Positions 1-59,331 of a DNA stretch of 59,331 nucleotides are shown here, one piece after another. How positions within the stretch are numbered: the first letter of the stretch is position 1; the number at the start of each line of letters is the position of its first letter. The position numbers were made by a program, and so were the translations under genes. Below the pieces are notes generated by a model. That model was given only the letters and a program-made list of their open reading frames with translations. It made no database searches and was not told the origin of the DNA. Source of the DNA: Caryophanales bacterium (GTDB taxonomy: Bacteria > Bacillota > Bacilli > Paenibacillales > CANHCR01); NCBI GenBank assembly GCA_947459205.1, contig CANHCR010000012.1, positions 1 through 59,331 on the forward strand, read 5' to 3'.

Positions 1-1202
1 GGCACAGTCGGAGCCTGGATTTCGGTTCCTAAGGTGCTCGGAAATAATAATCGAGAATGTCCGTTATTTCCTGAACCCCAAGCCAGAATTTTTCCGTCAC
101 TCCGCACAGCCACAACATGTTCATTACCGGAAGCTATAGATACGATATTTGTTGCTTCGACGGGTACGGTTATTTGTCCTAATTGATTTCTCCCCCATGT
201 AACTATCGTTCCATCTGATTTTAACGCCAAACCATGATACCCTCCGGCTGCAATCGCAATTACTCCATTCAACCCGGTTGGAACGTTTATCTCCCCGTAC
301 CAATTTGTTCCCCATGCTACAACTGTTCCATCTGATTTCAATGCAAGTGAATAATATTCACCTGCTGCAATCGCAACTACGCCGTTCAGACCACTCGGTG
401 CATTTAATTGTCCATAACTGTTACTTCCCCAAACGACAACTGTTCCATTCTTTTTCAATGCTACCACATGGCTGTCACCTGCTGCGATACTTTCCACATC
501 TGTTAATCCTGTTGGAATATTGGTGACTTGACTGTTCGTTCCGCAAACAAAAATCGCACCGTCACTTTTTAACGCTACGCCAAACGAGTTTCCAGTTGCA
601 ACCGCTACAACGTCTCGCAGCCATGCTGGGAACGCACTGCTACCACAAGCATTGTTCGTAGATAGCGTGCCATTTCGGAACAACGCTACGCCTCGTCCAA
701 TAGACGTATTTGATATTGCAACCACATTAGTCAAACTTGAACTTACATTTGTACTTCCCCAACCAACAACAGTTCCGTCACTGCGCACGACATATGAACC
801 GCCCGACTCTGCAGACACCATCCGTATCGCACCACTTGCCTTCTTCCACCCAAACACATCGTCACTCTTATAACTCTCGCCCTCATAATCGAACGACGTC
901 ACACGAATGCCGTACAACCGATCCAATCGCCACTTCGAAGTATCAGGCAGGTATGTCGTGCCAGTCACGTTGCCCGCAACCAGTTGCCCGTTAATATACA
1001 CCTTATACCCTTCCGCCCCGCTCTGCGCAGTCCACGTGACGCGCGCCTCGTCGCCGACGTAGTTGAACTGCACGTTGGTCGGCATGCCCGTCAACGCGTA
1101 GGCGGTGCTGCTGCCCGCCCACATCATGAGCGCCACCGCCAGCATGATGCCAAGCAACCACACGCTCCATCCGAATGCTTTGTTGTTCCATTTCTGTTCC
1201 AT
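1..1202 (-). CDS. Secreted RCC1-repeat protein with N-terminal FnIII-like module (C-terminus cut by window edge)
   Basis: Reading leftwards from an ATG at 1202, the frame stays open to the window edge for 400 codons, so the C-terminus is missing. A GAGGAGGT site lies 6-7 bases upstream of the ATG. Residues about 13-35 form a hydrophobic signal segment ending in an alanine-rich cleavage-like stretch (TAYA). A FnIII-like module follows (VTWTAQSGAEGYKVYING). After it come several repeats of about 36 residues with the pattern VxIAAGxxxxxALKSDGTVxxWGxN, typical of RCC1/BNR-type seven-bladed propellers. In bacteria these are usually extracellular binding modules rather than nucleotide exchange factors. 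It is divergent from the VTT gene at 1400. The ligand cannot be told. Confidence 0.8.
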   Translation of the reverse strand, partial: MEQKWNNKAFGWSVWLLGIMLAVALMMWAGSSTAYALTGMPTNVQFNYVGDEARVTWTAQSGAEGYKVYINGQLVAGNVTGTTYLPDTSKWRLDRLYGIRVTSFDYEGESYKSDDVFGWKKASGAIRMVSAESGGSYVVRSDGTVVGWGSTNVSSSLTNVVAISNTSIGRGVALFRNGTLSTNNACGSSAFPAWLRDVVAVATGNSFGVALKSDGAIFVCGTNSQVTNIPTGLTDVESIAAGDSHVVALKKNGTVVVWGSNSYGQLNAPSGLNGVVAIAAGEYYSLALKSDGTVVAWGTNWYGEINVPTGLNGVIAIAAGGYHGLALKSDGTIVTWGRNQLGQITVPVEATNIVSIASGNEHVVAVRSDGKILAWGSGNNGHSRLLFPSTLGTEIQAPTV

Positions 1203-1399
1203 TCGACTACCTCCTCGGACTCCTACATCCCATATAATCCGTTAAAAAATTGGTGTTAACATTATATTTTTAACATGTATATCCATTTTACCACACTTAA
1301 AGTGAATATGAATCCGTTTTTACAACAAAATTTTTCGCTCATTGAATTTCGCCCTCATTCATGCGACAATGACACTATATTTGAAAGGAGGTCGCACGC

Positions 1400-1984
1400 G
1401 TGGATCAAGAGCACGAAGGACACGAGAAGCCACACTCGCCAAAGTGGGTACGCTGGGTACGCAAAGCATCCGCACATCGAACGTTCCCGTTCTACGCGTG
1501 CGGCATCGTCGTCGCCGATTTCTTTTTCCCCGTCTTGCCGAGCACCGCGCTCGTCGCTTCCGCCTCGCTCATTGCGCCGCGCAAGTGGATCAGCATCGCG
1601 CTAGGCTGTGCGTTCGGGAGTGCGATCGGCGCGTTCGTCATCGCTACCATTTTTTACGAATACGGCTGGCTAGTCATCGAGTGGTTGTTCGGCGATCTCA
1701 AGTCGGCGCCGCAATGGCAAACGATCGAGTGGGCAATCCAGTCATACGGCATTTTCGCATTGCTGCTCATCTCCGCTTTGCCGATGCCGCTGCGTGTACC
1801 GACGCTCATCACCGCACTCGCTGGACTGCCCGCCATCGCCATCGCCCTCACTATCCTCATCGGGCGCATCATCGGCTACGGCTTGCTCGCCAACATAGCC
1901 AGCAAATCGCCGCAACGACTATTGAAAATCCCGTTTCTGCGCAAGTCGCGCGTCATCCGCTCGCTACTTGGCGAAACAAAATAA
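1400..1984 (+). CDS. VTT-domain (DedA/YqaA-like) membrane protein
   Basis: A 194-residue protein with a GTG start, chosen because AAAGGAGGT ends 7 bases upstream. The N-terminal 25 residues are charged and cytosolic-looking. The rest is hydrophobic, with several membrane helices and re-entrant-type segments (FFFPVLPSTALVASASLIAP; ISALPMPLRVPTLITALAGLP). These Pro-rich turns are characteristic of the VTT/SNARE-associated family that includes YqaA and DedA. Such proteins are linked to membrane lipid scrambling and envelope homeostasis. It is monocistronic: a hairpin terminator follows at once and the next gene converges. Family assignment is good; which lipid it moves, if any, is unknown. Confidence 0.75.
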   Translation: MDQEHEGHEKPHSPKWVRWVRKASAHRTFPFYACGIVVADFFFPVLPSTALVASASLIAPRKWISIALGCAFGSAIGAFVIATIFYEYGWLVIEWLFGDLKSAPQWQTIEWAIQSYGIFALLLISALPMPLRVPTLITALAGLPAIAIALTILIGRIIGYGLLANIASKSPQRLLKIPFLRKSRVIRSLLGETK

Positions 1985-2035
1985 ACCTCCCCAGTCCCGC
2001 TCGACATATGTCGAAGCAGTCCGAGGAGGTTTTTT
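1984..2035 (+). terminator. Rho-independent terminator after the VTT gene
   Basis: AACCTCC (1984-1990) pairs with GGAGGTT (2025-2031). The loop holds a second palindrome (TCGACATATGTCGA), and a T run follows on the plus strand. It separates two convergent genes. Confidence 0.75.
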
Positions 2036-2058
2036 CGTGTGCATTTTGCTTTCTTAGA

Positions 2059-3282
2059 TTATCTCGTTCGCACAGTGACGTTCGTCGAAAGCGCCGAACG
2101 ATTTTTCGCCACATCATATGCTTGGATACGAACGTTGTAGTTCGTGTTGGAGGTCAAACCGGTGACCGTGTAACTATTTGCAGCGCCTTCCACCGACGTA
2201 ACATATCTTCCGTTTACATACACGTTGTAACCAAGCACGTACACGTTGTCTGTCGAAACCGTCCAATTGACCGTAAATGCAGAAGAAGTGATATTCGTAC
2301 TCGCTACGTTCGTCGGCGTCGTCGGCGCAATCGTTTCCGTCCGTGAGTTTCCGACCAACGTGACTACCGTCAACACATTGCTCAAAATCGATTTGTTGCC
2401 CGATGGATCGACCGAAACGACGCGAATCAAATTCGTCGAACCCGGCACGATACCTGTAAAGAGGAACGCTAGATGCGGCGTCTTACCGACCAACACACCA
2501 TTGCGATACACTTCGTACTCTTTGATACCCACATTATCGGTCGCATAACTCCAGTTGACTCTGAAACTTGTCATTGTCACATTGGAAGCCGCCAAGTTTC
2601 GCGGTGCAGACGGCACGATCGTATCCGGCGGTGGCGGCGTGCCCGGCAACGTTCTCACATTGAGCACGCTACTAGCAAGGGACTCATTGCCTGCCTGGTC
2701 ATATGCGACGACCTTCAAGCCGTACGTCGTATCAGCTGCCAATCCAGTCGCAAAATATTGCGACTTCGCATGATTGATAACTTCAACATTATTCAAAAAC
2801 ACCTTGTAACCGGCAACCGCAATGTTATCAGTCGCATCCGTCCAGTTCAAACGGAACCCGCTTGCCGTAATGTTGCTGACCGTCAACTTCGTCGGTGCAG
2901 TCGGTTTGATAATATCGAGCGTACGCGCATTGACGACAGCAGATGCGGCAGAACAAACATCTTCGGCGGTACAAGCCTTGACACTGATCGGATACGTTTT
3001 GGCCGATTCTAGTCCAATCACGAAGTAAGAAGTGGCGTTTGTTTCATCGACCAACGTACCGCCATTGAACACTTGATACTTCGTTACTTGCGCACTGAAC
3101 GACGCCGCATTCCAGGCCACATTGAAACCATCACCCGCTACATCCGTAATACGCACGTTGGAAGGAGCGTTTGGTACGCTACTCGCAAATGTACTACCAG
3201 AAAACAGAACGCCAGCAGTCAGCGACAAAGCCAAACCGATGCGGAGCGAGCGATCAAAAACTTTCTTCACTTGAATATTCAT
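2059..3282 (-). CDS. Secreted protein of four fibronectin type III domains
   Basis: A 407-residue protein. Residues 1-34 form a signal peptide (KK near the start, a hydrophobic core, then STFASS). The rest is four FnIII domains of about 90-95 residues each, with the typical W..ATDN(V/I)...Y.V(Y/F).NG signature and junctions rich in Pro and Thr. A PPPP spacer lies between domains two and three. There is no catalytic domain and no cell-wall anchor motif. The first FnIII domain carries a Cys pair (VKACTAEDVC). The four domains match, in order, the FnIII array of the next gene at 3444-6215, pointing to local duplication. It is probably an extracellular adhesion, scaffold or polysaccharide-associated protein; ligand unknown. 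Confidence 0.8.
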   Translation of the reverse strand: MNIQVKKVFDRSLRIGLALSLTAGVLFSGSTFASSVPNAPSNVRITDVAGDGFNVAWNAASFSAQVTKYQVFNGGTLVDETNATSYFVIGLESAKTYPISVKACTAEDVCSAASAVVNARTLDIIKPTAPTKLTVSNITASGFRLNWTDATDNIAVAGYKVFLNNVEVINHAKSQYFATGLAADTTYGLKVVAYDQAGNESLASSVLNVRTLPGTPPPPDTIVPSAPRNLAASNVTMTSFRVNWSYATDNVGIKEYEVYRNGVLVGKTPHLAFLFTGIVPGSTNLIRVVSVDPSGNKSILSNVLTVVTLVGNSRTETIAPTTPTNVASTNITSSAFTVNWTVSTDNVYVLGYNVYVNGRYVTSVEGAANSYTVTGLTSNTNYNVRIQAYDVAKNRSALSTNVTVRTR

Positions 3283-3363
3283 GGGTTAAACTCCTTTTTT
3301 CAAATACTATCTATCAGGCTTAATCATACCATACATTCTCAAAACTTGAAAAGGTATTTTTAC

Positions 3364-3397
3364 AGAAAAAAACACCCCGAACCAAATGGCTCGGGGC
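3364..3397 (-). terminator. Minus-strand terminator after the choice-of-anchor-I gene
   Basis: CCCCGA (3375-3380) pairs with TCGGGG (3391-3396), with CCA/TGG extending the stem inward. The A run at 3364-3372 becomes the U run on the minus strand, directly downstream of the gene ending at 3444. Confidence 0.8.
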
Positions 3398-3443
3398 GAT
3401 GTTAGCCCAATCAATTTATGTCTTTATCGGAAAAAATTTGACC

Positions 3444-6215
3444 TTAAGGACGCACGACTTGCAACGTAGCACTTCTCGCCGAGCGGTTCAAGGCTGCGTC
3501 GAACGCAAGAATTTGCACGTTTTGTGCGGAACTCATCGATAGACCGCTGAACGTATAGCTCGTGCCACCAACCGTCGCAACATAAGCACCGTTCAAATAA
3601 ACGTTGTATCCCAAAGTAAACACATTGTCGTTCGATGCATTCCATGTCAATCTGAAACCGTTGGAGGTGATTGCACTTGCAGCAAGCCCGTTCGGCACAG
3701 TTGGCGCAATCGTATCTAATACTACATTGCTCAGTAACGTAGTCACCGTTAATGTTGCGCTCAATGGTGATTTGTTGCCGGCATGGTCAACGGCCAACAC
3801 TTGTATCGCGGTGTTGCGACCAGGCGCTACATCAGATACTCGGAATGTCGACTGCGCTGTTTTGCCGAGTAATCTGCCGTTGCGGTATACCTCGTACTCT
3901 TTTACGCTGATGTTATCTGTCGAAGCGTCCCACTTCAGTCCAAACCCACTAGTCGTAATATTTTCAGCAACAACATTCGCTGGTGTCGTTGGAGCTTGAT
4001 TGTCAACAAGCGTGCCCACTGTGTTGCCCAACTTAACCGTCAAAGCGGCGCTTGCAGCAGAAGAATTCTTCTGCGCATCGAGTGCACGGACAGTCAATGT
4101 ATAATCGGTGTTCGGCAGCAAGTTAGAAATGCTTGCTGTGCGGCCGCTCACAACCGTGCGCGCCACGCCGTTCACGAACACGCGGTAACTTTGAACCCCG
4201 ACATTATCTGTAGACGCATTCCAAGTCAGGTGCACCGCATTCGCGAGCACTCTAGAGATGCGCAGACCTTCTGGTGCACTCGGCGCCACATCATCAATCG
4301 TTGAAGCTGTAAGCGCGCTCGAAGCAGCCGAACAGTTCAATCCAGCGTCACATGCTTTTACACTGAATGCATAAGCAGTCGCCGGCGTCAAACCTGTCAC
4401 TGCAAACGAATTGGTCGTTGAAGTGCCTAGCAACGTCGAACCGCTATAAATCTCGTATTTTGTTACCCCGACATTGTCCGTCGCTGCCGTCCAGTTGAGT
4501 GTCATGTTGCTACCTGTTACATTCGAAACATTCAAGTTGGTTGGCGCCGCAGGAGCTTGCTGATCATCGTGCAGGTTGATTTGCATGACCGCGACGTTGC
4601 CACTCACCTCATTCGCAATCAGAAGCAACGGCCAGCCCGTCGGACTCACGGAACCCGGGATAAAATCTAGTCCTTCTGGACCGGTTTCCGTGTTCAAGTT
4701 GTTGTTCGGTGTAAACACGCGCGTGTTGGTGTAGTTCACGAAAAATGGTGCTGCCGGATTCGTCACATCGTAGACCATTACGCCACCGATACGCTCAAGT
4801 CCGATAAAAGCAAACGTGCGATCGCCGATTTTACCGAGCTCAATCGCTTCTGGCTCCGGACCTTTGCGAGCACTGCGGTTGTCGAGCACGGTCGTCGCAT
4901 GGTTGGAGTTGAAAAATGCCGGATTGCGCTGCGCCGTGATGCGCTCAAATTCGTTCGCACTGTCATACACTTGCGCCATGTTGTCGCCGTCCCAAATGGA
5001 GAACGAGCGTGCGCCATAGAGGTAAAGCGTGTCTGTGCCCCAATCAGTGGCGACTTCCAAACTGTTGTATGCCGACTTGCCAACAAGGAAGTTAGCGGCA
5101 GCCGAACCGCTTTGCAACGAACTTCTCAGACTGTTAACACTGCTGAAATTTTTGCGACCTGGCCAGTCCGTTGCATCCCCTTCGTTCGCGGAGAAGATGT
5201 ACGTTTTGCCGTCGATTGTCATGTTAGCGATTCCGTCTGGATTGTAAATCCCGTAAAACGGTGCATTTTCAATTTTAATCGTATTGTCGCGCGCCATGTC
5301 GAGCGAGTTTTGCGAAAGACTGTGGTCCTTCAGACCAAGACCTTTGACCGAGAGAATCGCAGCATTGTTGAGATCGACTGTCGCGATTGCGTTATTCTCT
5401 TGCAAGGCAACGTACGCCTTCGTGCCATCAGCGGAGATCGTGATGTACTCCGGCTCGAGGTCGAAAATCGCATTTGCTTTCGTGCCTTTCGTCGTCACCT
5501 GACCCGTTGTCGGGTGCGATGCGCCGCGGATGTGGACCATATCATCGATGATCGCCGGATTGTCAAAAAGTAGGTGTTGCACGTTATCCGTGACCGTGTT
5601 CAAAATTGTGATGCTGCCTTGCGGATCGACGCCTGCTTGACGCGGCTCGCCTTCGTTCGCAGTAAGCACATACTTACCGTCTGATGTGGAAACGATCATG
5701 TCTGGTTGTGCGCCAGTCGAGTACTCAGCAATCATATTGCCGCTGTAATCAAGCTCGACGATTTTGCCGTTGTCACTCGTGCCAGCTGCTTGGACGGAAA
5801 CGAACACGCGGTCAATCGCCGTGTTGACGTCGATGCTGGTCAAATCGCCAAATACGAAACCGTTCGTCTCAACGAGCGTCTTCACCATAATCGAAGTGTC
5901 CTTCGTCAAAGTGCCGTTCGTGCCGAGCGTTACGATATCCATCGACGGCGGGTTGGCTGCGCCGTTGACGAGGTAAAACTTGTTGTTCTCTTTGTTGTAG
6001 GTGACGATTTCCGCCACACCACCATCAGCGTTCGGTGTTGCCGCTTGATACAGAGCCAACTTGCTCATCGAAAACTCGTCGGTGAACGTCGTGTTGGCGA
6101 GTGCTGCGCCGCCAAGCGATGCAGGCAATGCCATCAGTAAGGCGCTGAGTGCGACGTTGGCCGACATGCCAAGCAAAAACATTTTCTTCATGATATTACG
6201 AAACTTTTTTCTCAT
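3444..6215 (-). CDS. Secreted choice-of-anchor-I propeller protein with four FnIII domains
   Basis: A 923-residue protein with a signal peptide (residues 1 to about 40, RKKFRNIMKK then a hydrophobic core ending ALAN). Residues about 45-550 form a repetitive beta-propeller-like region with family hallmarks: VLTANEGEPR, EPEYITISADGTKAYVALQENNA, IFSANEGDATDW, KGPEPEAIELG and TGPEGLDFIP. This is the choice-of-anchor-I type found in large secreted proteins and alkaline-phosphatase-associated proteins. Four FnIII domains follow to the C-terminus. The ribosome binding site AGGGGAGAG precedes the ATG. The catalytic role of this domain class is not established, so only an extracellular or surface role is claimed. 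A terminator lies downstream. Confidence 0.8.
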   Translation of the reverse strand: MRKKFRNIMKKMFLLGMSANVALSALLMALPASLGGAALANTTFTDEFSMSKLALYQAATPNADGGVAEIVTYNKENNKFYLVNGAANPPSMDIVTLGTNGTLTKDTSIMVKTLVETNGFVFGDLTSIDVNTAIDRVFVSVQAAGTSDNGKIVELDYSGNMIAEYSTGAQPDMIVSTSDGKYVLTANEGEPRQAGVDPQGSITILNTVTDNVQHLLFDNPAIIDDMVHIRGASHPTTGQVTTKGTKANAIFDLEPEYITISADGTKAYVALQENNAIATVDLNNAAILSVKGLGLKDHSLSQNSLDMARDNTIKIENAPFYGIYNPDGIANMTIDGKTYIFSANEGDATDWPGRKNFSSVNSLRSSLQSGSAAANFLVGKSAYNSLEVATDWGTDTLYLYGARSFSIWDGDNMAQVYDSANEFERITAQRNPAFFNSNHATTVLDNRSARKGPEPEAIELGKIGDRTFAFIGLERIGGVMVYDVTNPAAPFFVNYTNTRVFTPNNNLNTETGPEGLDFIPGSVSPTGWPLLLIANEVSGNVAVMQINLHDDQQAPAAPTNLNVSNVTGSNMTLNWTAATDNVGVTKYEIYSGSTLLGTSTTNSFAVTGLTPATAYAFSVKACDAGLNCSAASSALTASTIDDVAPSAPEGLRISRVLANAVHLTWNASTDNVGVQSYRVFVNGVARTVVSGRTASISNLLPNTDYTLTVRALDAQKNSSAASAALTVKLGNTVGTLVDNQAPTTPANVVAENITTSGFGLKWDASTDNISVKEYEVYRNGRLLGKTAQSTFRVSDVAPGRNTAIQVLAVDHAGNKSPLSATLTVTTLLSNVVLDTIAPTVPNGLAASAITSNGFRLTWNASNDNVFTLGYNVYLNGAYVATVGGTSYTFSGLSMSSAQNVQILAFDAALNRSARSATLQVVRP

Positions 6216-6319
6216 GCTTCTCTCTCCCCTTTGTTGGTTTGTACGTATACACTATACAGAAGCAGTATCAGAACCCTTTTGATAGTTTGCAAAAGATTTG
6301 TTAAATTTCGCAACAAAAA

Positions 6320-6366
6320 AACAGGATGCGCCACTTGTAAAAATCAAGTGAATTACATCCTGTTTT
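6320..6366. terminator. Bidirectional hairpin between the two surface-protein genes
   Basis: AACAGGATG (6320-6328) pairs with CATCCTGTT (6356-6364). An inner CACTTG/CAAGTG stem lies inside, with an A run to the left and a T run to the right. It lies in the 314-base gap 6216-6529, which otherwise holds the ribosome binding site and presumed promoter of the gene at 6215, a second hairpin, and a short triplet-like stretch at 6500-6530. Confidence 0.65.
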
Positions 6367-6446
6367 CATGTAAGTTTGGCCCTTGGTCGGCAAAAACGAA
6401 AGTTTGTAGTTCGTAGCTACTTTCTTTTTTTACCATTAGATGGCCG

Positions 6447-6470
6447 AAAACGGGCACGTTTGCCCGTTTT
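6447..6470 (-). terminator. Perfect 10-bp hairpin terminator after the FnIII-CBM9-like gene
   Basis: AAAACGGGCA (6447-6456) and TGCCCGTTTT (6461-6470) form a perfect stem with a four-base loop, about 60 bases past the stop codon at 6530. Confidence 0.75.
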
Positions 6471-6529
6471 GCCTCTATGTTTGCTCGTGATTGTTTCAGC
6501 TGTTGCTACTGTTACTACTGTTGCTCCTG

Positions 6530-8029
6530 CTACTTCGCCTTACCGATGCGCGCGAACGGCACCGTGTACAGATCGCTATCCGACCACTCTTTTGACGAGT
6601 TCCACTCCTCAACACCTGGCGTATCAAGCGCCGCCTCATCGTGCGGCATCGTGTTCATCGCTGATGTCTCCCCTTGATGCAAGAAGATGCCGATGCCTTT
6701 GCCGCTAATGTCTGGATTGCCGAGCGCTTTCAGCGGAATTTTAATCTCATAGAAGGAGTCGCGTTTCGGATCGTGTCCTTTCGTCAAAAAGTCGATGACT
6801 TTCGATGTATCCTTGCGGTCATCCGCATCCATCACACCGTTCAGTTTGGTTGCGCCGAACGTGCGACCGACTTTCCCTTCGATGCCAGCCGCTTTCGCCG
6901 TGAAGTAGTTGACGCCGTTATCGTCTAGCGCAAACTTGCCGTTAACCGCTTTGGAAATGAAGCCTTGCCAGAAGTTCGAGGCGATGTAAATCTGGTAGTC
7001 CGGCAAATCGCTGCCGCCCCAGAATGGCTTGCCTTTGTTCTTGCCCCATACATCATTGCCTGAACCTTGACCGCTCACCGTGTCGATGGCGATGGACTGG
7101 ATCATATTTTGACCGGCAATCGCGCCGCCCCCCGAGGAGCCCGCGTTCGCTGGGTCGACGACATCGGTCACGTCCACATACTGCCAAGCGAGATACAAGT
7201 TCGTATTATCCCACGCCGCCCAAAGGTGCGTCATATCCATTGGCGCCTCGTGCAGCGTCCAGTTGTTGCCAAGCGTACGCGGATCATCATTCGCTAGACC
7301 GACTGCAATCAGCATGTCGTCCGTCCATTCGCCAGTATTAGCGCCGTCCACTGTAATCGGTGTGGCGATTTTTTTACCGAGTGATGGGTTCGTTTTGTAG
7401 GTGCCACCGACCGCCGTGCCGCCGCCTGTACCGCCAGTTCCGCCTGTACCACCCGTACCGCCAGTGCCACCCGTACCGCCAGTTCCGCCTGTACCACCAG
7501 TTCCGCCTGTGCCGCCTGTACCGCCTGTGCCGCCTGTGCCGCCGGTTCCGCCCGTACCACCAGTTCCGCCTGTACCGCCGGTTCCGCCTGTACCACCAGT
7601 TCCGCCTGTACCACCAGTTCCGCCAGTTCCACCCGTGCCGCTATCCGTCGCAGGTGTACGCAAACTGACCATGTTGCTCGACAGCGACAAGTTGCCCGCT
7701 CCATCGACACCTTTGACGACAAAATAATAATTGCGTTGCTTCACCAAACCGCTCACACTGTAGGACAAATCAGTGATGCCGGCCGCAATCCGCTTGCCGT
7801 TACGGTACACGTTGTAACCGGTTACGCCGACATTGTCGCTCGACGCCCCCCAACTCAAAGTGAGCGAAGTCGTCATCAAGTCGCTCGATTTCAATTGTTT
7901 CGGCGCACTCGGTCTGATTTTGTCAGTCGTTTGCGCGAACGCAAAGTAACCGGCGAACATTTGCGCCACAATTAGCACTGCAATAAGCGGCAGCCATTTC
8001 CTTCTGTTTTGCGTAAATAATTCGGTCAT
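6530..8029 (-). CDS. Secreted FnIII protein with long Gly-Gly-Thr linker and C-terminal CBM9/DOMON-like domain
   Basis: A 499-residue protein. The N-terminal hydrophobic signal segment is at residues about 12-33 (ending AFAQ). One FnIII domain covers about 38-128 (ASSDNVGVTGYNVYRNG). A linker of roughly two dozen Gly-Gly-Thr units follows, then a domain from about residue 215 to the end. That domain opens with ITVDGANTGEWTDDMLIAVG and contains WAAWDNTNLYLAWQYVDVTD and YEIKIPLKAL. This layout fits the CBM9/DOMON-like sugar-binding fold found at the C-terminus of glucodextranases and amylases. Together with the amylase at 14539-21258, which has a similar Gly-Gly-Thr linker, it suggests a starch- or glucan-binding role. 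No catalytic domain is visible. Confidence 0.75.
   Translation of the reverse strand: MTELFTQNRRKWLPLIAVLIVAQMFAGYFAFAQTTDKIRPSAPKQLKSSDLMTTSLTLSWGASSDNVGVTGYNVYRNGKRIAAGITDLSYSVSGLVKQRNYYFVVKGVDGAGNLSLSSNMVSLRTPATDSGTGGTGGTGGTGGTGGTGGTGGTGGTGGTGGTGGTGGTGGTGGTGGTGGTGGTGGTGGTGGTGGTGGTGGTGGGTAVGGTYKTNPSLGKKIATPITVDGANTGEWTDDMLIAVGLANDDPRTLGNNWTLHEAPMDMTHLWAAWDNTNLYLAWQYVDVTDVVDPANAGSSGGGAIAGQNMIQSIAIDTVSGQGSGNDVWGKNKGKPFWGGSDLPDYQIYIASNFWQGFISKAVNGKFALDDNGVNYFTAKAAGIEGKVGRTFGATKLNGVMDADDRKDTSKVIDFLTKGHDPKRDSFYEIKIPLKALGNPDISGKGIGIFLHQGETSAMNTMPHDEAALDTPGVEEWNSSKEWSDSDLYTVPFARIGKAK
7418..7642 (-). repeat. 9-bp tandem repeat coding a (Gly-Gly-Thr)n linker
   Basis: About 24 units of a 9-base repeat (plus strand ACCGCCNGTNCC-like register) code the linker between the FnIII and sugar-binding domains. 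Synonymous third positions vary, so the tract is imperfect at the DNA level. Length change by slippage in whole units would keep the frame. Confidence 0.85.
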
Positions 8030-8093
8030 TGTGTGATGCCTACCCCCGTTTTTGATTGTTTATGAAAGCGATTGCATTTGAATAATTCTATGA

Positions 8094-8137
8094 TAAAAAA
8101 AATCACCCGTACGCTCAATAGCGAAATCGGATGATTT
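8094..8137 (-). terminator. Terminator of the three-gene SDR operon
   Basis: On the minus strand, AAATCATCCG pairs imperfectly with CGGGTGATTT around a small GCT/AGC hairpin and is followed by eight T residues, 37 bases past the SDR stop codon. Confidence 0.7.
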
Positions 8138-8173
8138 GTGCTTGTTTTGTGTCTGAATTGTGAATTTTTGTTT

Positions 8174-8887
8174 TTAAGACAGCGAATAATCCTGAACGAG
8201 CGGATGAAGAACGATCTCGTCAAAATTGATCGACTTCGGCGCTCGCAGCAAGTAGGCGATCAAATCGGCTAGCGCGTCGACCTGCAAAAACTGCTCCTTG
8301 CCCGGCGCGCCCTGCTCGGAACCGGCAAAGTACGTATCGATCATGCCCGGGTTCAGTGTGCCGACGCGAATCCCGAACTCGCGAACTTCCTGCGCCAAAC
8401 AGCCACTCAACCCTTGCACCGCATATTTGCTGGCAACATAGAGCGAGCCCCCAGGAAACGTGCGCCGCGAGACGTCGGAGGCGATGTTGAGCACGATGCC
8501 GCTGCGCGCCGCCTTCATGTGCGACAAGACATATTTCGACATCAGGAACAACCCGTACACATTGACGTCGAACATTTGTCGAAATTGCTCGCTTGTGTAG
8601 TTTTCTAAAGACTCGAAATAGCCGACACCGGCGTTATTGATGAGCACGTCCACACGCCCCGCCTGCTCGGCGATTTGCGCAATAACGGACGACACCTGCT
8701 GCTCGTCGCGAACGTCACATTGCATCGTCACCATGCGCGGTGACTGATGGCTCCACTCGTTCAGTTCATGCACCTGCGCACTGCCTGCCAGCGCATACAC
8801 CGCATATCCTTCTGCGAACAGGCGCTCACAAATCGCACGTCCCAAACCGCGCGAGGCACCCGTCACAATCGCCGTCTGCTCTCCCAT
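8174..8887 (-). CDS. Short-chain dehydrogenase/reductase (SDR)
   Basis: A 237-residue classical SDR. The Rossmann cofactor motif TGASRGLG is at residues 9-16, NNAG at 84-87, and the catalytic triad Ser137-Tyr150-Lys154 has normal spacing (NIAS...YVASK). A CDVRD segment near residue 57 would contact adenine. Specificity for NADH or NADPH and the substrate cannot be read from the sequence. Its ATG overlaps the stop codon of the upstream gene by one base (TAATG), so translation is probably coupled. It is the last gene of a three-gene operon that also encodes a membrane-anchored protein and a propeller-like protein. Full length for the family. Confidence 0.85.
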   Translation of the reverse strand: MGEQTAIVTGASRGLGRAICERLFAEGYAVYALAGSAQVHELNEWSHQSPRMVTMQCDVRDEQQVSSVIAQIAEQAGRVDVLINNAGVGYFESLENYTSEQFRQMFDVNVYGLFLMSKYVLSHMKAARSGIVLNIASDVSRRTFPGGSLYVASKYAVQGLSGCLAQEVREFGIRVGTLNPGMIDTYFAGSEQGAPGKEQFLQVDALADLIAYLLRAPKSINFDEIVLHPLVQDYSLS

Positions 8888-9510
8888 TACTGCTCACCTT
8901 CTCTCTCTATTCTCTCTTCCACAACATCTCCAGGTCCGCGGTAGACGCCTTGCATGAGCATGTACACACCCGAACCGGTCCAATAGAAATAATGCAATTC
9001 GTAGCGTCGATCGCTGTGTCCGTGTCCATCATCGTCACGCTTCACCAACTTCACGCTATTTTTCACATCGAGAATACCGCCGCCGCCCCAATATGTGCCG
9101 ATTCTCGTCACCTGTCCGTCCTGTACGATATAGTCTTGGCCCGTCTCGAAGGCACCGACCACCTTGAACATTTGCACGCCCATTTTTGCAAACACCTCAT
9201 CAGGCGTCGTCTCCTCAAGCGGGTAGTCGATCGCAGGCAAAATTTGCGAATCAGACGCCAACAGATGCGCGCGAATCAACACGGTCGCTGCCTCAAGCGA
9301 AATCCGCTCATCGCGGTCACTGCGCTCGTCGCGGTCACTGATCTCGTCGCGGTCACTGATCTCGTCACGGTCACCGTACTCCACTCGTCCATCGCTCTTG
9401 CCACATGCCTGCTCGCTTTTCAGTTGATCAGCCCGCATCTCATAGCCAAACCAGCCACCCGCGAGCGCAACGACCAACACTACACACGTCCAAATTATCG
9501 GTCGGCTCAT
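8887..9510 (-). CDS. Unrecognised membrane-anchored protein with SDRDE repeats
   Basis: A 207-residue protein of unknown family. A single N-terminal membrane anchor or uncleaved signal lies at residues about 5-24 (IIWTCVVLVVALAGGWFGY). A highly charged tract of four six-residue SDRDE(I/R) repeats follows at about 46-70. The C-terminal domain of about 130 residues has an alternating hydrophobic, beta-rich look (YIVQDGQVTRIG, YELHYFYWTGSGVY). The start is a four-base ATGA overlap with the upstream gene and the end overlaps the SDR start, so all three genes form one coupled operon. It is likely an extracytoplasmic domain; no function is claimed. Confidence 0.6.
   Translation of the reverse strand: MSRPIIWTCVVLVVALAGGWFGYEMRADQLKSEQACGKSDGRVEYGDRDEISDRDEISDRDERSDRDERISLEAATVLIRAHLLASDSQILPAIDYPLEETTPDEVFAKMGVQMFKVVGAFETGQDYIVQDGQVTRIGTYWGGGGILDVKNSVKLVKRDDDGHGHSDRRYELHYFYWTGSGVYMLMQGVYRGPGDVVEERIEREGEQ
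9307..9378 (-). repeat. 18-bp tandem repeat coding SDRDE units
   Basis: Four units of an 18-base repeat (9307-9324, 9325-9342, 9343-9360, 9361-9378). The two central copies are identical and the outer ones have small changes. They encode the charged SDRDE(I/R) tract after the membrane anchor of the 207-residue protein. Confidence 0.85.
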
Positions 9511-10427
9511 CGGATCATTAACTTCATTCGATAGACTTTGGCATCATTCAGCATCACCATCGTATCCCCCCGAAACGCACGATAGAGCGGCGGCGGATTG
9601 AGCACTTCGTCATTTTCATCCAAAAAGCGCCAATCTTCGACATGTTCAAAGCCGGACTCGCGTTGGTCCTGCATGAGCGCAAATTTGCCGCCATCGAACA
9701 CGTTTTTTTCATACAAAAACATGCCGCCAGCGAACAGGAAATTGCCCGCCCCTTTGATGCCTGCCGGATGCGCCACCATCCGCTTGCCTGTGCAGCGAAC
9801 GAGCTCATAGTCGGAGTAGTAGTAAAAATAGGCTTGGTCGTCGCTCACTACGTTGAGGCCGAGGCAGTCGTCAATCAACTGCTGCTCGTTATGGCGCACC
9901 AAATTTCCATAAGAATCAAACACGCACAACCCATGCGAGCCGATTGGTTTGCGCCAGCCGTAGTTGCCGTACACCCCTTCATCGGTGTAAGCCACCCAAA
10001 TGTTGCCGCTCTTCGTCGTTTGCACGCGACGTATGCCGTCGCCGAGCAGCAGATGCCGGACCGGCCGCGCATAGTTGTCAAAAATAACGCCGTTGCGGTC
10101 GAAGTTGGACTTGCCGCGATATCGGGCGCGAGCACCAACCAACAAAAAATGAACGTCATCGATCGGCTGCACGAAATGAAAGTTGTATTTCTGATCATGC
10201 AAGTCGATTTCCGCGGCGCTGTCCACGGTCAAGCGAATCACTTTGTACGTGTGATTGATCCGCGTCACGGTCGCTTCGAAACCGTCGCGCAACTTACCCG
10301 GCACACGGTCGACAAGCAACAAATAGATGGCACCGTCAAAACCAAGCGAAACACTGACAAATTTGAAGCCTGATACGCTGCTGGAAAAGTCTGCGATTGG
10401 CTGCAACGTTATTTCTTTCACGTTCAT
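9507..10427 (-). CDS. Unrecognised beta-propeller-like protein, first gene of the SDR operon
   Basis: A 306-residue protein with no signal peptide or membrane segment. Its pattern of short repeated strands (GFDGAIYLLLVDRV, SGNIWVAYTDEGVYGNYGW, GLCVFDSYGNLVRH) resembles an irregular beta-propeller, including the IWVAYTDEG sort of blade seen in two-component-regulator-type propellers. No catalytic residues are recognised. It heads an operon with the membrane-anchored SDRDE protein (four-base overlap) and the SDR. It is divergent from the SMR transporter at 10527, so the 99-base gap must hold both promoters. Confidence 0.55.
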   Translation of the reverse strand: MNVKEITLQPIADFSSSVSGFKFVSVSLGFDGAIYLLLVDRVPGKLRDGFEATVTRINHTYKVIRLTVDSAAEIDLHDQKYNFHFVQPIDDVHFLLVGARARYRGKSNFDRNGVIFDNYARPVRHLLLGDGIRRVQTTKSGNIWVAYTDEGVYGNYGWRKPIGSHGLCVFDSYGNLVRHNEQQLIDDCLGLNVVSDDQAYFYYYSDYELVRCTGKRMVAHPAGIKGAGNFLFAGGMFLYEKNVFDGGKFALMQDQRESGFEHVEDWRFLDENDEVLNPPPLYRAFRGDTMVMLNDAKVYRMKLMIR

Positions 10428-10462
10428 TACACTCCCAGTTCATCGAAATCGATTCTGTTGCA

Positions 10463-10494
10463 TTGTAACATAAATCGGTGCTTTGATGTATAAT
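10463..10494 (+). promoter_or_regulatory. Candidate sigma-A promoter for the SMR-response regulator genes
   Basis: A consensus TATAAT lies at 10489-10494, 33 bases before the ATG at 10527. Upstream, TTGTAA (10463-10468) is a -35-like element with long spacing (20). The -10 is convincing; the -35 is weak. Confidence 0.45.
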
Positions 10495-10526
10495 TAAGAT
10501 GCATCATCTACAAAGGAGCGACGCAT

Positions 10527-10847
10527 ATGTACTGGCTGTATTTGATTTTGGCGATTGCACTCGAAGTCGCTGGCACAACCTCGATGAAACTGTCGCAAGG
10601 CTTTACGAAACTGCTGCCGTCGATCGCGATGTTCGTTTTTTATATCGGCAGTTTGTCGTTCCTCGCACTGGCACTGAAAAAGATCGAAGTCGGCACGGCT
10701 TATGCGCTTTGGTCAGGCATCGGCACAGCGGCCATCGTCATTATCGGTATCGCTGTGTTTTCCGAGGGAATGTCGACGATGAAGTTAATCTCGATTGGAC
10801 TGATCATCGCCGGCGTCGTCGGCCTGCGACTTTCCGGATCGGCTTAA
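10527..10847 (+). CDS. Small multidrug resistance (SMR) family transporter
   Basis: A 106-residue protein with four membrane helices, the usual SMR length. The essential membrane-embedded glutamate is present at Glu13 in the family motif LEVAGTTSMKLS. The second conserved block (VGTAYALWSGIGTA) and the C-terminal helix (SIGLIIAGVVGLRL) also match EmrE/QacE-type proteins. These are proton-coupled antiporters for quaternary cations or, in the Gdx branch, guanidinium; the branch cannot be decided by eye. The ribosome binding site AAAGGAGCG precedes the ATG. The stop codon overlaps the ribosome binding site of the response regulator, so the two are likely co-transcribed and the regulator may control drug or cation export. 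Confidence 0.9.
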   Translation: MYWLYLILAIALEVAGTTSMKLSQGFTKLLPSIAMFVFYIGSLSFLALALKKIEVGTAYALWSGIGTAAIVIIGIAVFSEGMSTMKLISIGLIIAGVVGLRLSGSA

Positions 10848-10862
10848 GGAGGATTTTTTCTG

Positions 10863-11528
10863 ATGGACAAGATGAACATTTTAATCGTCGACGATGAAAA
10901 ATCGGTGCTCTCCGGACTCGAATTTATGATCAATGCGGAGCCGGACATGCGTGTGCTCGACATCGCCACCAACGGCAAGCGTGCGCTCGACAAAATTTCG
11001 CTCCATCGACCCGACCTCGTCATCCTCGACATCCAAATGCCGGTGATGAATGGCATCGACTGCATCATCCGCATTCGCGAAATGGACGAGCAACTGCCGA
11101 TTCTCATTTTGACGACGTTCAATGAGACTGACTACATCGTGCGCGGCCTCGCGAACGGCGCGAATGGCTACGTGATCAAGGGGCTCGATTTTGCTTTGCT
11201 CATTCAATCGATTCGCGACGTCTATAACAACCGCTTCGTCTTGCCGTCGCAGGTGGCCATCAAGTTGTCGCAATACTTATTACAGAAACGGAATACGTTC
11301 CCTGTGCGCAGCGAACAGGACTTTCGCTTTCCACCGGGCGTTTTCAGCAAAAAAGAGCAGCAAATGCTGATGTTGCTCCAGACCCGACAACCGCTCAAGG
11401 ATATTGCCGATAGTCTGCTATTGAGCGAGGGCACCCTTCGCAACTATTTGTCCAAGCTATATGTCAAACTGAACGTCAGCAATCGCAATGAGGCGATTCG
11501 CGAGATTCAAACATACGTTATTCGCTGA
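10863..11528 (+). CDS. NarL/LuxR-type response regulator
   Basis: A 221-residue protein. The receiver domain (residues 1 to about 120) has the acidic pair Asp10-Asp11, phospho-acceptor Asp56 (LVILDIQMP), Thr84 and Lys106. A spacer follows, then a C-terminal LuxR-type helix-turn-helix at about 155-221 (FSKKEQQMLMLL...LKDIADSLLLSEGTLRNYLSKLYVKL). It is placed 15 bases behind the SMR gene with an AGGAGGA site. Its last 11 bases overlap the last 11 bases of the convergent histidine kinase gene at 11518, the likely partner. Target genes are not known; the SMR gene is the obvious candidate. Confidence 0.9.
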   Translation: MDKMNILIVDDEKSVLSGLEFMINAEPDMRVLDIATNGKRALDKISLHRPDLVILDIQMPVMNGIDCIIRIREMDEQLPILILTTFNETDYIVRGLANGANGYVIKGLDFALLIQSIRDVYNNRFVLPSQVAIKLSQYLLQKRNTFPVRSEQDFRFPPGVFSKKEQQMLMLLQTRQPLKDIADSLLLSEGTLRNYLSKLYVKLNVSNRNEAIREIQTYVIR

Positions 11529-13560
11529 GCAGCGGCAAAGAGAAACCGAACGTGCTGCCCTGCCCAAGCTGGCTGCGCACGCTAACTTTGCCGTCATGCT
11601 GCTCGACGATCTCTTTGACGATGGCGAGACCGAGCCCCACCCCTTTGCTATATTCGGCCCCTTTGTAAAAGCGCTCAAAAATGTGCGGCAATTCCGCATC
11701 GGGAATGCCTCGCCCTTGGTCGCTCATTTCGAACACCACCTCACCCTCCCGCACGAACCATTCGACAAAAATCGAACACGGTTCCTCATCGCTAAATTTG
11801 ATAGCGTTGTCCAAAAAATTTTGCACGACACGCGCAATCCCTAGCGGATCGACGCTGACTTTGAGATCTGTTAGCTGCTCGACTCGGCCGTATTGAAGTC
11901 TTACTTGCTGCCATTCCTCTTTTTCCTGAAGAACCGTCTGAATCTGCTGCCACAATTCGCCGACGCTGAACTGTTGTAACTGAATGAGCATTCGCTTGCG
12001 CTCGAAGCCCGTCACATCGAACAAATCCTGTACGAGTTGTTTCATGTATGCGAGATTGGAATGTAAAATGTTATACACTTTGGTCTGCTGTTCTTGACGG
12101 ATGACACCCTGTTTCAATAGCGACACATGCGTCTGCGCGCCGACGATTGGCGAGCCGAGGTCATGCGCAATATTTTCCATCAACTGCACCTGTTGTTGGT
12201 TCGATTTGACCAATTCCGTGTTCATCGCGCGCAGTTCTTCGGTGCGTTCTGCCACCTTTTCTTCAAGCGCAGAATTGACCGTTTTCAGTTCCGTGGTGAG
12301 CCGTCTGTTTTGCTCGAACAACCGCGAATAGCGATAGGAAATGATGACCGCTTGCAGCAGAAAGTAGATGAGCAGCGCAATCGAAATGAGCGGCAACGTA
12401 TCGATGACTCCGGTATAGTAAAGTATGTCGTTGGTGATGCCCGCGATGATGACGAGTACGCCAATCATATTCATATAAGCGCCGGGACGTTTGCGCAGTG
12501 CAGTGACAACGCCCAAGTAGAACGCGTAGTAAATCATAACAAGCAGTGAAATCAACCAATGGTATGCTAGCGTCGACGTGAATTGTTCTGTCTCAGTGAA
12601 CAGAAAATAGCCAATCAGCAATGCGGAATAGGCACTGTTGATGTAGAGCATCGATTTGTGCGCATCTTTGGCGTACATCGTATGGAACAGGAATGTATAA
12701 CAAACAAAGATGAGTGCTTCAGCAATATACTCGATGCGGATGACCTGTTCCCACGGCAACCATGGCATAGTAATATAAGCTAGGTACTCGCTGATCAGCA
12801 AGGTTCGCAAGGCAATCAAAGCTGTGAGAATCCCTAACCAAAGTGCGCTGTAATCAGTACGGCGCGTCAAATAGATGATCAAATGGTAGACGCTTAACAG
12901 CAGAAAAAAACTGAGGAACATTAGGTCTTGAACGGCAATTTGGCGAAACACGTCTGAGGTCAGCGCATTTGCTTGCCCGTACATCACATTGCCGACGATG
13001 CCAGCCTCGCGGAACGAGAAGTTCGACACTTGGATGATGATTTCGACGTCTCGTTCCTGCGGCGTGAAATAAAACAAGCGCATGCGTAGTGTCGGATTCT
13101 CACCTGCGCGCGAAGTGGCGACTTTGCCGAGGCCGTTCAGTTGCTTGCCGTCGATCCAAATGTTGAAGGCCGAATCGATATAGCGAAAAAAAAGCGACTG
13201 ATTTTGACCGACATGTGCTTGCGGTATGTTCAACACGAGACGATAGGTGGCATAGCCGAAGCGAGGCAGCGGGTCCCCGCCGTTCGTTTGCGGACCGAGC
13301 GTTTGCCCGCGCCATGAGCCGGGGACGTCGATATAGTCCCTGGCCGGTCTAGCCGTTGTTTGGAAGTCGCGCGGTTCGAGTAAGCGTTCCCAATAAAACT
13401 CCCACTTGCCGGCGAGCGAGACATTCTCCGTTTTCGATTCGATTTGGCCCGTTTCAAACGCTTGCACGTTTGATTGCGGTTGTATGTAAGCGTAAATAAG
13501 TTGTGCCGCGATGAGTAGCGTGACGAGCACTGTCATAGAGAATAACGTGCGTTGCTTCAA
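11518..13560 (-). CDS. 7TMR-DISM sensor histidine kinase
   Basis: A 680-residue protein. It has an N-terminal membrane helix (about 8-25), then an extracellular jelly-roll sensor domain of the 7TMR-DISM type (about 45-200, GKWEFYWERLLEP, YIDVPGSWRG). About seven helices follow (205-410), then a coiled coil, and a kinase core with phospho-acceptor His466 in NIAHDLGSP. N box NFLDNAIKF, G1 DQGRGIP, F box IFERFYKG and G2 GVGLGLAIV complete a functional ATPase domain. The sensor class often binds carbohydrates or similar ligands. The TTG start overlaps the stop codon of the NagD-like gene (TTGA), preceded by AAAGGAGA. Its 3' end overlaps the convergent response regulator. Confidence 0.88.
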   Translation of the reverse strand: MKQRTLFSMTVLVTLLIAAQLIYAYIQPQSNVQAFETGQIESKTENVSLAGKWEFYWERLLEPRDFQTTARPARDYIDVPGSWRGQTLGPQTNGGDPLPRFGYATYRLVLNIPQAHVGQNQSLFFRYIDSAFNIWIDGKQLNGLGKVATSRAGENPTLRMRLFYFTPQERDVEIIIQVSNFSFREAGIVGNVMYGQANALTSDVFRQIAVQDLMFLSFFLLLSVYHLIIYLTRRTDYSALWLGILTALIALRTLLISEYLAYITMPWLPWEQVIRIEYIAEALIFVCYTFLFHTMYAKDAHKSMLYINSAYSALLIGYFLFTETEQFTSTLAYHWLISLLVMIYYAFYLGVVTALRKRPGAYMNMIGVLVIIAGITNDILYYTGVIDTLPLISIALLIYFLLQAVIISYRYSRLFEQNRRLTTELKTVNSALEEKVAERTEELRAMNTELVKSNQQQVQLMENIAHDLGSPIVGAQTHVSLLKQGVIRQEQQTKVYNILHSNLAYMKQLVQDLFDVTGFERKRMLIQLQQFSVGELWQQIQTVLQEKEEWQQVRLQYGRVEQLTDLKVSVDPLGIARVVQNFLDNAIKFSDEEPCSIFVEWFVREGEVVFEMSDQGRGIPDAELPHIFERFYKGAEYSKGVGLGLAIVKEIVEQHDGKVSVRSQLGQGSTFGFSLPLLSE

Positions 13561-14438
13561 AGAACATCAGTCTCCTTTCGCTGACTCTGAGGGAGCCAGG
13601 CATCGGCCAACGACTGCAGGTCAGGATAGATGGCGTCGGGTGTCACGCCGCTGTCTGCCATCAAAGCATCGACATTATGGGCTTGCGCCACGCCTGTCAG
13701 CACCAACGCGGAACGACAACCGACCGCATGGGCTGCGGCGATGTCGGTGCGCAAATTGTCGCCGACCATTAACACCTCGGCGAATGAGGATACGTGCAGT
13801 TTGGCAAGCGCGTAACGCATGATGATCGGTGACGGCTTTCCGATGACGACAGGTTTCACACCCGTTGCCGCCTCAAGCATCGCGCCGATCGAGCCAGCAC
13901 CAGGCACAAACTGCTGATTCCATGGAAGGAGCAGGTCTGGGTTAGTAAGCACGAATGTCGCACCTTGCAAAATATGCTGGACGGCGCGCTTCAGTTTGTC
14001 ATACGTCAATTGGCGATCGATGCCTTGCACGACGAAATCCGGTGTATGGGTGGCCTCTTCTGAAATGAGTTCAGCGCCCGCATCGAGCAAAGCCGTGCGC
14101 ATGCCGATTTCACCGATACAGTAGACGCGCGGTGGCCGAAGCGTAGTTGCCTGCGCCGCTTGCTGCTCCGCTGACTGACGCTCGCGCCACTGCTCGCTTA
14201 CATACGTCGCTGCTGCCTGCGCCGAGTTGTACACTTCTGAAGCATGTGCTTCGATGCCAAGTTCGCATAAATGCTCGGCCACCATTTGCGGCGTGCGCGA
14301 GGAGTTGTTCGTTAAAAACAAAAATGGGATGCCGGCGAGTCGCAATCGCTGAATGAGCCGCTCCGCATATTCGATTTTGTACTGACCGTTATATAGTGTG
14401 CCGTCAAGGTCAAGAAAAACGGCTTGCAATGTGTTCAA
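13557..14438 (-). CDS. NagD/AraL-like HAD-superfamily phosphatase (subclass IIA)
   Basis: 293 residues from a TTG at 14438, preferred because AGGAGGT sits 9 bases upstream. The longer open frame to 14666 would run through the terminator of the amylase gene. HAD motif I is at residues 10-14 (DLDGT, nucleophile Asp10, acid Asp12), motif II at FLTNNSSRT, and the later motifs at GKPSPIIM and MVGDNLRTDI. The C2A-type cap fits the subclass IIA family of sugar-phosphate and p-nitrophenylphosphate phosphatases. The substrate is unknown. Its stop codon overlaps the start of the histidine kinase, so the two are co-translated. Confidence 0.85.
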   Translation of the reverse strand: MNTLQAVFLDLDGTLYNGQYKIEYAERLIQRLRLAGIPFLFLTNNSSRTPQMVAEHLCELGIEAHASEVYNSAQAAATYVSEQWRERQSAEQQAAQATTLRPPRVYCIGEIGMRTALLDAGAELISEEATHTPDFVVQGIDRQLTYDKLKRAVQHILQGATFVLTNPDLLLPWNQQFVPGAGSIGAMLEAATGVKPVVIGKPSPIIMRYALAKLHVSSFAEVLMVGDNLRTDIAAAHAVGCRSALVLTGVAQAHNVDALMADSGVTPDAIYPDLQSLADAWLPQSQRKETDVL

Positions 14439-14470
14439 TGGACGGACACCTCCTGCAATGATGATAAACG

Positions 14471-14504
14471 AAACATCCGCCGGCTGACAACCGACGGATG
14501 TTTT
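14471..14504 (-). terminator. Terminator after the GH57-GH13 amylase gene
   Basis: AAACATCCG with CGG pairs with CCG and CGGATGTTT around a loop at 14484-14490. The stem lies 35 bases past the amylase stop and also just upstream of the NagD-like start. Confidence 0.65.
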
Positions 14505-14538
14505 TGTGTGCTTGCGCACGTTGATGCTGTTGTTGCGA

Positions 14539-17500
14539 TTACGGCTTGAGGTACGGGCCGTCCGTGCCGATTTTGCCTGGCGCTTTGCCGTTCGGCAGAT
14601 CGAGCACGTAGACGCGCATGTTGCCTTGGCCGCTAACGTCCGCTCGCAGCGAACCGTTGCTGACATTTTTCACATCGCCCGTAATGGCGTCGACGTATCG
14701 TCCATTCGGGATGTTGTTGAACGTTGCACCGCCCGATACAGTGACAAGCGCGAAACTGTCGACGTTCGCATCTGTATAGCGACGTTTGAACGCCATGTAG
14801 CCGTCAATGTTATCTCGTGAATACTGACCTTTTTGCAATGCAGGAATCGCGCGACGGATTTGGTTCAGACGCATCAAATGTTTGGAAAGTGGTTTGTTGA
14901 GCGTGTTCGCCATTTCACCGGTTGCGTTCGAGTATTTCCCGAAATCGGTGGCCGTTACGTTACCTTCCAAATGTTGACCGAAGTATGCACGGCCAGTCGT
15001 CTCAAGCGGACAAGTCGGACCGCAGTCGATTTTGGCGCCCGCTTTGAACTCAATTTCACTACCGTAGTAGAGCGTCGGGATGCCGCGGAATGTCCACATC
15101 ATGCTCATGTTTTCCGCCCACGCACCGGTGCCGCCACTGTAACGAACGCTCGATTTGTCAGGACCATAGTCGTGTGAATCGACGTACACCACGTTCCATG
15201 TCGCATCGTTGTAGAAGCGATCGTCTGTGTGTTTGTTGAACGCGTTGCCGGCGTTGCTGAAGTTCATGTGCATCTGCATGTCGATGACCGCCATGCCGGA
15301 GAATTTGGAATAATCCGGCTTGCGATACGTGTTATTTTTCAACTCATGATTGTCGCTTGTCGGCTGGTTGGCCGTCCCTTGGTTCAGTTCGTACTGGTAC
15401 GCTTCGGTGGCCGCCTTCGTATCGTCTGCGCTGAACTCCTTGCGCTCTTTCCACGTATAGAACGGCGCAGAAAGTGGCGCGACACCCTTGTTCCAAACCT
15501 CATGCACGAATGAGCCTACCTCACCGAACATGAAGAAGTTGTCACCGCCGCGTTGCTTCCATGCTGGCAAATATCTGCGGTTAAACGTGTTGCGGCTGAC
15601 GTGTTTCGCCGTGTCGATCCGGAACGCATCCACACCCATGTCGATGTAGCGGTTGTATGCGTCGATCAGGTGTTTCTGAACGACGGCGTTCTCCGTATTC
15701 AAGTCTGGCAAATCTTCATGAATGGTACCGGTCTGTGAGGTTTCGTCCTCCCAGTTTTTCAACCAGTAGTCGTGGAACAAATCTTTGGAGAACAGCTGCG
15801 TGATGTTCGGTTGCAACATGCCCGGCCATTGACAGCCGTAGTTCTGACCTTCCGGACCAAAACCTGCCGGTTGTCCCCAGTTCGAACAGGTGACGCCCGC
15901 TGGTTTTTCTGATGCCCAAAGGTCGCCGTTGTAATGACTTTTGCCGGACTTCGGTTCTACGCTTACGCCGTCATAGGTGAAATTCGGGTTGAAGTCGTCA
16001 TAGTAGTTCTTCTCTTTGCCCCAGTCTTTGCGGCCGAAATATTTGACCGTTTGCAACCCAACCGCGCCGTATCTTGACGTGTGGTTGATGACGATATCTT
16101 GGATGATTTTGATGCCTTTCGAGTGTGCTGCGTTAATCAAATCTTGATAAGTCGCACCTGGCGATTCCAATCGTTTGTCGACTCGATTGAAGTCCCATGC
16201 ATGATATCCATGGTAGTCGTAATCGCTGCGATTGAGGACGATTGGCGTCATCCAAATGGCCGAAAAGCCGAGCGCCTTGATGTAGTCGAGTTTTTGGATG
16301 AGTCCTTTGAAATCGCCGCGGAACATCGGATCGTTGTTCGCTTCGTTGCCGGACTGCTTGTGGAGCGCACCGCCACGGTTGTTGCTCGGGTCACCGTCAT
16401 AAAAACGCGCCGTCATCAAGAAGTAGATGGACTCCTCGCGGAAATCACCGCTTTTGGAGGCAATCGGCGTGGTGCCGCCTGTGCCACCTGTACCGCCCGT
16501 GCCACCTGTATCGCCCGTGCCACCCGTACCGCCCGTGCCGCCTGTACCGCCCGTGCCACCTGTACCGCCCGTGCCACCTGTACCGCCCGTGCCACCTGTG
16601 CCGCCCGTGCCACCTGTACCGCCCGTGCCACCTGTGCCGCCTGTGCCACCTGTACCGCCCGTGCCACCTGTGCCGCCTGTGTCACCTGTGCCACCTGTAC
16701 CGCCTGTACCGCCCGTGCCACCTGTGCCGCCTGTGTCACCTGTGCCACCTGTGCCGCTACCCGACGAGCGCGTACTCAGCGTAGCTTTTGGTGACGCTGC
16801 CGACTTGTTGCCAGCAGCATCCACCGCACGGATAGCAAACGTATATGCTGTATTTGCCTGCAAACCACCGTTGACAAAGAATGTCTCCGCCGTGGTCGCA
16901 ATCATACTGTTGTTTCGCCAAACCTCGTAATGCTTCACACCGACATTATCTGTCGCTTTGGACCATCCAATCGTGATAGCAGTCGTTGTTCGCGACACTT
17001 GAGTCGGAGCGCTCGTTACCGAAGGGGCTGTGCGATCGACTGTCGGTTTCGTATTGCCGCCAGACGTCGATGAGCCTGACGTCGAATTTGTCGGCATCGT
17101 TTTTACGAACACTGCCTTACTCGGCGCAGACACCAAGTTCGAACTGCCGATTGCTTGCACAAAATATCTGTACCCCGTGCGAGCGACCAACTTGGAATCT
17201 GTGTAAGAATTTACTGTCACGGTTGCCACTCGAATATCGTTACGGAAAACGTGATACCTAGTCGCGCCTGTAACAGATGACCACGAGATTCGTGCGCTAG
17301 TGAGTGAAAGTTGTTTGGCCGATATGCTCGCAGGCGCTGCTGGTTTCGTCGGCAATGTCATCGCCGTTTTGATGAACACAGCATTGCTTTGCGCTGAAGT
17401 ACGGTTGTCGCTACTGACCGCTACAACATAATAACGTTGACCGACTCCCGGAATGACATTTGGATCGGTATACGCATTGACTGTAACGGAGGCAATCCGC

Positions 17501-20500
17501 GTGTTGTTTCGGAAGACCAAGTATCTGACAGCACCCTGCGCTGATTTCCATGCGAGTCTTGCGCTTCTCGGCGATTGAGTCGATATCGTCAAACCGGTCG
17601 GTGTGCCGAGAGCCGGAGGTTCAGGGTCAATCGGACCAGTGCCTCCACCGCCACCGGTTGAGCCACCGCCTCCGGTTGAGCCGCCCCCACCTGTCGAACC
17701 GCCATCACCACCGCCTCCAGTTGAGCCACCGCCTCCGGTTGAGCCGCCCCCACCTGTCGAACCGCCATCACCGCCGCCACCGGGTGAGCCGCCCCCACCT
17801 GTCGAGCCACCGCCATTCGGATTCGTCGTCGTCCAATTCGTTCCATCAAACCAACTTTCCTGGTCACGGACCGGACCTGGCTGACCGCTTCCAGGGATTT
17901 GGCGAGTATTGTCACGGAAAATCACACGCGCACTTGTCACGCCTGGAATCTGATAGACAAACCAGCCATTGCCCTCTGCTGTCATCTTCGGCGAAGTTGC
18001 CCACTGTACCTGTGTTGCTGAAGCAGGTACTGTTTCATAGTAGTAAAGCATCGGATCGGACCAATCTACAGGCTTTTTGAAATGAATCTTCAATCCGCTG
18101 GTCGTGCCGCCACCGCCAGTGGATCCACCTCCACCAGTCGAACCGCCGTCACCGCCGCCTGTGGATCCACCTCCACCAGTCGAGCCACCGTCACCGCCGC
18201 CAGTAGAGCCTCCTCCACCAGTCGAGCCGCCATCACCACCACCCGAAGTGTTCGGAGCACCAGGCGTTACTTTGCCGGCCGCAAAAGTCGATACACCAAG
18301 CGGGAAGGCATAGTTTTTACCACCGTTGCTGTCCCAAGTGCCACTGCCATTGTTGAAACAAGCGGTAATCCCGCTGCCCGGCACTTCAATACTAATCATG
18401 CTGTAGCCGGCAATCGGCGCCGGTTCCATTTTCACACCTGGCGATTTCGTCCAAGCGGTCAAATCCGCTTCTTTACCAGCCGGAACCCAGTGAATGTTCG
18501 GTGTTGTGTAGCCATGCTTATAGTAAATTGTGATCGCCGAATCTTTGTCCGTCGTTGTGACACTGACCGCACCACTTTTTGCCGAACGATTGTCTTTAAA
18601 ATCATAGGCTAATACGGAATAGGAGTAACTCGTCAACGCTTTCAAGTTCGTGTCGGTATAGCTAGCCGTGGTGCTGGTGCCAACTTTAATGCCGTCACGA
18701 TAAATTTCATAACCAGATACACCGACATTGTCTTTCGAAGGCGTCCATGTGATAGTCGCCGTTGTTTTCGATACGCCTTCCGACTTCAAGCCGATCGGTA
18801 CGCTTGGTGCTTCCTCATCTGGAACAGCCGGTTTGTCTGTCACAAACGGGTACGTGCCGATGATGTTACCGTTCGGATCTTCGACAATTTTCCCGTCTGC
18901 ATCTTTCTTAAATCGACCTTGACCGACATACACTTGCTGGATGTCGGATTTTGTCACGTTGCCTTTCATGTCGGTCGCTTCAACATAGTAGTCGAGATAC
19001 ACATCTTGGTAGTCTTTCAAGTAAGCATAGTAAAGGTTGCCGATTTCAGTCGCTTTCAACGTCTGCATGACCTCGTATACCGGACCTTTTTGCCATGTGA
19101 CACCATTCATATCTTTTTTCATATCGCGCATCAGCATCGGCACTTCTTCCCATGCGCCGACTTTGGACGGATCAATGTTCGGAATGCCTTTCGCCTTCAT
19201 GGCAGCTGGATCAAATACTTTATACGTGTTGTCTTTGGCGTCAATCGATTTACCGGTGTGACGGCGAATTTTCACTTTCATCGACTTCATATTGCTGACG
19301 TCGAATGCGTACGTGTAGACAGCAAAATCAGTGCTGTAGTAGTGCGTTGTCCACCCTTGAGACTTGTCAGAGTTCGCGCTTCCTGGATTGTACGGCCAGC
19401 GTTGCGGCCACCAGACGGATGGACCCGTTTTGTCTTTGGCTAAGTTTTTCGATACGTACGGCTTCGCAAAATGCATCGATTGGTTAAATGCAAGCGATGG
19501 TTTGACGTGGTCGTCTTGGTTTTCACCGTAGTATCCGAAACCAGAATCGATGGCTGGCACGAGGAAATACCAAGCGAGTTCGGCTGGGTTCGCGCCGCCT
19601 TTGTAGTTTTGCGACTCGTCCCCTTTTACAGGATAGCTGAGCATGTAAGGGTTGAGCTGGTTGCCGTCAAAAGTGACATTTTTGTCGCGCGTCGTGGAAG
19701 GCTTCCAATAGTTCGGGTTGTCTTGCAGCCAGATTTGCTCCGCTGTTTTCGCATAGTTGAGCGCTGGTTGAAGCAACGCGTAGTTGCGCTCCTGGTAATG
19801 CCAACCGTGTTCGAACGATACCGTCATACCCTCGACGATACCATTAATATTTTTCTTCGGCTCGAAGTTCGTGCCGTTCTCTTTGTTGAAATCAGCGAAT
19901 TGACCTTTCCAAATGCCGAATGGGATTTTCCAGTGGTGCCATTGCGGATCAGAGGATGAACCGCGCGTGTCAATCCATGAACCGTCCTGGACGTGCACAA
20001 CTTCGCTAGTTGGAACTGGGTTCTTTTTCAAATATTCGTCGATCCCCATCCCCTTGACGCCTGGATCGCTGTACGTGACGCGGCCTGCGTTGAGGTAAGT
20101 GCCGCCGTCTCCGGCGCGACCGGAGGAGTTGTCGCCGTCATGGGCGATGACGAACATTTGCTGACGCGGGGCAATGGCGGAGAACGCTTTGAAGTCGGTC
20201 GCTCTGACTTCGCCTTGGTAGCCCTCTTCCCACGATTCGTTTTGCGCGACTGGCACGCCTACTACTCGGTCTTCTTTACCTGTGTCGGGGTCGACATAGC
20301 GCACCCAGTGCGGCATCGAGGCGAACGGATACTTGTTGTGGACGACGTGTGCTTCGTTAAACATTTGTTTGGCGACCCATTTGCCGATGTTGCTCGTGTT
20401 TTGCAGTGTGGCACGGTTCGGCGGCGAGATCAGTGTGTCTTTACCTGGATCGTTCAGCAACGGATAGTCTTTCAATGTTCGTGAATAGTGGTTGTTGCCG

Positions 20501-21258
20501 AGCACCGACCATTTGATGTCCATTTTTGCGAGGACGGGAATGAGTCGTTCGGAGAAACCCAGTTCCGTCGGGAAAAAGCCGTTCGACGGTTTGAAGGAGC
20601 TACCGAGGAAGTACGGCTGCGATAAGGTGACGTTGTGGTAGATGATTTCTTTTTCAAAATAGTCATTGCCGATGAGCGGACCCATCGTGTGGTGACCGGT
20701 GAAATGAACCATGTCGAGCATTTTGTAACCGTTTGGCGTGATGTGCGAGTTGTACGTCTCGCGCCATGGTGCGCCCCAGTTGGTGTTCTCGTAGCCAGGC
20801 ATGTTCTTCAGTTCAGCAAAACTTTGTACGTTGTTGATAACCGAGGCGGACATCGTCACGTGCGCCTGGGCGAGTGGATGATTCGGTTTCAATGCTTGCA
20901 CGGTCGACCACGGCCAATCCAAATAAGCGCCCTTTTTGGCATGGTGCGCGTAGTAGGCATCGAGATCATCGTGCGGCATCCACGTGCCATTTGGAAGTTT
21001 GTACGTGTAGTTCGGCGGCGGATTTTTCTTCAGATTGTGAATCTGGCCGTCGTAAGTGTAGCGGATCGGCGCGCCGACCGCTTTTGCCGCATACTTGCTT
21101 ACGTCATAATAAGGAAAGAAGTTGGGCATGTGGTTGTGGTAGACGTGCGACGCAGCAATCTCAGCCGATGCTTTGGTCGCCGGCACAATGAGCGCGGCGA
21201 GCATTGCGAGCGCGAGCAACGTCAACAACCAGTTGTTAAGTATAGCGGATTTCTTCAT
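14539..21258 (-). CDS. Giant secreted GH57-like / CBM25 / CBM26 / GH13 starch-degrading enzyme
   Basis: A 2239-residue protein with a signal peptide (1 to about 32). Residues about 35-800 resemble glycoside hydrolase family 57: HNHMP at 41-45, the candidate nucleophile Glu232 in FFPTELGFSE, and HDGD at 373-376. Then come FnIII (about 813-904), a CBM25-like starch-binding domain (904-1004), a Gly/Ser linker, a CBM26-like domain (1053-1146), another Gly/Ser linker, three FnIII-type domains (1206-1500), and a Gly-Gly-Thr linker (1501-1593). A complete GH13 alpha-amylase follows. GH13 regions I-IV are all present: DIVINH, DAFRIDTAKH (nucleophile Asp near 1882), GEV (acid/base Glu near 1911) and VDSHD. 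The GH13 half is certain; the GH57 half is inferred from motifs. A cre-like operator overlaps its leader. Confidence 0.85.
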   Translation of the reverse strand: MKKSAILNNWLLTLLALAMLAALIVPATKASAEIAASHVYHNHMPNFFPYYDVSKYAAKAVGAPIRYTYDGQIHNLKKNPPPNYTYKLPNGTWMPHDDLDAYYAHHAKKGAYLDWPWSTVQALKPNHPLAQAHVTMSASVINNVQSFAELKNMPGYENTNWGAPWRETYNSHITPNGYKMLDMVHFTGHHTMGPLIGNDYFEKEIIYHNVTLSQPYFLGSSFKPSNGFFPTELGFSERLIPVLAKMDIKWSVLGNNHYSRTLKDYPLLNDPGKDTLISPPNRATLQNTSNIGKWVAKQMFNEAHVVHNKYPFASMPHWVRYVDPDTGKEDRVVGVPVAQNESWEEGYQGEVRATDFKAFSAIAPRQQMFVIAHDGDNSSGRAGDGGTYLNAGRVTYSDPGVKGMGIDEYLKKNPVPTSEVVHVQDGSWIDTRGSSSDPQWHHWKIPFGIWKGQFADFNKENGTNFEPKKNINGIVEGMTVSFEHGWHYQERNYALLQPALNYAKTAEQIWLQDNPNYWKPSTTRDKNVTFDGNQLNPYMLSYPVKGDESQNYKGGANPAELAWYFLVPAIDSGFGYYGENQDDHVKPSLAFNQSMHFAKPYVSKNLAKDKTGPSVWWPQRWPYNPGSANSDKSQGWTTHYYSTDFAVYTYAFDVSNMKSMKVKIRRHTGKSIDAKDNTYKVFDPAAMKAKGIPNIDPSKVGAWEEVPMLMRDMKKDMNGVTWQKGPVYEVMQTLKATEIGNLYYAYLKDYQDVYLDYYVEATDMKGNVTKSDIQQVYVGQGRFKKDADGKIVEDPNGNIIGTYPFVTDKPAVPDEEAPSVPIGLKSEGVSKTTATITWTPSKDNVGVSGYEIYRDGIKVGTSTTASYTDTNLKALTSYSYSVLAYDFKDNRSAKSGAVSVTTTDKDSAITIYYKHGYTTPNIHWVPAGKEADLTAWTKSPGVKMEPAPIAGYSMISIEVPGSGITACFNNGSGTWDSNGGKNYAFPLGVSTFAAGKVTPGAPNTSGGGDGGSTGGGGSTGGGDGGSTGGGGSTGGGDGGSTGGGGSTGGGGTTSGLKIHFKKPVDWSDPMLYYYETVPASATQVQWATSPKMTAEGNGWFVYQIPGVTSARVIFRDNTRQIPGSGQPGPVRDQESWFDGTNWTTTNPNGGGSTGGGGSPGGGGDGGSTGGGGSTGGGGSTGGGGDGGSTGGGGSTGGGGSTGGGGGTGPIDPEPPALGTPTGLTISTQSPRSARLAWKSAQGAVRYLVFRNNTRIASVTVNAYTDPNVIPGVGQRYYVVAVSSDNRTSAQSNAVFIKTAMTLPTKPAAPASISAKQLSLTSARISWSSVTGATRYHVFRNDIRVATVTVNSYTDSKLVARTGYRYFVQAIGSSNLVSAPSKAVFVKTMPTNSTSGSSTSGGNTKPTVDRTAPSVTSAPTQVSRTTTAITIGWSKATDNVGVKHYEVWRNNSMIATTAETFFVNGGLQANTAYTFAIRAVDAAGNKSAASPKATLSTRSSGSGTGGTGDTGGTGGTGGTGGTGGTGDTGGTGGTGGTGGTGGTGGTGGTGGTGGTGGTGGTGGTGGTGGTGGTGGTGGTGGTGDTGGTGGTGGTGGTTPIASKSGDFREESIYFLMTARFYDGDPSNNRGGALHKQSGNEANNDPMFRGDFKGLIQKLDYIKALGFSAIWMTPIVLNRSDYDYHGYHAWDFNRVDKRLESPGATYQDLINAAHSKGIKIIQDIVINHTSRYGAVGLQTVKYFGRKDWGKEKNYYDDFNPNFTYDGVSVEPKSGKSHYNGDLWASEKPAGVTCSNWGQPAGFGPEGQNYGCQWPGMLQPNITQLFSKDLFHDYWLKNWEDETSQTGTIHEDLPDLNTENAVVQKHLIDAYNRYIDMGVDAFRIDTAKHVSRNTFNRRYLPAWKQRGGDNFFMFGEVGSFVHEVWNKGVAPLSAPFYTWKERKEFSADDTKAATEAYQYELNQGTANQPTSDNHELKNNTYRKPDYSKFSGMAVIDMQMHMNFSNAGNAFNKHTDDRFYNDATWNVVYVDSHDYGPDKSSVRYSGGTGAWAENMSMMWTFRGIPTLYYGSEIEFKAGAKIDCGPTCPLETTGRAYFGQHLEGNVTATDFGKYSNATGEMANTLNKPLSKHLMRLNQIRRAIPALQKGQYSRDNIDGYMAFKRRYTDANVDSFALVTVSGGATFNNIPNGRYVDAITGDVKNVSNGSLRADVSGQGNMRVYVLDLPNGKAPGKIGTDGPYLKP
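16470..16757 (-). repeat. 9-bp tandem repeat coding a (Gly-Gly-Thr)n linker in the amylase
   Basis: About 30 units of the same 9-base Gly-Gly-Thr repeat seen at 7418-7642, with occasional Gly-Asp-Thr variants. It links the FnIII domains to the GH13 catalytic domain. Confidence 0.85.
17640..17815 (-). repeat. Gly/Ser-rich linker repeats after CBM26
   Basis: Tandem units coding GGGGSTGGGG and GDGGSTGG variants. It is the longer of two Gly-Ser linkers that flank the CBM26-like domain of the giant enzyme. Confidence 0.8.
18104..18244 (-). repeat. Gly/Ser-rich linker repeats between CBM25 and CBM26
   Basis: Tandem units coding STGGGGSTGG and GDGGSTGG variants. The unit is shared with the linker at 17640-17815, so the two could recombine and delete the CBM26 module in frame. 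Confidence 0.8.
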
Positions 21259-21282
21259 GGGAACACTCCTGCCTTGGATTTA

Positions 21283-21296
21283 TGAAAGCCTTTTCA
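21283..21296 (-). promoter_or_regulatory. CcpA cre-like operator in the amylase leader
   Basis: TGAAAGCCTTTTCA reads TGAAAAGGCTTTCA on the gene's strand. It fits the cre pattern TGWNANCGNTNWCA except for one of the central CG pair. It sits inside an 18-base palindrome (21281-21298) between the -10 element and the ribosome binding site. Starch-enzyme genes of Bacillales are commonly repressed by CcpA at such sites. Operator function is inferred. Confidence 0.5.
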
Positions 21297-21309
21297 TACA
21301 CGAATAGTA

Positions 21310-21315
21310 ATTATA
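21310..21315 (-). promoter_or_regulatory. Candidate -10 element of the amylase promoter
   Basis: TATAAT on the minus strand, 52 bases upstream of the ATG and about 14 bases upstream of the cre-like site. The -35 position (21333-21338) reads TTACCC, a weak match. Confidence 0.4.
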
Positions 21316-21495
21316 GATTATCATACTGCCGTGGGTAATTCTATGTATACAAATCGCTCATTTGTTAACAATTTGTGAACGTTTACAAAATCAAAAATGT
21401 GCAATCAAAAACGCAACATTTTCAACTCCGTTTCGTTTATAATGGTAGCAAGCGAACAAAAACGAAAAACATGCGGAATTTCAGGGGGAATTGAC

Positions 21496-24051
21496 ATGAT
21501 TCAAGCAAAGACGTTTGAACAAAAATTGAAAATCGTGGCGAGCAGGCTGCTGCTTGCATTCATCATTGCTTCATTGATGATGACGCCGCAGATTGGGCAA
21601 AGCACCGTGACTGCGACGGCCAAGCCGGCGAAACCGATTCAGTTGTATTTGGACGGCCGTGCATCTGTAGCGCCTGTGCCACCGCAAATGTTGAACAATA
21701 CGGTGTATGTGCCGTTGCGCCACGTCTCGTCGATGTGGAATTCGAAGTTGAACTGGAATGCGTCGAAGAAGCAGATTACGATTCAGCGCGGTGCCAATAC
21801 GTTCGTGCTGACGCTCGACCAACGTGCGGCGACGAAAAACAACCGTCCGATTACTCTGAACGCTGCGCCGCGTATGGTGCGCAACACGACGATGGTACCG
21901 GTTCGTTTCATCGGCGAAAATTTTGGTGCGACGGTCAGTTGGAATGCGAAAAACTTACGCGTCTCGATTCACAATTATGCGGATCAGTTGCCGGTAGTTG
22001 GGTCGGCTGACAATTTTAAAAAGATTATTGCTAAGCAGTTGGAGGCGCAAAGTCGCAATCAAGCGTATTTCCGCGGTACTGGCAACGTGAACGGCGGTCC
22101 GGTTGCGATGGAATCGAATGCTCCGACTTCGAATAAACAAGCGGATTCAAGTGGCGGTGCGGCTGGTGGCGGTGCGGCTGGCGGCAATGATTTTTCCAAG
22201 ACCAACACGCAAGTAGCCGGCGTTGATGAGGCGGACATCGTCAAAACGGATGGCAAGTTCATTTATCAGGTGCGCAAAAATCAGGTGACAATCAGCCGTG
22301 TGGCGCCTGCAGAGGACATGGAAGTCGTGAACAATGTCCGATACACCAATGACGTGAATTTTTATCCGAATGAGTTGTATGTCGACGGCAACACGATGGT
22401 GGTCATCGGTTACACATATGAGAACATGTATAGCAAACAACCGATTGATGAAGCCGTGACGTCACGCAAAATGGTGATGGATCCGTATTATGGCGGATGG
22501 GCTAGACATATCGTCAAAGCGATTGTGTACGACATCCGTGACCGCAGCCAATTGAAGCAGATTCGCGAGTTCCGTCTCGATGGTAATCTCGTTTCATCAC
22601 GTAAAATCGGGTCGCAGTTGTACATCGTAGCGAACAAGTATTTTTACTACAACCCTGCGGTTAAGGGTGCCGAGTTGCCAGCTCCGACCTTCTTCGATAC
22701 AGGCACCGCAAAAGAATGGCAAAACGTCGATTATAGTGAAATTCGTTACTTCCCGGATTCGATCGCACAAAACTACTTGCTGATTGCTGGCATTAGTTTG
22801 AACGACCGTGAAAAAGATGCGAACGTCAACGCCTACCTTGGATCGGGTGAGCAAGTGTTCGCTTCGACCGATAATTTGTATGTGACGATGACGAAATATG
22901 AGTATAAAACGCAACAAACGGACACAAAAGATGCTGAGTCAGGCACAGACACAGGCTCAGGTGCAAGCACAGGATCAGGCACTGGTGCCGCTGCTGCATC
23001 TCCGGCAGTTGAAGGCGATGCGTTGCCGACCATCTCGCTTCCTGTAATCGGTCGTCCGTGGATTTGGAATCCAGCTGACGTCAGTACAACCATCTATAAA
23101 TTCGCACTGCAGCAAGGCGTTGTGAACTTTGTTGCGAAAGGTTCTGTGCCTGGCACTGTGCTGAATCAGTTCTCAATGGATGAGCACAACGACCACTTCC
23201 GCGTTGCTACAACGAAAACTACGTTTTCAGAGAATTGGCAAAGCAAAATGACGAATCATCTGTATATTCTCGGTCCCGACATGAAGTTGAAAGGCAACAT
23301 CGACGACATTGCACCAGGCGAGCGCATCTACTCTGTACGCTTCATGGGTGACCGCGCCTACATGGTAACGTTCAAAACGGTCGATCCGCTGTTCGTTATT
23401 GACGTTGCTGACCCAGCCAAACCTTCGATTCTCGGCGAATTGAAAATTCCAGGCTACAGTAACTACTTGCATCCGTATGATGAAAACCACATCATCGGCA
23501 TCGGTAAAGATACGATTGAACGTTCGTTCGAAGATCCGTATTCGGGCACAACGAACTCATTCGCCTACTACACAGGCATGAAAATGGCGTTGTTCGACGT
23601 CACTGATGTGAACAATCCGATCGAGAAGTTTGTCGAAAAAATCGGTGATCGCGGCACGGATTCAGAGTTGCTCTACAACCACAAGGCGCTCTTATTCTCG
23701 AAAGAGAAAAACTTGTTCGCACTGCCGATTACGTTGATGGAAATGGCTTCTGAGAAACCAGAGTACGACTGGCAATATGGACAATTCGCTTTCCAAGGAG
23801 CGTACGTTTACAAATTGGATGTAGACAATGGATTCCAGTTGCAAACGAAAATTACGCACTACTCCGACAAAGAAATTGCCGATGCTCGCGGAAACTGGTC
23901 GTTCTACGGAAACAATAGCAACATCAATCGAATCCTCTACATCAATGATCAGTTGTACACTGTATCGAACAAGAAAATTCAGGCGAATGACCTTGGTACG
24001 TACGAGTTCACAAACGAGCTCGAATTCGTTGAAGATGAATTGTTGAAATAG
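21496..24051 (+). CDS. Secreted Beta_propel-family protein with N-terminal stalk (copper amine oxidase N-like) domain
   Basis: 851 residues from ATG 21496, chosen because AGGGGGAA precedes it and the signal segment follows directly (LLLAFIIASLMM). The longer frame from 21397 lacks a good site. Residues about 50-165 hold two stalk-type repeats (NNTVYVPLRHVSS..W and RNTTMVPVRFIGENFGA..W). After a Ser/Gly-rich spacer, from about 225 on, the protein matches the large secreted Beta_propel family (TNTQVAGVDEADIVKTDGKFIYQV, AYMVTFKTVDPLFVIDV, YSNYLHPYDENHIIGIGKD). A Ser/Gly/Thr insert interrupts it near residue 480. Family members are extracellular proteins of unknown activity. A candidate TATAAT lies at 21438-21443. 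Confidence 0.85.
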   Translation: MIQAKTFEQKLKIVASRLLLAFIIASLMMTPQIGQSTVTATAKPAKPIQLYLDGRASVAPVPPQMLNNTVYVPLRHVSSMWNSKLNWNASKKQITIQRGANTFVLTLDQRAATKNNRPITLNAAPRMVRNTTMVPVRFIGENFGATVSWNAKNLRVSIHNYADQLPVVGSADNFKKIIAKQLEAQSRNQAYFRGTGNVNGGPVAMESNAPTSNKQADSSGGAAGGGAAGGNDFSKTNTQVAGVDEADIVKTDGKFIYQVRKNQVTISRVAPAEDMEVVNNVRYTNDVNFYPNELYVDGNTMVVIGYTYENMYSKQPIDEAVTSRKMVMDPYYGGWARHIVKAIVYDIRDRSQLKQIREFRLDGNLVSSRKIGSQLYIVANKYFYYNPAVKGAELPAPTFFDTGTAKEWQNVDYSEIRYFPDSIAQNYLLIAGISLNDREKDANVNAYLGSGEQVFASTDNLYVTMTKYEYKTQQTDTKDAESGTDTGSGASTGSGTGAAAASPAVEGDALPTISLPVIGRPWIWNPADVSTTIYKFALQQGVVNFVAKGSVPGTVLNQFSMDEHNDHFRVATTKTTFSENWQSKMTNHLYILGPDMKLKGNIDDIAPGERIYSVRFMGDRAYMVTFKTVDPLFVIDVADPAKPSILGELKIPGYSNYLHPYDENHIIGIGKDTIERSFEDPYSGTTNSFAYYTGMKMALFDVTDVNNPIEKFVEKIGDRGTDSELLYNHKALLFSKEKNLFALPITLMEMASEKPEYDWQYGQFAFQGAYVYKLDVDNGFQLQTKITHYSDKEIADARGNWSFYGNNSNINRILYINDQLYTVSNKKIQANDLGTYEFTNELEFVEDELLK

Positions 24052-24066
24052 CACTAGCAGGACACA

Positions 24067-24108
24067 AAAACGGTCGTCACTCTGCAACACGAGTGATGAC
24101 CGTTTTTT
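24067..24108 (+). terminator. Terminator after the Beta_propel gene
   Basis: AAAACGGTCGTCACTC pairs with GAGTGATGACCGTTTT (one mismatch) around TGCAACAC and is followed by T residues. It can serve both this gene and the convergent addB. Confidence 0.85.
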
Positions 24109-24141
24109 GATGAATATTAGGCCCTTGGTCGGGCACATCGA

Positions 24142-27100
24142 TTAAACACCGCTCATTTTTTCGAGCACCTCGTCCTTGCCTGCTTTTGTCAGATAACGGA
24201 ACGATTGATGTGGCAAAGTCCGGTCGAACTGACAGACCGACTTAAAATCGCAATACTCGCAAGCATTTGTTGAACCTAACTTGTGTGGACGAATCGCGTT
24301 GCCCCCAGACTGAATACCTTGCCCGATTTCGCCCATTTTGGTACGCACAAACGTCCGTAGTTGCTGCCATTGTTCGCTCGTTAGCAAATGTGCTTTGGCG
24401 CGGCCGTGCAAAGCCCCGCTGTCGACCGTCTGCACAGGCAAAACAGAAGATTCCGTTTTCGGTTGATGTAATTCGTGATCCATCATGCGGATGACGTCCA
24501 TTTCGTCGACCACGTAACCGCTCATTCGGTAACGTTTGCGATCCTGCTTTGCCTGCTCATCTGGTGTGAGCGGATGTGGTTCCGGCTCCACCTTGTCATG
24601 AATGTGGAAGTAGAACGCCCCTGCCACTTCGGCTTTGTCGCCAAGCAGCGTCTCCGCTTGCTCGGAAGCGATGTCTAGATATGCCAACAACTGCAAACTG
24701 ATGCCATGATACAGTTGATTCAAATCCAGTTTTTTGCCTCCCGACTTGTAGTCAATGACGCGCAGCCATTTGCGTCCTTGGCTATCCGTAGCGACATCGA
24801 GGCGGTCGACCACGCCTTGCAAAGTAAACGACTCCCAGCGCTGCTCAAACGCCCATTCGAGAGCTGCCGTTTCGAACGAACTGACCCGTTCATGGGCGGC
24901 GATGCCCGTCAACGTCTCCGTTACGACACGCGTTAACTTTTCGAGCGTATATTGCTGTTCAATCGAACTCGTCAAAATCGCATGCTGTATGTTACCGACT
25001 GCCGATTGCAACGCTTCATCCACTTTCGTCGCGAGTTGTTGCTCATCCAAATCAGATAACTTGCACCCTTCATCCTTGCACTGCTTAATGACCGTTTCGA
25101 TCACTTCGTGGTACAAACTGCCCGTGTGCATCGGCTTCAGTTCGAACGCTTCGCGCTCTCGCAGTCGCAGTCCGTATCTCGCAAAATGAGCAAATGCACA
25201 TTTGCTGAACAGTTCAAAACGCGAGACGCTGCCTTTCCATTGTTCACCGTATACTCCGCGGACCGCCTCTGTAGTCAAGCGCTTCGTTTCGTTGCGGTAG
25301 GCAGCTGCCTGATCTAGTCGTTGCAAGCGACGCTCAAGCGCCGGTACTTTGTGCAAACTTTGACCGATGATGCGCTCACCATTCTCAATCCATGCCTGCA
25401 ACGCCTGCTGCGGGTGTTGCAACGATTGTCGCAACGCATCAATCCCCATCGTGGCGTAGTCCAACTCGACTAAATGCCACGTTTCCTTAAGTACAGGGAA
25501 CATCTGATACAATTGCCCAATCCAACCGGAGGCGATCAAACCTTTGCCTGACTCATTGCCGAGCGCGTAACTGACTCGCAAACGACGCACACAAGTGGCG
25601 ATTGTCGTATAGAGTAGGAACGATTCGTCGAGCAGCATCCGCAGTGATGCAGGAGATAGCGGAATATCTGCAGCAATGAGGAGGTTTCGCTCACGGTCAC
25701 TTAGCAAACCCTTTTCCGTGACTTTAGCCGGCAACACGCCTTCGTTCACACCGACCAAAAACATATATTGCACATCACCAGCGCGCGTGCGGTCGAGACT
25801 GCCGACTAGCACCTGGTCGAGTGACGGCGGCACAAATCCGACTTTAAGTGATTCGAGTGCGCGATCAAACGTGCGAACCCACTGATTCGTGCGAAACGAC
25901 ATATCACCGAGAATTTCGACATTTTGGTCAAGGATGTGGATGATGCTCGTCCAGATCGCCGCATTATCTTGCGCCGCTTCCAAATCGCCCGCCTGTCGTC
26001 TGCGTTCCCCCATCCGTTCGCACGTTTCGGGAACACGCAAATCGCACAAATAATCATAGAGCACTTGCACGGCTGAGCGCACATCGTTGCAGTCTGTCAG
26101 CCCTTTTTGCAACTTCAACAGCGGCTGCAAAATCAGTTTGCGACACTGCAACAGTCGCTTCCAGGTAGCGCCGTCAATCGTCGAGCCATTGATACGCAGC
26201 GGTTTTTCCCAGTATGTGTCGTGCAACCAACGACGTCGTTCCAAACCAGCCGCCAACACGACATTTTCCAGTAAATCAATGTCCGTTTGCAGTTGTTGCT
26301 GTTCTTCTTCACTCTTATTAGGCACGAAAAAACCGGTTTTAATCGCACGAAACAAATCATCATAACGCCAGTAACGTTGTACGGTTTGTAGCGAGGCTCG
26401 AACAAATTCGACTAGCGGATGATCGGCCACCGAACGTTTTTGATCGCTGAAAAACGGAATTTCGTATTTTGGGAAAATCTCACGGATGAGCGGCAAGTAA
26501 TCGTCAATATTGCGCATCATCAGCGCCATATCACGCCATCTCGCCCCTTCTTCACGGGCAAGCCGGGAAATCTCGATCGCTGCCGTTTCAATCTCTACCC
26601 TGCGATTCACCGCCGGACAAAGCGTCAAACCGTCCATCTCACCTCGATAGGCAATGGCTGGTCGTTGTTCGAACGTCGATTCCAAATGCACAAGCGCCGA
26701 ACTGCGTTGCCGGCGGAGTACGTGTTCTGCGTTGTTAGCATATCTCGCACCCGTCGGACCCATCGCACGGGCCGTGCCGTTCAAATCAAGCGTCGCCTCG
26801 ACTTGCACGCCAAACTTCGCGCACATCGCACGCAACTGCTTGTATGTGACAGCCGTTCGGTGAAACAGATTCAGCTCGTCGAGCGATTCACGTTCGCTAT
26901 ACTCGCGGTCCAAACAAAGCGTGATCGTTAATCTGCGACAATGAATCGCCAGTTGCGTCAACACATTGAGTTCAAGCGAAGTGAAACCGTGAAACCCGTC
27001 TAACCAAATCTCCGCTTGGCGAATGTGCGCAGATCGCTCAATCAGGTTGGCAAGCAGTATTAGGTCATCCTCAGCGTCAACGTAATGTTTCGCAAGTTCC

Positions 27101-27624
27101 GCCTCATACGATTGATAGATCAACAACAAATCGCGCAGTTTCGCCGCCAACGAACGCTCCACCGTCTGCGCTTCATCTTGTTCTTGTTCATCGGCAAACG
27201 ACGCCAATCGCTCTTCGCTAACACCATTTCGCTTCCACTCCGCAAACAAGCGCCCCATCTGTTCTAACAAGCCGTCAGAAATCGTGGTCGCCCGATAAAA
27301 ATTCAAACGCTCGCCCACCACGTGAACCGCCTTAAGCAAAATCATCTGTTTACCGGCATCATCAATGTAGACGCGCGACGTACCACGCTCCTGCTGCATC
27401 AAACGGTGTGCGAGGCGACGAAAACTGAGCACCTCAGCGCGCATACTACCCCGAAGTTCAGGACGACTGACAATCGCATACTCTGCTTGGAACGACCCTT
27501 GTTCTGGTACAATCCAGATGAGCGGCGAACCTGTTGCAGATGCGCGTAACTGACTACATATTTCATTCAAACAAACGCTTGTTTTCCCGTAACCGCCTCG
27601 ACCGAGCACAAAACGCACTGCCAT
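24142..27624 (-). CDS. addB: ATP-dependent helicase/nuclease subunit B (AddB)
   Basis: A 1160-residue protein, the normal AddB length. P-loop GRGGYGKT is at residues 8-15. The body aligns well from memory with Bacillus subtilis AddB (for example PPSLDQVLVGSLDRTR, VFLVGVNEGVLPA-like segments). The C-terminal RecB-type nuclease has IDYKS near residue 958. Four cysteines of the Fe-S staple are in place: one in SKCAFAHFA near 809 and three in CEYCDFKSVC near 1119-1127. AddB recognises Chi and cuts the 5' strand as part of AddAB in double-strand break repair. Oddly, addA, which normally follows addB, is absent here: the next gene downstream is convergent and unrelated. Confidence 0.95.
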   Translation of the reverse strand: MAVRFVLGRGGYGKTSVCLNEICSQLRASATGSPLIWIVPEQGSFQAEYAIVSRPELRGSMRAEVLSFRRLAHRLMQQERGTSRVYIDDAGKQMILLKAVHVVGERLNFYRATTISDGLLEQMGRLFAEWKRNGVSEERLASFADEQEQDEAQTVERSLAAKLRDLLLIYQSYEAELAKHYVDAEDDLILLANLIERSAHIRQAEIWLDGFHGFTSLELNVLTQLAIHCRRLTITLCLDREYSERESLDELNLFHRTAVTYKQLRAMCAKFGVQVEATLDLNGTARAMGPTGARYANNAEHVLRRQRSSALVHLESTFEQRPAIAYRGEMDGLTLCPAVNRRVEIETAAIEISRLAREEGARWRDMALMMRNIDDYLPLIREIFPKYEIPFFSDQKRSVADHPLVEFVRASLQTVQRYWRYDDLFRAIKTGFFVPNKSEEEQQQLQTDIDLLENVVLAAGLERRRWLHDTYWEKPLRINGSTIDGATWKRLLQCRKLILQPLLKLQKGLTDCNDVRSAVQVLYDYLCDLRVPETCERMGERRRQAGDLEAAQDNAAIWTSIIHILDQNVEILGDMSFRTNQWVRTFDRALESLKVGFVPPSLDQVLVGSLDRTRAGDVQYMFLVGVNEGVLPAKVTEKGLLSDRERNLLIAADIPLSPASLRMLLDESFLLYTTIATCVRRLRVSYALGNESGKGLIASGWIGQLYQMFPVLKETWHLVELDYATMGIDALRQSLQHPQQALQAWIENGERIIGQSLHKVPALERRLQRLDQAAAYRNETKRLTTEAVRGVYGEQWKGSVSRFELFSKCAFAHFARYGLRLREREAFELKPMHTGSLYHEVIETVIKQCKDEGCKLSDLDEQQLATKVDEALQSAVGNIQHAILTSSIEQQYTLEKLTRVVTETLTGIAAHERVSSFETAALEWAFEQRWESFTLQGVVDRLDVATDSQGRKWLRVIDYKSGGKKLDLNQLYHGISLQLLAYLDIASEQAETLLGDKAEVAGAFYFHIHDKVEPEPHPLTPDEQAKQDRKRYRMSGYVVDEMDVIRMMDHELHQPKTESSVLPVQTVDSGALHGRAKAHLLTSEQWQQLRTFVRTKMGEIGQGIQSGGNAIRPHKLGSTNACEYCDFKSVCQFDRTLPHQSFRYLTKAGKDEVLEKMSGV

Positions 27625-27666
27625 CTGCGTTCACCTCCAACACCCATATTGTACCGATAAAAATTG

Positions 27667-29058
27667 CTAGTTTCTGTCCGTTACTTGAAAAATCGCGAAC
27701 TTCAAATAATTGCCTTCTTCGACGCCGAGTATGTGCGGGTGATCTTTGCCGGCGCCACTAAAATGATGCAACCTCAAACGTTTACCTGCGTCGACAGCTG
27801 CATCGGCGATAATATCCAAAAAGTGCTGCGGTCGCACGTGGAAAGAGCAACTGGCTGTGACGAGAAACCCACCCTCTTGTACCAGTTTCAACGCCTGCAG
27901 ATGAATTTCCTTATAGCCTTTAGCCGCATTTTCAAGCGCTCCGCGATGTTTGGCAAACGCTGGCGGGTCCAGAATTATGACATCCCATTTGCGCGCTTTC
28001 GACTTCTGCGGTACCGACGTGTCCACTTTCGCATGCGCACGCAGCGCCCGCTCCTCGTGCGCCTGTACCTGCTCGCGCAAATAGTCGAACGCATTGGCCA
28101 CGACGAACTCGACCCGCTCATCAAAACCGTTAAGCGCAACATTTTGCCGCGCCGTCTCAATCGCATGTTCCGATATATCGAGACATGTGACCTTTTTCGC
28201 CCCATATTGACAGGCGTGGAGCGTGAAACTACCGGTATGCGCAAAACATTCCAGCACCGTAGCACCGTCCCAATATGGAAACGTCACCTCTTTACCGTTG
28301 GCGTTATATGGCACATGACGAGTTGAACCATCCGCTTCCGTTAACGGACGAACTTCAATGCCGCTTCGAACTCCCCAACCCGTCATCAACGGTGCGATGG
28401 CCGCCCGATTTTCACGCTGATCGAAAAAATACCCCGTCTTCTGCCCCTCGTACAAATCAACGAGCACCTTCAGCCCGTTTTCGACGATTTCGACATGACG
28501 CGGCACCTCGCCGTGCAGCACACCCGTCGTCTCCGCTAGTCCTTCCAACCGGCGCACGCCGGCATCGCTACGCTCCAAAATCCCTTTCGGCGCGAACACT
28601 TTCACGAGCGCTGCAACAATCAAATCGCGACAAACATCCATGCCAAGCGACAAAATTTGCAACACCAAAAAATCCTCATATTGATCAACGACCAAACCTG
28701 GCAACAAGTCCGCCTCTCCGTACACAAGTCGGTATGAGCGAGCCTCACCGATAAAGCGCCGGCGCAACGACTGCGCACCCAAAAAACGTTCCACAAATAA
28801 CGCTTGATCAATCTGCTCCAACGGTTGCTCACTCAGCACACGCACGACGATTTGCGACTGCGGATTGTAAAACCCGCTCGCCAAAAATCGACCATTGTGC
28901 GTATGCACGTGTGCCAGTGCGGGCGTCGGTTGCTCTACACTCTCTGAATCCAGTCGAGCCTGTCCATTCTCCACGCGCTCCACTTCATTGGCGAACACCC
29001 ACGGATGCCCCTGTTCCAGCCGTTTTTTACGTTGTTTATTTAAGAAAACTTTTATCAA
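27667..29058 (-). CDS. rlmI: RlmI-like class I rRNA (cytosine-5) methyltransferase
   Basis: A 463-residue protein with a TTG start placed 8 bases after GGGAGG. An N-terminal PUA-like domain (about 1-75, HPWVFANEVERVENG) and an RFD-type middle region (GVVDQYEDFLV-like) precede a Rossmann methyltransferase. That domain has the SAM motif VLECFAHTGSFTLHA, acidic CLDIS, motif IV DPPAFAKHR and motif VI TASCSFHV with a candidate catalytic cysteine. This matches RlmI (m5C1962 of 23S rRNA) and its many Firmicute paralogues. It is longer than the E. coli enzyme because of inserts near residues 230-250 and 325-355. It follows deoC by about 40 bases on the same strand. Exact target base is inferred. Confidence 0.85.
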   Translation of the reverse strand: MIKVFLNKQRKKRLEQGHPWVFANEVERVENGQARLDSESVEQPTPALAHVHTHNGRFLASGFYNPQSQIVVRVLSEQPLEQIDQALFVERFLGAQSLRRRFIGEARSYRLVYGEADLLPGLVVDQYEDFLVLQILSLGMDVCRDLIVAALVKVFAPKGILERSDAGVRRLEGLAETTGVLHGEVPRHVEIVENGLKVLVDLYEGQKTGYFFDQRENRAAIAPLMTGWGVRSGIEVRPLTEADGSTRHVPYNANGKEVTFPYWDGATVLECFAHTGSFTLHACQYGAKKVTCLDISEHAIETARQNVALNGFDERVEFVVANAFDYLREQVQAHEERALRAHAKVDTSVPQKSKARKWDVIILDPPAFAKHRGALENAAKGYKEIHLQALKLVQEGGFLVTASCSFHVRPQHFLDIIADAAVDAGKRLRLHHFSGAGKDHPHILGVEEGNYLKFAIFQVTDRN

Positions 29059-29076
29059 AAATCATACCTCCCGCTA

Positions 29077-29112
29077 AATATCCGGCTCAATATCCGGCTC
29101 AATATCCGGCTG
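29077..29112. repeat. Three 12-bp tandem repeats across the deoC stop codon
   Basis: AATATCCGGCTC occurs at 29077-29088 and 29089-29100, and with one change at 29101-29112. The deoC stop codon (29099-29101) lies within the array, so expansion has probably moved or re-created the gene's end. Confidence 0.85.
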
Positions 29113-29779
29113 TAGCATCGTCGCTACCAGCAACAATCGCAATACCCGAACTCGTACCGATGCGCGTCGCACCGGCCGCAATCATCGCTTGCGCTGTCTG
29201 CAAATCACGCACTCCTCCTGAAGCCTTGACACCAATCGCAGGTCCCACCACTTTACGCATCAGCGCAATATCTTCCACCGTAGCCCCGCCTAGTCCGAAC
29301 CCCGTCGACGTTTTCACAAAATGCGCCCCAGCAGCCACACTCAGTTCACAAGCAATCCGTTTCTGCTCATCGCTCAAATAGCCAGTCTCCAAAATCACCT
29401 TCACCGCCGCGTCATCAGAAGCCATCACGACTTCGCGGATGTCACGCTCCACATCTGCATAGCGTCCGCTCAGCAGATAGCCGACATGCAGCACCATATC
29501 GATCTCATGCGCTCCGCAACCAACCGCCCATGCCGCCTCCTTCGCCTTGATGCGCGTATCGTTCGCACCGAATGGGAAGCCGCACACCGCTGCAATCTTC
29601 ACCTTCTCACCTGTCAACAACTCATGGCATAGCGGCACCCAGCCACCATTGACACAAACGCTATAAAAACCGTACTGAATCGCTTCCGCACAAAGTTTAC
29701 GAACGTGCTGTTCGGTCACATCCGCCTTCAAAATCGTATGATCAATCATGCCCGCAATTTGCTGCATATCCATTCTCAC
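29099..29779 (-). CDS. deoC: Deoxyribose-phosphate aldolase (DeoC)
   Basis: About 226 residues, the family length. DeoC cleaves 2-deoxy-D-ribose 5-phosphate to glyceraldehyde 3-phosphate and acetaldehyde in deoxynucleoside catabolism. Family motifs are clear: IDHTILKADVT at the start, AAVCGFPFGA, EIDMVLHVG, the Schiff-base lysine in FVKTSTGFG, and the second lysine in GVKASGGVR. GTG at 29779 is the preferred start because GGAG lies 7 bases upstream. A GTG at 29785 is too close and an ATG at 29773 is slightly too far. The upstream Nudix stop codon is two bases away, so the two genes are coupled. The 3' end lies in a short tandem repeat. Confidence 0.95.
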   Translation of the reverse strand: MRMDMQQIAGMIDHTILKADVTEQHVRKLCAEAIQYGFYSVCVNGGWVPLCHELLTGEKVKIAAVCGFPFGANDTRIKAKEAAWAVGCGAHEIDMVLHVGYLLSGRYADVERDIREVVMASDDAAVKVILETGYLSDEQKRIACELSVAAGAHFVKTSTGFGLGGATVEDIALMRKVVGPAIGVKASGGVRDLQTAQAMIAAGATRIGTSSGIAIVAGSDDATAGY

Positions 29780-29781
29780 AC

Positions 29782-30240
29782 TCACACTCCTGTACTCGTA
29801 TCGTCACGAATGACGTGCAGCAAGCCCAACTTTTCAAAGGCCGCGCGCATCAAATCGTTATTATTTTCATACCCTTGCGTCCACTGCCGTTGCCACGCCT
29901 CGGCGGGCGCCAACCACACGACCCCGTCAATCTCCTCAACTTGCGCTTGCAAATCTCCGTGCTTAAATTGTACCAAAAAATAATGAACCTCTTTATCCAC
30001 ATTACCATATACATTGTGAACATATTCGTAACGGACGACCGTCAACTTGTCGCTAATCTCACCAACCACGCCTGTCTCCTCTTGAATCTCCCGGAGCGCC
30101 GTCTGCTCGACCGTCTCGCCCGCCTCCATCTTGCCCTTCGCAAGCGTCATCTTACCGTATCGATCGAGAATCATTTGAATTTGTAACCGCCCCTGCTCGT
30201 CTTGCCGAAAAACGACGCCACCCGCCGACACTTCAATCAT
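29782..30240 (-). CDS. Nudix hydrolase
   Basis: 152 residues from ATG 30240, chosen for GGAGGAG six bases upstream; the open frame extends to 30309 but lacks a site there. The complete Nudix box is at residues 36-58 (G36...E42...RE50-51...EE54-55.G57). The N-terminal IEVSAGGVVF strand and the short hydrophobic C-terminal part are typical of small NTP or nucleoside-diphosphate-sugar pyrophosphohydrolases. The substrate is not inferable. It is translationally coupled to deoC, so a nucleotide-salvage or clean-up role is plausible. Confidence 0.88.
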   Translation of the reverse strand: MIEVSAGGVVFRQDEQGRLQIQMILDRYGKMTLAKGKMEAGETVEQTALREIQEETGVVGEISDKLTVVRYEYVHNVYGNVDKEVHYFLVQFKHGDLQAQVEEIDGVVWLAPAEAWQRQWTQGYENNNDLMRAAFEKLGLLHVIRDDTSTGV

Positions 30241-30273
30241 GAGACACTCCTCCGTTTCATCATTCATTATACA

Positions 30274-30322
30274 AAAAAGTTTAAGACCGCGCGGCATATA
30301 AACCGTCAATCCTAAACTTTTT
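30274..30322 (-). terminator. AT-rich hairpin after the Rpn gene
   Basis: AAAAAGTTTA (30274-30283) pairs with TAAACTTTTT (30313-30322) across a 29-base loop, giving a U-rich tail on the minus strand just past the stop at 30341. The stem is AT-rich and the loop long, so it is a weak candidate. Confidence 0.4.
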
Positions 30323-30340
30323 ATGCAAACTTGATTCTTT

Positions 30341-30712
30341 TTATTCTAGTGAATCCAATACCTCTTTAGATAAACCAGTTACCTTCATGACAAATTCGAT
30401 GGGAGCGCCTTCCTTCAACATAAGAATTGCGATCTCTTTAGCTTTTAGCTGAGCGCCTTCCGCTTTGCCTTCCGCTTTGCCTTCCGCTTTGCCTTCCGCT
30501 TTGCCTTCCGCTTTGCCTTCGGCTTTGCCTTCGGCTTTGCCTTGCTTGAGACCATCCGCCATGCCTTGCTTGAGACCATCCTCAATGCCTTGCTTGAGAC
30601 CTTCCTCATACGCCGTCTTTCGAATCGCAAACTGGTCACGCACAAACTTCTCACGCGAAATTGCCAATAAACGAGCTTCCAAGTCCTGACTAATAGATTC
30701 CAATGTCATCAT
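30341..30712 (-). promoter_or_regulatory. Possible internal translation start in the Rpn gene
   Basis: GAAAGGTG is followed by two in-frame ATG codons at 30712 and 30709 (spacing 2 and 5 bases from AAAGG). They would start a 122-123-residue C-terminal protein (MTLESISQDLEARL...). Rpn loci in enterobacteria have been reported to make such intragenic products, which act as antitoxins. Here it is inference only. Confidence 0.35.
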
Positions 30713-31435
30713 CACCTTTCGTAATTGTTGATCTTCAGCAATCAGATTCGGCCACTTATTTAACGGTGCACCTTTGAAAAAGTACAGCCAATTCATCAAA
30801 GCCTGTCGAGTTTCCGTTTCCATCGCTTCCGTCTGCAATTTCGTCAACTCAATCACGTGAATTTCTAATAGATCACTTAACGGTTCTCCCGAGTCCACTT
30901 CACGCAACTGATACAGACTGTGCCAGTCCATCTGCTCTGTCAACGTAAAATCCAGCAAAAAAATCGTGACAGTACGCTTCAGTTCATGATAATTTTGACC
31001 ACGTTTTAGTTGTTCAACGAACGGTTTCGCCCAGTAATAAAGAGCTCTACCTTCCATTTCTTGATGATAAATCAACTGCATCTCAATATTGATCAACTCG
31101 CCGCTTGAAGCGATCGCGTGAACATCGAGCACAATCGACTTTTCGAGCAAACTACTGCCATCCAAATTCGGATTTAAAATTCGAATATCCTCAATTTGTG
31201 GTAGTCCACGATCGGCGAAAATGAGGTTGATAAACCGTAACAATGCATCTTCATTTCCGGGCGTGCAAAACAACTTCTTGAATACAAAATCGTTTTTCGG
31301 ATCTAACAAAGAAAACGTCCCGTCGGACCGTTCCACCTCATTCGCTCCGTCTTCCCTCCAAAGAAAACTTTGACCTACCCGCCATTCACCGGTTCTATAC
31401 CCCGAACTCTGCTCGAGCAACTGTTCTTGCTGCAC
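30341..31435 (-). CDS. Rpn/PD-(D/E)XK transposase-family nuclease with KAEG repeats
   Basis: A 364-residue protein with a GTG start after AAAGGATG. Residues about 40-260 are the Rpn (PDDEXK_2) domain: LLDPKNDFVFKKLF, LRFINLIF, the metal-binding pair in SIVLDVHA and INIEMQL, and YYWAKPF..QL..GQNY. The C-terminal part has a coiled stretch, GLKQG repeats (about 276-297), seven KAEG units (about 300-327), and a final helical tail (LMLKEGAPIEFVMKVTGLS) typical of the family. Rpn proteins cut DNA without sequence specificity and have been linked to recombination and phage defence. An internal start at 30709 or 30712 could give a 122-123-residue C-terminal product. Confidence 0.85.
   Translation of the reverse strand: MQQEQLLEQSSGYRTGEWRVGQSFLWREDGANEVERSDGTFSLLDPKNDFVFKKLFCTPGNEDALLRFINLIFADRGLPQIEDIRILNPNLDGSSLLEKSIVLDVHAIASSGELINIEMQLIYHQEMEGRALYYWAKPFVEQLKRGQNYHELKRTVTIFLLDFTLTEQMDWHSLYQLREVDSGEPLSDLLEIHVIELTKLQTEAMETETRQALMNWLYFFKGAPLNKWPNLIAEDQQLRKVMMTLESISQDLEARLLAISREKFVRDQFAIRKTAYEEGLKQGIEDGLKQGMADGLKQGKAEGKAEGKAEGKAEGKAEGKAEGKAEGAQLKAKEIAILMLKEGAPIEFVMKVTGLSKEVLDSLE
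30455..30542 (-). repeat. 12-bp tandem repeat coding KAEG units
   Basis: About seven units of GCCTTCCGCTTT (plus strand; the last ones read TTCGGC) encode KAEG. A degenerate 24-base repeat coding GLKQG(M/I)xD follows at about 30540-30608. The repeats are perfect enough for slippage in units of four codons. Confidence 0.85.
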
Positions 31436-31549
31436 TGATCACACATCCTTTGCGAATGAATTATACATCCAAATAATACCATTTATTCGCAAGAAAGTGA
31501 TGCCAAACTATGTTGAGACATGTGACAGTTGCTTGAACAAACAACGAAA

Positions 31550-32326
31550 TTACCAAATGATCGTTTCCTCATCCGGATAATGGAAGCCTTCTAACTCCAT
31601 ATCACTCGGATGCACACCGAACTCGCGTGCACCTTCCATAACTACCTGCAGTATCTCCTTATAATCCGGATCAGCGTGATAGCGAGTCAAACGATCAGCC
31701 AATTTCACCAACTGTTTCGCCCGCTTTTCACGGCTCCATTCCAGCCAATCCAAATTAAGCACGTCCAAAAACTGTCGCGCCATACTAGAAACTGAGACAA
31801 TGTCATCATTCATCAATTTCAGCCAGCGCACATAACTCTGCTCACTCAACGCCATGCGCAATGCTTTGGCAAACTGCGCTTGAAACATTCGAATGACCGA
31901 TATCTCCTCGTCCCAGAGCGCTAACGGGTGACGCAAACTGATCGAACCCATTTTCTGTTTGCTGACGATGATCGCCCTACGAACAGCCAACTGATTCAGG
32001 GCCAGCATGACGAACATCATCTCTGGTAACAACACTCGGCAACGATAATAGACATTATGTTCTGCCGTCACAAGTTTATGAAATTTCATCAAGTCGCGAT
32101 TCATGCCATTTTCGACGAGAGTGGCCTCGCGATCTCCCATACTTGCGTGGCGGACATCATAGCAGACGCCAAGCACACGAATGCACATGCTTGCGTAATA
32201 TGCATAATCCTTATCCTGTTCATCTGCCACGATAAAATGAAAGGCATCGACCAACTGCTGCAAATCTTCGATATCACCTGAAATCGTGACGCCAGTTAAA
32301 TTGGGTGTTAGATCAACGGTTAGCAT
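31550..32326 (-). CDS. DUF6904-like protein
   Basis: 258 residues from ATG 32326, chosen for a GGAGGT site 11 bases upstream. The opening (LTPNLTGVTISGDIEDLQQLVDAFHFI) and the following RVLGVCYDVRHASMGDRE segment match my memory of DUF6904, a Firmicute family of unknown function. The rest is mostly alpha-helical, with no membrane segment and no recognised catalytic motif. It lies 106 bases downstream of the STAND-TPR gene on the same strand and may be the last gene of that operon or an independent one. Confidence 0.6.
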   Translation of the reverse strand: MLTVDLTPNLTGVTISGDIEDLQQLVDAFHFIVADEQDKDYAYYASMCIRVLGVCYDVRHASMGDREATLVENGMNRDLMKFHKLVTAEHNVYYRCRVLLPEMMFVMLALNQLAVRRAIIVSKQKMGSISLRHPLALWDEEISVIRMFQAQFAKALRMALSEQSYVRWLKLMNDDIVSVSSMARQFLDVLNLDWLEWSREKRAKQLVKLADRLTRYHADPDYKEILQVVMEGAREFGVHPSDMELEGFHYPDEETIIW

Positions 32327-32432
32327 AAAAAGTTCTGACCTCCATTCTATCCTCACACCTTCATTATACAAGAAAATCTGCAGCAACCTACGTGCCATTT
32401 CCAACTCCCAACGCACTTTATCTAATTAATAA

Positions 32433-35405
32433 TTAGGATTCAAACCTTTCAATCAAAGCGTAGTAAGTCTTACCGACCAGTTTCCTCGAGAAAAATCGAA
32501 TGAGATAGTCGTTAAAATGAAATTCCGCACAGCGACGCATACCACCTGTTGTCGTTGATATCACGCGATAATCATCAATGCCGATCATTTGGCTGACTAG
32601 ATGAAAAGGCATGCCGACTGATGCGCCGAGGATTGATTCCGTAGCATCTAGGATTTTTCTACCAACGACCACCCCTTCATCTCGCGGAGCAACGATAAAT
32701 ATTTTGTCACCAAAATGCATCAAACGAAAAAAATGCCGATAAGCTTCGTCATGCTTACATTCGCCGTATTTGTTCCTCAAATACGAAACGGTAACGCCAA
32801 TTTCATAACAGTCCGTGAACGACTTCTCATCCTGCCGGGCTTGAAGCGCATGAATCAGTTGCCTGGTCTTGTGAATTTCGGCATCTTGAACACCGTTTGC
32901 CAACTGTATGTTTAACAGTTCATTCAATTGTTCTATCGATTCGTTCACTTGTCGGTTTTGATATAAAAACTTCGCATACTCCATCCGCACAATATTTAAA
33001 ATGAACCTTTCTCTAGGTGGATGCGCGCACATATCCTCAAGCAATGTTTTTCCAAGTTGGCAAGCCACTTCGGTTTTGCCTATATTCGCATGCATTACAA
33101 TCCAATTCATCCGAAAAAAATACGTTCTAGAATGATGCGCGCCTAATTTATTCTCCGTAACTTTATAGGCCCGCTCCGCCCAATAAAGCGCCTCCGTCAA
33201 CTTTTTTTTCTTCCAGTGAATGTGCGCAATATCTAGAAACGTATCGGCCAATTCCTCATTTTCAAAACCGAAACGGGAAAACTGCTTTTCCATCACATTT
33301 TTTTGAATTTCAATCGCTTCATCATACTTCCCGAAGTTCACATACTGATTGGCGATTTTTTGCTGGAGGTTTAGATATTCATCTTCTCGCTTATCTATTA
33401 TCAATTCTTTTTCAATTTGCATCCATATTTTCTTTGCCGCCATGAAATCTCCGAGTTCTGCCAGTGCGACGCCCAGCATTAAGCCGATTGCTCTGCATTT
33501 TTCGTGCTCGGGATAAAAATCACGGATTTTTTGATATGCTGTCCGCAAACATTTTTCCGCATCTGCAAATTGAAAATTCGCCAAATAATACCTGCCGCTA
33601 TCAGCCAACATCATGAGGGTATGTTCATTGTTTGGTCCAAATTTCGTTTGAAAATACGACATCAGTATTTCACTCTTTTTTATTGCTTCTTCAAGTTTTT
33701 GTGCCACATAGAGTTGGCGTACATATTGACGATGGTGTATTAGCGTTTCTTCATGCATTTCGCCGTATAGAAGGCGTGACCGGTGATAGTTAGCAAGTGC
33801 GCTCTCGATGGCCAACTGGTGGTTTCTCGCGTTTTCGCACACTTTCATCGTTCGCTCGAACACTTCTTTCATAATCGGCCTCGTGATCGGCAGTCGCTCT
33901 AATGTCGCATAAAATAATCGAACCATGTCTTCCATTGCCCATTCCAAACTGTTGTTATATTCGAGAAACCGAGAAAAAAGAAGTTGAAAACGAATCGTTT
34001 CATCCCCGTATTCACCATGCTTCTCAGCTAGTTGTTTCATCAGTTCGTGAGCAACCTTCTCTGCCGCTTGTGTATGTTCAGGATTGTCCAAGTTAAATTC
34101 GTTAAAATGTGCTTTGAAAAGCCCTTCAGAGATAGCACCTAAATCAGCGTTCCAGTTGATAATGCCATCATAATCTTTTAGCGATAAAAATGCGCTCTCC
34201 AATCGTTTGGATACTTGCTCTAGCAACGCGGAATTTGCGAACTTTCGATAAAGAGTTTTTCCAAATCGATGCAGTAGTTGGACGATCGATCGGTAATCAA
34301 ATGTCTGCTCATATAATTCTAGGAAGTTAACAAGTTGATTTATATAGTACCTTTCAGCATCCTCATAATTAAAATTCGATGCGCAAAAAACAGTGTTCTT
34401 TTGAATCAACCAAAATTTTGAGCGCGCACTATCGAGAGCCGATTGTTTCAACTGCTCATCGCAAAAGTCATACAATTGTTCAGTTAGCTTCATAATGAGC
34501 TGTTCGTCTAACTGAGCCGAAGAAAGGGCTGCCACATCATCTCGAACAGCAAGCCATCCTTCATCGATTCGATGCAAGCACCCTAGTTTGATTAACCGTG
34601 CCAATGTTTGTTCTACATACTGGAGATCAAGTCGTTGTGAAAATAAAGCAAACACCTGCTCCTCCCACACCTGTATTTTTGCAAATACTAGCATTATAAC
34701 CCTATCCATTGCTGATATTTGAGGCGCGACATGTTGAATATCAAAAGTTCCGCTTTCGATCTGCAAATGACTGATAAACTTTTCTTTTAACGGTTCGCGC
34801 GAATGAACGACCCAGAATAACTCCTTAAATTGATTTAAGATAGCTTTCTCATTTCCCTTTAACCAATTTAAACTTTTTAAATGTTCGACACCATATAGGA
34901 TGACGACAAATGGATTTCTACTTAATTCTATATTGAATGATAATGTATCAAAAAAAAGAAAATCAAGATAATAATAAAAATCGTATAAATTGTCCCTCCT
35001 AAATAACTCTAAAAGTTTCTCGGGATGTTTTGCACTATACTTTGGCACCTGAAAACGCTTATCGACCAATGTTGCATAAGCCTGCCTCACCCGCAATTCA
35101 TCATAAGCACAAAAAAACGGAGTAAAATCGAAGCCATAGCGCTTCTGCAAATCTAGCGCCATCGCATACAATGCTTCTGTAAGATTTTGTGTCTTGCGAA
35201 AATCAAACCAAACATATTTGATTGCAATACTCTCTTTTCTAATATGAGCGAGCAACGCCTCTTGCGCTTCTGTCCGCGAATCATCGGAGGCTCCGTGTAT
35301 GTTGAGCACATGCTGAACCAAATCTGTGTCCTTGGTCATTCTCGAAATCTGCTTAAAATAGTTGGCATGCGCATCACGAAAAACTTTGAGAACATATTCC
35401 ATCAT
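32433..35405 (-). CDS. STAND-type ATPase-TPR protein with degenerate P-loop
   Basis: A 990-residue protein. Residues about 25-330 have the layout of a STAND/NB-ARC module: a P-loop-position segment IHGASDDSRT (38-45), YVWFDFRKTQNLTEALY (64-80), a Walker-B-position strand FVVILYGVEH (166-175), and a sensor-like VVHSREPL (199-206). A winged-helix-like part comes next. The P-loop has Ser and Arg where Gly and Lys are expected, and Walker B has Tyr for Asp. Residues about 440-880 are tetratricopeptide repeats (for example YYLANFQFADAEKCLRTAY). The C-terminal 110 residues form an unassigned domain. In active relatives TPRs sense ligands and ATP drives assembly. Here ATP use is doubtful. Four bases separate it from the lipoprotein gene. 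Confidence 0.7.
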   Translation of the reverse strand: MMEYVLKVFRDAHANYFKQISRMTKDTDLVQHVLNIHGASDDSRTEAQEALLAHIRKESIAIKYVWFDFRKTQNLTEALYAMALDLQKRYGFDFTPFFCAYDELRVRQAYATLVDKRFQVPKYSAKHPEKLLELFRRDNLYDFYYYLDFLFFDTLSFNIELSRNPFVVILYGVEHLKSLNWLKGNEKAILNQFKELFWVVHSREPLKEKFISHLQIESGTFDIQHVAPQISAMDRVIMLVFAKIQVWEEQVFALFSQRLDLQYVEQTLARLIKLGCLHRIDEGWLAVRDDVAALSSAQLDEQLIMKLTEQLYDFCDEQLKQSALDSARSKFWLIQKNTVFCASNFNYEDAERYYINQLVNFLELYEQTFDYRSIVQLLHRFGKTLYRKFANSALLEQVSKRLESAFLSLKDYDGIINWNADLGAISEGLFKAHFNEFNLDNPEHTQAAEKVAHELMKQLAEKHGEYGDETIRFQLLFSRFLEYNNSLEWAMEDMVRLFYATLERLPITRPIMKEVFERTMKVCENARNHQLAIESALANYHRSRLLYGEMHEETLIHHRQYVRQLYVAQKLEEAIKKSEILMSYFQTKFGPNNEHTLMMLADSGRYYLANFQFADAEKCLRTAYQKIRDFYPEHEKCRAIGLMLGVALAELGDFMAAKKIWMQIEKELIIDKREDEYLNLQQKIANQYVNFGKYDEAIEIQKNVMEKQFSRFGFENEELADTFLDIAHIHWKKKKLTEALYWAERAYKVTENKLGAHHSRTYFFRMNWIVMHANIGKTEVACQLGKTLLEDMCAHPPRERFILNIVRMEYAKFLYQNRQVNESIEQLNELLNIQLANGVQDAEIHKTRQLIHALQARQDEKSFTDCYEIGVTVSYLRNKYGECKHDEAYRHFFRLMHFGDKIFIVAPRDEGVVVGRKILDATESILGASVGMPFHLVSQMIGIDDYRVISTTTGGMRRCAEFHFNDYLIRFFSRKLVGKTYYALIERFES

Positions 35406-35408
35406 CTA

Positions 35409-35903
35409 TCACCTCATTTGCTCCTTAATTTTCTCATCACTAGGCTTCACATCACCCGCCTCAATTTCATTAAAGAGAACTTCTATTTCAGCCCCTAAAG
35501 AACGTGGCATAATGGTGTACGTGTAACCATGAGCCACATAGTCATAAAATTTATCTTTTTCATACGCTAACTTCATCATTGATTTTAATTGTTTTGGGGC
35601 CTTGACTTGCTGATTCAGCCAACTGATACAAGCATCCAGCACATCATCGCTCATATCATAAATCGTCATCGAGTTGGTCCCGTACTGTTCACCAAATTGA
35701 AGTAAGGCGGCCATCTTGCCATTCTTGTGCAACTCTTCGCCCTTCAATTTAAAAGGCGCTGTATTGTGAAACGGCGTAGATTCTGGCACATCCGCTTTCT
35801 TTACTTCATTCTTTGTCGGTTTTGTTTTCGCCGCTTGTTCCGAATCACACCCTACGATAAGAAGCACCGCAAGCAACATAAGCCATCTAGCACGAAACCT
35901 CAC
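35409..35903 (-). CDS. Small lipoprotein of unknown function
   Basis: A 164-residue protein with a lipoprotein signal: basic N-terminus (RFRAR), a hydrophobic core, and lipobox LLIVGC with Cys19. The mature part starts with a Lys/Thr-rich linker, then a globular region (GKMAALLQFGEQYG, DACISWLNQQV) without a recognised family. GTG 35903 is used as the start; it lies 4 bases from the upstream stop codon and the local site is weak. As it sits between a TraG-like ATPase and a STAND-TPR protein in one operon, it may be the surface or membrane component of the same system. Confidence 0.65.
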   Translation of the reverse strand: MRFRARWLMLLAVLLIVGCDSEQAAKTKPTKNEVKKADVPESTPFHNTAPFKLKGEELHKNGKMAALLQFGEQYGTNSMTIYDMSDDVLDACISWLNQQVKAPKQLKSMMKLAYEKDKFYDYVAHGYTYTIMPRSLGAEIEVLFNEIEAGDVKPSDEKIKEQMR

Positions 35904-35906
35904 TGC

Positions 35907-37064
35907 TCAACACCCGCTTTCTTTGACTCTTGTGAAACGTTCATTTTTGTTGATTTCAAACGGAATATACTGTTTGATTGTCTCGGTCAAAGAATCGGAC
36001 TTCTCACCGATTCGCATGACAAAGTAAAGTTCATATTCACCAGGATTCTCTATCGGTGGACAGGAAATCGCTTCAAGCGGACATTGGAACCGTTCACCTT
36101 GTGTTCCTCCTAATTCACTTAGGCTGAATGTCAACGTTCTACAACCTTCATCGATAAACTCAAACACCACATGATTGTTTGCATCCAATATTTGCAACGA
36201 CATATATTGCAACTCAAGAGCAAAAGAAACTTCATCGATAATGACGTCATCGCCGACAGACAAAATCGGATGCACCTGCCAACTCTCATTGCCACTAAAA
36301 ATATAAGTCGTGTACTCGCCGCCATACGTATACAAATGATCAAACGGATGGACTGCCTCCAACAAAATGTGCAGATTCTCATTTTTAGCGTATCGCCAAC
36401 TTGAAGTCGCTTCGATTTGTGCAGTCATCTCTTGCAACTTTAAAATAGCCCGCTCTTTCGCAATGGACATCCTAACAACTTTTTCATTCAACCAATCATT
36501 TTTATAGTAGCGACGTTGTTGATCTCGAAATGGTTTGCAATTGTCTACCACAACCAGCATTTCTTCGTCCGTCATTTGGCGGATTTCAGAACTAGACATA
36601 ATGTCCACTTCGCTGCGATGAGAAGCAAAAATCTCAGGATTTTTGGTCACTTGATTGATTTCCATCTTTAATGATTCAGTTTTTCGCTTGCCGAGGAACT
36701 TATTGAAGTATTCCGCAGAATCGTACGACAAACCTGGCAAGACAATTTTCGTTTTCAAGTTATCGAGAATCACTTGTGCAGTTTGTTTGTCATATTTCGT
36801 TTCTAGTTGTAAATTACTTTGAATACCTAATGATATACTGACATTTTGTGAACGAAAAGTCGCCAGCGCTTTGTCCACATCAGGAATTTTACCGATATTG
36901 GCAAACTCATCGAGCATAAAATAAACTGGACGATCCGTTTTCGACGTCTGCATATATTTGAATAACTGATAGTAAAAAACCGAGAGCAACGGACTAGCGA
37001 GCGCCGCCTGCGTGAATGGCACCGTCACATATAGTACTGTCGGACGCTCTCTTAATGTTTGCAA
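35907..37064 (-). CDS. TraG/VirD4-like ATPase, C-terminal part (downstream of an in-frame UGA)
   Basis: A 385-residue open frame with a nominal TTG start, but it is in the same frame as the gene ending at 37077. The two are one gene split by a UGA. It opens with LRERPTVLYVTVPFTQ and has the Walker B strand of the VirD4/TraG family (VYFMLDEFANIGKIPD) and SLGIQSNLQLETKYD, matching the family's C-terminal motor half. From about residue 215 a non-family extension follows, likely beta-rich (YGGEYTTYIFSGNESWQV, CPLEAISCPPIENPGEYELYFVM). No ribosome binding site is seen before 37064, which argues against independent expression. Confidence 0.75.
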   Translation of the reverse strand: MQTLRERPTVLYVTVPFTQAALASPLLSVFYYQLFKYMQTSKTDRPVYFMLDEFANIGKIPDVDKALATFRSQNVSISLGIQSNLQLETKYDKQTAQVILDNLKTKIVLPGLSYDSAEYFNKFLGKRKTESLKMEINQVTKNPEIFASHRSEVDIMSSSEIRQMTDEEMLVVVDNCKPFRDQQRRYYKNDWLNEKVVRMSIAKERAILKLQEMTAQIEATSSWRYAKNENLHILLEAVHPFDHLYTYGGEYTTYIFSGNESWQVHPILSVGDDVIIDEVSFALELQYMSLQILDANNHVVFEFIDEGCRTLTFSLSELGGTQGERFQCPLEAISCPPIENPGEYELYFVMRIGEKSDSLTETIKQYIPFEINKNERFTRVKESGC

Positions 37065-37076
37065 ATCTATACCGCT

Positions 37077-37079
37077 TCA
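37077..37079 (-). other. In-frame UGA interrupting the TraG/VirD4-like gene
   Basis: The codons read ...CAT GCG ACT TCC TGA AGC GGT ATA GAT TTG CAA... on the minus strand, with no frame change on either side. A single CGA-to-TGA change would explain it. No obvious SECIS-like hairpin follows. Confidence 0.85.
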
Positions 37080-38255
37080 GGAAGTCGCATGTCGGATGCG
37101 CGCATCCATAAATGCCTGAACATTCGAGGAGAGCACCACTTTAATGCTGGCCAACGTTCTGTCTGAACCAGCAACGCTTGCGAATGTATTGAAATAGCGC
37201 TCAATTTCAGCTCCGAAACGACTGTCGTAATAAAACACAGTAAAAAGTCTCAAGGCTTGGATGTCTTCATATTTGTGAATGGTATCAATCGCGTCAGCAA
37301 TCGTCTGATTGCTCATTTTGCCGCACAACAATATCGACGTGAACAATGGCACACACATATTGATCCACTCTACGTCGATGCGTGAAGAATTACCCGAACC
37401 GATTGCACTCGAGCCGTTCATCAAGATGATCTGAGCTAATTGCCAGACGTCGGTGCTGTCTTCACAAAAATCGAGCGGATTGTAACATATCGTATCATAG
37501 GAAAACGGATCGAACCTGAAAATCTTCTTCCCTTGCAGGCGGTTTTGATGGACTGTTGTTTCGTACAATTCCCCTTTCGGATCAGCAACAATGATGGTGG
37601 CATCGGGGAGCGACAGCAAATTGGGAATGAAGAAACTGGCCGATTTGCCGCTACCGGTAGGTCCGATGATTAGACAATGTTCATAACTTTTCTCCTTTTT
37701 CAAACGCAGATGTTGCGAAATAATGAGCCCATCATCACCTGCATACTTCTCTAAATCCCGAAGTGAAGCATAATTTGGATGCGAATATCGCTCGCCTAAC
37801 GGAATCGTTGCAAGTTCAGACAGCGCGATACACCAATTTGCAATATTTTCTTTCACATAATACCTCTGATTTCGATTGACGTACCAATCGATGATATTCC
37901 ATACAAACGTTGATGCGGGTCGAACAAGATGACTCAAATATGATTCAGACTCGCCAAAAGTAACACGACCGAACAAATGAACGGAATGCGCCATAAATAA
38001 AATGAGGCGATGTGCCGCACCTTTCTCTTTCAACTCATCTAACATTTGCAAAAATACAACATTCTCTAATCTTTGTTGCGACAATTTATCGAACAAACTG
38101 TGAATGATCATGCGATTGATTTCATCGAGACGAAGCAGACATTGCATTGGTTTGTCAGAACCGAATGTCCTCGCTTGCTCATACAACTGGCGCAAAGTAT
38201 TGATGAACGTAGACTCATCATTTGTTGGCTGAAAACCCATTTTCGTATTTTGCAA
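37077..38255 (-). CDS. TraG/VirD4-like ATPase, N-terminal part ending at an in-frame UGA
   Basis: About 392 residues. TTG 38255 is preferred, since GGAG lies 9 bases upstream; the frame opens at 38264, too close to that site. Walker A GPTGSGKS is near residue 198, with DPKGE downstream, as in T4SS coupling proteins. Unlike VirD4, no N-terminal membrane helices are seen, so it should be soluble. The frame stops at TGA 37079-37077 within a conserved region (RIRHATS), then resumes in the same frame as SGIDLQTLRERPTV and continues to 35907. Read through, the protein would be about 782 residues. It is probably a recent nonsense mutation, a recoding site or a sequencing error. Confidence 0.75.
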   Translation of the reverse strand: MQNTKMGFQPTNDESTFINTLRQLYEQARTFGSDKPMQCLLRLDEINRMIIHSLFDKLSQQRLENVVFLQMLDELKEKGAAHRLILFMAHSVHLFGRVTFGESESYLSHLVRPASTFVWNIIDWYVNRNQRYYVKENIANWCIALSELATIPLGERYSHPNYASLRDLEKYAGDDGLIISQHLRLKKEKSYEHCLIIGPTGSGKSASFFIPNLLSLPDATIIVADPKGELYETTVHQNRLQGKKIFRFDPFSYDTICYNPLDFCEDSTDVWQLAQIILMNGSSAIGSGNSSRIDVEWINMCVPLFTSILLCGKMSNQTIADAIDTIHKYEDIQALRLFTVFYYDSRFGAEIERYFNTFASVAGSDRTLASIKVVLSSNVQAFMDARIRHATS

Positions 38256-38267
38256 ACGTATCAACTC

Positions 38268-38627
38268 CTAGTTTTCATTGACGTACCAGCGAAACAACAC
38301 TGCTGTGCTACTTGCACATGGAGTGACAAACATCGCATGTTGTGACGATGAATCAGAAATCGTCTCGCTGTCTGTCAATTGCAAAACGAGCTGAATATGC
38401 AGAAAAATCAAATCGGGCAATGCTTTCTTCTCAATCAAATATCGGAGAATATGCTGAATGGGAAACGAGTACACTTGTCCGCTTTGTCCAGACTCAAAAA
38501 CAGAGAAGCAAATGGTCTCCGCAACTTTGCGAAAGCCGAGCAGTGCGGTCGGCGGATCATCGTCGATGCTATCGATTGCTTTCTGATATTGTTGGACTAA
38601 CTGAGCGCGGGTGGTTTCGGTGAGCAT
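38268..38627 (-). CDS. Small HEPN/DUF4145-like helical protein
   Basis: A 119-residue protein with a good AAGGAGG site 7 bases before its ATG. Residues about 10-75 (YQKAIDSIDDDPPTALLGFRKVAETICFSV, then ILRYLIEKKALPD) resemble the core helices of DUF4145/HEPN-type domains, in which a conserved Arg and Glu lie on the first helix (FRKVAETI). Such domains are common in abortive-infection and helicase-associated proteins. The canonical RX4-6H RNase motif is not seen, so nuclease activity is not claimed. Its stop codon lies in the ribosome binding region of the TraG-like gene, so it heads the four-gene cassette. Confidence 0.55.
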   Translation of the reverse strand: MLTETTRAQLVQQYQKAIDSIDDDPPTALLGFRKVAETICFSVFESGQSGQVYSFPIQHILRYLIEKKALPDLIFLHIQLVLQLTDSETISDSSSQHAMFVTPCASSTAVLFRWYVNEN

Positions 38628-38665
38628 GAGCGGACCTCCTTATTTGCTTAACAAATAGACAGGTG

Positions 38666-39469
38666 TTATCTTAGAACATTAGAAATTGTTTCACTTATTG
38701 CTTGAAGTTGTCCATTTAATTCTGAATCACTGTAGTTCAAGATTACAAATCCACTTCCTAGCATTGTATTCTTCGTTACATCAGACTCGTTTTCAACCAA
38801 GCATTGGTATTTAAGTTTGGGCATGTTTGTATCCAATATCGCTTCCAAAAAATCTGAAATTTCTTTCTGATTAGCCTTTGAAAACACGGGGTGCCAGATG
38901 ACAATAATCAATTTGTTATTTTGGTTAAATGATTTTTCAATACATTCTTTAAATCTCTTGAAATCTTCTCTTTTATATGGCGGATCAATGAACAACACCG
39001 GTTGTTTCATGCAAGGTTGAACGCCAAACGTATCACTTTGCCAACTATCACAAATTCGCACATCGTATTTTTCCGGATTCATAAATTGCAAATTACCGTC
39101 TAATAACTGTGCAACATACTCATCATTTTCATAAAAAATAAACGAGGCATCATGCAAAAGTTGTGTGGCCAATAATGGTGACCCTGGATAATTCAAATTT
39201 TGACGAAAATAGGCGGTCGCGTATGCGAAAAAACTGATATTTTGAACTCCCGGAACAGCCATAATTTTTTTTATTCCATTTTTCCATTCTGGCGATTTAT
39301 CTTTTGCCGAGATAGATTGAAGGGAGTAAAGTCCTGCACCTGAATGCGACTCGATATAGTGACTGATACCAATAGTAGCGTGGAGATGCGACAAAACCTC
39401 AAACAAGAGCGCATGCTTAAAACAATCGGCATGGTTAGCAACTTTATTTTGATGAACATAGTGGTTCAT
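38666..39469 (-). CDS. RlmJ-like 23S rRNA (adenine-N6) methyltransferase
   Basis: A 267-residue protein, close in length to E. coli RlmJ (280). The family start NKVANHADCFKHA (8-20), SHSGAG (41-46, SAM loop), YPGSPLLA (94-101), motif IV DPPY (162-165) and the C-terminal GSGFVILNYS block all match. RlmJ methylates A2030 of 23S rRNA in Gram-negatives. Homologues are unusual in Firmicutes, and this copy sits in an AT-rich island between defence-like genes, which suggests horizontal acquisition. The site GGGAGG precedes the ATG. Its target could be rRNA or another nucleic acid. Confidence 0.8.
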   Translation of the reverse strand: MNHYVHQNKVANHADCFKHALLFEVLSHLHATIGISHYIESHSGAGLYSLQSISAKDKSPEWKNGIKKIMAVPGVQNISFFAYATAYFRQNLNYPGSPLLATQLLHDASFIFYENDEYVAQLLDGNLQFMNPEKYDVRICDSWQSDTFGVQPCMKQPVLFIDPPYKREDFKRFKECIEKSFNQNNKLIIVIWHPVFSKANQKEISDFLEAILDTNMPKLKYQCLVENESDVTKNTMLGSGFVILNYSDSELNGQLQAISETISNVLR

Positions 39470-39493
39470 GAATAATCCTCCCTTTTAATATGT

Positions 39494-41047
39494 TTACAAT
39501 TCGGTTTTTCGTTTAAAAGAACGCATTTTGAGGAAATAAACACTCAAAATAATCAGTCCTAATAAGCCGACACAAATAAGTGCAGTTGTTAACGGTGCTT
39601 TTTTTACATATTCTAGACCAACAATATCTACAAACAATGAAAATAAAGCAATAGAAATCGCCGAAAAAGTTAAAATTTGAAATAGCATATTTAATTTTGA
39701 TGTTGCCTGCAATTCTTTCATCGACACAAGTTCATTAATTTCAGTGCGAATACCCGTGAATATTGAATCGATGTTCAAAGCTCTTTTCCAAGATTCCCAA
39801 ATTCCTTCAGATTGAACATTGTCGGTTAAATGATAGAACCAGTGCTCCTTCATAAATTTCAGAAACACATTATGATGCTTAATCAACATTTTTGAATCTG
39901 CTCCCACATCATTTTGAACTTCTAGTTCCTTTGAATAATAAATTAAGAAACTTTTGTAATAAATATTGATGACAAGGAGCGGGACATACATTGAATCAAA
40001 CCAATAGACCATATCTTTTTTATTAACTTGTAAAGGTATCTCATGATCATCTGTTGCCAATGATAAAATGATTCCTCCCATTGAAGAAAAACAATAACGT
40101 GTACTCCCCCATTGCTGATACTCTGTTTCTTTATTTCCGATAAATTGGATCGGTTCAACCGCGTCAGAACCAATCGAAGTACTACGAAACATTCTTAGAC
40201 TATTAAAATATTTTTTGATTATTGGATTGCTGCGTATATATGACGATTGTAAATCCCCTTCAAATGGCATCTCTCGCGTTTGCAGTTCAATGTCATCTGG
40301 ATGCTTCTCTAAACACACGAATGAAAATGGGAAATTTTTATAAAAACCTTTTTCGAAGAATTTCGCCTCACTAGGAAAACTGAATTTACGCAATAAACTG
40401 TCATGTAATTCGGAGAGTTTCAAATCACAATACTCAGAATCGTTTCTTTTTTTATACATCACCGAATTTGTTTTGCTTTCATTGAACCCACCAAAAATAA
40501 CAAATGCAGGGTCGTACTTTTTAAGTTTTGAATCCCGATGCAGAAGACTGTTCCACATCAACAGATCTTCGACTGTATGTCCAGGTTTTAGACTGGTGTA
40601 GATGACTGACTGCAAAATAAAAGGCTTATCTGTCAACTCGGTTTTAAAGAACCAATACTGGATTTTATCAATTGAGCCATTGATTTCTAAACTTGAACCA
40701 TCGGACAAAGCGGTCAAAGAAATCATCACATCATAATCTAAACGAGCCTCAAACAACCGAATGCCGTGGTGTGTTTGTTGCGATAAAGAATCCGGTAAGT
40801 TAAATTTACCCTTGCTAAAAATAAACGGACTGTCGTGTATGGATTCCCACTTTTCGCAGTCTACGTGATATAATTCGCTATCTTCATGCATTGCATGATT
40901 TCCCATCATTTCTATGACTTCATCATTCAAAACCTTATAAGTAGTTAAAAATGTCGATGTGTGACTGGACCGAGTAATAGAGCTGTCTTCATAATTTGAA
41001 ATTTTAGGCGCTTTTTTAAACGTGTGATGGATTGAATGTTCAATCAG
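39494..41047 (-). CDS. CorA-like two-helix membrane protein with unusual start codon
   Basis: An unrecognised protein with a large soluble part, a long helical neck, and two membrane helices near the C-terminus (about residues 415-438 and 446-468 if counted from TTG 40930) separated by a short loop. This is the CorA-type layout, but there is no GMN motif. The only strong ribosome binding site, AGGAGGG at 41060-41054, lies upstream of TTG 40930. The frame is open from there, with CTG at 41047 (spacing 6) or ATT at 41044 (spacing 9) as candidate starts, giving about 517 residues. If the TTG is used the protein has 478. It lies 24 bases upstream of the RlmJ-like gene. CorA-like proteins can act as membrane effectors in defence; that role here is inference. 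Confidence 0.55.
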   Translation of the reverse strand: MIEHSIHHTFKKAPKISNYEDSSITRSSHTSTFLTTYKVLNDEVIEMMGNHAMHEDSELYHVDCEKWESIHDSPFIFSKGKFNLPDSLSQQTHHGIRLFEARLDYDVMISLTALSDGSSLEINGSIDKIQYWFFKTELTDKPFILQSVIYTSLKPGHTVEDLLMWNSLLHRDSKLKKYDPAFVIFGGFNESKTNSVMYKKRNDSEYCDLKLSELHDSLLRKFSFPSEAKFFEKGFYKNFPFSFVCLEKHPDDIELQTREMPFEGDLQSSYIRSNPIIKKYFNSLRMFRSTSIGSDAVEPIQFIGNKETEYQQWGSTRYCFSSMGGIILSLATDDHEIPLQVNKKDMVYWFDSMYVPLLVINIYYKSFLIYYSKELEVQNDVGADSKMLIKHHNVFLKFMKEHWFYHLTDNVQSEGIWESWKRALNIDSIFTGIRTEINELVSMKELQATSKLNMLFQILTFSAISIALFSLFVDIVGLEYVKKAPLTTALICVGLLGLIILSVYFLKMRSFKRKTEL

Positions 41048-41261
41048 AAAAATCCCTCCTAATGAATATTGATAAATGGAAACTCAGAAAATAAACATAA
41101 ATTACTATTTCAATAAAATTGTTAAATTTCCTTTATTAAAAAATATAAATTTACACATTTTTTCTTTTTTACAAGATCAACTTCACAACAAAACGGAGTG
41201 TTTTTCCAGTATACTGACATTACCACCACAAATGTCTATACGTCTTTCAGGAGGAGATTTC

Positions 41262-43589
41262 GTGAAGCCTGTCACTTTAGAGCGCTTTTTCGCCGCCATG
41301 CAAACAGCACACAACGGCATATTGCCACTCGACCCACAGCAGAAACTAGCATTCCATCACGACTACCGCACGCCTCTTTGGATGATTGCTGGTCCAGGCA
41401 CAGGCAAGACGCACACCATCACATGGCTCGTGCTGAAACGGATGCTGGTCGACCGTATCGATCCGTCTCGCATCATTTTTACAACTTTCACCAATAAAGC
41501 CGCCAATGAACTGCAGACGCGGCTCATCGATCATTATCAAAAACTGCTCCAAGCTGGTCTTGTGGAAGCCATGTCGATTGATCCGACCAAAATTCGTTTA
41601 GGTACCCTGCACAGCATCTGCACCAATGTGCTGCGTGAGCAACGCTACGAACCGACGATGCGCATCAACTTGCTGGACGATGAGAACAAACAAAAATTTT
41701 TCTTGCAAAAAACGTATCCTGATTGGCGGCACCCCAACCCGTTACTCAAGAAGGAAAATGCAGGACGCCTAAAACTGTTGCTGGAATTTTTTCAGTTTTG
41801 GTGGGACGGAAAAAAACAAGGGTTCGATCCGCCATCGAGTCGAAAAGTCGAGTTTGTCGCCAAACTGTTCAGTCGTGCGATTGAGAACCACGTCGGCATC
41901 GAACCTTTGCGTCGTTCCACAAATGTAAACTTGCAATTTCTCGGCGAAGGGCTGCAAGATTATCACAACAAACTTGCACATTTTCATTTCACGGATCAGT
42001 CGATGATCCAAAAACATTTTCTCGATTTCCTCAATTCCGAAGATGGTCGAGAGTGGATTGGAAGCGGGTTCACCATGTTCGTCGACGAATATCAGGATAC
42101 GAATCCCATTCAATCGGAAATCTACTTTGCGCTGACTGGCAGACGAGGTGACTTGTCCGTAGTCGGTGATGACGATCAGTCATTGTATCGGTTTAGGGGC
42201 GCCACGGTTGAGTCACTCATATTGTTCGACCAAATCTGTATGGCAAAAGGCTTGTCGCGTCCGCAACCGCTTTATCTTTTTGAAAATCGACGCAGCCATC
42301 CAGCAATTGTAGACTGGATCAATCGGTTCATCTCTACTCACCCAACGATGCATCCCATCGGTAGTTCGATGCGTGTTCGTGCCCCTGGCAAACCGAACAT
42401 CGTCAGCCGTTCGAATATTCGCGGACAATATCCCGCATTACTTGCGCTGACCAACGATTCCATCGGAACTCGCGATGACCATGATGCGCTTAAGGCAGCA
42501 AATCTCATCCAATATCTCAAAACCAACCATCTGATTGAAGACTACAGTCAAGTCGCTATTCTTTCGTTCAGCACCGCCGAAGATAGTGCAGGATTAGCGG
42601 CATATACTAGCGCATTTCGAGCGGCTGGCATTCCCTATTTTAATCCACGAAGCAAGCAAACTCAGGAGCATCCCGTCTTTCGCCAATTGCTAGGAGCAAT
42701 CAGTTTGATATTGCAACCAGAACACGAACATCACGTTCAACCCGAGTTTGCCATCAGAAAAAACTGGAACTACCTCGTCGAGTGCAGGCAAATGTGCAGG
42801 ACGCTATGCGCAACTCACCGAGAATTAGCAGCCTACATCGAAACATCGGTCGAGGAAATTCGGCAAAAATCGACAATTTTCCGCGCCAAAAACAGTCGCT
42901 ATCCAGAATATTTGACGAACAGCAGAGGTCGACGCGTCAGTTTCTCTCATTTATGGTTCAAACTGATTGGGTTCGAACCGTTTCTCAGTCAGTTGTCCGA
43001 CATGCATGTCGCAGAAAAACTTAAAGCGTTGAACAATCTGATCGTCGGGTTCGAAGCGATCTATGATCAGGGGGAATTGAAACTGGCGACTGCTGGCAGT
43101 CCGACACTGGTTGACGGCAACAATGTCATCGAATTTTGTAACATATTCATTGATGCGCTCATCGGAGGCGTTAACGAACCGGAAGATGACGAGTCCGCAG
43201 TACGCAAAGGATACGTCAATATCATGACCATTCATCAATCCAAGGGGCTAGAATTCGACGTCGTGTTCGTGTTGAAATCAAACCGCACCGCATTCGCGAG
43301 CGACACGCATGGCATCGAGCGCATTATCAATCCGCTGCGTCCGCCTCATTTGCGCAATCCGCACATGCGGAGCGATGAAGAGCGGGTCGCCGAGGACAAC
43401 TTCAGGCTCTACTTCGTCGCCTACTCCCGCGCCAAAAAACTGCTGTGCATCAACGGCGTGTTTCCGCTCGCAATCGATGATTACAAACTGCGGATGAATC
43501 CGTGGGGGCGCGTTTTGCCTCACACTGAGCGGCGTGCGATGATTGGCAATGTCCAAGAACTAAGAAAAATAGGGGTGACTATTTTATGA
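41262..43589 (+). CDS. UvrD/PcrA-like superfamily 1 DNA helicase
   Basis: 775 residues from GTG 41262, chosen because AGGAGGAG ends 5 bases upstream; the frame opens earlier at 41076. Walker A AGPGTGKT is at 43-50, motif Ia FTTFTNKAANEL, Walker B VDEYQD at 274-279, motif III VVGDDDQSLYRFRGA, motif V MTIHQSKGLEFDVVFVL, and motif VI RLYFVAYSRAKK-like. This is a complete SF1A helicase core of normal length. Its stop codon overlaps the start of a Cas4-like nuclease (ATGA), so the two probably form a helicase-nuclease complex. The base composition is more GC-rich than the neighbouring island genes. Confidence 0.9.
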   Translation: MKPVTLERFFAAMQTAHNGILPLDPQQKLAFHHDYRTPLWMIAGPGTGKTHTITWLVLKRMLVDRIDPSRIIFTTFTNKAANELQTRLIDHYQKLLQAGLVEAMSIDPTKIRLGTLHSICTNVLREQRYEPTMRINLLDDENKQKFFLQKTYPDWRHPNPLLKKENAGRLKLLLEFFQFWWDGKKQGFDPPSSRKVEFVAKLFSRAIENHVGIEPLRRSTNVNLQFLGEGLQDYHNKLAHFHFTDQSMIQKHFLDFLNSEDGREWIGSGFTMFVDEYQDTNPIQSEIYFALTGRRGDLSVVGDDDQSLYRFRGATVESLILFDQICMAKGLSRPQPLYLFENRRSHPAIVDWINRFISTHPTMHPIGSSMRVRAPGKPNIVSRSNIRGQYPALLALTNDSIGTRDDHDALKAANLIQYLKTNHLIEDYSQVAILSFSTAEDSAGLAAYTSAFRAAGIPYFNPRSKQTQEHPVFRQLLGAISLILQPEHEHHVQPEFAIRKNWNYLVECRQMCRTLCATHRELAAYIETSVEEIRQKSTIFRAKNSRYPEYLTNSRGRRVSFSHLWFKLIGFEPFLSQLSDMHVAEKLKALNNLIVGFEAIYDQGELKLATAGSPTLVDGNNVIEFCNIFIDALIGGVNEPEDDESAVRKGYVNIMTIHQSKGLEFDVVFVLKSNRTAFASDTHGIERIINPLRPPHLRNPHMRSDEERVAEDNFRLYFVAYSRAKKLLCINGVFPLAIDDYKLRMNPWGRVLPHTERRAMIGNVQELRKIGVTIL

Positions 43590-44557
43590 GTTTTGAGCGA
43601 ATGTTCCGCGACTGGCCGCTTACTCATTTGCGAGAGGTGAAAATGATACGCAGTTATTCGGTAACGACCGACATATTGTCGTACAAAAGGTGCCGGCGAC
43701 AGTATGGATTTTTTAACGTACGCGGCTATCGAAGTTCATCGGCTACGCAACGTTACTTCGGGACAATGGTGCATGATGTGCTCGACCAACTGTATCGCAT
43801 GTACAAAAAAACGAAACGACTCCCGGACGGACGGGAAGTCGTTGATTGTGTCGAGAAAGCGCATGTTCGTCTCATTCAATCGGGCGTGCGCGCGGTTTAC
43901 ACTGTCCAACAAAAAGAACAAATCGTCACACTGATCCGGCGTTTTTTGGAACTGGCGGGACAACCTTTTTTCGCAAATATTCGCGAAACGGAGTACACCT
44001 TGGAGCGCTCCATGGACGGTGATGGCGCACCCGACTTCGTGCTGGAAGGAATCGTCGACGTATTGGCAGGGGCAGTCTCGCATGCATTGGGACTCGAGAT
44101 GTCGCGCTCGACCACTGGCAATGACGTCGAAATTTGGGATTACAAATCCGGCGAAATGCCCGCTGCCGATTCCCAATTGATGGCTGACTATCAGTACCAA
44201 ATGAACGTTTACGCCGAACTGTATTATCAGCAGACGGGCATCTACCCGGCTCGCTGCGTGCTGATGTTCATCGGTGAACTGAACAACGATCGGCTGTACA
44301 ATCGGTGTCGCGCCGACATCCGCGAATTACGTCACATTTTGCATGTGATACACCCGAGTGACGAGCAGATTGGACGTGCGATGACAGATTTCCGGCAAAC
44401 GGTCGCTTGCATCGAAGGCGAGAAGCAATTGCCGTATGCCACGCAATGGCAAGCACCAAATCATGACGTGGACCGTGACACATGTATCGCTTGCGAGTTG
44501 CGATACCATTGCCCGAAGTTCAGCGACCGCGACCGGCACCGGCGGGAGCCGTTGTAG
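43586..44557 (+). CDS. Cas4/AddB-like PD-(D/E)XK nuclease with Fe-S cysteines
   Basis: A 323-residue protein. ATG 43586 overlaps the helicase stop codon; ATG 43643 (after GAGAGGTG) is an alternative. Active-site candidates are His in GTMVHDVLDQL, Asp/Glu in LEGIVDVLAG, and the hallmark IWDYKSG, then a QMNVYAELYYQ motif. Cys36 (YKRCRRQYG), Cys300, Cys303 and Cys309 (CIACELRYHC) match the four-cysteine 4Fe-4S staple of Cas4 and AddB nucleases. It is therefore a RecB-type exonuclease predicted to act with the helicase upstream. There are no CRISPR genes nearby, so it is not an adaptation Cas4. Confidence 0.88.
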   Translation: MSFERMFRDWPLTHLREVKMIRSYSVTTDILSYKRCRRQYGFFNVRGYRSSSATQRYFGTMVHDVLDQLYRMYKKTKRLPDGREVVDCVEKAHVRLIQSGVRAVYTVQQKEQIVTLIRRFLELAGQPFFANIRETEYTLERSMDGDGAPDFVLEGIVDVLAGAVSHALGLEMSRSTTGNDVEIWDYKSGEMPAADSQLMADYQYQMNVYAELYYQQTGIYPARCVLMFIGELNNDRLYNRCRADIRELRHILHVIHPSDEQIGRAMTDFRQTVACIEGEKQLPYATQWQAPNHDVDRDTCIACELRYHCPKFSDRDRHRREPL

Positions 44558-44735
44558 TGGTAAAATGGGACCGTGAAAGCAGTCACTGATCGAGGTGCAT
44601 CCCATGATCTCACTGCATGTTTCGCGCGAAAAAATGTCGGTCACGGCGACGGCCTCCGTTTCTCTAGGTTTCGGTTGATTGTCAGTCCATACAATTTTTC
44701 CACGCTTCACCTCGCGCTATACACCAGTCAATCAT

Positions 44736-45623
44736 CTAGTGATGCACGATATAAATCGGCACTTTATAGCGATTAAAATTCGCCCCGCTCGGATAAAGCA
44801 ATTTTTCAAACGTTACATGTTGATCGTTCCGTGAATCCAGTAATGTTGCCACCATTTCAATATTGCCGTAGATATAATCGGCACCATTGTGATACCACCG
44901 GTAATGGCGATATCCGCTTGGTTGCCCGAGCATGAATCGCTCAATATCAAACAAAGCGTCTGTTTTTAGATGCGGTAATGATCGTTGCAATTCGGTCCTG
45001 AGTGTTCGGAAAGCAAACGCGTTTGCCATCGCTTCCTCATGAGGCAGATTGGCATATGGACCAAGCATTTGTACAGAGTATACATGATGAAAATAATCTA
45101 AAAAGACTGGTCTCGGACAGCGAGCAAGATACAGAATTTCCTCAAGCGTAGTGGCAGCGACATCGACAAAATAATGATAATGCTCGTGCGCTAGCAACAG
45201 TTTGTACGCCCAAATTCTGGAGTCGATAATCCCTTGTTGTTTGGTTGAGGCAGCCCTGCGAATCGCAGTAAGACGGCGCGCTAACTTTTGCACGCCCTTC
45301 GTACGGATATAGATGCCCCACTTGTGCTGCGGCTCAAAATGATAAGAACGGTACCACGCGTAATACTCAAAGCAATCTTCATCTGGCAAGTCACGTTGAG
45401 GATCTTCGTCCAGCCAGTCTTCCTCTTCCCACTGTTCGCAAATCCACGGTTCGTTGACCATTTGGTCAGTTGGAACGCTGTTGAACGGCTCGCCAAACTC
45501 CTCTGAAATCGGCACATTTGCACAATCAAGCAGATTTCTGCGGAACACATCGTACTTGTCATTGGCATGGGTCGTAACGCCCATTTCTCGCACACTGCGC
45601 AACAAATCTTCATTTTTTATCAT
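44736..45623 (-). CDS. HExxH metalloprotease-like protein (ImmA/IrrE-like core)
   Basis: A 295-residue protein with ATG 45623 behind AAGGAG. It contains a zinc-protease motif HEHYH (146-150) in LLLAHEHYHYF and a downstream helix HEEAMANAFAFRTLR (195-209) in which Glu196 or Glu197 fits the third zinc ligand. This spacing resembles ImmA/IrrE-like gluzincins. The N-terminal 140 residues are acidic and unassigned. No signal peptide, so cytoplasmic. It lies alone between convergent UvrD/Cas4-like genes and the AddAB-like set, 106 bases downstream of the 471-residue helicase on the same strand. It could be a regulator-cleaving protease or an effector. Confidence 0.6.
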   Translation of the reverse strand: MIKNEDLLRSVREMGVTTHANDKYDVFRRNLLDCANVPISEEFGEPFNSVPTDQMVNEPWICEQWEEEDWLDEDPQRDLPDEDCFEYYAWYRSYHFEPQHKWGIYIRTKGVQKLARRLTAIRRAASTKQQGIIDSRIWAYKLLLAHEHYHYFVDVAATTLEEILYLARCPRPVFLDYFHHVYSVQMLGPYANLPHEEAMANAFAFRTLRTELQRSLPHLKTDALFDIERFMLGQPSGYRHYRWYHNGADYIYGNIEMVATLLDSRNDQHVTFEKLLYPSGANFNRYKVPIYIVHH

Positions 45624-45729
45624 GAAAGTTCACGCTCCTTTTTTAACGAACAGGCAGGCTCACACCTTGATGAGGTTAACCGAAGCAACGCCACAATGAG
45701 ACATTTATGAATTTATAACGACCATACAC

Positions 45730-47145
45730 TCAAACTTTCCGGACTTCATATAAATCGCTATCCAGTTCTTTCAAGAAACTAGAAGCCCCACCTGACTGTA
45801 CGAGATAAAGCTCGAATTTGGCCCTCGTCATTGCGACATATAAAAGCCTGCGCTCAACCGATAGATGTTCTTCCATTACTTCAATTTTTTCGTTATGGTT
45901 TTCTTTTTTCGGTACCGCATCATCTCTAAACTTGCAAATAATGACGCTATCAAACTCCAATCCTTTTACTGAATGAAAATTGCTAATCTTTACGCCCGGA
46001 GACAGCACGTCGCCCTCATCTTCTTGTATTAATTCGGGACGCATTCCTCTTGTCTCCAAAGCAAATTTCAGTTTTTGCACATCTTTCCAACCTCGGCCTA
46101 GTAATCCGATGACATAATTCGGTCTACTCTCCTGTATTTTTTTGACCAAATCAAAGACTGTGTCGTATTCTACCATTGCATTTTTACATACAATTAACTG
46201 AGGTATGGGGCCCTCAATATTAGGTATCTCCGGTGATACGTAATCTTCATCTTTGTTTTTATATCCAGGGTCATGTCGTTGCAAACTATGTGCGAGTGAG
46301 ATAATTTGTTTTGTTGAACGATGTGTTTGAGTTAGCACCTTAGTTCGGCCACCGGAAACATTAATGCCAATTTCACGCCATGAAAAAGAAGTATTATAGA
46401 TTTTTTGTCCTTTATCTGCTGCGAAGACAATTCCTTTACGAGCCGCTTGTTTCAAAAGAATTAGTTGCAAATAGTGCAAATCTTGAGCTTCATCCACAAA
46501 CACATGATCGTAGCGACCCGTTTGTGTCGACTCCTCCCACTTTTTCTTTAACAACAATGCAAAATCATCAAAATCACATTTTTTTTGTTCTTTTAGAAGC
46601 AAACAATAGCGTTGAAACACATCGAACACAACTTCCCTGTCCGCTACTACCAGTCTGACCTTGCTTCCGCGACCGCTACGATCGCCGTTCAAATAGCCAT
46701 CTCTCTGAGAAATATCTTTCCCTTTAATAAACGATATTTCTTCTTTCAAAAAATTAAAATATTTATTTTCATTAACTAAGCGGTTTGTAGATTTCTCGGC
46801 AATATTCTTAATTGCTTTCTCAAGAATCGCATCTTGATTTTTCCCCTTCACGACATATAATTTTACTTTGTACTCATCAAGCAGTTGACGAGCCCATGAA
46901 TGAAAATTATATACCTTAATCCGATCCGACTCTAGAATCCTTGCAAGTGAAGTTGCATATTTACGCAAAGTTTTGTTATAGGTGAACAAAGCTACAGTCG
47001 CTTGTGAATCGGTTGTTATAATCTTTCGCGCTCTTTTCAGCAGTACAGTTGTTTTTCCGCTGCCAGCAATTCCTTTAACAAGCATTTCGTCGCCAGAGTA
47101 ATCAACGGCTTCTTGTTGTTTAGGTGTTAATTTCAAATCAAACAT
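45730..47145 (-). CDS. Compact UvrD-like superfamily 1 helicase
   Basis: A 471-residue protein, much shorter than UvrD or PcrA. Walker A GIAGSGKT is at 25-32, motif Ia FTYNKTLRKYA, Walker B VFVDEAQDL, motif III-like FAADKGQKIY, motif V NFHSVKGLEFDSVII and motif VI RRLLYVAMTRAK. The 1B and 2B subdomains appear reduced. It has ATG 47145 with GAGGAGGAC, overlapping the stop region of the 69-residue gene 12 bases upstream. It is the last gene of a set with an AddB-like and an AddA-like protein, so it may be a second motor of the same machine. Confidence 0.85.
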   Translation of the reverse strand: MFDLKLTPKQQEAVDYSGDEMLVKGIAGSGKTTVLLKRARKIITTDSQATVALFTYNKTLRKYATSLARILESDRIKVYNFHSWARQLLDEYKVKLYVVKGKNQDAILEKAIKNIAEKSTNRLVNENKYFNFLKEEISFIKGKDISQRDGYLNGDRSGRGSKVRLVVADREVVFDVFQRYCLLLKEQKKCDFDDFALLLKKKWEESTQTGRYDHVFVDEAQDLHYLQLILLKQAARKGIVFAADKGQKIYNTSFSWREIGINVSGGRTKVLTQTHRSTKQIISLAHSLQRHDPGYKNKDEDYVSPEIPNIEGPIPQLIVCKNAMVEYDTVFDLVKKIQESRPNYVIGLLGRGWKDVQKLKFALETRGMRPELIQEDEGDVLSPGVKISNFHSVKGLEFDSVIICKFRDDAVPKKENHNEKIEVMEEHLSVERRLLYVAMTRAKFELYLVQSGGASSFLKELDSDLYEVRKV

Positions 47146-47157
47146 TCTTCGTCCTCC

Positions 47158-47367
47158 TCAATCATCATCTTCATCATCGCTCATTATAAAATCTTTAGCG
47201 GAACGTATCTTTGACTCTGTCCCTTGTGCGCTAAGCGTCGCATGAGATCCACTTACACCTTCTGTCGTAACGGAATCAATTTTGCCTCTCGTTTCTTTCG
47301 ATGTAAATTCAATCCATTTGCTCGCGATAGTTTTCCATAACGAAAAGTCCAACTTTCGAATTTCCAA
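47158..47367 (-). CDS. 69-residue protein with acidic tail, unrecognised
   Basis: A TTG start (47367) preceded by GGGAGGT at 7-base spacing, and a stop codon that abuts the helicase ribosome binding site, support this as a real gene. The sequence has a helical N-terminus (LWKTIASKWIEFTS), a Ser/Thr-rich middle, and an acidic end (SDDEDDD). An acidic C-terminal tail can mimic DNA or bind a helicase, but no function can be assigned. It lies 15 bases downstream of the AddB-like gene. Confidence 0.6.
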   Translation of the reverse strand: MEIRKLDFSLWKTIASKWIEFTSKETRGKIDSVTTEGVSGSHATLSAQGTESKIRSAKDFIMSDDEDDD

Positions 47368-47382
47368 ATAAATTACCTCCCA

Positions 47383-50088
47383 CTATTTGTCTAGAGCATA
47401 CATTCCTTCCGGACAATAATTCAGATGCGGACAAAACATGCAAGATTTAGTTGGTTGCGCGATTAATGTATTTTCTGTAGTTGCGAGTTTTAATTTCGAG
47501 ATGATTTCATCGCGCTTATTGATTTTGTTTTTAGCTTCCAGTAATTCATATGCGCGTCTAAACGCTTCGTATCCTGGCTTGTCCGACTTATTCAAAAGAA
47601 ATTGAAATTGCTGACGATCGCTAGAATATTTTCTTCCACCTATTTCATTCAGTTTGTTGCGACGTATCGGATTATCTTTGACATTTTCCCAATTCTCTAA
47701 AATTTGCACTCTAGTCAACTGCGGAAAAATAATCATCATTTCATTGATTAACTGTTCTGAATCTATTTTCAAATGCTTATGCATTACACTCGTCAGATTA
47801 GACGCTAGAAATGATAGGTGAAAATCGCTTTCATAATGTGCAAACTCGCTGGCGATAAAACTGTAATAAAATCTTCGCTGACAAAATTCGTATTCAGAAA
47901 ATGCGTCTAAGGGAAATTTTAATAACACTTTCTCCGCACTTTCTATTTGAGCGTCCATGACGTTTAATGTTACGTCTTCTTGTTTTGCTATCTCGTTACC
48001 GTAATCGTGGATTGGTTGCTCAAGCAATTTAACATATGGTGATTGTTCAATATTTGATTTCCCGTCCCAATCTTGAATCCACGAAAACTCAATCTTACAA
48101 TCCGATGCCATTAACATGTAGAGTAGATATTTTGCTATTGATGACGATTGCTGCTCACGCACTAAAACCATCGACATTGCTCTATTTTCTTGAGCATATT
48201 CAACGACTGAATCTCGTGTTAGAGGCCACATGTTGTAACGAAACCGAAACGGCAAAAAATATTCATCAGCTAAACAAACATGTATTTTCTTTGGTTTGTC
48301 CGATACACTCTGCAATATGACTTCTCCATCCAAGTTATAGAAGTGATTAATGGCAATTTTATTTTCACCGAATTCACTCCATTGTTTATCAGAATCAGAA
48401 AAATCTCCGCCTAAGTAAAGCGCAATCGCTCCTGCTAAATCTTTAACAAAAAACTCATCACCATCATCTTCTGAAATTTGAATTCGTTCTTTCAATTTAG
48501 CAACTAATTGTGTCTCTGAATGATTCAATTCGACTTGATCTAAACCTTGTTGAATCAATTCCTCAATTCGTTGAAAATGCTTGTATAGCGTTTGTTTATG
48601 TGGTTTTTGTTCCGTTACAAAAAGCGTCTCGGCAATGGCTATCAATCTTTGGATAAGACTTAACACGACGGATGCATCTTCCATTTTCACATTCATATAC
48701 GATAAACGTGTGAACGGGCTTTCTGCCATGCGGTGAAATCGGTTGCTTTCCAATCCGTCATCTACCTTAAACGCATCAAATATCGTTTTTTGCATCTCGC
48801 GTAACTGCTCGATTCTAACTATCCAATCACTAACAAATTCGCAGTCAGCAAAATATGGCAACAATTTCTGCAATGTTGACAAATATAATCTACCATCTTT
48901 ACCATTCACATAAAGCCACCCAGAACTCATGCACTCCGTTAAACTTTTTGAATTTAAAATGAGCTTATTTCTTTGCTCATCCCACATTTTGTGCAAGTGA
49001 AAAAGAAACTGTCCTATCGGGTAGGATAAGAAATGTTTCTGATTTTGATATGATTCAGGATAGTATTCTTTCATCCGTTCATTCAACCCGGTGTCTGGCG
49101 GGGCATATAAAACCAGATCTTTTCTGAGCAGCCCTTTCTGGTCGGTCGTAAAATCTAAAAAATCATAAAAATTCTTAAAGCTTCGTACCTTTACATTTAT
49201 TTGCGAATGCTGATCAACTTCAATTGATTCGTATCCTTCAAATGCACCCGCAAATTGTTCTGCAATGGGTTGAACATTTGCAAGTTTTCCACTCCATGAG
49301 TTTTTCAAGCGAGTCATTGTCTCATTATCCGTAACCGCCTCTACGACGGACTGTAGACAAGAAAATATATTTGGAAAACGCTCATCGTAGAGATTCACAA
49401 ATGTAATATGTATACCCGCCCTCACTAAAGCATCAACTACACGCTGTTGCAATGGTGTTAGAAAGAAAAATCCATGAAAGACCATTTCGAAACCAGATAG
49501 ATCATATTCAGTCGGTTCTTTTTTTTCATCACTAACGAAGGGAATAAGTCGCACCAATTTTTTCTTAATTTCTATCGTATCAGCCGTTTCCCAAGCTGTT
49601 ATATTCTTTTTGAACTCTTGAAATGAACGATCCTCATGATACATTTTCATGTACAACGATTTAAAAAGCGTTTCTTCATCCGTCGTTTCATTTAATTCTT
49701 CCGGTTTTAAACCAGCTTCGCAAAGCATCCGCATTCTCAACAACACTTGTTGTTGATTTCTCCGAAACGAGAGACTGTACTCATTGTTGTTCTTAAAACT
49801 CGAATGGTTTTCCATCCATTCTGTTAATTGTGCAAATTGTTTAATGATTACTCGGCCTTGATTCCACTTTATAAACATCCCATCGACTAGGCTTCCGAAA
49901 AACACGATATCTGAATCGATAAATGAACGTTTAGCATCAACCTTACGAAAATTCTTAGAATACAACGTTTGTATCGCCCTAGTAATGCCAAAGTTAAAAC
50001 AAACATGCAACGCTTTGTTTAGTTTTTTTATTTGTGTATGTTCATGTAATTCGGCCATATTTGACACAGTAATCACGCTGATGCTCAA
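47383..50088 (-). CDS. AddB-like protein lacking the nuclease core
   Basis: A 901-residue protein with a TTG start (GAGGTGG 7 bases upstream) overlapping the AddA-like stop codon by TTGA. The long middle part follows the inactive-helicase layout of AddB/RexB (SGFEMVFHGFFFLTPLQQRVVDAL; DGEVILQSVSDKP). The C-terminus keeps the four-cysteine staple pattern: Cys736 in EYEFCQRRF, then Cys883, Cys886 and Cys892 in CMFCPHLNYC. Only 147 residues lie between the first and second cysteines, against about 310 in the true AddB in this window, and no IDYKS-type motif is found. No Walker A is seen at the N-terminus. It is thus probably a structural partner with an Fe-S cluster but no nuclease activity. Confidence 0.75.
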   Translation of the reverse strand: MSISVITVSNMAELHEHTQIKKLNKALHVCFNFGITRAIQTLYSKNFRKVDAKRSFIDSDIVFFGSLVDGMFIKWNQGRVIIKQFAQLTEWMENHSSFKNNNEYSLSFRRNQQQVLLRMRMLCEAGLKPEELNETTDEETLFKSLYMKMYHEDRSFQEFKKNITAWETADTIEIKKKLVRLIPFVSDEKKEPTEYDLSGFEMVFHGFFFLTPLQQRVVDALVRAGIHITFVNLYDERFPNIFSCLQSVVEAVTDNETMTRLKNSWSGKLANVQPIAEQFAGAFEGYESIEVDQHSQINVKVRSFKNFYDFLDFTTDQKGLLRKDLVLYAPPDTGLNERMKEYYPESYQNQKHFLSYPIGQFLFHLHKMWDEQRNKLILNSKSLTECMSSGWLYVNGKDGRLYLSTLQKLLPYFADCEFVSDWIVRIEQLREMQKTIFDAFKVDDGLESNRFHRMAESPFTRLSYMNVKMEDASVVLSLIQRLIAIAETLFVTEQKPHKQTLYKHFQRIEELIQQGLDQVELNHSETQLVAKLKERIQISEDDGDEFFVKDLAGAIALYLGGDFSDSDKQWSEFGENKIAINHFYNLDGEVILQSVSDKPKKIHVCLADEYFLPFRFRYNMWPLTRDSVVEYAQENRAMSMVLVREQQSSSIAKYLLYMLMASDCKIEFSWIQDWDGKSNIEQSPYVKLLEQPIHDYGNEIAKQEDVTLNVMDAQIESAEKVLLKFPLDAFSEYEFCQRRFYYSFIASEFAHYESDFHLSFLASNLTSVMHKHLKIDSEQLINEMMIIFPQLTRVQILENWENVKDNPIRRNKLNEIGGRKYSSDRQQFQFLLNKSDKPGYEAFRRAYELLEAKNKINKRDEIISKLKLATTENTLIAQPTKSCMFCPHLNYCPEGMYALDK

Positions 50089-52640
50089 GACATATCCACC
50101 TCTTCATCATAAGGTAACATCGACGCCCAAGTGTGGTTGTTTCTGACCAGTTTTGTCTTGTCAACCGCACCATAAAGATTATTAATAATCCACAAACGTT
50201 GCTTACACCTAGTAAGAGCAACATAAAGCAGCCTAGCTTCTTCTTCCAACGTTTCTTTCTTATCATCATTATTCAAGTCTTCATAGAAATAATTGTTGAT
50301 TTTTGAATTCTTTTTTACCTGCCAACCTGCAATCAATTGACCCTCACGTTTACCGACGATAATCCGATTAAACTCCGGTAAATGATCTCGTGCTGTAAAT
50401 GGCAAAATAACCGTGTGAAATTCCAGTCCTTTCGCTCTGTGCACGGTTGTAATTTTAATCGGCTTATACTGTGATGATTTAGAAACGTCCTCCACCGGTT
50501 TCACATCTTCCTCGCGGTTGGTAGCTTGCTGCAATATCAACCATTGATGAAGCCCGTAAAGAGTGAGAAAATCGGAACTGAATTTTTGATGGATGAGTTC
50601 GAACAATTGATTCAAATCTGTATGATACTGACGTTTTTGTCGATCAGCCTCAATGGTGATTTGAAGTTCTCTCTCTGCTTGATTTAATTTAAGCCTCCAA
50701 GTCTTAATCAATTGATTCTTCACTTCGATTTCATATCGATCGAGATAATCAGAATTTAACATGATTTTTCTTAGTACAGATAACAAAGGCTCTTTTCGCA
50801 ACAATATCAAGCATTCATCCCACTGCGTAAAAGGCAAGCATTCCGGTGTATTGAGAAAGTCCATGATTTGTTTAGAATCGCCATCAAATACAGCTAATCT
50901 TGACCAATGAATTCGCACTTTGGAATACGACGTATTCAGTAAATTTAAACGGGCACGAGCATCACCAGGATACAGTAACGCTTCGACAAGTGCTGCAAAT
51001 TCCTTTACTGCCTGAGACAAAAAAAACGTCCCATTTAAATGAAGCTCTGTGAAAATACCTTTCTCTTCACACCAATTCTGTAACCTCTTCGCTTGGTTGT
51101 TCGTGCGCACAATACAAGTCACGAAATGAGAACCATGATCTTTTTCATCATTTAAATTTGGTAAAGATTTCTGCGCTGATTCGATCCACCTTAGCGTGCG
51201 CTTCTTCACTTCGTCACTAAATTGATTTTTTTCTTCACAAACGCTGACCTTAAACGAAAAGTCGTTCTGTAGCATCCCAACCAGTTTGTCATCTTCCTTG
51301 TATTTTAAGAGATCTAACCCTCCAAGATGACTGAATGGAAAATCAAGTTCATCCAAAACGCTTGTACACGTTCGATAGTTTCTTACTAATGTTAGATGAT
51401 GAATTTCTTCTTTTATGTTATCGAACTCATACTCGAGTTGCTCAAAAGCTGTATCTGTAGCTCCCCTAAAACGATAGATACTTTGTTTAATGTCACCTAC
51501 TACGAAAACACGCGTATAGAGTTGTCTAACAATTTTAGCCACCATTCGAATTTGCGCATTGTCTGTATCTTGAAATTCATCCACAAATAAATATTTGATC
51601 GGTAACGTCAATTGTCTAAGTGATTCTATACGATCCATTTGACGTGGAATGTCATTCAACGAGACTCCATTAAGCCGGATTTTGAGATCTTGTATTTCTT
51701 TTTCGATTTGAGAAAAGATTTTTTTTAAAATGTTTTGTAGGGGCTGAAAATCTTTGTTTGCATCTCCAAAATTAATTCGCTCTATTTCTTCTTGACGATA
51801 GCTCTTCTTCTCCAATTCATCCCAAAAGTTTTCAATGATTTTCACGAGTTCATATAACTTAATCGATGAGAAACGTTGCTGCAAAGTCCGTCTATCTTCA
51901 GGATCAAGCAGATTTTCATCTAGATAGCGATAAATAATCTTCTTTTTTTCCATCTTAAACGTTTTGATTTGCACGTTATTACCAAAACCCACTTGGCTGC
52001 CTGCTTCTTGCAAAATCATTTTTGCAAACGCGTGAATCGTTTTTATACTCATAAACGGAAGTTGCTCAATAAAGTGCAAATATTTAGGCTTTCGAGTCGC
52101 CGTAAAACGAAGTTGAAATTGCTCGCGTAATTTTTTTTGCATTTGGTGAGCAGCTTCTCTTGTGAATGTAATCATACTGATATTTTCTAGATTCAAATTT
52201 GGTGTCGTATGTAACAAATACATGATGCGCTGAATCATCACCGTCGTCTTCCCCGTGCCAGCGCCTGCTTTAATCATCAAATGACTCTCTGGAGAGGCAT
52301 GTTCAATACGATACTGTTCGCCATTGAAGCTAGGAACAAGTTTTATGAAATCCTCTATAAACCGATCACATCTGTGTCCGTCAATTAACTGAACACCAAT
52401 AAATCTGCTTATGTCTCCTTCAGCGATATAAACTTGCAATAGATAACAATCATAGAATGCTTTCAACTCACCTTTTCGATCTGACAATACAGAATGTCCC
52501 GCATCCAAAATAAAGATTTGCTTGATGCCGTTGTTTAGATTCTCACGAATCTTTTCGAGTTCTTTATCAGTGATTAAATTCGAACGTGTGACGGTCAACA
52601 GGGAATACAACGCAGAATTTGCATTTTGATATTCAACCAA
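50085..52640 (-). CDS. AddA/UvrD-like helicase without nuclease domain
   Basis: An 851-residue protein with a TTG start; the upstream site AGAGG is modest. The N-terminal 115 residues are an unassigned domain. Walker A GAGTGKT is at 126-132, motif Ia ITFTREAAHQM, Walker B LFVDEFQDTD, motif III VVGDIKQSIYRFRGA, motif V ITTVHRAKGLEFHTVILPF and motif VI RLLYVALTRCKQRLW. It ends shortly after the helicase core, so it lacks the C-terminal nuclease of AddA. It overlaps and precedes the AddB-like gene, the reverse of the usual addB-addA order. Predicted DNA translocase of an AddAB-like complex. Confidence 0.85.
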   Translation of the reverse strand: MVEYQNANSALYSLLTVTRSNLITDKELEKIRENLNNGIKQIFILDAGHSVLSDRKGELKAFYDCYLLQVYIAEGDISRFIGVQLIDGHRCDRFIEDFIKLVPSFNGEQYRIEHASPESHLMIKAGAGTGKTTVMIQRIMYLLHTTPNLNLENISMITFTREAAHQMQKKLREQFQLRFTATRKPKYLHFIEQLPFMSIKTIHAFAKMILQEAGSQVGFGNNVQIKTFKMEKKKIIYRYLDENLLDPEDRRTLQQRFSSIKLYELVKIIENFWDELEKKSYRQEEIERINFGDANKDFQPLQNILKKIFSQIEKEIQDLKIRLNGVSLNDIPRQMDRIESLRQLTLPIKYLFVDEFQDTDNAQIRMVAKIVRQLYTRVFVVGDIKQSIYRFRGATDTAFEQLEYEFDNIKEEIHHLTLVRNYRTCTSVLDELDFPFSHLGGLDLLKYKEDDKLVGMLQNDFSFKVSVCEEKNQFSDEVKKRTLRWIESAQKSLPNLNDEKDHGSHFVTCIVRTNNQAKRLQNWCEEKGIFTELHLNGTFFLSQAVKEFAALVEALLYPGDARARLNLLNTSYSKVRIHWSRLAVFDGDSKQIMDFLNTPECLPFTQWDECLILLRKEPLLSVLRKIMLNSDYLDRYEIEVKNQLIKTWRLKLNQAERELQITIEADRQKRQYHTDLNQLFELIHQKFSSDFLTLYGLHQWLILQQATNREEDVKPVEDVSKSSQYKPIKITTVHRAKGLEFHTVILPFTARDHLPEFNRIIVGKREGQLIAGWQVKKNSKINNYFYEDLNNDDKKETLEEEARLLYVALTRCKQRLWIINNLYGAVDKTKLVRNNHTWASMLPYDEEVDMS

Positions 52641-52701
52641 CTATATCAGGCCTCTCTGTAAATGATAGCGATTACATAAATAGATTCAAAGGTTTTAAAA
52701 C

Positions 52702-52707
52702 ATTATA
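52702..52707 (-). promoter_or_regulatory. Candidate -10 element for the AddA-like gene
   Basis: TATAAT on the minus strand, 62 bases upstream of the TTG start. A weak -35 (TTCCAA) lies 17 bases further upstream. The rest of the gap 52641-52854 is AT-rich. Confidence 0.4.
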
Positions 52708-52751
52708 AGCGAATCGATGATTTATTGGAACAAACAACGGCATTATTCGAC

Positions 52752-52800
52752 AAAAAGCCTTGATAGGTCTTTAAACACTTAAAAAAAATTTAGGGCTTTT
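52752..52800 (-). terminator. Possible terminator after the DUF3427-MutT operon
   Basis: AAAAGCC (52753-52759) pairs with GGCTTTT (52794-52800), with an A run on the left that becomes a U run on the minus strand, 55 bases past the stop at 52855. The loop is long, so this is tentative. Confidence 0.35.
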
Positions 52801-52854
52801 CGAAACAAATTTGTCCGTACTCCGCATTCTGAAACAAAATCGCTTTAAGGTATA

Positions 52855-53235
52855 TTATACCTTTAGCGCGTGAATCACGGCATTTTGCCGTAGCTTTTTC
52901 TTAAAATCTGCAAGTCGCAACTCCAACTTCGCACGCAGCTCGCTCTCCTCACTCGAACCAGGCGCCAACGCACGGAACCATTTCACCAACACCTTCTCCG
53001 TGTCGCCGCCATTTTTCGCATACCCGCGCGCATAGCGCTCCGTATTCATCTGCTTGTAACCGATGAATTTACTCGGTCCAAACAGATCTAAACCATCAAT
53101 ATAGTACCAGTGGGCAAATTGCGAAAGCTGCTCGACCAGTTCCGTTTCATTGTCGAGATCATCATTGAACTGCACGACATTGTCCCCGAGCTCTTGTAAA
53201 TTCCCGACTAACTCAAACTTTTTCATTTCCATCAT
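52855..53235 (-). CDS. 126-residue protein of unknown function, third gene of the DUF3427 helicase operon
   Basis: A cytoplasmic, charged, mostly helical protein. The most distinctive stretch is FGPSKFIGYKQMN near residues 51-63, followed by a helix-rich C-terminus (AKLELRLADFKKKL). No family recognised. GGGGTG precedes the ATG, and the gene lies 13 bases after the MutT gene, so it is co-transcribed with the PLD-helicase. It may be an accessory factor of that system. Confidence 0.6.
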   Translation of the reverse strand: MMEMKKFELVGNLQELGDNVVQFNDDLDNETELVEQLSQFAHWYYIDGLDLFGPSKFIGYKQMNTERYARGYAKNGGDTEKVLVKWFRALAPGSSEESELRAKLELRLADFKKKLRQNAVIHALKV

Positions 53236-53248
53236 TCATTCACCCCAT

Positions 53249-53647
53249 TCAACACCCACTCTGATGTAGCAACTCATCCACTGTCGGAACATCTGCCGGT
53301 GCCCATTCTAAATCTTTTAATGATTTGACATCCAACCACACTAACTCGTCATGATCGGTCGAAGAGAGTACTCCTGATGTCAGTACGGCACGATAAGTAA
53401 TCAGGTGAACGACTACGTTCGGATATTCATGGTAAATGTCCGCCACCAATTCTCCCACCTCTATTTCGACGCCCATTTCTTCCCTAATTTCACGGATAAG
53501 CGCTTGCTCATGGGACTCGTTTTCTTCAATTTTCCCTCCCGGGAACTCCCAATAACCACCTAGTGATAAATGGCCCGCTCTTTTGGCACAAAGAATTTGC
53601 CCGTTTTCATTTTGAATGACAGCGCCTACTACGTTTACGGTCTTCAT
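53249..53647 (-). CDS. MutT-type (deoxy)nucleoside triphosphate pyrophosphohydrolase
   Basis: A 132-residue Nudix protein. The full Nudix box spans residues 38-60 (G38...E44...REIREEMGV), preceded by GYWEFPGGK, the classical MutT-like signature. The short length and the strand order (NVVGAVIQNENGQILCAKR) match the dNTP-sanitising or CTP-hydrolysing MutT/NudG group. It sits 22 bases downstream of a PLD-SF2-DUF3427 helicase. In this setting it may change nucleotide pools or process a nucleotide signal rather than do housekeeping, but that is inference. Confidence 0.88.
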   Translation of the reverse strand: MKTVNVVGAVIQNENGQILCAKRAGHLSLGGYWEFPGGKIEENESHEQALIREIREEMGVEIEVGELVADIYHEYPNVVVHLITYRAVLTSGVLSSTDHDELVWLDVKSLKDLEWAPADVPTVDELLHQSGC

Positions 53648-53669
53648 ACATTCACATCCAATTCATGAA

Positions 53670-56600
53670 TTAAGTTATAAAATCAAAGTAAATTTCTTCG
53701 GGTAATGGTTTTTCTAACCGCCAAACCATATTCATTGGTTGATCGCCATCACTACGAACATATATAAGTTTCCCACAGTACATAAACGGCAACGTCTGAC
53801 TATACATTTCTTTAAATTTTCGCACAAACAGATGGATGGAAATACCTCTTTCAAGATGATTCACATAGTCTTGACCTCGTTTTGAACGGTGTGCATCTTG
53901 ATTCGCGCTTTGCCAATGAAATGTTTTTTGATCCATAAAATAATCGTTGTAATTCAACTGTTTCTCAACGTCAGAACCTTTTCTAAGGGTAACGAAGAAC
54001 AAATAATGGTTCCTTACTTTACTAATTCCCTCACGCCAAGAACCAAGTGGCGCTTCTGATTGAAATAAGTAGATTAGTTCATTTCGCGTATAATTTTGGT
54101 AATGAACAATTGGAATTTCACCTTCAAAAAACTTGCTTGGTCGATATGTTCTTCTAAACTCTTTTAAACCAAATTCCAATCTTTTCTTTAAGTAGTTAGA
54201 GAAAATAGTCTGCGTAAAATAGCTCAATATGCTTGAGTTGAAGTGAAATACATCCGATTGAATCGTTCCAAACGAGACACCCTTCACAGTTTGCTGCAAG
54301 TTTTTCATGGCTCGTAAAAAATAAGGAATCTGCTTTGTCTGATCAAGCTCGATACCAAACTGTTTGTGTAGCATTTCTAACGCTGTTGATAAACTTAATT
54401 TACCTGTTGCTAAACTTGATTGCAACACAATAAATTCATAAGGCCATTTGATTGGCAACATTTGCTCGAGACGTTGGATGACCGCCATCAACGATTGATC
54501 TGATACGATTTTTTCATCAAAAGTATTCAAATCATTCATTCGTTTCTTGGTCTCAACCCACGAACCATATTTTCGAATGAAATAATGTAAGCTAGGAGCT
54601 GAGGGAACGTAAAGAAAATCTTCAATCTCAGGTGATTTGCCTAATTCATTTTTAAACGAATCATACAAATTTTTCAGCATTTGATTGGCATCCATGCGAA
54701 TTTGATCAATCTTGTCCAAAATTCGTTGGCGTGCAATTTGCTCTAAATCAACATAACAACCGTCTGGTAAATGTATAAAATCATGCTGAACAACTGAACG
54801 AAGTAAGTCACGATCAAAAGCTTTTTGATTGGTTTGACCAGACAATGCAAGTGGTACTAAAAACGATTTATTGTAATTCCCGATAAAATCAAGGATCGTA
54901 ACAAACTCTTTATTTTCAGCTTTGCGCAATCCTCTTCCTAATTGTTGCAGAAAAATAGTTGCAGATTCTGTCGGACGGAGAAAAAGTAGTAAATTCAACT
55001 TCGGAATATCAACCCCTTCGTTGAAAATATTCACAGTGAATATGAACTCTAGTGAATCAGAATCAGATTCGAGTCTCTCAATGATTTCCCGTCTGTAATT
55101 AGGATCATCCTGACCAGTCAAACAAACTGATATAAAACCATTCTCATTGAAAGCCTTCGTCATAAATTGAGCATGCTCTATGCTTGCACAAAAGCCAAGA
55201 GCCTTTCGCTGTTTACCATCATGACCGAATTTCTCGATCATAGAAATTACATAATCAACACGTTCACCAGTGCTCAATGCACGAGATAATTGTTCAATGT
55301 TAAATTGACCATTCTCCATTTTAATTTGTTCGTAGTCAATCGTTTCATCACTCAAGCCAAAATAGTGAAAAGGACAAAGCAATTTTTCTTGCAGCGCTTG
55401 ATGCAAACGTATTTCATAAACAACGTTGTAATCACAAAGAGCAAGAACATCCCCGCCATCCATTCGTTCAGGTGTCGCTGTCAAACCAAGAAGGAATTTT
55501 GGTTGAAAGTGATCAATAATTTTTCGATAGGTTGCAGCTTCTGCATGGTGAAATTCATCAACAATAATATAATCAAAATAATTGGGTTGATATGAATTGA
55601 TTTCACGATGAAAAGTCTGCACTGTACTGAAAAGGTAAGGCCTGTCCGACTCTTTTACTTGTCCGGTTAATTTTCCGAATCGCCCCGGTTCTCCCATTAC
55701 ATGAATAAATGAATTCCTGGCATTCTCGAGTAATTCGTCACGATGGGCTAAAAATAACATACGCTTCGGATTAAACCGTGCCACATCGAAAGCTGAAAGG
55801 TACGTTTTTCCGGTTCCTGTTGCAGCAATTATTACACCTTTCATATTTCCATTTTTCCGAGTCTCAATCAGTGCCTCTAGGGCAATTTCCTGCATTTCGG
55901 TTGGTTTAATTTTCACGTCGATTGAAGTAGTTGTTACTGGTGTTTGTTTTATTCCATAAGGTGATTGTTCCTCTGAAAACTTTTGAACGGGCACAGATGG
56001 TTGAATTTTATGTGTCAATTGATTTTCATAGTGGTTAAGCCATTCTTCTGATGCCTCGATCGCGAGAGGATCCGTCCACAGACTCGAAAAATGTTCACAT
56101 GCTTTCAAATAAACTAACGAATGAGATGTGGCTGGAAGTTTTACATTCCACTCAATCCCTGTTTCGAGAGCAGAATGTGATAAATTCGATGAACCGATGA
56201 TTGTAGAATGAAGTCCAGAGTTTCGATGAAAAATGTAAGCTTTTGTGTGAAACGATATTTGTTCTGATTGAAACACCTTGATTTGGACACCCTCGATCGT
56301 CAACAACTTTCGAATTGCTTCTGGTTGAGTAATGTTTAAATACGTGGACGTTATTAAACGAATTACTTTTTTCTTTTTTACCAAATCAGTGAGTATTCGC
56401 ATAATCTTCTGAACACCAGAAATTCGCAGAAAGCTAACGATAATATCTACACCATCTGCTGTGAGCATTTCTTTCTTCAATGCATGAATCAAATTATTGG
56501 AATGCCCCTCTTGGTTCGTAACAAGATTGGGTTGTGTTAAATGAAAATCCGACGGTAGAATGGGGAGTATTTCGTTCTCAAACCAATACTGTACTTTCGA

Positions 56601-56855
56601 TACGGGAGATTGAATTTCAGATGTATTTTCGTTCAGCAATTGTTCGATTTTATTGTACATTTCAACAATTTTGTCATATTGTTCGTGTTGAGCGTAAAAT
56701 TGAAACTGATTATTAATTTGTTGAGCGATTTGTTGAGTAAAAACTTCTGGGAGTTCAGACGGTTTGATCGGTATAATTCGACTTTGTTCAGGATAGTGCT
56801 TATCACGGTGGTGCAATTCCTCAAAAAAACCAGAACGATTCTCATTGTTTGACAT
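53670..56855 (-). CDS. PLD nuclease-SF2 helicase-DUF3427 fusion protein
   Basis: A 1061-residue protein. Residues about 110-240 are a phospholipase-D-type nuclease domain with HTK (203-205) and GSSNLS (221-226). About 315-690 is a superfamily 2 helicase: Walker A ATGTGKT (345-351), DEFH box (433-436), and motif VI QQLGRGLRK. About 690-900 is helical, and about 905-1061 matches DUF3427 (GSWREGISKVRN, FHWQSANQDA, LFVRKFKE). This architecture is known from accessory and defence regions. GGAGGAG precedes the ATG and a TATAAT lies at 56900-56905 on the minus strand. It heads an operon with MutT and a 126-residue protein. Predicted to move along and cut DNA. Confidence 0.9.
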   Translation of the reverse strand: MSNNENRSGFFEELHHRDKHYPEQSRIIPIKPSELPEVFTQQIAQQINNQFQFYAQHEQYDKIVEMYNKIEQLLNENTSEIQSPVSKVQYWFENEILPILPSDFHLTQPNLVTNQEGHSNNLIHALKKEMLTADGVDIIVSFLRISGVQKIMRILTDLVKKKKVIRLITSTYLNITQPEAIRKLLTIEGVQIKVFQSEQISFHTKAYIFHRNSGLHSTIIGSSNLSHSALETGIEWNVKLPATSHSLVYLKACEHFSSLWTDPLAIEASEEWLNHYENQLTHKIQPSVPVQKFSEEQSPYGIKQTPVTTTSIDVKIKPTEMQEIALEALIETRKNGNMKGVIIAATGTGKTYLSAFDVARFNPKRMLFLAHRDELLENARNSFIHVMGEPGRFGKLTGQVKESDRPYLFSTVQTFHREINSYQPNYFDYIIVDEFHHAEAATYRKIIDHFQPKFLLGLTATPERMDGGDVLALCDYNVVYEIRLHQALQEKLLCPFHYFGLSDETIDYEQIKMENGQFNIEQLSRALSTGERVDYVISMIEKFGHDGKQRKALGFCASIEHAQFMTKAFNENGFISVCLTGQDDPNYRREIIERLESDSDSLEFIFTVNIFNEGVDIPKLNLLLFLRPTESATIFLQQLGRGLRKAENKEFVTILDFIGNYNKSFLVPLALSGQTNQKAFDRDLLRSVVQHDFIHLPDGCYVDLEQIARQRILDKIDQIRMDANQMLKNLYDSFKNELGKSPEIEDFLYVPSAPSLHYFIRKYGSWVETKKRMNDLNTFDEKIVSDQSLMAVIQRLEQMLPIKWPYEFIVLQSSLATGKLSLSTALEMLHKQFGIELDQTKQIPYFLRAMKNLQQTVKGVSFGTIQSDVFHFNSSILSYFTQTIFSNYLKKRLEFGLKEFRRTYRPSKFFEGEIPIVHYQNYTRNELIYLFQSEAPLGSWREGISKVRNHYLFFVTLRKGSDVEKQLNYNDYFMDQKTFHWQSANQDAHRSKRGQDYVNHLERGISIHLFVRKFKEMYSQTLPFMYCGKLIYVRSDGDQPMNMVWRLEKPLPEEIYFDFIT

Positions 56856-56947
56856 GGCTAAACTCCTCCAATACTTACTTTCTTGTTCACGATGTATCTA
56901 TTATACCTATTTTCGTTAATTATGTTGTGAATTGATAATTTTGCATA

Positions 56948-56981
56948 TAAAAAATCCCGCCGCTCAACTGCGACGAGATTT
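56948..56981 (-). terminator. Terminator of the rsmE-mtaB operon
   Basis: On the minus strand, AAATCTCGTCGC pairs with GCGGCGGGATTT (few mismatches) around AGTTGA and is followed by T residues, 41 bases past the mtaB stop. It marks the junction between the core genes and the island. Confidence 0.8.
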
Positions 56982-57021
56982 ACTAATATACTCTATTTAT
57001 TTACTGAAATCTATTCAACAA

Positions 57022-58356
57022 TCAACCAACCATAACCTTCTCCACAACCTCCACCAGCTCGCCGCGGCTCTCATTCACGCCCGCCTCGGTCACGCGTACC
57101 CGGCACACTTTGCCGATCAGCTCGCTCGCACCCTCAAACACCAGCGTGATGTAGTTGTCGCTATGGCCAGCGATTAGCCCTTGCCCCTCGCGCCCTTTGG
57201 CCTCGCGTTCCGGAATAACCTCCAGCACCGCGCCGACGAACTGCTGCGCATACTCAAGCTGAAACTTCTCCGACAAGTCGATCAGCTCGTGCACGCGAGC
57301 ATTTTTCACTTCCTCGTCCACCTGATCCTCATACTTCGCCGCCGGCGTGCCCGTCCGCTTCGAATACGGGAACACGTGCAACTCACTGAATCCAAGCTCG
57401 CGAATGTAATCAAAACCCGCCTGGTACAGCTCGTCCGTCTCGCCAGGGAAGCCGACAATCAAGTCCGTTGTGATCGCCACGTCCGGCATGATCTCGCGAA
57501 TTCGCCGAATCTTCTCAGCAAACTCCGCCGTCGTATACTTGCGCCGCATCCGCGCCAGCACGTTGTCCTCGCCCGCCTGCAATGGAATGTGCAAATGACG
57601 GCACATTTTATCCGAACGCTTCAGCACCGCCAGCACCTCTTCGTCAATCTGGCTCGCCTCAATCGAACTGATGCGCAGGCGCTTCAGTCCCTCGACCTGA
57701 TCCAAATCCTCGAGCAACCGCGCCAAGCTGTATCCTTCCAAGTCCTCGCCGTAACCGCCCGTATGAATCCCCGTCAGCACAATCTCCTGATAACCGGCCG
57801 CCACCAACTGCCGCGCCTGCTTCAGCACATTTTCCGGCTTCCGACTGCGGAGCAAACCGCGCGACCACGGGATGATGCAAAACGTACAGAAATTGTTGCA
57901 GCCCTCCTGAATCTTCAGAAACGCTCGCGTTCGGTCCGCAAAATCTGGCACATCCAACTCCTCAAACTCACGCGTTTTCATAATATTGCGCACCGCATTG
58001 ATCGGCTCGCGCGTCGCCTGAATCTGCTTCACCAGCGGCAGCAAATTCTCGCGGTCCTGCGTCCCGATTACCAGATCCACACCAGGGATGTCCATAATCT
58101 CCGCCGGCGACGTTTGCGCATAACAACCCGTCACCGCCACAATCGCATCCGGATTGCGCCGCACCGCCCGCCGAATAATCTGCCGGCTCTTCTTGTCGCC
58201 CGTATTCGTCACCGTACACGTATTGATCACATACACGTCCGCCGTCTGCTCAAAATCAAGCTGCTCATAGCCCTCATTTTTGAACAGTTGCCAAATCGCT
58301 TCTGTATCATAAAAATTCACTTTACAACCCAACGTATGAAACGCAACTGTCGGCAT
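57022..58356 (-). CDS. mtaB: tRNA t6A37 methylthiotransferase (MtaB)
   Basis: A 444-residue radical-SAM enzyme. The N-terminal MTTase domain has the three cluster cysteines in LGCKVN, NTCTVTN and VTGCYAQ. The radical-SAM motif is in CNNFCTFC (CxxxCxxC) followed by IIPWSRG. A C-terminal TRAM domain closes the protein (GHSDNYITLVFEG, CRVRVTEA). It converts t6A at position 37 of ANN-decoding tRNAs to ms2t6A. Full length for the family. The ATG comes one base after the rsmE stop codon (TGAAATG), so the two genes are coupled, in line with the conserved prmA-rsmE-mtaB order of Bacillales. Confidence 0.95.
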   Translation of the reverse strand: MPTVAFHTLGCKVNFYDTEAIWQLFKNEGYEQLDFEQTADVYVINTCTVTNTGDKKSRQIIRRAVRRNPDAIVAVTGCYAQTSPAEIMDIPGVDLVIGTQDRENLLPLVKQIQATREPINAVRNIMKTREFEELDVPDFADRTRAFLKIQEGCNNFCTFCIIPWSRGLLRSRKPENVLKQARQLVAAGYQEIVLTGIHTGGYGEDLEGYSLARLLEDLDQVEGLKRLRISSIEASQIDEEVLAVLKRSDKMCRHLHIPLQAGEDNVLARMRRKYTTAEFAEKIRRIREIMPDVAITTDLIVGFPGETDELYQAGFDYIRELGFSELHVFPYSKRTGTPAAKYEDQVDEEVKNARVHELIDLSEKFQLEYAQQFVGAVLEVIPEREAKGREGQGLIAGHSDNYITLVFEGASELIGKVCRVRVTEAGVNESRGELVEVVEKVMVG

Positions 58357-58357
58357 T

Positions 58358-59179
58358 TCACGTTCCTCCTAACTCATCACATTCATATAAAATACAGCTC
58401 AGCGCCACCAGCGCCGCCGTCTCCGTGCGTAAAATCCGCCGGCCGAGCGTAATCGCCCGCATCCCAGCCGCCTCCGCAGCCGCTGCTTCCTTTTCGGAAA
58501 AGCCACCCTCCGGCCCGACGACCACCAATACGCGCCGCAACCCGTGACCAGCAACAGCCGAGTCAGGATCCGCGACCTTGCCCCGCGCCTTATCCTGAGC
58601 CTGGTCCTGTGCCTCGCCCCGCGCCTCGCGCAGCGCCTGCTTCAGCGACACCGTATCCGCCTTCTCGTAGCAAAATAGCGCCGCATCCACCTCACCAGCC
58701 AGCACCAACACCTGCTGCCACGACCGCGGCAACTCCACCGCCGGCACCCGGCTACGGTGCGCCTGCTCCGCCGCTTCCTTGACAATCTTCTGCCAACGCT
58801 CGGCCCGCTTCGCTTCCTTCTTCGCATCATACTGCACAACCGTCCGCTCCGAGACGAACGGAATGAGGCGCGTCGCCCCCATCTCCGTGCACTTTTGCCA
58901 CACCATCTCGAGCTTATCGCCCTTCGGCAACGCCTGCGCGATCCACACCTCAACCTGAGGTTCACGATCCACCGCCAGCCACTCTAGCACCCGCAGCTCC
59001 ACATTTTCGCCGGCAAACGCAGCCACTTCCGTCAGCGCCTCACGCCCCGCACCGTCGCTGCAAACCACCTTTTCACCGACTCGCGCCCGCATCACGCGTT
59101 GCAAATGATGCGCATCCTGACCGCCGAGCACAATCGATTCACCTTGCCACTGCGCCAGCTCCACAAAATATCTTTGCAT
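58358..59179 (-). CDS. rsmE: 16S rRNA (uracil-1498-N3)-methyltransferase (RsmE)
   Basis: A 273-residue SPOUT methyltransferase. An N-terminal PUA-like domain (QDAHHLQRVMRARVGE) is followed by a trefoil-knot domain with the family motifs LPKGDKLEMVWQKCTEMG, SER, EQAHRSRVPA, VVGPEGGFSEKE and LGRRILRTETAAL. The last two build the SAM pocket. It has a local insert rich in Ala, Gln and Asp (about 190-210) not usual for the family, apparently a degenerate low-complexity expansion. It methylates U1498 of 16S rRNA. Coupled to mtaB downstream. Confidence 0.95.
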   Translation of the reverse strand: MQRYFVELAQWQGESIVLGGQDAHHLQRVMRARVGEKVVCSDGAGREALTEVAAFAGENVELRVLEWLAVDREPQVEVWIAQALPKGDKLEMVWQKCTEMGATRLIPFVSERTVVQYDAKKEAKRAERWQKIVKEAAEQAHRSRVPAVELPRSWQQVLVLAGEVDAALFCYEKADTVSLKQALREARGEAQDQAQDKARGKVADPDSAVAGHGLRRVLVVVGPEGGFSEKEAAAAEAAGMRAITLGRRILRTETAALVALSCILYECDELGGT

Positions 59180-59221
59180 GCCACTCTCACAACCTCTAAT
59201 ATATCATGTTTCGACACCATT

Positions 59222-59331
59222 TCACAAAAACAAAAAGTAGAAATCATACACCCGCGCCAGCAGCCAACCGCCCCACGCATACAGCGGTCCAAGCACCGCA
59301 TCGCGCACCGGCGGCACGACAAACAACAAGA
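59222..59331 (-). CDS. C-terminal end of a membrane protein (start beyond window)
   Basis: An open frame enters from the right edge and ends at TGA 59224-59222. It codes about 35 residues that look like membrane segments and a Trp/Tyr-rich tail (VRDAVLGPLYAWGGWLL, VYDFYFLFL). A membrane peptidase of the site-2 type is sometimes found next to rsmE in related genomes, but the fragment is too short to assign. Confidence 0.45.
   Translation of the reverse strand, partial: LLFVVPPVRDAVLGPLYAWGGWLLARVYDFYFLFL

What the first reader, a model, noticed from the sequence alone, without database searches (positions are those of the whole stretch)
32433..38627. Four-gene cassette: HEPN-like, soluble TraG/VirD4-like ATPase, lipoprotein, STAND-TPR protein
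Four genes lie on one strand with gaps of only a few bases. They pair a DNA-pumping-type ATPase that lacks membrane helices with a lipoprotein, a small HEPN-like protein and a STAND-TPR protein. No relaxase, pilus, VirB4 or other conjugation gene is present, so this is not an ordinary mobile element remnant. The combination suggests a membrane-linked sensing or defence device that I do not recognise as a named system.
Basis: partly seen in the sequence, partly recalled or inferred. Interest (0 to 1): 0.78.

Follow-up and report, generated by a model that had tools for sequence, protein, structure and literature searches.

The report
Orphan HEPN–TraG ATPase cassette, ATPase interrupted
In a foreign-looking, defence-rich DNA island of a Gram-positive bacterium lie four tightly packed genes built around a DNA-pump-like ATPase that has lost its membrane anchor and gained an inactive RNA-enzyme-like helper domain; the set is unusual, but it was found in only this one genome and its pump gene is broken by a premature stop codon.

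Summary
The four genes are real: tightly spaced, one strand, most with ribosome-binding sites. (1) The ATPase gene is interrupted by an in-frame TGA (37077-37079) between its two nucleotide-binding motifs, so in this assembly no complete ATPase is encoded. (2) The HEPN-like protein and the ATPase N-terminus are paralogous; profile comparison places them with DUF4145-type HEPN domains, but the catalytic R-x4-6-H is not kept, so RNase activity is unlikely. (3) The "STAND" protein has detectable TPR repeats but no P-loop and no NTPase-domain match; STAND is not supported. (4) No second copy of the four-gene order was found. Confirmed: the ATPase is TraG/VirD4-type without membrane helices, the lipoprotein has a lipobox, and the genome holds no VirB4 above cut-off and no other coupling protein. 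The cassette sits in a 26.7-kb low-GC island inserted between mtaB and a NUDIX gene, which are adjacent in 7 of 9 relatives; the island also carries restriction- and helicase-type defence genes. Best reading: an unnamed, rare conflict-type cassette derived from an orphan VirD4-like ATPase, probably non-functional here. A new variant of a known kind; mechanism unproven.

The parts
38268..38627 (-). HEPN1: 119-aa free-standing DUF4145-type HEPN-like protein, catalytic R-x4-6-H absent; ATG with perfect Shine-Dalgarno AGGAGGT
   Evidence: start, no R-x4-6-H; HHalign to DUF4145: probability 85, P 6e-6 with its paralogue; 60 column shuffles reach at most 17.3 against a score of 38.1
37845..38255 (-). 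HEPN2: N-terminal domain of the ATPase, paralogous to HEPN1, standing where coupling proteins have membrane helices
   Evidence: (BLASTP 27% identity, E 2e-7); hydrophobicity
35907..38255 (-). TraG/VirD4-type ATPase gene (783 codons incl. stop), probable TTG start at 38255 with AGGAG overlapping the HEPN1 stop; interrupted at 37077-37079
   Evidence: (PF02534 40-247 in the first half, 254-459 in the second)
37077..37079 (-). in-frame TGA between Walker A (GPTGSGKS) and the LDEFANIG Walker B region
   Evidence: aligned residue is variable in relatives; no Shine-Dalgarno before the next start at 37064
35907..36480 (-). approximate C-terminal extension of the ATPase, no family match
   Evidence: absent from relatives in alignments; no significant Pfam match
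35409..35903 (-). 164-aa lipoprotein, GTG start, lipobox LLIVG-C; no relatives found
32433..35405 (-).
   Evidence: (TPR_12; FxsT TPR part 68.8 bits, below cut-off)
31550..32416 (-). DUF6904 protein directly downstream on the same strand; occurs on its own elsewhere, so probably a neighbour rather than a part
   Evidence: 242 bits; 14 of 119 phylum genomes
30310..57021 (.). 26.7-kb low-GC insertion between NUDIX (29782-30309) and mtaB (57022-58356) that contains the cassette
   Evidence: GC 0.35-0.51 against 0.47-0.60 in the flanks; NUDIX follows mtaB directly in 7 of 9 relatives, deoC in one more

Best explanation
An unnamed, rare accessory cassette of conflict or defence type, carried on an acquired island. 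Its core is a coupling-protein-family ATPase (TraG/VirD4) from a lineage whose nearest relatives are stand-alone membrane proteins without a recognised conjugation apparatus nearby. Here the membrane anchor has been replaced by a DUF4145-type HEPN domain without its RNase motif, and a free paralogue of that domain is encoded just upstream. Most likely the two dead HEPN domains pair and serve as a docking module, so that the free HEPN subunit and the TPR protein (scaffold or sensor) assemble on a soluble hexameric ATPase ring that works on invading nucleic acid or protein; the lipoprotein would act outside the cell, for example as an entry or surface-exclusion factor. In this genome the ATPase gene is cut by a premature stop, so the device is probably inactive unless the stop is an assembly error. 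Shown: gene order, spacing, ATPase family, HEPN profile similarity, lack of the RNase motif and of membrane helices, insertion site, stop codon. Inferred: pairing of the HEPN domains, ring assembly, substrate, role of the lipoprotein and TPR protein, and the defence role itself.
For: Gene order and translation signals. Both ATPase halves match PF02534 and together form one match of 228 bits with one internal TGA. HEPN1 and the ATPase N-terminus are paralogous and match DUF4145 profiles far above shuffled controls. DUF4145 HEPN domains are known to be fused to helicases and restriction enzymes (PMC3710099), and the same domain repeated in adjacent genes is the mark of the effector-associated docking domains described in PMC7159879. 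Nearest ATPases, Priestia plasmid pFDU301A (41-46%) and a Clostridia MAG (36%), are lone genes with N-terminal membrane helices. Island placement between genes that are adjacent in relatives, low GC, and defence-type neighbours (mREase_IV 435 bits, PDC-S07 166 bits, GajB-like helicases; CorA-like). No VirB4 over cut-off and no other coupling protein in the genome.
Against: No second copy of the cassette: TPR protein absent from 200 order genomes, 40 relatives, 398 phylum genomes, phages, plasmids (TPR part only) and IMG/VR patterns; the HEPN pair gave only chance-level hits elsewhere. Without relatives, neither selection nor co-occurrence can be tested. No recognisable toxin, nuclease or membrane-damage domain was found among the four proteins. 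The ATPase is interrupted.
Confidence: 0.35

Rival explanations
1. Relic of a mobile element: a coupling protein plus an exclusion-type lipoprotein left from a mobilisable plasmid or integrative element, with unrelated genes alongside.
For: The ATPase family is that of conjugative coupling proteins; related ATPases occur on plasmids, including a small Rossellomorea plasmid with a MobA/MobL relaxase and no annotated T4SS; conjugative elements are known to carry exclusion lipoproteins (own knowledge, e.g. YddJ of ICEBs1); the ATPase gene is broken, as in decay.
Against: No VirB4 over the family cut-off and no other coupling protein anywhere in the genome; no relaxase, integrase or pilus gene recognised among the island genes scanned with Pfam; a HEPN domain in place of the membrane anchor is not a decay product; the other reading frames are open, including 990 codons of the TPR gene.
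Confidence: 0.25
2. The ATPase is functional: the TGA is a sequencing or assembly error, or is read through, or the two halves are made separately by re-initiation at TTG 37064.
For: The frame is open on both sides of the single stop over 782 codons with all motifs kept; the next start lies 12 bases downstream in the same frame.
Against: No Shine-Dalgarno before TTG 37064; the stop separates Walker A from Walker B, and the best relatives found are unsplit, apart from one decayed fragment pair; the aligned position is variable in relatives, which argues against a required recoded residue; TGA ends neighbouring genes normally. Reads are not available.
Confidence: 0.3
3. No functional unit: four accessory genes brought together by island turnover, transcribed together but not working together.
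For: No second instance of the order was found; defence islands shuffle genes; DUF6904 next door is a stand-alone family.
Against: HEPN1 and the ATPase share a paralogous domain and overlapping translation signals; spacing of 12, 3 and 3 bases and similar GC3 of 0.41-0.51, against 0.33 in the upstream CorA/RlmJ pair.
Confidence: 0.2

Closest known systems
TraG/VirD4 type IV coupling proteins (PF02534; Cag5, TrwB)
   Same: P-loop ATPase core, Walker A and LDEFANIG Walker B, TraG-D_C domain; PDB sequence match to Cag5 3.8e-25
   Different: no N-terminal membrane helices, HEPN domain instead, extra C-terminal extension, no T4SS found in the genome, gene interrupted
Lone VirD4-like ATPases of Firmicutes (Priestia pFDU301A L018; Clostridia MAG L054)
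   Same: closest ATPase cores (41-46% and 36%), no conjugation genes recognised nearby
   Different: they keep membrane helices and have no HEPN, lipoprotein or TPR partner
DUF4145 HEPN proteins (PF13643)
   Same: whole-domain profile similarity; often in defence contexts (PMC3710099)
   Different: R-x4-6-H motif not kept; below Pfam detection on its own
FxsT-type TPR proteins (NF040586)
   Same: TPR half matches (68.8 bits)
   Different: below the family cut-off; the Streptomyces FxsT compared has an intact P-loop (GGGGVGKT), this protein has none
HerA/MADS-type defence ATPases in PADLOC
   Same: weak motif-level matches (16-22 bits)
   Different: no partner genes of those systems; matches cover mostly the P-loop region

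Membership tests
TraG/VirD4 coupling-protein ATPase | PF02534 core with Walker A and Walker B | tested here: met
   (228 bits over both halves, read through one TGA)
TraG/VirD4 coupling-protein ATPase | N-terminal transmembrane anchor | tested here: not met
   no 19-residue window above 1.6; the Priestia relative reaches 2.96
TraG/VirD4 coupling-protein ATPase | association with T4SS or relaxase | tested here: not met
   no VirB4 over the cut-off and no second coupling protein in the genome; relaxases were not searched genome-wide
DUF4145/HEPN | sequence-profile similarity over the domain | tested here: met
   probability 85, P 6e-6, against reversed (P 0.26) and 60 shuffled controls; the free protein alone 2.8e-5, the ATPase domain alone only 0.031
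DUF4145/HEPN | catalytic R-x4-6-H motif | tested here: not met
   none in HEPN1; one R-x6-H string in HEPN2 (RLILFMAH) that HEPN1 does not share; alignment
DUF4145/HEPN | HEPN fold | tested here: inconclusive
   model pLDDT 58.8, five helices; Csm6' on top (Z 6.7) but not above helical-bundle background
STAND NTPase | P-loop NTPase domain | tested here: not met
   no G-x4-GK[ST] in 990 aa; no NACHT/NB-ARC/AAA match at E up to 1 for the whole protein or up to 10 for residues 1-300; structure model uninformative
Bacterial lipoprotein | signal peptide with lipobox ending in Cys | tested here: met
   MRFRARWLMLLAVLLIVGC read directly; processing not tested
Known defence systems in PADLOC 2.0 | strong model match for any of the four proteins | tested here: not met
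   only motif-level matches to HerA, mad8, mad3 and DpdF
Conserved four-gene system | same order in other genomes | tested here: inconclusive

The most novel reading that the evidence does not exclude
A new kind of conflict system in which a coupling-protein ATPase was turned into a soluble machine by swapping its membrane anchor for a dead HEPN docking domain, with a free HEPN partner, a TPR sensor and an external lipoprotein, intact in relatives not yet sampled.
Probability: 0.18. Interest if true: 0.65.

Novelty: new variant of a known kind. Interest (0 to 1): 0.36.

Why it matters
If real, it shows a conjugation-type motor recruited into a cytosolic complex by domain replacement, and DUF4145-type HEPN domains used as adaptors rather than RNases. 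As it stands it is a single, interrupted example, so it mainly tells searchers to look for HEPN-fused TraG ATPases.

Tried and rejected
STAND-NTPase label for the 990-aa protein: rejected (no P-loop, no profile match). RNase toxin reading of HEPN1: rejected for lack of the motif. Complete ICE: rejected (no VirB4 over cut-off, no other coupling protein). Recoded TGA: considered, unlikely, since the position is variable and TGA is a normal stop next door. Structure of the TPR protein: single-sequence model too poor to use (pLDDT 38). HEPN1 model: too weak for a fold claim. First HHalign run was flawed because several loci were on the wrong strand; repeated correctly. An alignment with HEPN1 added to the ATPases misplaced HEPN1 and was not used for structure. 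The two weak HEPN hits elsewhere (L149, L150) fall in regions coding for unrelated proteins. Island ends: no shared repeat of 12 bases or more in the stretches compared. Literature searches found no such system. CorA/RlmJ upstream: judged a separate module from its GC3 of 0.33.

Full report
What is there. The window belongs to a 2.52-Mb, 73-contig assembly, 99.45% complete. Four minus-strand genes occupy 32433-38627 as reported: a 119-aa protein (38268-38627), an ATPase gene, a 164-aa lipoprotein (35409-35903) and a 990-aa TPR protein (32433-35405). Spacing is 12, 3 and 3 bases if the ATPase starts at TTG 38255, which has AGGAG overlapping the preceding TAG; the first gene has a perfect AGGAGGT and the TPR gene GAGGTGAT; the lipoprotein gene has only a weak site. 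This is an ordinary operon-like layout, not a chance alignment of open frames.

The ATPase gene is interrupted. Its two halves (37077-38264 and 35907-37064) lie in one frame, separated by a TGA at 37077-37079. The first half matches PF02534 positions 40-247 and holds Walker A; the second matches 254-459 and holds LDEFANIG. Searched as one, the match is 228 bits with one internal TGA. The position is variable in relatives, there is no ribosome-binding site before the next start, and TGA is used as a normal stop by neighbouring genes. A nonsense mutation or an assembly error is therefore much likelier than recoding.

What the proteins are. The ATPase belongs to the TraG/VirD4 coupling proteins; its nearest cores are a lone ATPase on the Priestia plasmid pFDU301A (41% and 46%) and one in a Clostridia MAG (36%). 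Both relatives carry N-terminal membrane helices, and no conjugation genes were recognised next to them; their neighbours were judged from ORF translations, not by profile. The window protein has no such helices. Instead its first 130 or so residues are paralogous to the free 119-aa protein (BLASTP 2e-7). No Pfam model detects either, but HHalign of the pair against 21 DUF4145 domains gathered here gives probability 85 and P 6e-6, with a score of 38.1 against at most 17.3 in 60 column shuffles and 12.2 for reversed sequences. The support comes mainly from the free protein (P 2.8e-5); the ATPase domain alone is weak (0.031). The R-x4-6-H motif, described as the primary determinant of the HEPN RNase active site (PMC3710099), is absent from the free protein and not shared by the other.

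The 990-aa protein has TPR repeats and resembles FxsT only there. It has no G-x4-GK[ST] motif and its first 300 residues match nothing. It may be a degenerate STAND, but the evidence does not show it. The lipoprotein has a clear lipobox and no relatives in the plasmid collection.

Setting. GC falls to 35-51% between about 30 and 57 kb, against 47-60% outside. In 7 of 9 relatives the NUDIX gene follows mtaB directly, and in one more deoC does; in the window they are separated by 26.7 kb (a notebook entry that says 8 of 9 counts that deoC case too). The cassette is thus on an insertion. Its other genes include a PLD-helicase-DUF3427 protein (PADLOC mREase_IV, 435 bits), a NUDIX protein (PDC-S07, 166 bits), GajB-like UvrD helicases, a CorA-like protein, an RlmJ-like methyltransferase and an Rpn-family nuclease. 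PADLOC names are model matches, not tested functions. No integrase was recognised and no terminal repeat found.

Distribution. The TPR protein has no match in 200 genomes of the order, 40 relatives, 398 genomes of the phylum, the phages or IMG/VR patterns, and only its TPR part matches three Streptomyces plasmids. The HEPN pair has no credible match in 398 phylum genomes. DUF6904, next downstream, is common on its own (14 of 119) and is best treated as a neighbour.

Judgement. The cassette is real, unusual and unnamed, but known from one copy with a broken central gene. The best-supported reading is a rare conflict-type cassette derived from an orphan VirD4-like ATPase; the HEPN docking mechanism is inference by analogy with effector-associated domains (PMC7159879). 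A mobile-element relic and an intact gene hidden by an assembly error remain open.

Noticed in passing
window 30310-57021: 26.7-kb low-GC island inserted between mtaB and a NUDIX gene that are adjacent in most relatives; carries several defence-type genes and no recognised integrase.
   Followed up: partly
window 38666-40930: RlmJ-like methyltransferase next to a CorA-like membrane protein (PADLOC CorA models, 57 bits) with GC3 of 0.33; possibly a separate two-gene module.
   Followed up: no
window 53249-56855: PLD-helicase-DUF3427 protein (mREase_IV-like, 435 bits) with an adjacent NUDIX protein matching PADLOC PDC-S07 (166 bits).
   Followed up: no
window 47383-52640: 901-aa protein with no Pfam or PADLOC match overlapping a UvrD-type helicase gene by 4 bases; looks like an uncharacterised pair.
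   Followed up: no
window 31550-32416: DUF6904 protein, found in about one in eight genomes of the phylum sampled, with no paper in the library naming it.
   Followed up: partly
L054 7704-9350: Lone VirD4-like ATPase with membrane helices among housekeeping genes of a Clostridia MAG; a sign that orphan coupling proteins exist outside conjugation loci.
   Followed up: no

Follow-up and report, generated by a model that had tools for sequence, protein, structure and literature searches.

The window, that is, the whole stretch of 59,331 nucleotides analysed here, contains four genes, hereafter A, B, S and H, which lie on the minus strand and form one compact operon (45730–52640; Table 1). Genes A and B overlap by four bases, and short gaps precede S and then H, as described in an earlier note made from the letters of the window. 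All four genes have good Shine-Dalgarno-like sequences, and promoter and terminator scans yielded signals at the level of shuffled sequence.

Table 1. Positions in the window of the operon genes, their main motifs, and the neighbouring and comparison genes.
Feature	Position	Strand	Description
Gene A	50085..52640	(-)	AddA-type SF1A helicase, 851 aa, TTG start; without C-terminal nuclease domain and N-terminal NERD
A motif I (Walker A), AGAGTGKT	52245..52268	(-)	
Gene B	47383..50088	(-)	Subunit with predicted AddB fold, 901 aa, TTG start; without Walker A and PD-(D/E)XK core
B Cys736	47881..47883	(-)	First of four AddB/Cas4-type cysteines; invariant in alignments
B Cys883-x2-Cys886-x5-Cys892	47413..47442	(-)	Remaining three cysteines; invariant in alignments
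Gene S	47158..47367	(-)	69-aa protein; W-containing start kept, acidic tail
S acidic C-terminal tail, MSDDEDDD	47161..47184	(-)	
Gene H	45730..47145	(-)	Compact UvrD-type (GajB-like) helicase, 471 aa
NUDIX hydrolase (PADLOC PDC-S07)	53249..53647	(-)	Context
PLD + ResIII helicase + DUF3427 protein (PADLOC mREase_IV)	53670..56855	(-)	Possible partner; upstream, same strand as operon
Housekeeping AddB	24142..27624	(-)	Comparison; ADDB_N and intact PDDEXK_1 domain

The product of gene A matched UvrD-helicase and UvrD_C, with no other enzymatic match, and motifs I, II, III, V and VI are all present. The best solved relative of the A family profile, by PDB sequence match, was AddA (3u44_A, E 6.6e-64), which was also the top match in the structure comparison. 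Since the protein stops directly past motif VI, the C-terminal nuclease of AddA is missing, in agreement with the earlier description of an AddA-like helicase without a nuclease domain; neither the window A nor any of 42 A proteins gave a PDDEXK match or had its UvrD helicase joined to a Cas4-like nuclease. Across relatives, the N-terminus of A is a swappable domain, occupied by a NERD nuclease, by another domain or by none. Pfam identified NERD at the N-terminus of 16 of the 42 A proteins, and this is the independent figure, since our local NERD profile was built from seven of the proteins that it later found. Twelve of the 13 members of the window's A group have no N-terminal domain. The N-terminal domains of A in locus L022 and in L047, which belongs to a group (L020, L045–L048, L051 and L052) with an LxLQLF motif, had no Pfam match, and a nuclease role for the domains of this group and of L022 would be a guess.

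The kinship of B with AddB, which the earlier note had proposed, is visible only through the predicted fold and not in the sequence. Searches with B gave no match to Pfam, to NCBIfam or to AddB sequences, a PDB profile search did not find AddB, and hhalign against the single AddB of the window gave no link (probability 1.2). However, the predicted fold ranked AddB first in Foldseek (3u44_B, E 3e-13), and its comparison with AddB by VIA gave Z 18.2 for 630 residues, with an rmsd of 6.2. Both active sites of AddB are lost. Cys736 and the Cys883-x2-Cys886-x5-Cys892 cluster are separated by 147 residues in B, versus 313 residues in the housekeeping AddB of the window, and the GxxxH / D / (D/E)xK set is absent from the inter-cysteine stretch of B, whereas the same regular expression finds it in the housekeeping protein. 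This nuclease motif was found by regular expression in none of 66 B proteins, and neither was a Walker A motif, which the control AddB carries as GRGGYGKT. The claim that neither large subunit has an intact PD-(D/E)XK core thus stands for A and B alike. The four cysteines are invariant in all 45 aligned B proteins, and the regular expression for the four-cysteine pattern matches 61 of the 66 proteins; of the Fe-S scaffold suggested earlier, the cysteines are therefore well conserved, and the cluster itself is what we infer from their sequence pattern. A hidden intact nuclease in B was considered and rejected. Weak PDDEXK_1 matches turned up in seven of the 45 B proteins, with a best E of 0.0093, and an additional B protein, from the class sample described below, matched the nuclease expression, but its match sits upstream of the cysteine region.

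The genome also encodes a true AddB (Table 1), with the housekeeping AddA on another contig, so a complete AddAB exists separately from the operon, which is not the housekeeping system, as had been proposed. Full-length AddA was likewise present in 24 of 25 genomes with the operon, indicating that the operon is an addition and not a replacement.

The gene order of AddAB is addB-addA. At 61 of the 66 B loci studied here, mostly from Bacillota, A lies immediately before B, in the reversed order pointed out previously; A also precedes B in all 14 complete loci of a separate class sample, three of these loci being from species already counted. A comparison of neighbourhoods thus showed that the gene set recurs in other genomes, its absence elsewhere having been named in the earlier note as the finding that would speak against a system. 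Evolutionary distances were correlated between A and B (r 0.972, 59 pairs) and between B and H (r 0.938, 17 pairs), with shared descent alone accounting for part of both correlations. The operon set was also found on plasmids, including a plasmid-borne copy in Geobacillus zalihae, and Cohnella has a copy too. No viral homologues were confirmed in IMG/VR, and one partial match was obtained in a phage collection. Literature searches yielded no published description of the gene set.

S is the small acidic protein reported before, and its homologues occupy the same position in relatives, where they were recognised mostly by place and tail, a direct phmmer search at E 1e-3 detecting them in only four loci. 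When the class sample was scanned more strictly, S was detected in one of 15 loci, yet L119 and L121 in that sample have an H of 474–482 aa. H is a UvrD-type protein with five of five tested motifs present, and A and H thus constitute the two motors of the earlier description. Among the matches listed, H was nearest to GajB models (PADLOC PDLC00132, E 2.5e-34). However, GajB models were also matched by A and by the helicase encoded at 41076–43589, and these matches are generic, reflecting the shared UvrD fold.

A C5-methyltransferase was found within 10 kb of the operon in 19 of 25 genomes, with about 0.3 (0.28) expected by chance under uniform placement, places being assigned by hand from contig ranges. 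This test covered 25 of the 28 type-1 loci (the plasmid records L019 and L020, and L044, were left out), and G300 and G304, with loci on short contigs, and G000 were scored as misses. Because defence genes cluster, this linkage overstates functional coupling. For the window itself, no C5-methyltransferase gene lies within 10 kb of the operon, and the sole PF00145 match of the genome is on a different contig. In a sister clade of A-B, DpdF-like genes were found in 17 of 18 genomes, DndB and DndC adjoin one locus, and DpdE, DpdF and DpdH homologues also occur in the neighbourhoods. Among the matches listed for ten window proteins (41076–56855), there was none to Dnd, and the only Dpd match was a weak one of the PLD-ResIII protein to DpdF (E 0.00063). 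The defence role previously envisaged is therefore supported in part, by the methyltransferase and restriction linkage and by the dnd and Dpd-like genes of the sister clade.

A trans-acting nuclease, also suggested in the earlier note, is plausible for the A-B complexes, because related complexes have a fused NERD or, alongside, a PLD, AIPR or methyl-directed restriction gene; this plausibility comes from the relatives and not from the window's own locus. A homologue of the mREase_IV protein adjoins the operon in L027. Across 65 loci, however, the protein had only six matches, including two weak ones and three fragments at contig edges, and it is therefore no constant partner of the operon. 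Genes for AIPR lie 14–15 bp upstream of two operons with a short A. Two other neighbours were rejected as candidates: the metalloprotease (44736–45623), earlier put forward as an effector, has a homologue in none of 65 other loci, and the plus-strand PDDEXK_1 nuclease (43586–44557), a possible source of the missing activity, has none in 65 loci and is paired with its own UvrD gene.

We suggest that the operon is probably an undescribed helper of defence against foreign DNA. The chances seem to us about even that it encodes an unwinding complex, derived from AddAB and loading on ends, which serves modification-linked restriction and has a nuclease either fused or supplied in trans. In such a complex, A and B would form an AddAB-derived heterodimer loading on DNA ends or forks, with A as its sole driver, in the 3'-5' direction, and B as a non-catalytic clamp with neither ATPase nor nuclease activity, and the C-terminus of B would be pinned by the four-cysteine, probably Fe-S, site. 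H may act as a second motor beside A, and S could be an adaptor with an acidic tail, comparable to the SSB tail, joining H with the A-B unit or with partners in DNA processing. The complex would partner modification-linked restriction by unwinding or clearing DNA already cut or marked as foreign. For the cutting step, some relatives would use the NERD nuclease that is part of their A protein, and at the window's own locus a nuclease would act in trans, the adjoining PLD-helicase restriction protein being the simplest candidate. It is possible, although we hold this more doubtfully, that A-B represents a general restriction motor, derived from AddAB through loss of both AddB active sites and of the AddA nuclease, and plugged into chemically unrelated marking systems (5-methylcytosine restriction-modification, and phosphorothioation with Dpd-like helicases), with a swappable nuclease that has been lost in the lineage of the window, and with two motors and an SSB-tail-like S tether handing unwound foreign ends to any nuclease.

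Alternatively, the operon may be a self-repair machine of restriction-modification islands, unwinding chromosome breaks made by the host's own restriction enzymes, or by 5mC repair, and channelling them to recombination with the ends undegraded. The loss of nucleases suits a need to spare ends, the ancestry of AddA and AddB is in repair, and plausible repair genes of 5mC systems occur in the neighbourhood of some loci, namely Vsr genes at 10 of them and a glycosylase that by eye resembles MutY at three. These neighbours, together with a GHKL ATPase, are equally consistent with repair of self-inflicted damage, and we count them against the restriction-helper reading, as we do the failure to detect S in most class-sample loci and the lack of a nearby methyltransferase in the window. 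However, many A proteins carry the fused NERD nuclease, the sister clade accompanies Dpd-like restriction helicases and nearly all hosts already have AddA, and we consider self-repair unlikely.

The affinity of H for GajB models, the AIPR genes next to two operons and the occurrence of the set on plasmids would also fit a stand-alone, Gabija-like anti-phage helicase system, for which phage replication intermediates or ends would be the signal and which would act through unwinding or by triggering a partner, regardless of nearby restriction genes. This is rather improbable in our view, given that the GajB matches are shared by A and a further helicase and that no GajA was present among the matches listed for the ten window proteins. 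The loss of catalytic sites and the low GC content of the island (0.37–0.42 vs about 0.51) might also point to selfish or decaying DNA, in the form of an AddAB paralogue that is degenerating on a mobile island and has no present function. However, every frame is open, the motifs of A and H are intact, the four cysteines and gene order are kept across genera, and the nuclease-free state is common to the whole group, so that decay is very improbable.

The restriction-helper reading may be set against known systems. AddAB (RexAB) and RecBCD are textbook helicase-nucleases; the operon resembles AddAB in its AddA-type helicase and in the predicted fold and four-cysteine pattern of B, and differs from it in lacking the nuclease in A and the nuclease core and Walker A in B, in the order A-B, in the extra S and H, and in coexisting with a true AddAB. 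The recurrence of a relative that keeps the motor and the cysteine pin, minus the nucleases and the second ATP site, raises the question of what purpose unwinding alone would serve, and makes the operon a natural separation-of-function variant useful in the study of AddAB. The sister clade provides the likeness to Dnd/Dpd systems, whereas the window has no dnd genes among the matches listed; the words uvrd, recb and addb are absent from the main text of PMC10853773 (Dnd/Dpd). The operon is tied to cytosine-methylation restriction-modification loci and its sister clade to phosphorothioation; these ties point to a single processing arm shared by different self/non-self marks, an idea that could be tested in the plasmid-borne Geobacillus copy.

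According to PMC5704561, UvrD-Cas4 fusion helicase-nucleases occur in Dcm/Vsr and type III restriction-modification loci and are predicted defence helpers. The relatives of the operon share with them a UvrD-type motor near cytosine methyltransferase and Vsr genes; however, the fusions are one protein with a Cas4-like nuclease, whereas here there are two AddAB-type subunits with the core gone. In ARMADA, as described in the available sections of PMC12458937, which mention no AddB-type subunit, a YprA helicase and a methyltransferase are present, and the type II ArmD is a GajB-like UvrD helicase with an N-terminal RelE-like domain. The H proteins of L028, L029 and L054 are UvrD helicases too, and the long extension at their N-terminus resembles RelE by eye; no Pfam RelE match was obtained for the H of L054.

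Four minus-strand genes of the window, referred to as A, B, S and H, are arranged head to tail (see table), each preceded by a Shine-Dalgarno-like sequence, with a four-base overlap between A and B. Gene A is AddA minus its nuclease. Helicase/NTPase domains were the only Pfam matches of the window protein, and all five helicase motifs tested were present. With a profile from 42 A relatives, AddA ranked first in the PDB (E 6.6e-64), and it was also the best Foldseek match (E 6.2e-28) of the predicted structure (pLDDT 86, pTM 0.85).

Gene B, judged from its predicted structure (pLDDT 82, pTM 0.76), is AddB minus its active sites. The window protein matched no family model, and sequence comparison recovered no relationship with AddB. 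Foldseek placed AddB first (3u44_B, E 3e-13), and VIA aligned AddB over 630 residues (Z 18.2, 6.2 A), with UvrD-type and RecC chains scoring below it (Z about 14). Neither Walker A nor the nuclease motif set was detected in any of 66 B proteins; both were found in the control, the AddB of the window. Four cysteines were invariant in all 45 aligned B proteins, and a regular expression recovered the full cysteine pattern in 61 of 66; two of the five missed proteins lack the triplet, and one of these two is truncated by a contig end. The first cysteine and the triplet are separated by 119–243 residues (median 149) in B proteins, versus 313 in AddB. Among the PADLOC matches listed, B had one weak match, to Cas4d (E 0.002), covering the first-cysteine region. 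In AddAB, AddA provides the motor and AddB serves as a DNA-binding scaffold with one nuclease; in A-B the motor is intact and the AddB scaffold is retained as a scaffold only.

Features of the window and their positions
Feature	Position	Strand	Length	Match or motif
Gene A	50085-52640	minus	851 aa	
Gene B	47383-50088	minus	901 aa	
Gene S	47158-47367	minus	69 aa	
Gene H	45730-47145	minus	471 aa	
Housekeeping AddB	24142-27624	minus		ADDB_N, PDDEXK_1
PLD-ResIII-DUF3427 protein, then NUDIX hydrolase	53249-56855	minus		PADLOC mREase_IV, then PDC-S07
UvrD helicase overlapping a nuclease	41076-44557	plus	837 aa; 323 aa	nuclease: PDDEXK_1 (Cas4/RecB-like)
Metalloprotease-motif protein	44736-45623	minus	295 aa	HEHYH-type
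PD-(D/E)XK nuclease-family transposase	30341-31435	minus		PF12784
Two consecutive VirD4/TraG frames	35907-38264	minus		T4SS-DNA_transf

The genome also encodes an ordinary AddAB. Its AddA (1211 aa) is encoded on another contig (L087:4165-7797), in the flanks of which no frame of addB length was found; the usual addB-addA pair is therefore apparently unlinked in this genome. Full-length AddA was kept in 24 of 25 genomes carrying the A-B set.

B homologues were present in 10/296 genomes of the order, 17/398 of the class and 3/398 of the phylum (own genome included), and a species-wide scan yielded 55 loci; two plasmids also carried one. The same four genes, in identical order, were found on a Geobacillus zalihae plasmid. 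A lies immediately 5' of B in 61 of 66 loci, with a wider gap in L061 and L075; of the exceptions, four loci are close to a contig end, and in L030 B precedes A. In the class sample, a separate test, A and B were adjacent in all 14 complete loci, three of which repeat species already seen, and H was downstream in 10. Evolutionary distances correlate between A and B (r 0.972, 59 pairs) and between B and H (r 0.938, 17 pairs), as common descent as a unit would also give.

H is a compact UvrD helicase with GajB as its best PADLOC models, a label that other UvrD proteins in the window also attracted; among the matches listed, A, S and H had generic UvrD-type models or none. Among 18 operons in which H is of the kind found after S (about 470–540 aa; one H truncated at a contig end), S was detected in 14 by automatic scan and in L021 and L027 by inspection of the gaps; neither approach found it in L048 or L052. 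S is acidic at its C-terminus, and in 13 of 16 tails a hydrophobic residue comes after the acidic run (e.g., SDDLDDDLF); the S of the window ends in MSDDEDDD, with no such residue. The SSB of this genome ends in SDDDLPFDN and that of one relative in SDDDLPF (six other SSB loci yielded no usable tail). These ends make an SSB-tail-like docking role for S a reasonable guess at most.

The nuclease is a swappable part of the A-B set. Pfam identified a NERD nuclease domain in 16 of 42 A proteins, and a local profile made from seven of these detected it N-terminally in 38 of 61. The N-terminal domain differs in seven other A proteins and is of yet another kind in L022; neither of the two scanned had a Pfam match. 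In a maximum-likelihood tree built from 58 rows of the helicase core, these labels require three changes, and 30 rows, all NERD, are split from 28 with NERD (8), other (8) or no (12) N-terminal domain. The A of the window falls in a 13-row group with support of 92/89, below the 95/80 mark. Since 12 of its members lack the N-terminal domain, the nuclease-free state is old and kept, rather than a local defect. Among nuclease-free loci, L021 has a PLD gene 12 bp downstream, L025 and L038 an AIPR gene 14–15 bp upstream, L062 a methyl-directed restriction enzyme gene 125 bp downstream, and L039 (Pfam-confirmed) and L042 (by clustering) MutH-type restriction genes nearby; no recognised nuclease gene directly adjoins L019, L023 or L032. 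The nearest candidate in the window is the PLD-ResIII-DUF3427 protein, upstream of the operon, a homologue of which lies directly 3' of H in L027. The NUDIX family co-occurs with it near that locus too. In five Clostridia loci (L060, L073, L076, L077 and L079), B is about 1400 aa long, with ~450 extra residues. One aligned B protein, presumably that of L076 (one long member was scanned), matched PIN_4 (E 3.3e-15), and these long forms may have another nuclease fused to B.

Of 25 genomes tested, 19 have a C5-methyltransferase at most 10 kb from the operon, where uniform placement would give 0.28; the window belongs to the six misses. Vsr-like genes, named by eye, occur near 10 loci. In the NERD-only sister clade, the genes 3' of B in L057 are homologues of DpdE, DpdF and DpdH (the DpdG match is weak), and a DpdF-like gene was present in 17 of 18 genomes of this clade. 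Adjoining dnd-type genes were confirmed by PADLOC in L098 (DndB and DndC) and recognised by eye in other flanks of this clade. Because defence genes generally cluster, such neighbourhoods do not prove that the genes act together.

In the simplest reading, A-B would be an end-loading unwinding complex, in which S may have a role. Its task would be to clear or expose DNA that a modification-linked restriction system has cut or flagged, and in the lineage of the window a nuclease would probably be supplied in trans. The main rival places A-B in restriction islands as a repair complex for self-inflicted breaks. We found no description of the A-B-S-H set in the literature searched, most subscription papers and supplements lying outside the search. 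Among precedents, the UvrD-Cas4 fusion of Dcm/Vsr loci (PMC5704561) comes closest to the set; related passages occur in PMC12458937, PMC10853773, PMC12839542, PMC8011034 and PMC10910872.

At L027, L044, L046, L048, L051 and L052, the operon adjoins three clustered genes, among them one for what looks like a GHKL ATPase (judged paraMORC-like by eye), a setting comparable to the MORC-type restriction islands in passages of PMC2292703. In the window, the plus-strand helicase-nuclease pair is similar to the unfused UvrD and Cas4-like operon reported for Clostridiales (PMC5704561); its nuclease carries a C-terminal cysteine motif. The metalloprotease-motif protein had no Pfam match, and no homologues at 65 related loci. 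The operon stretch has a low GC content (0.37–0.42, versus roughly 0.51 for the first 30 kb). Within this low-GC island, GC climbs to 0.48–0.49 at 42000-46000, spanning the helicase-nuclease pair and the metalloprotease-motif gene, which suggests a separate insertion. The transposase lies at the island edge, and the two VirD4/TraG coupling ATPase frames, one matching the N-terminal and the other the C-terminal part, look like a split or broken gene.
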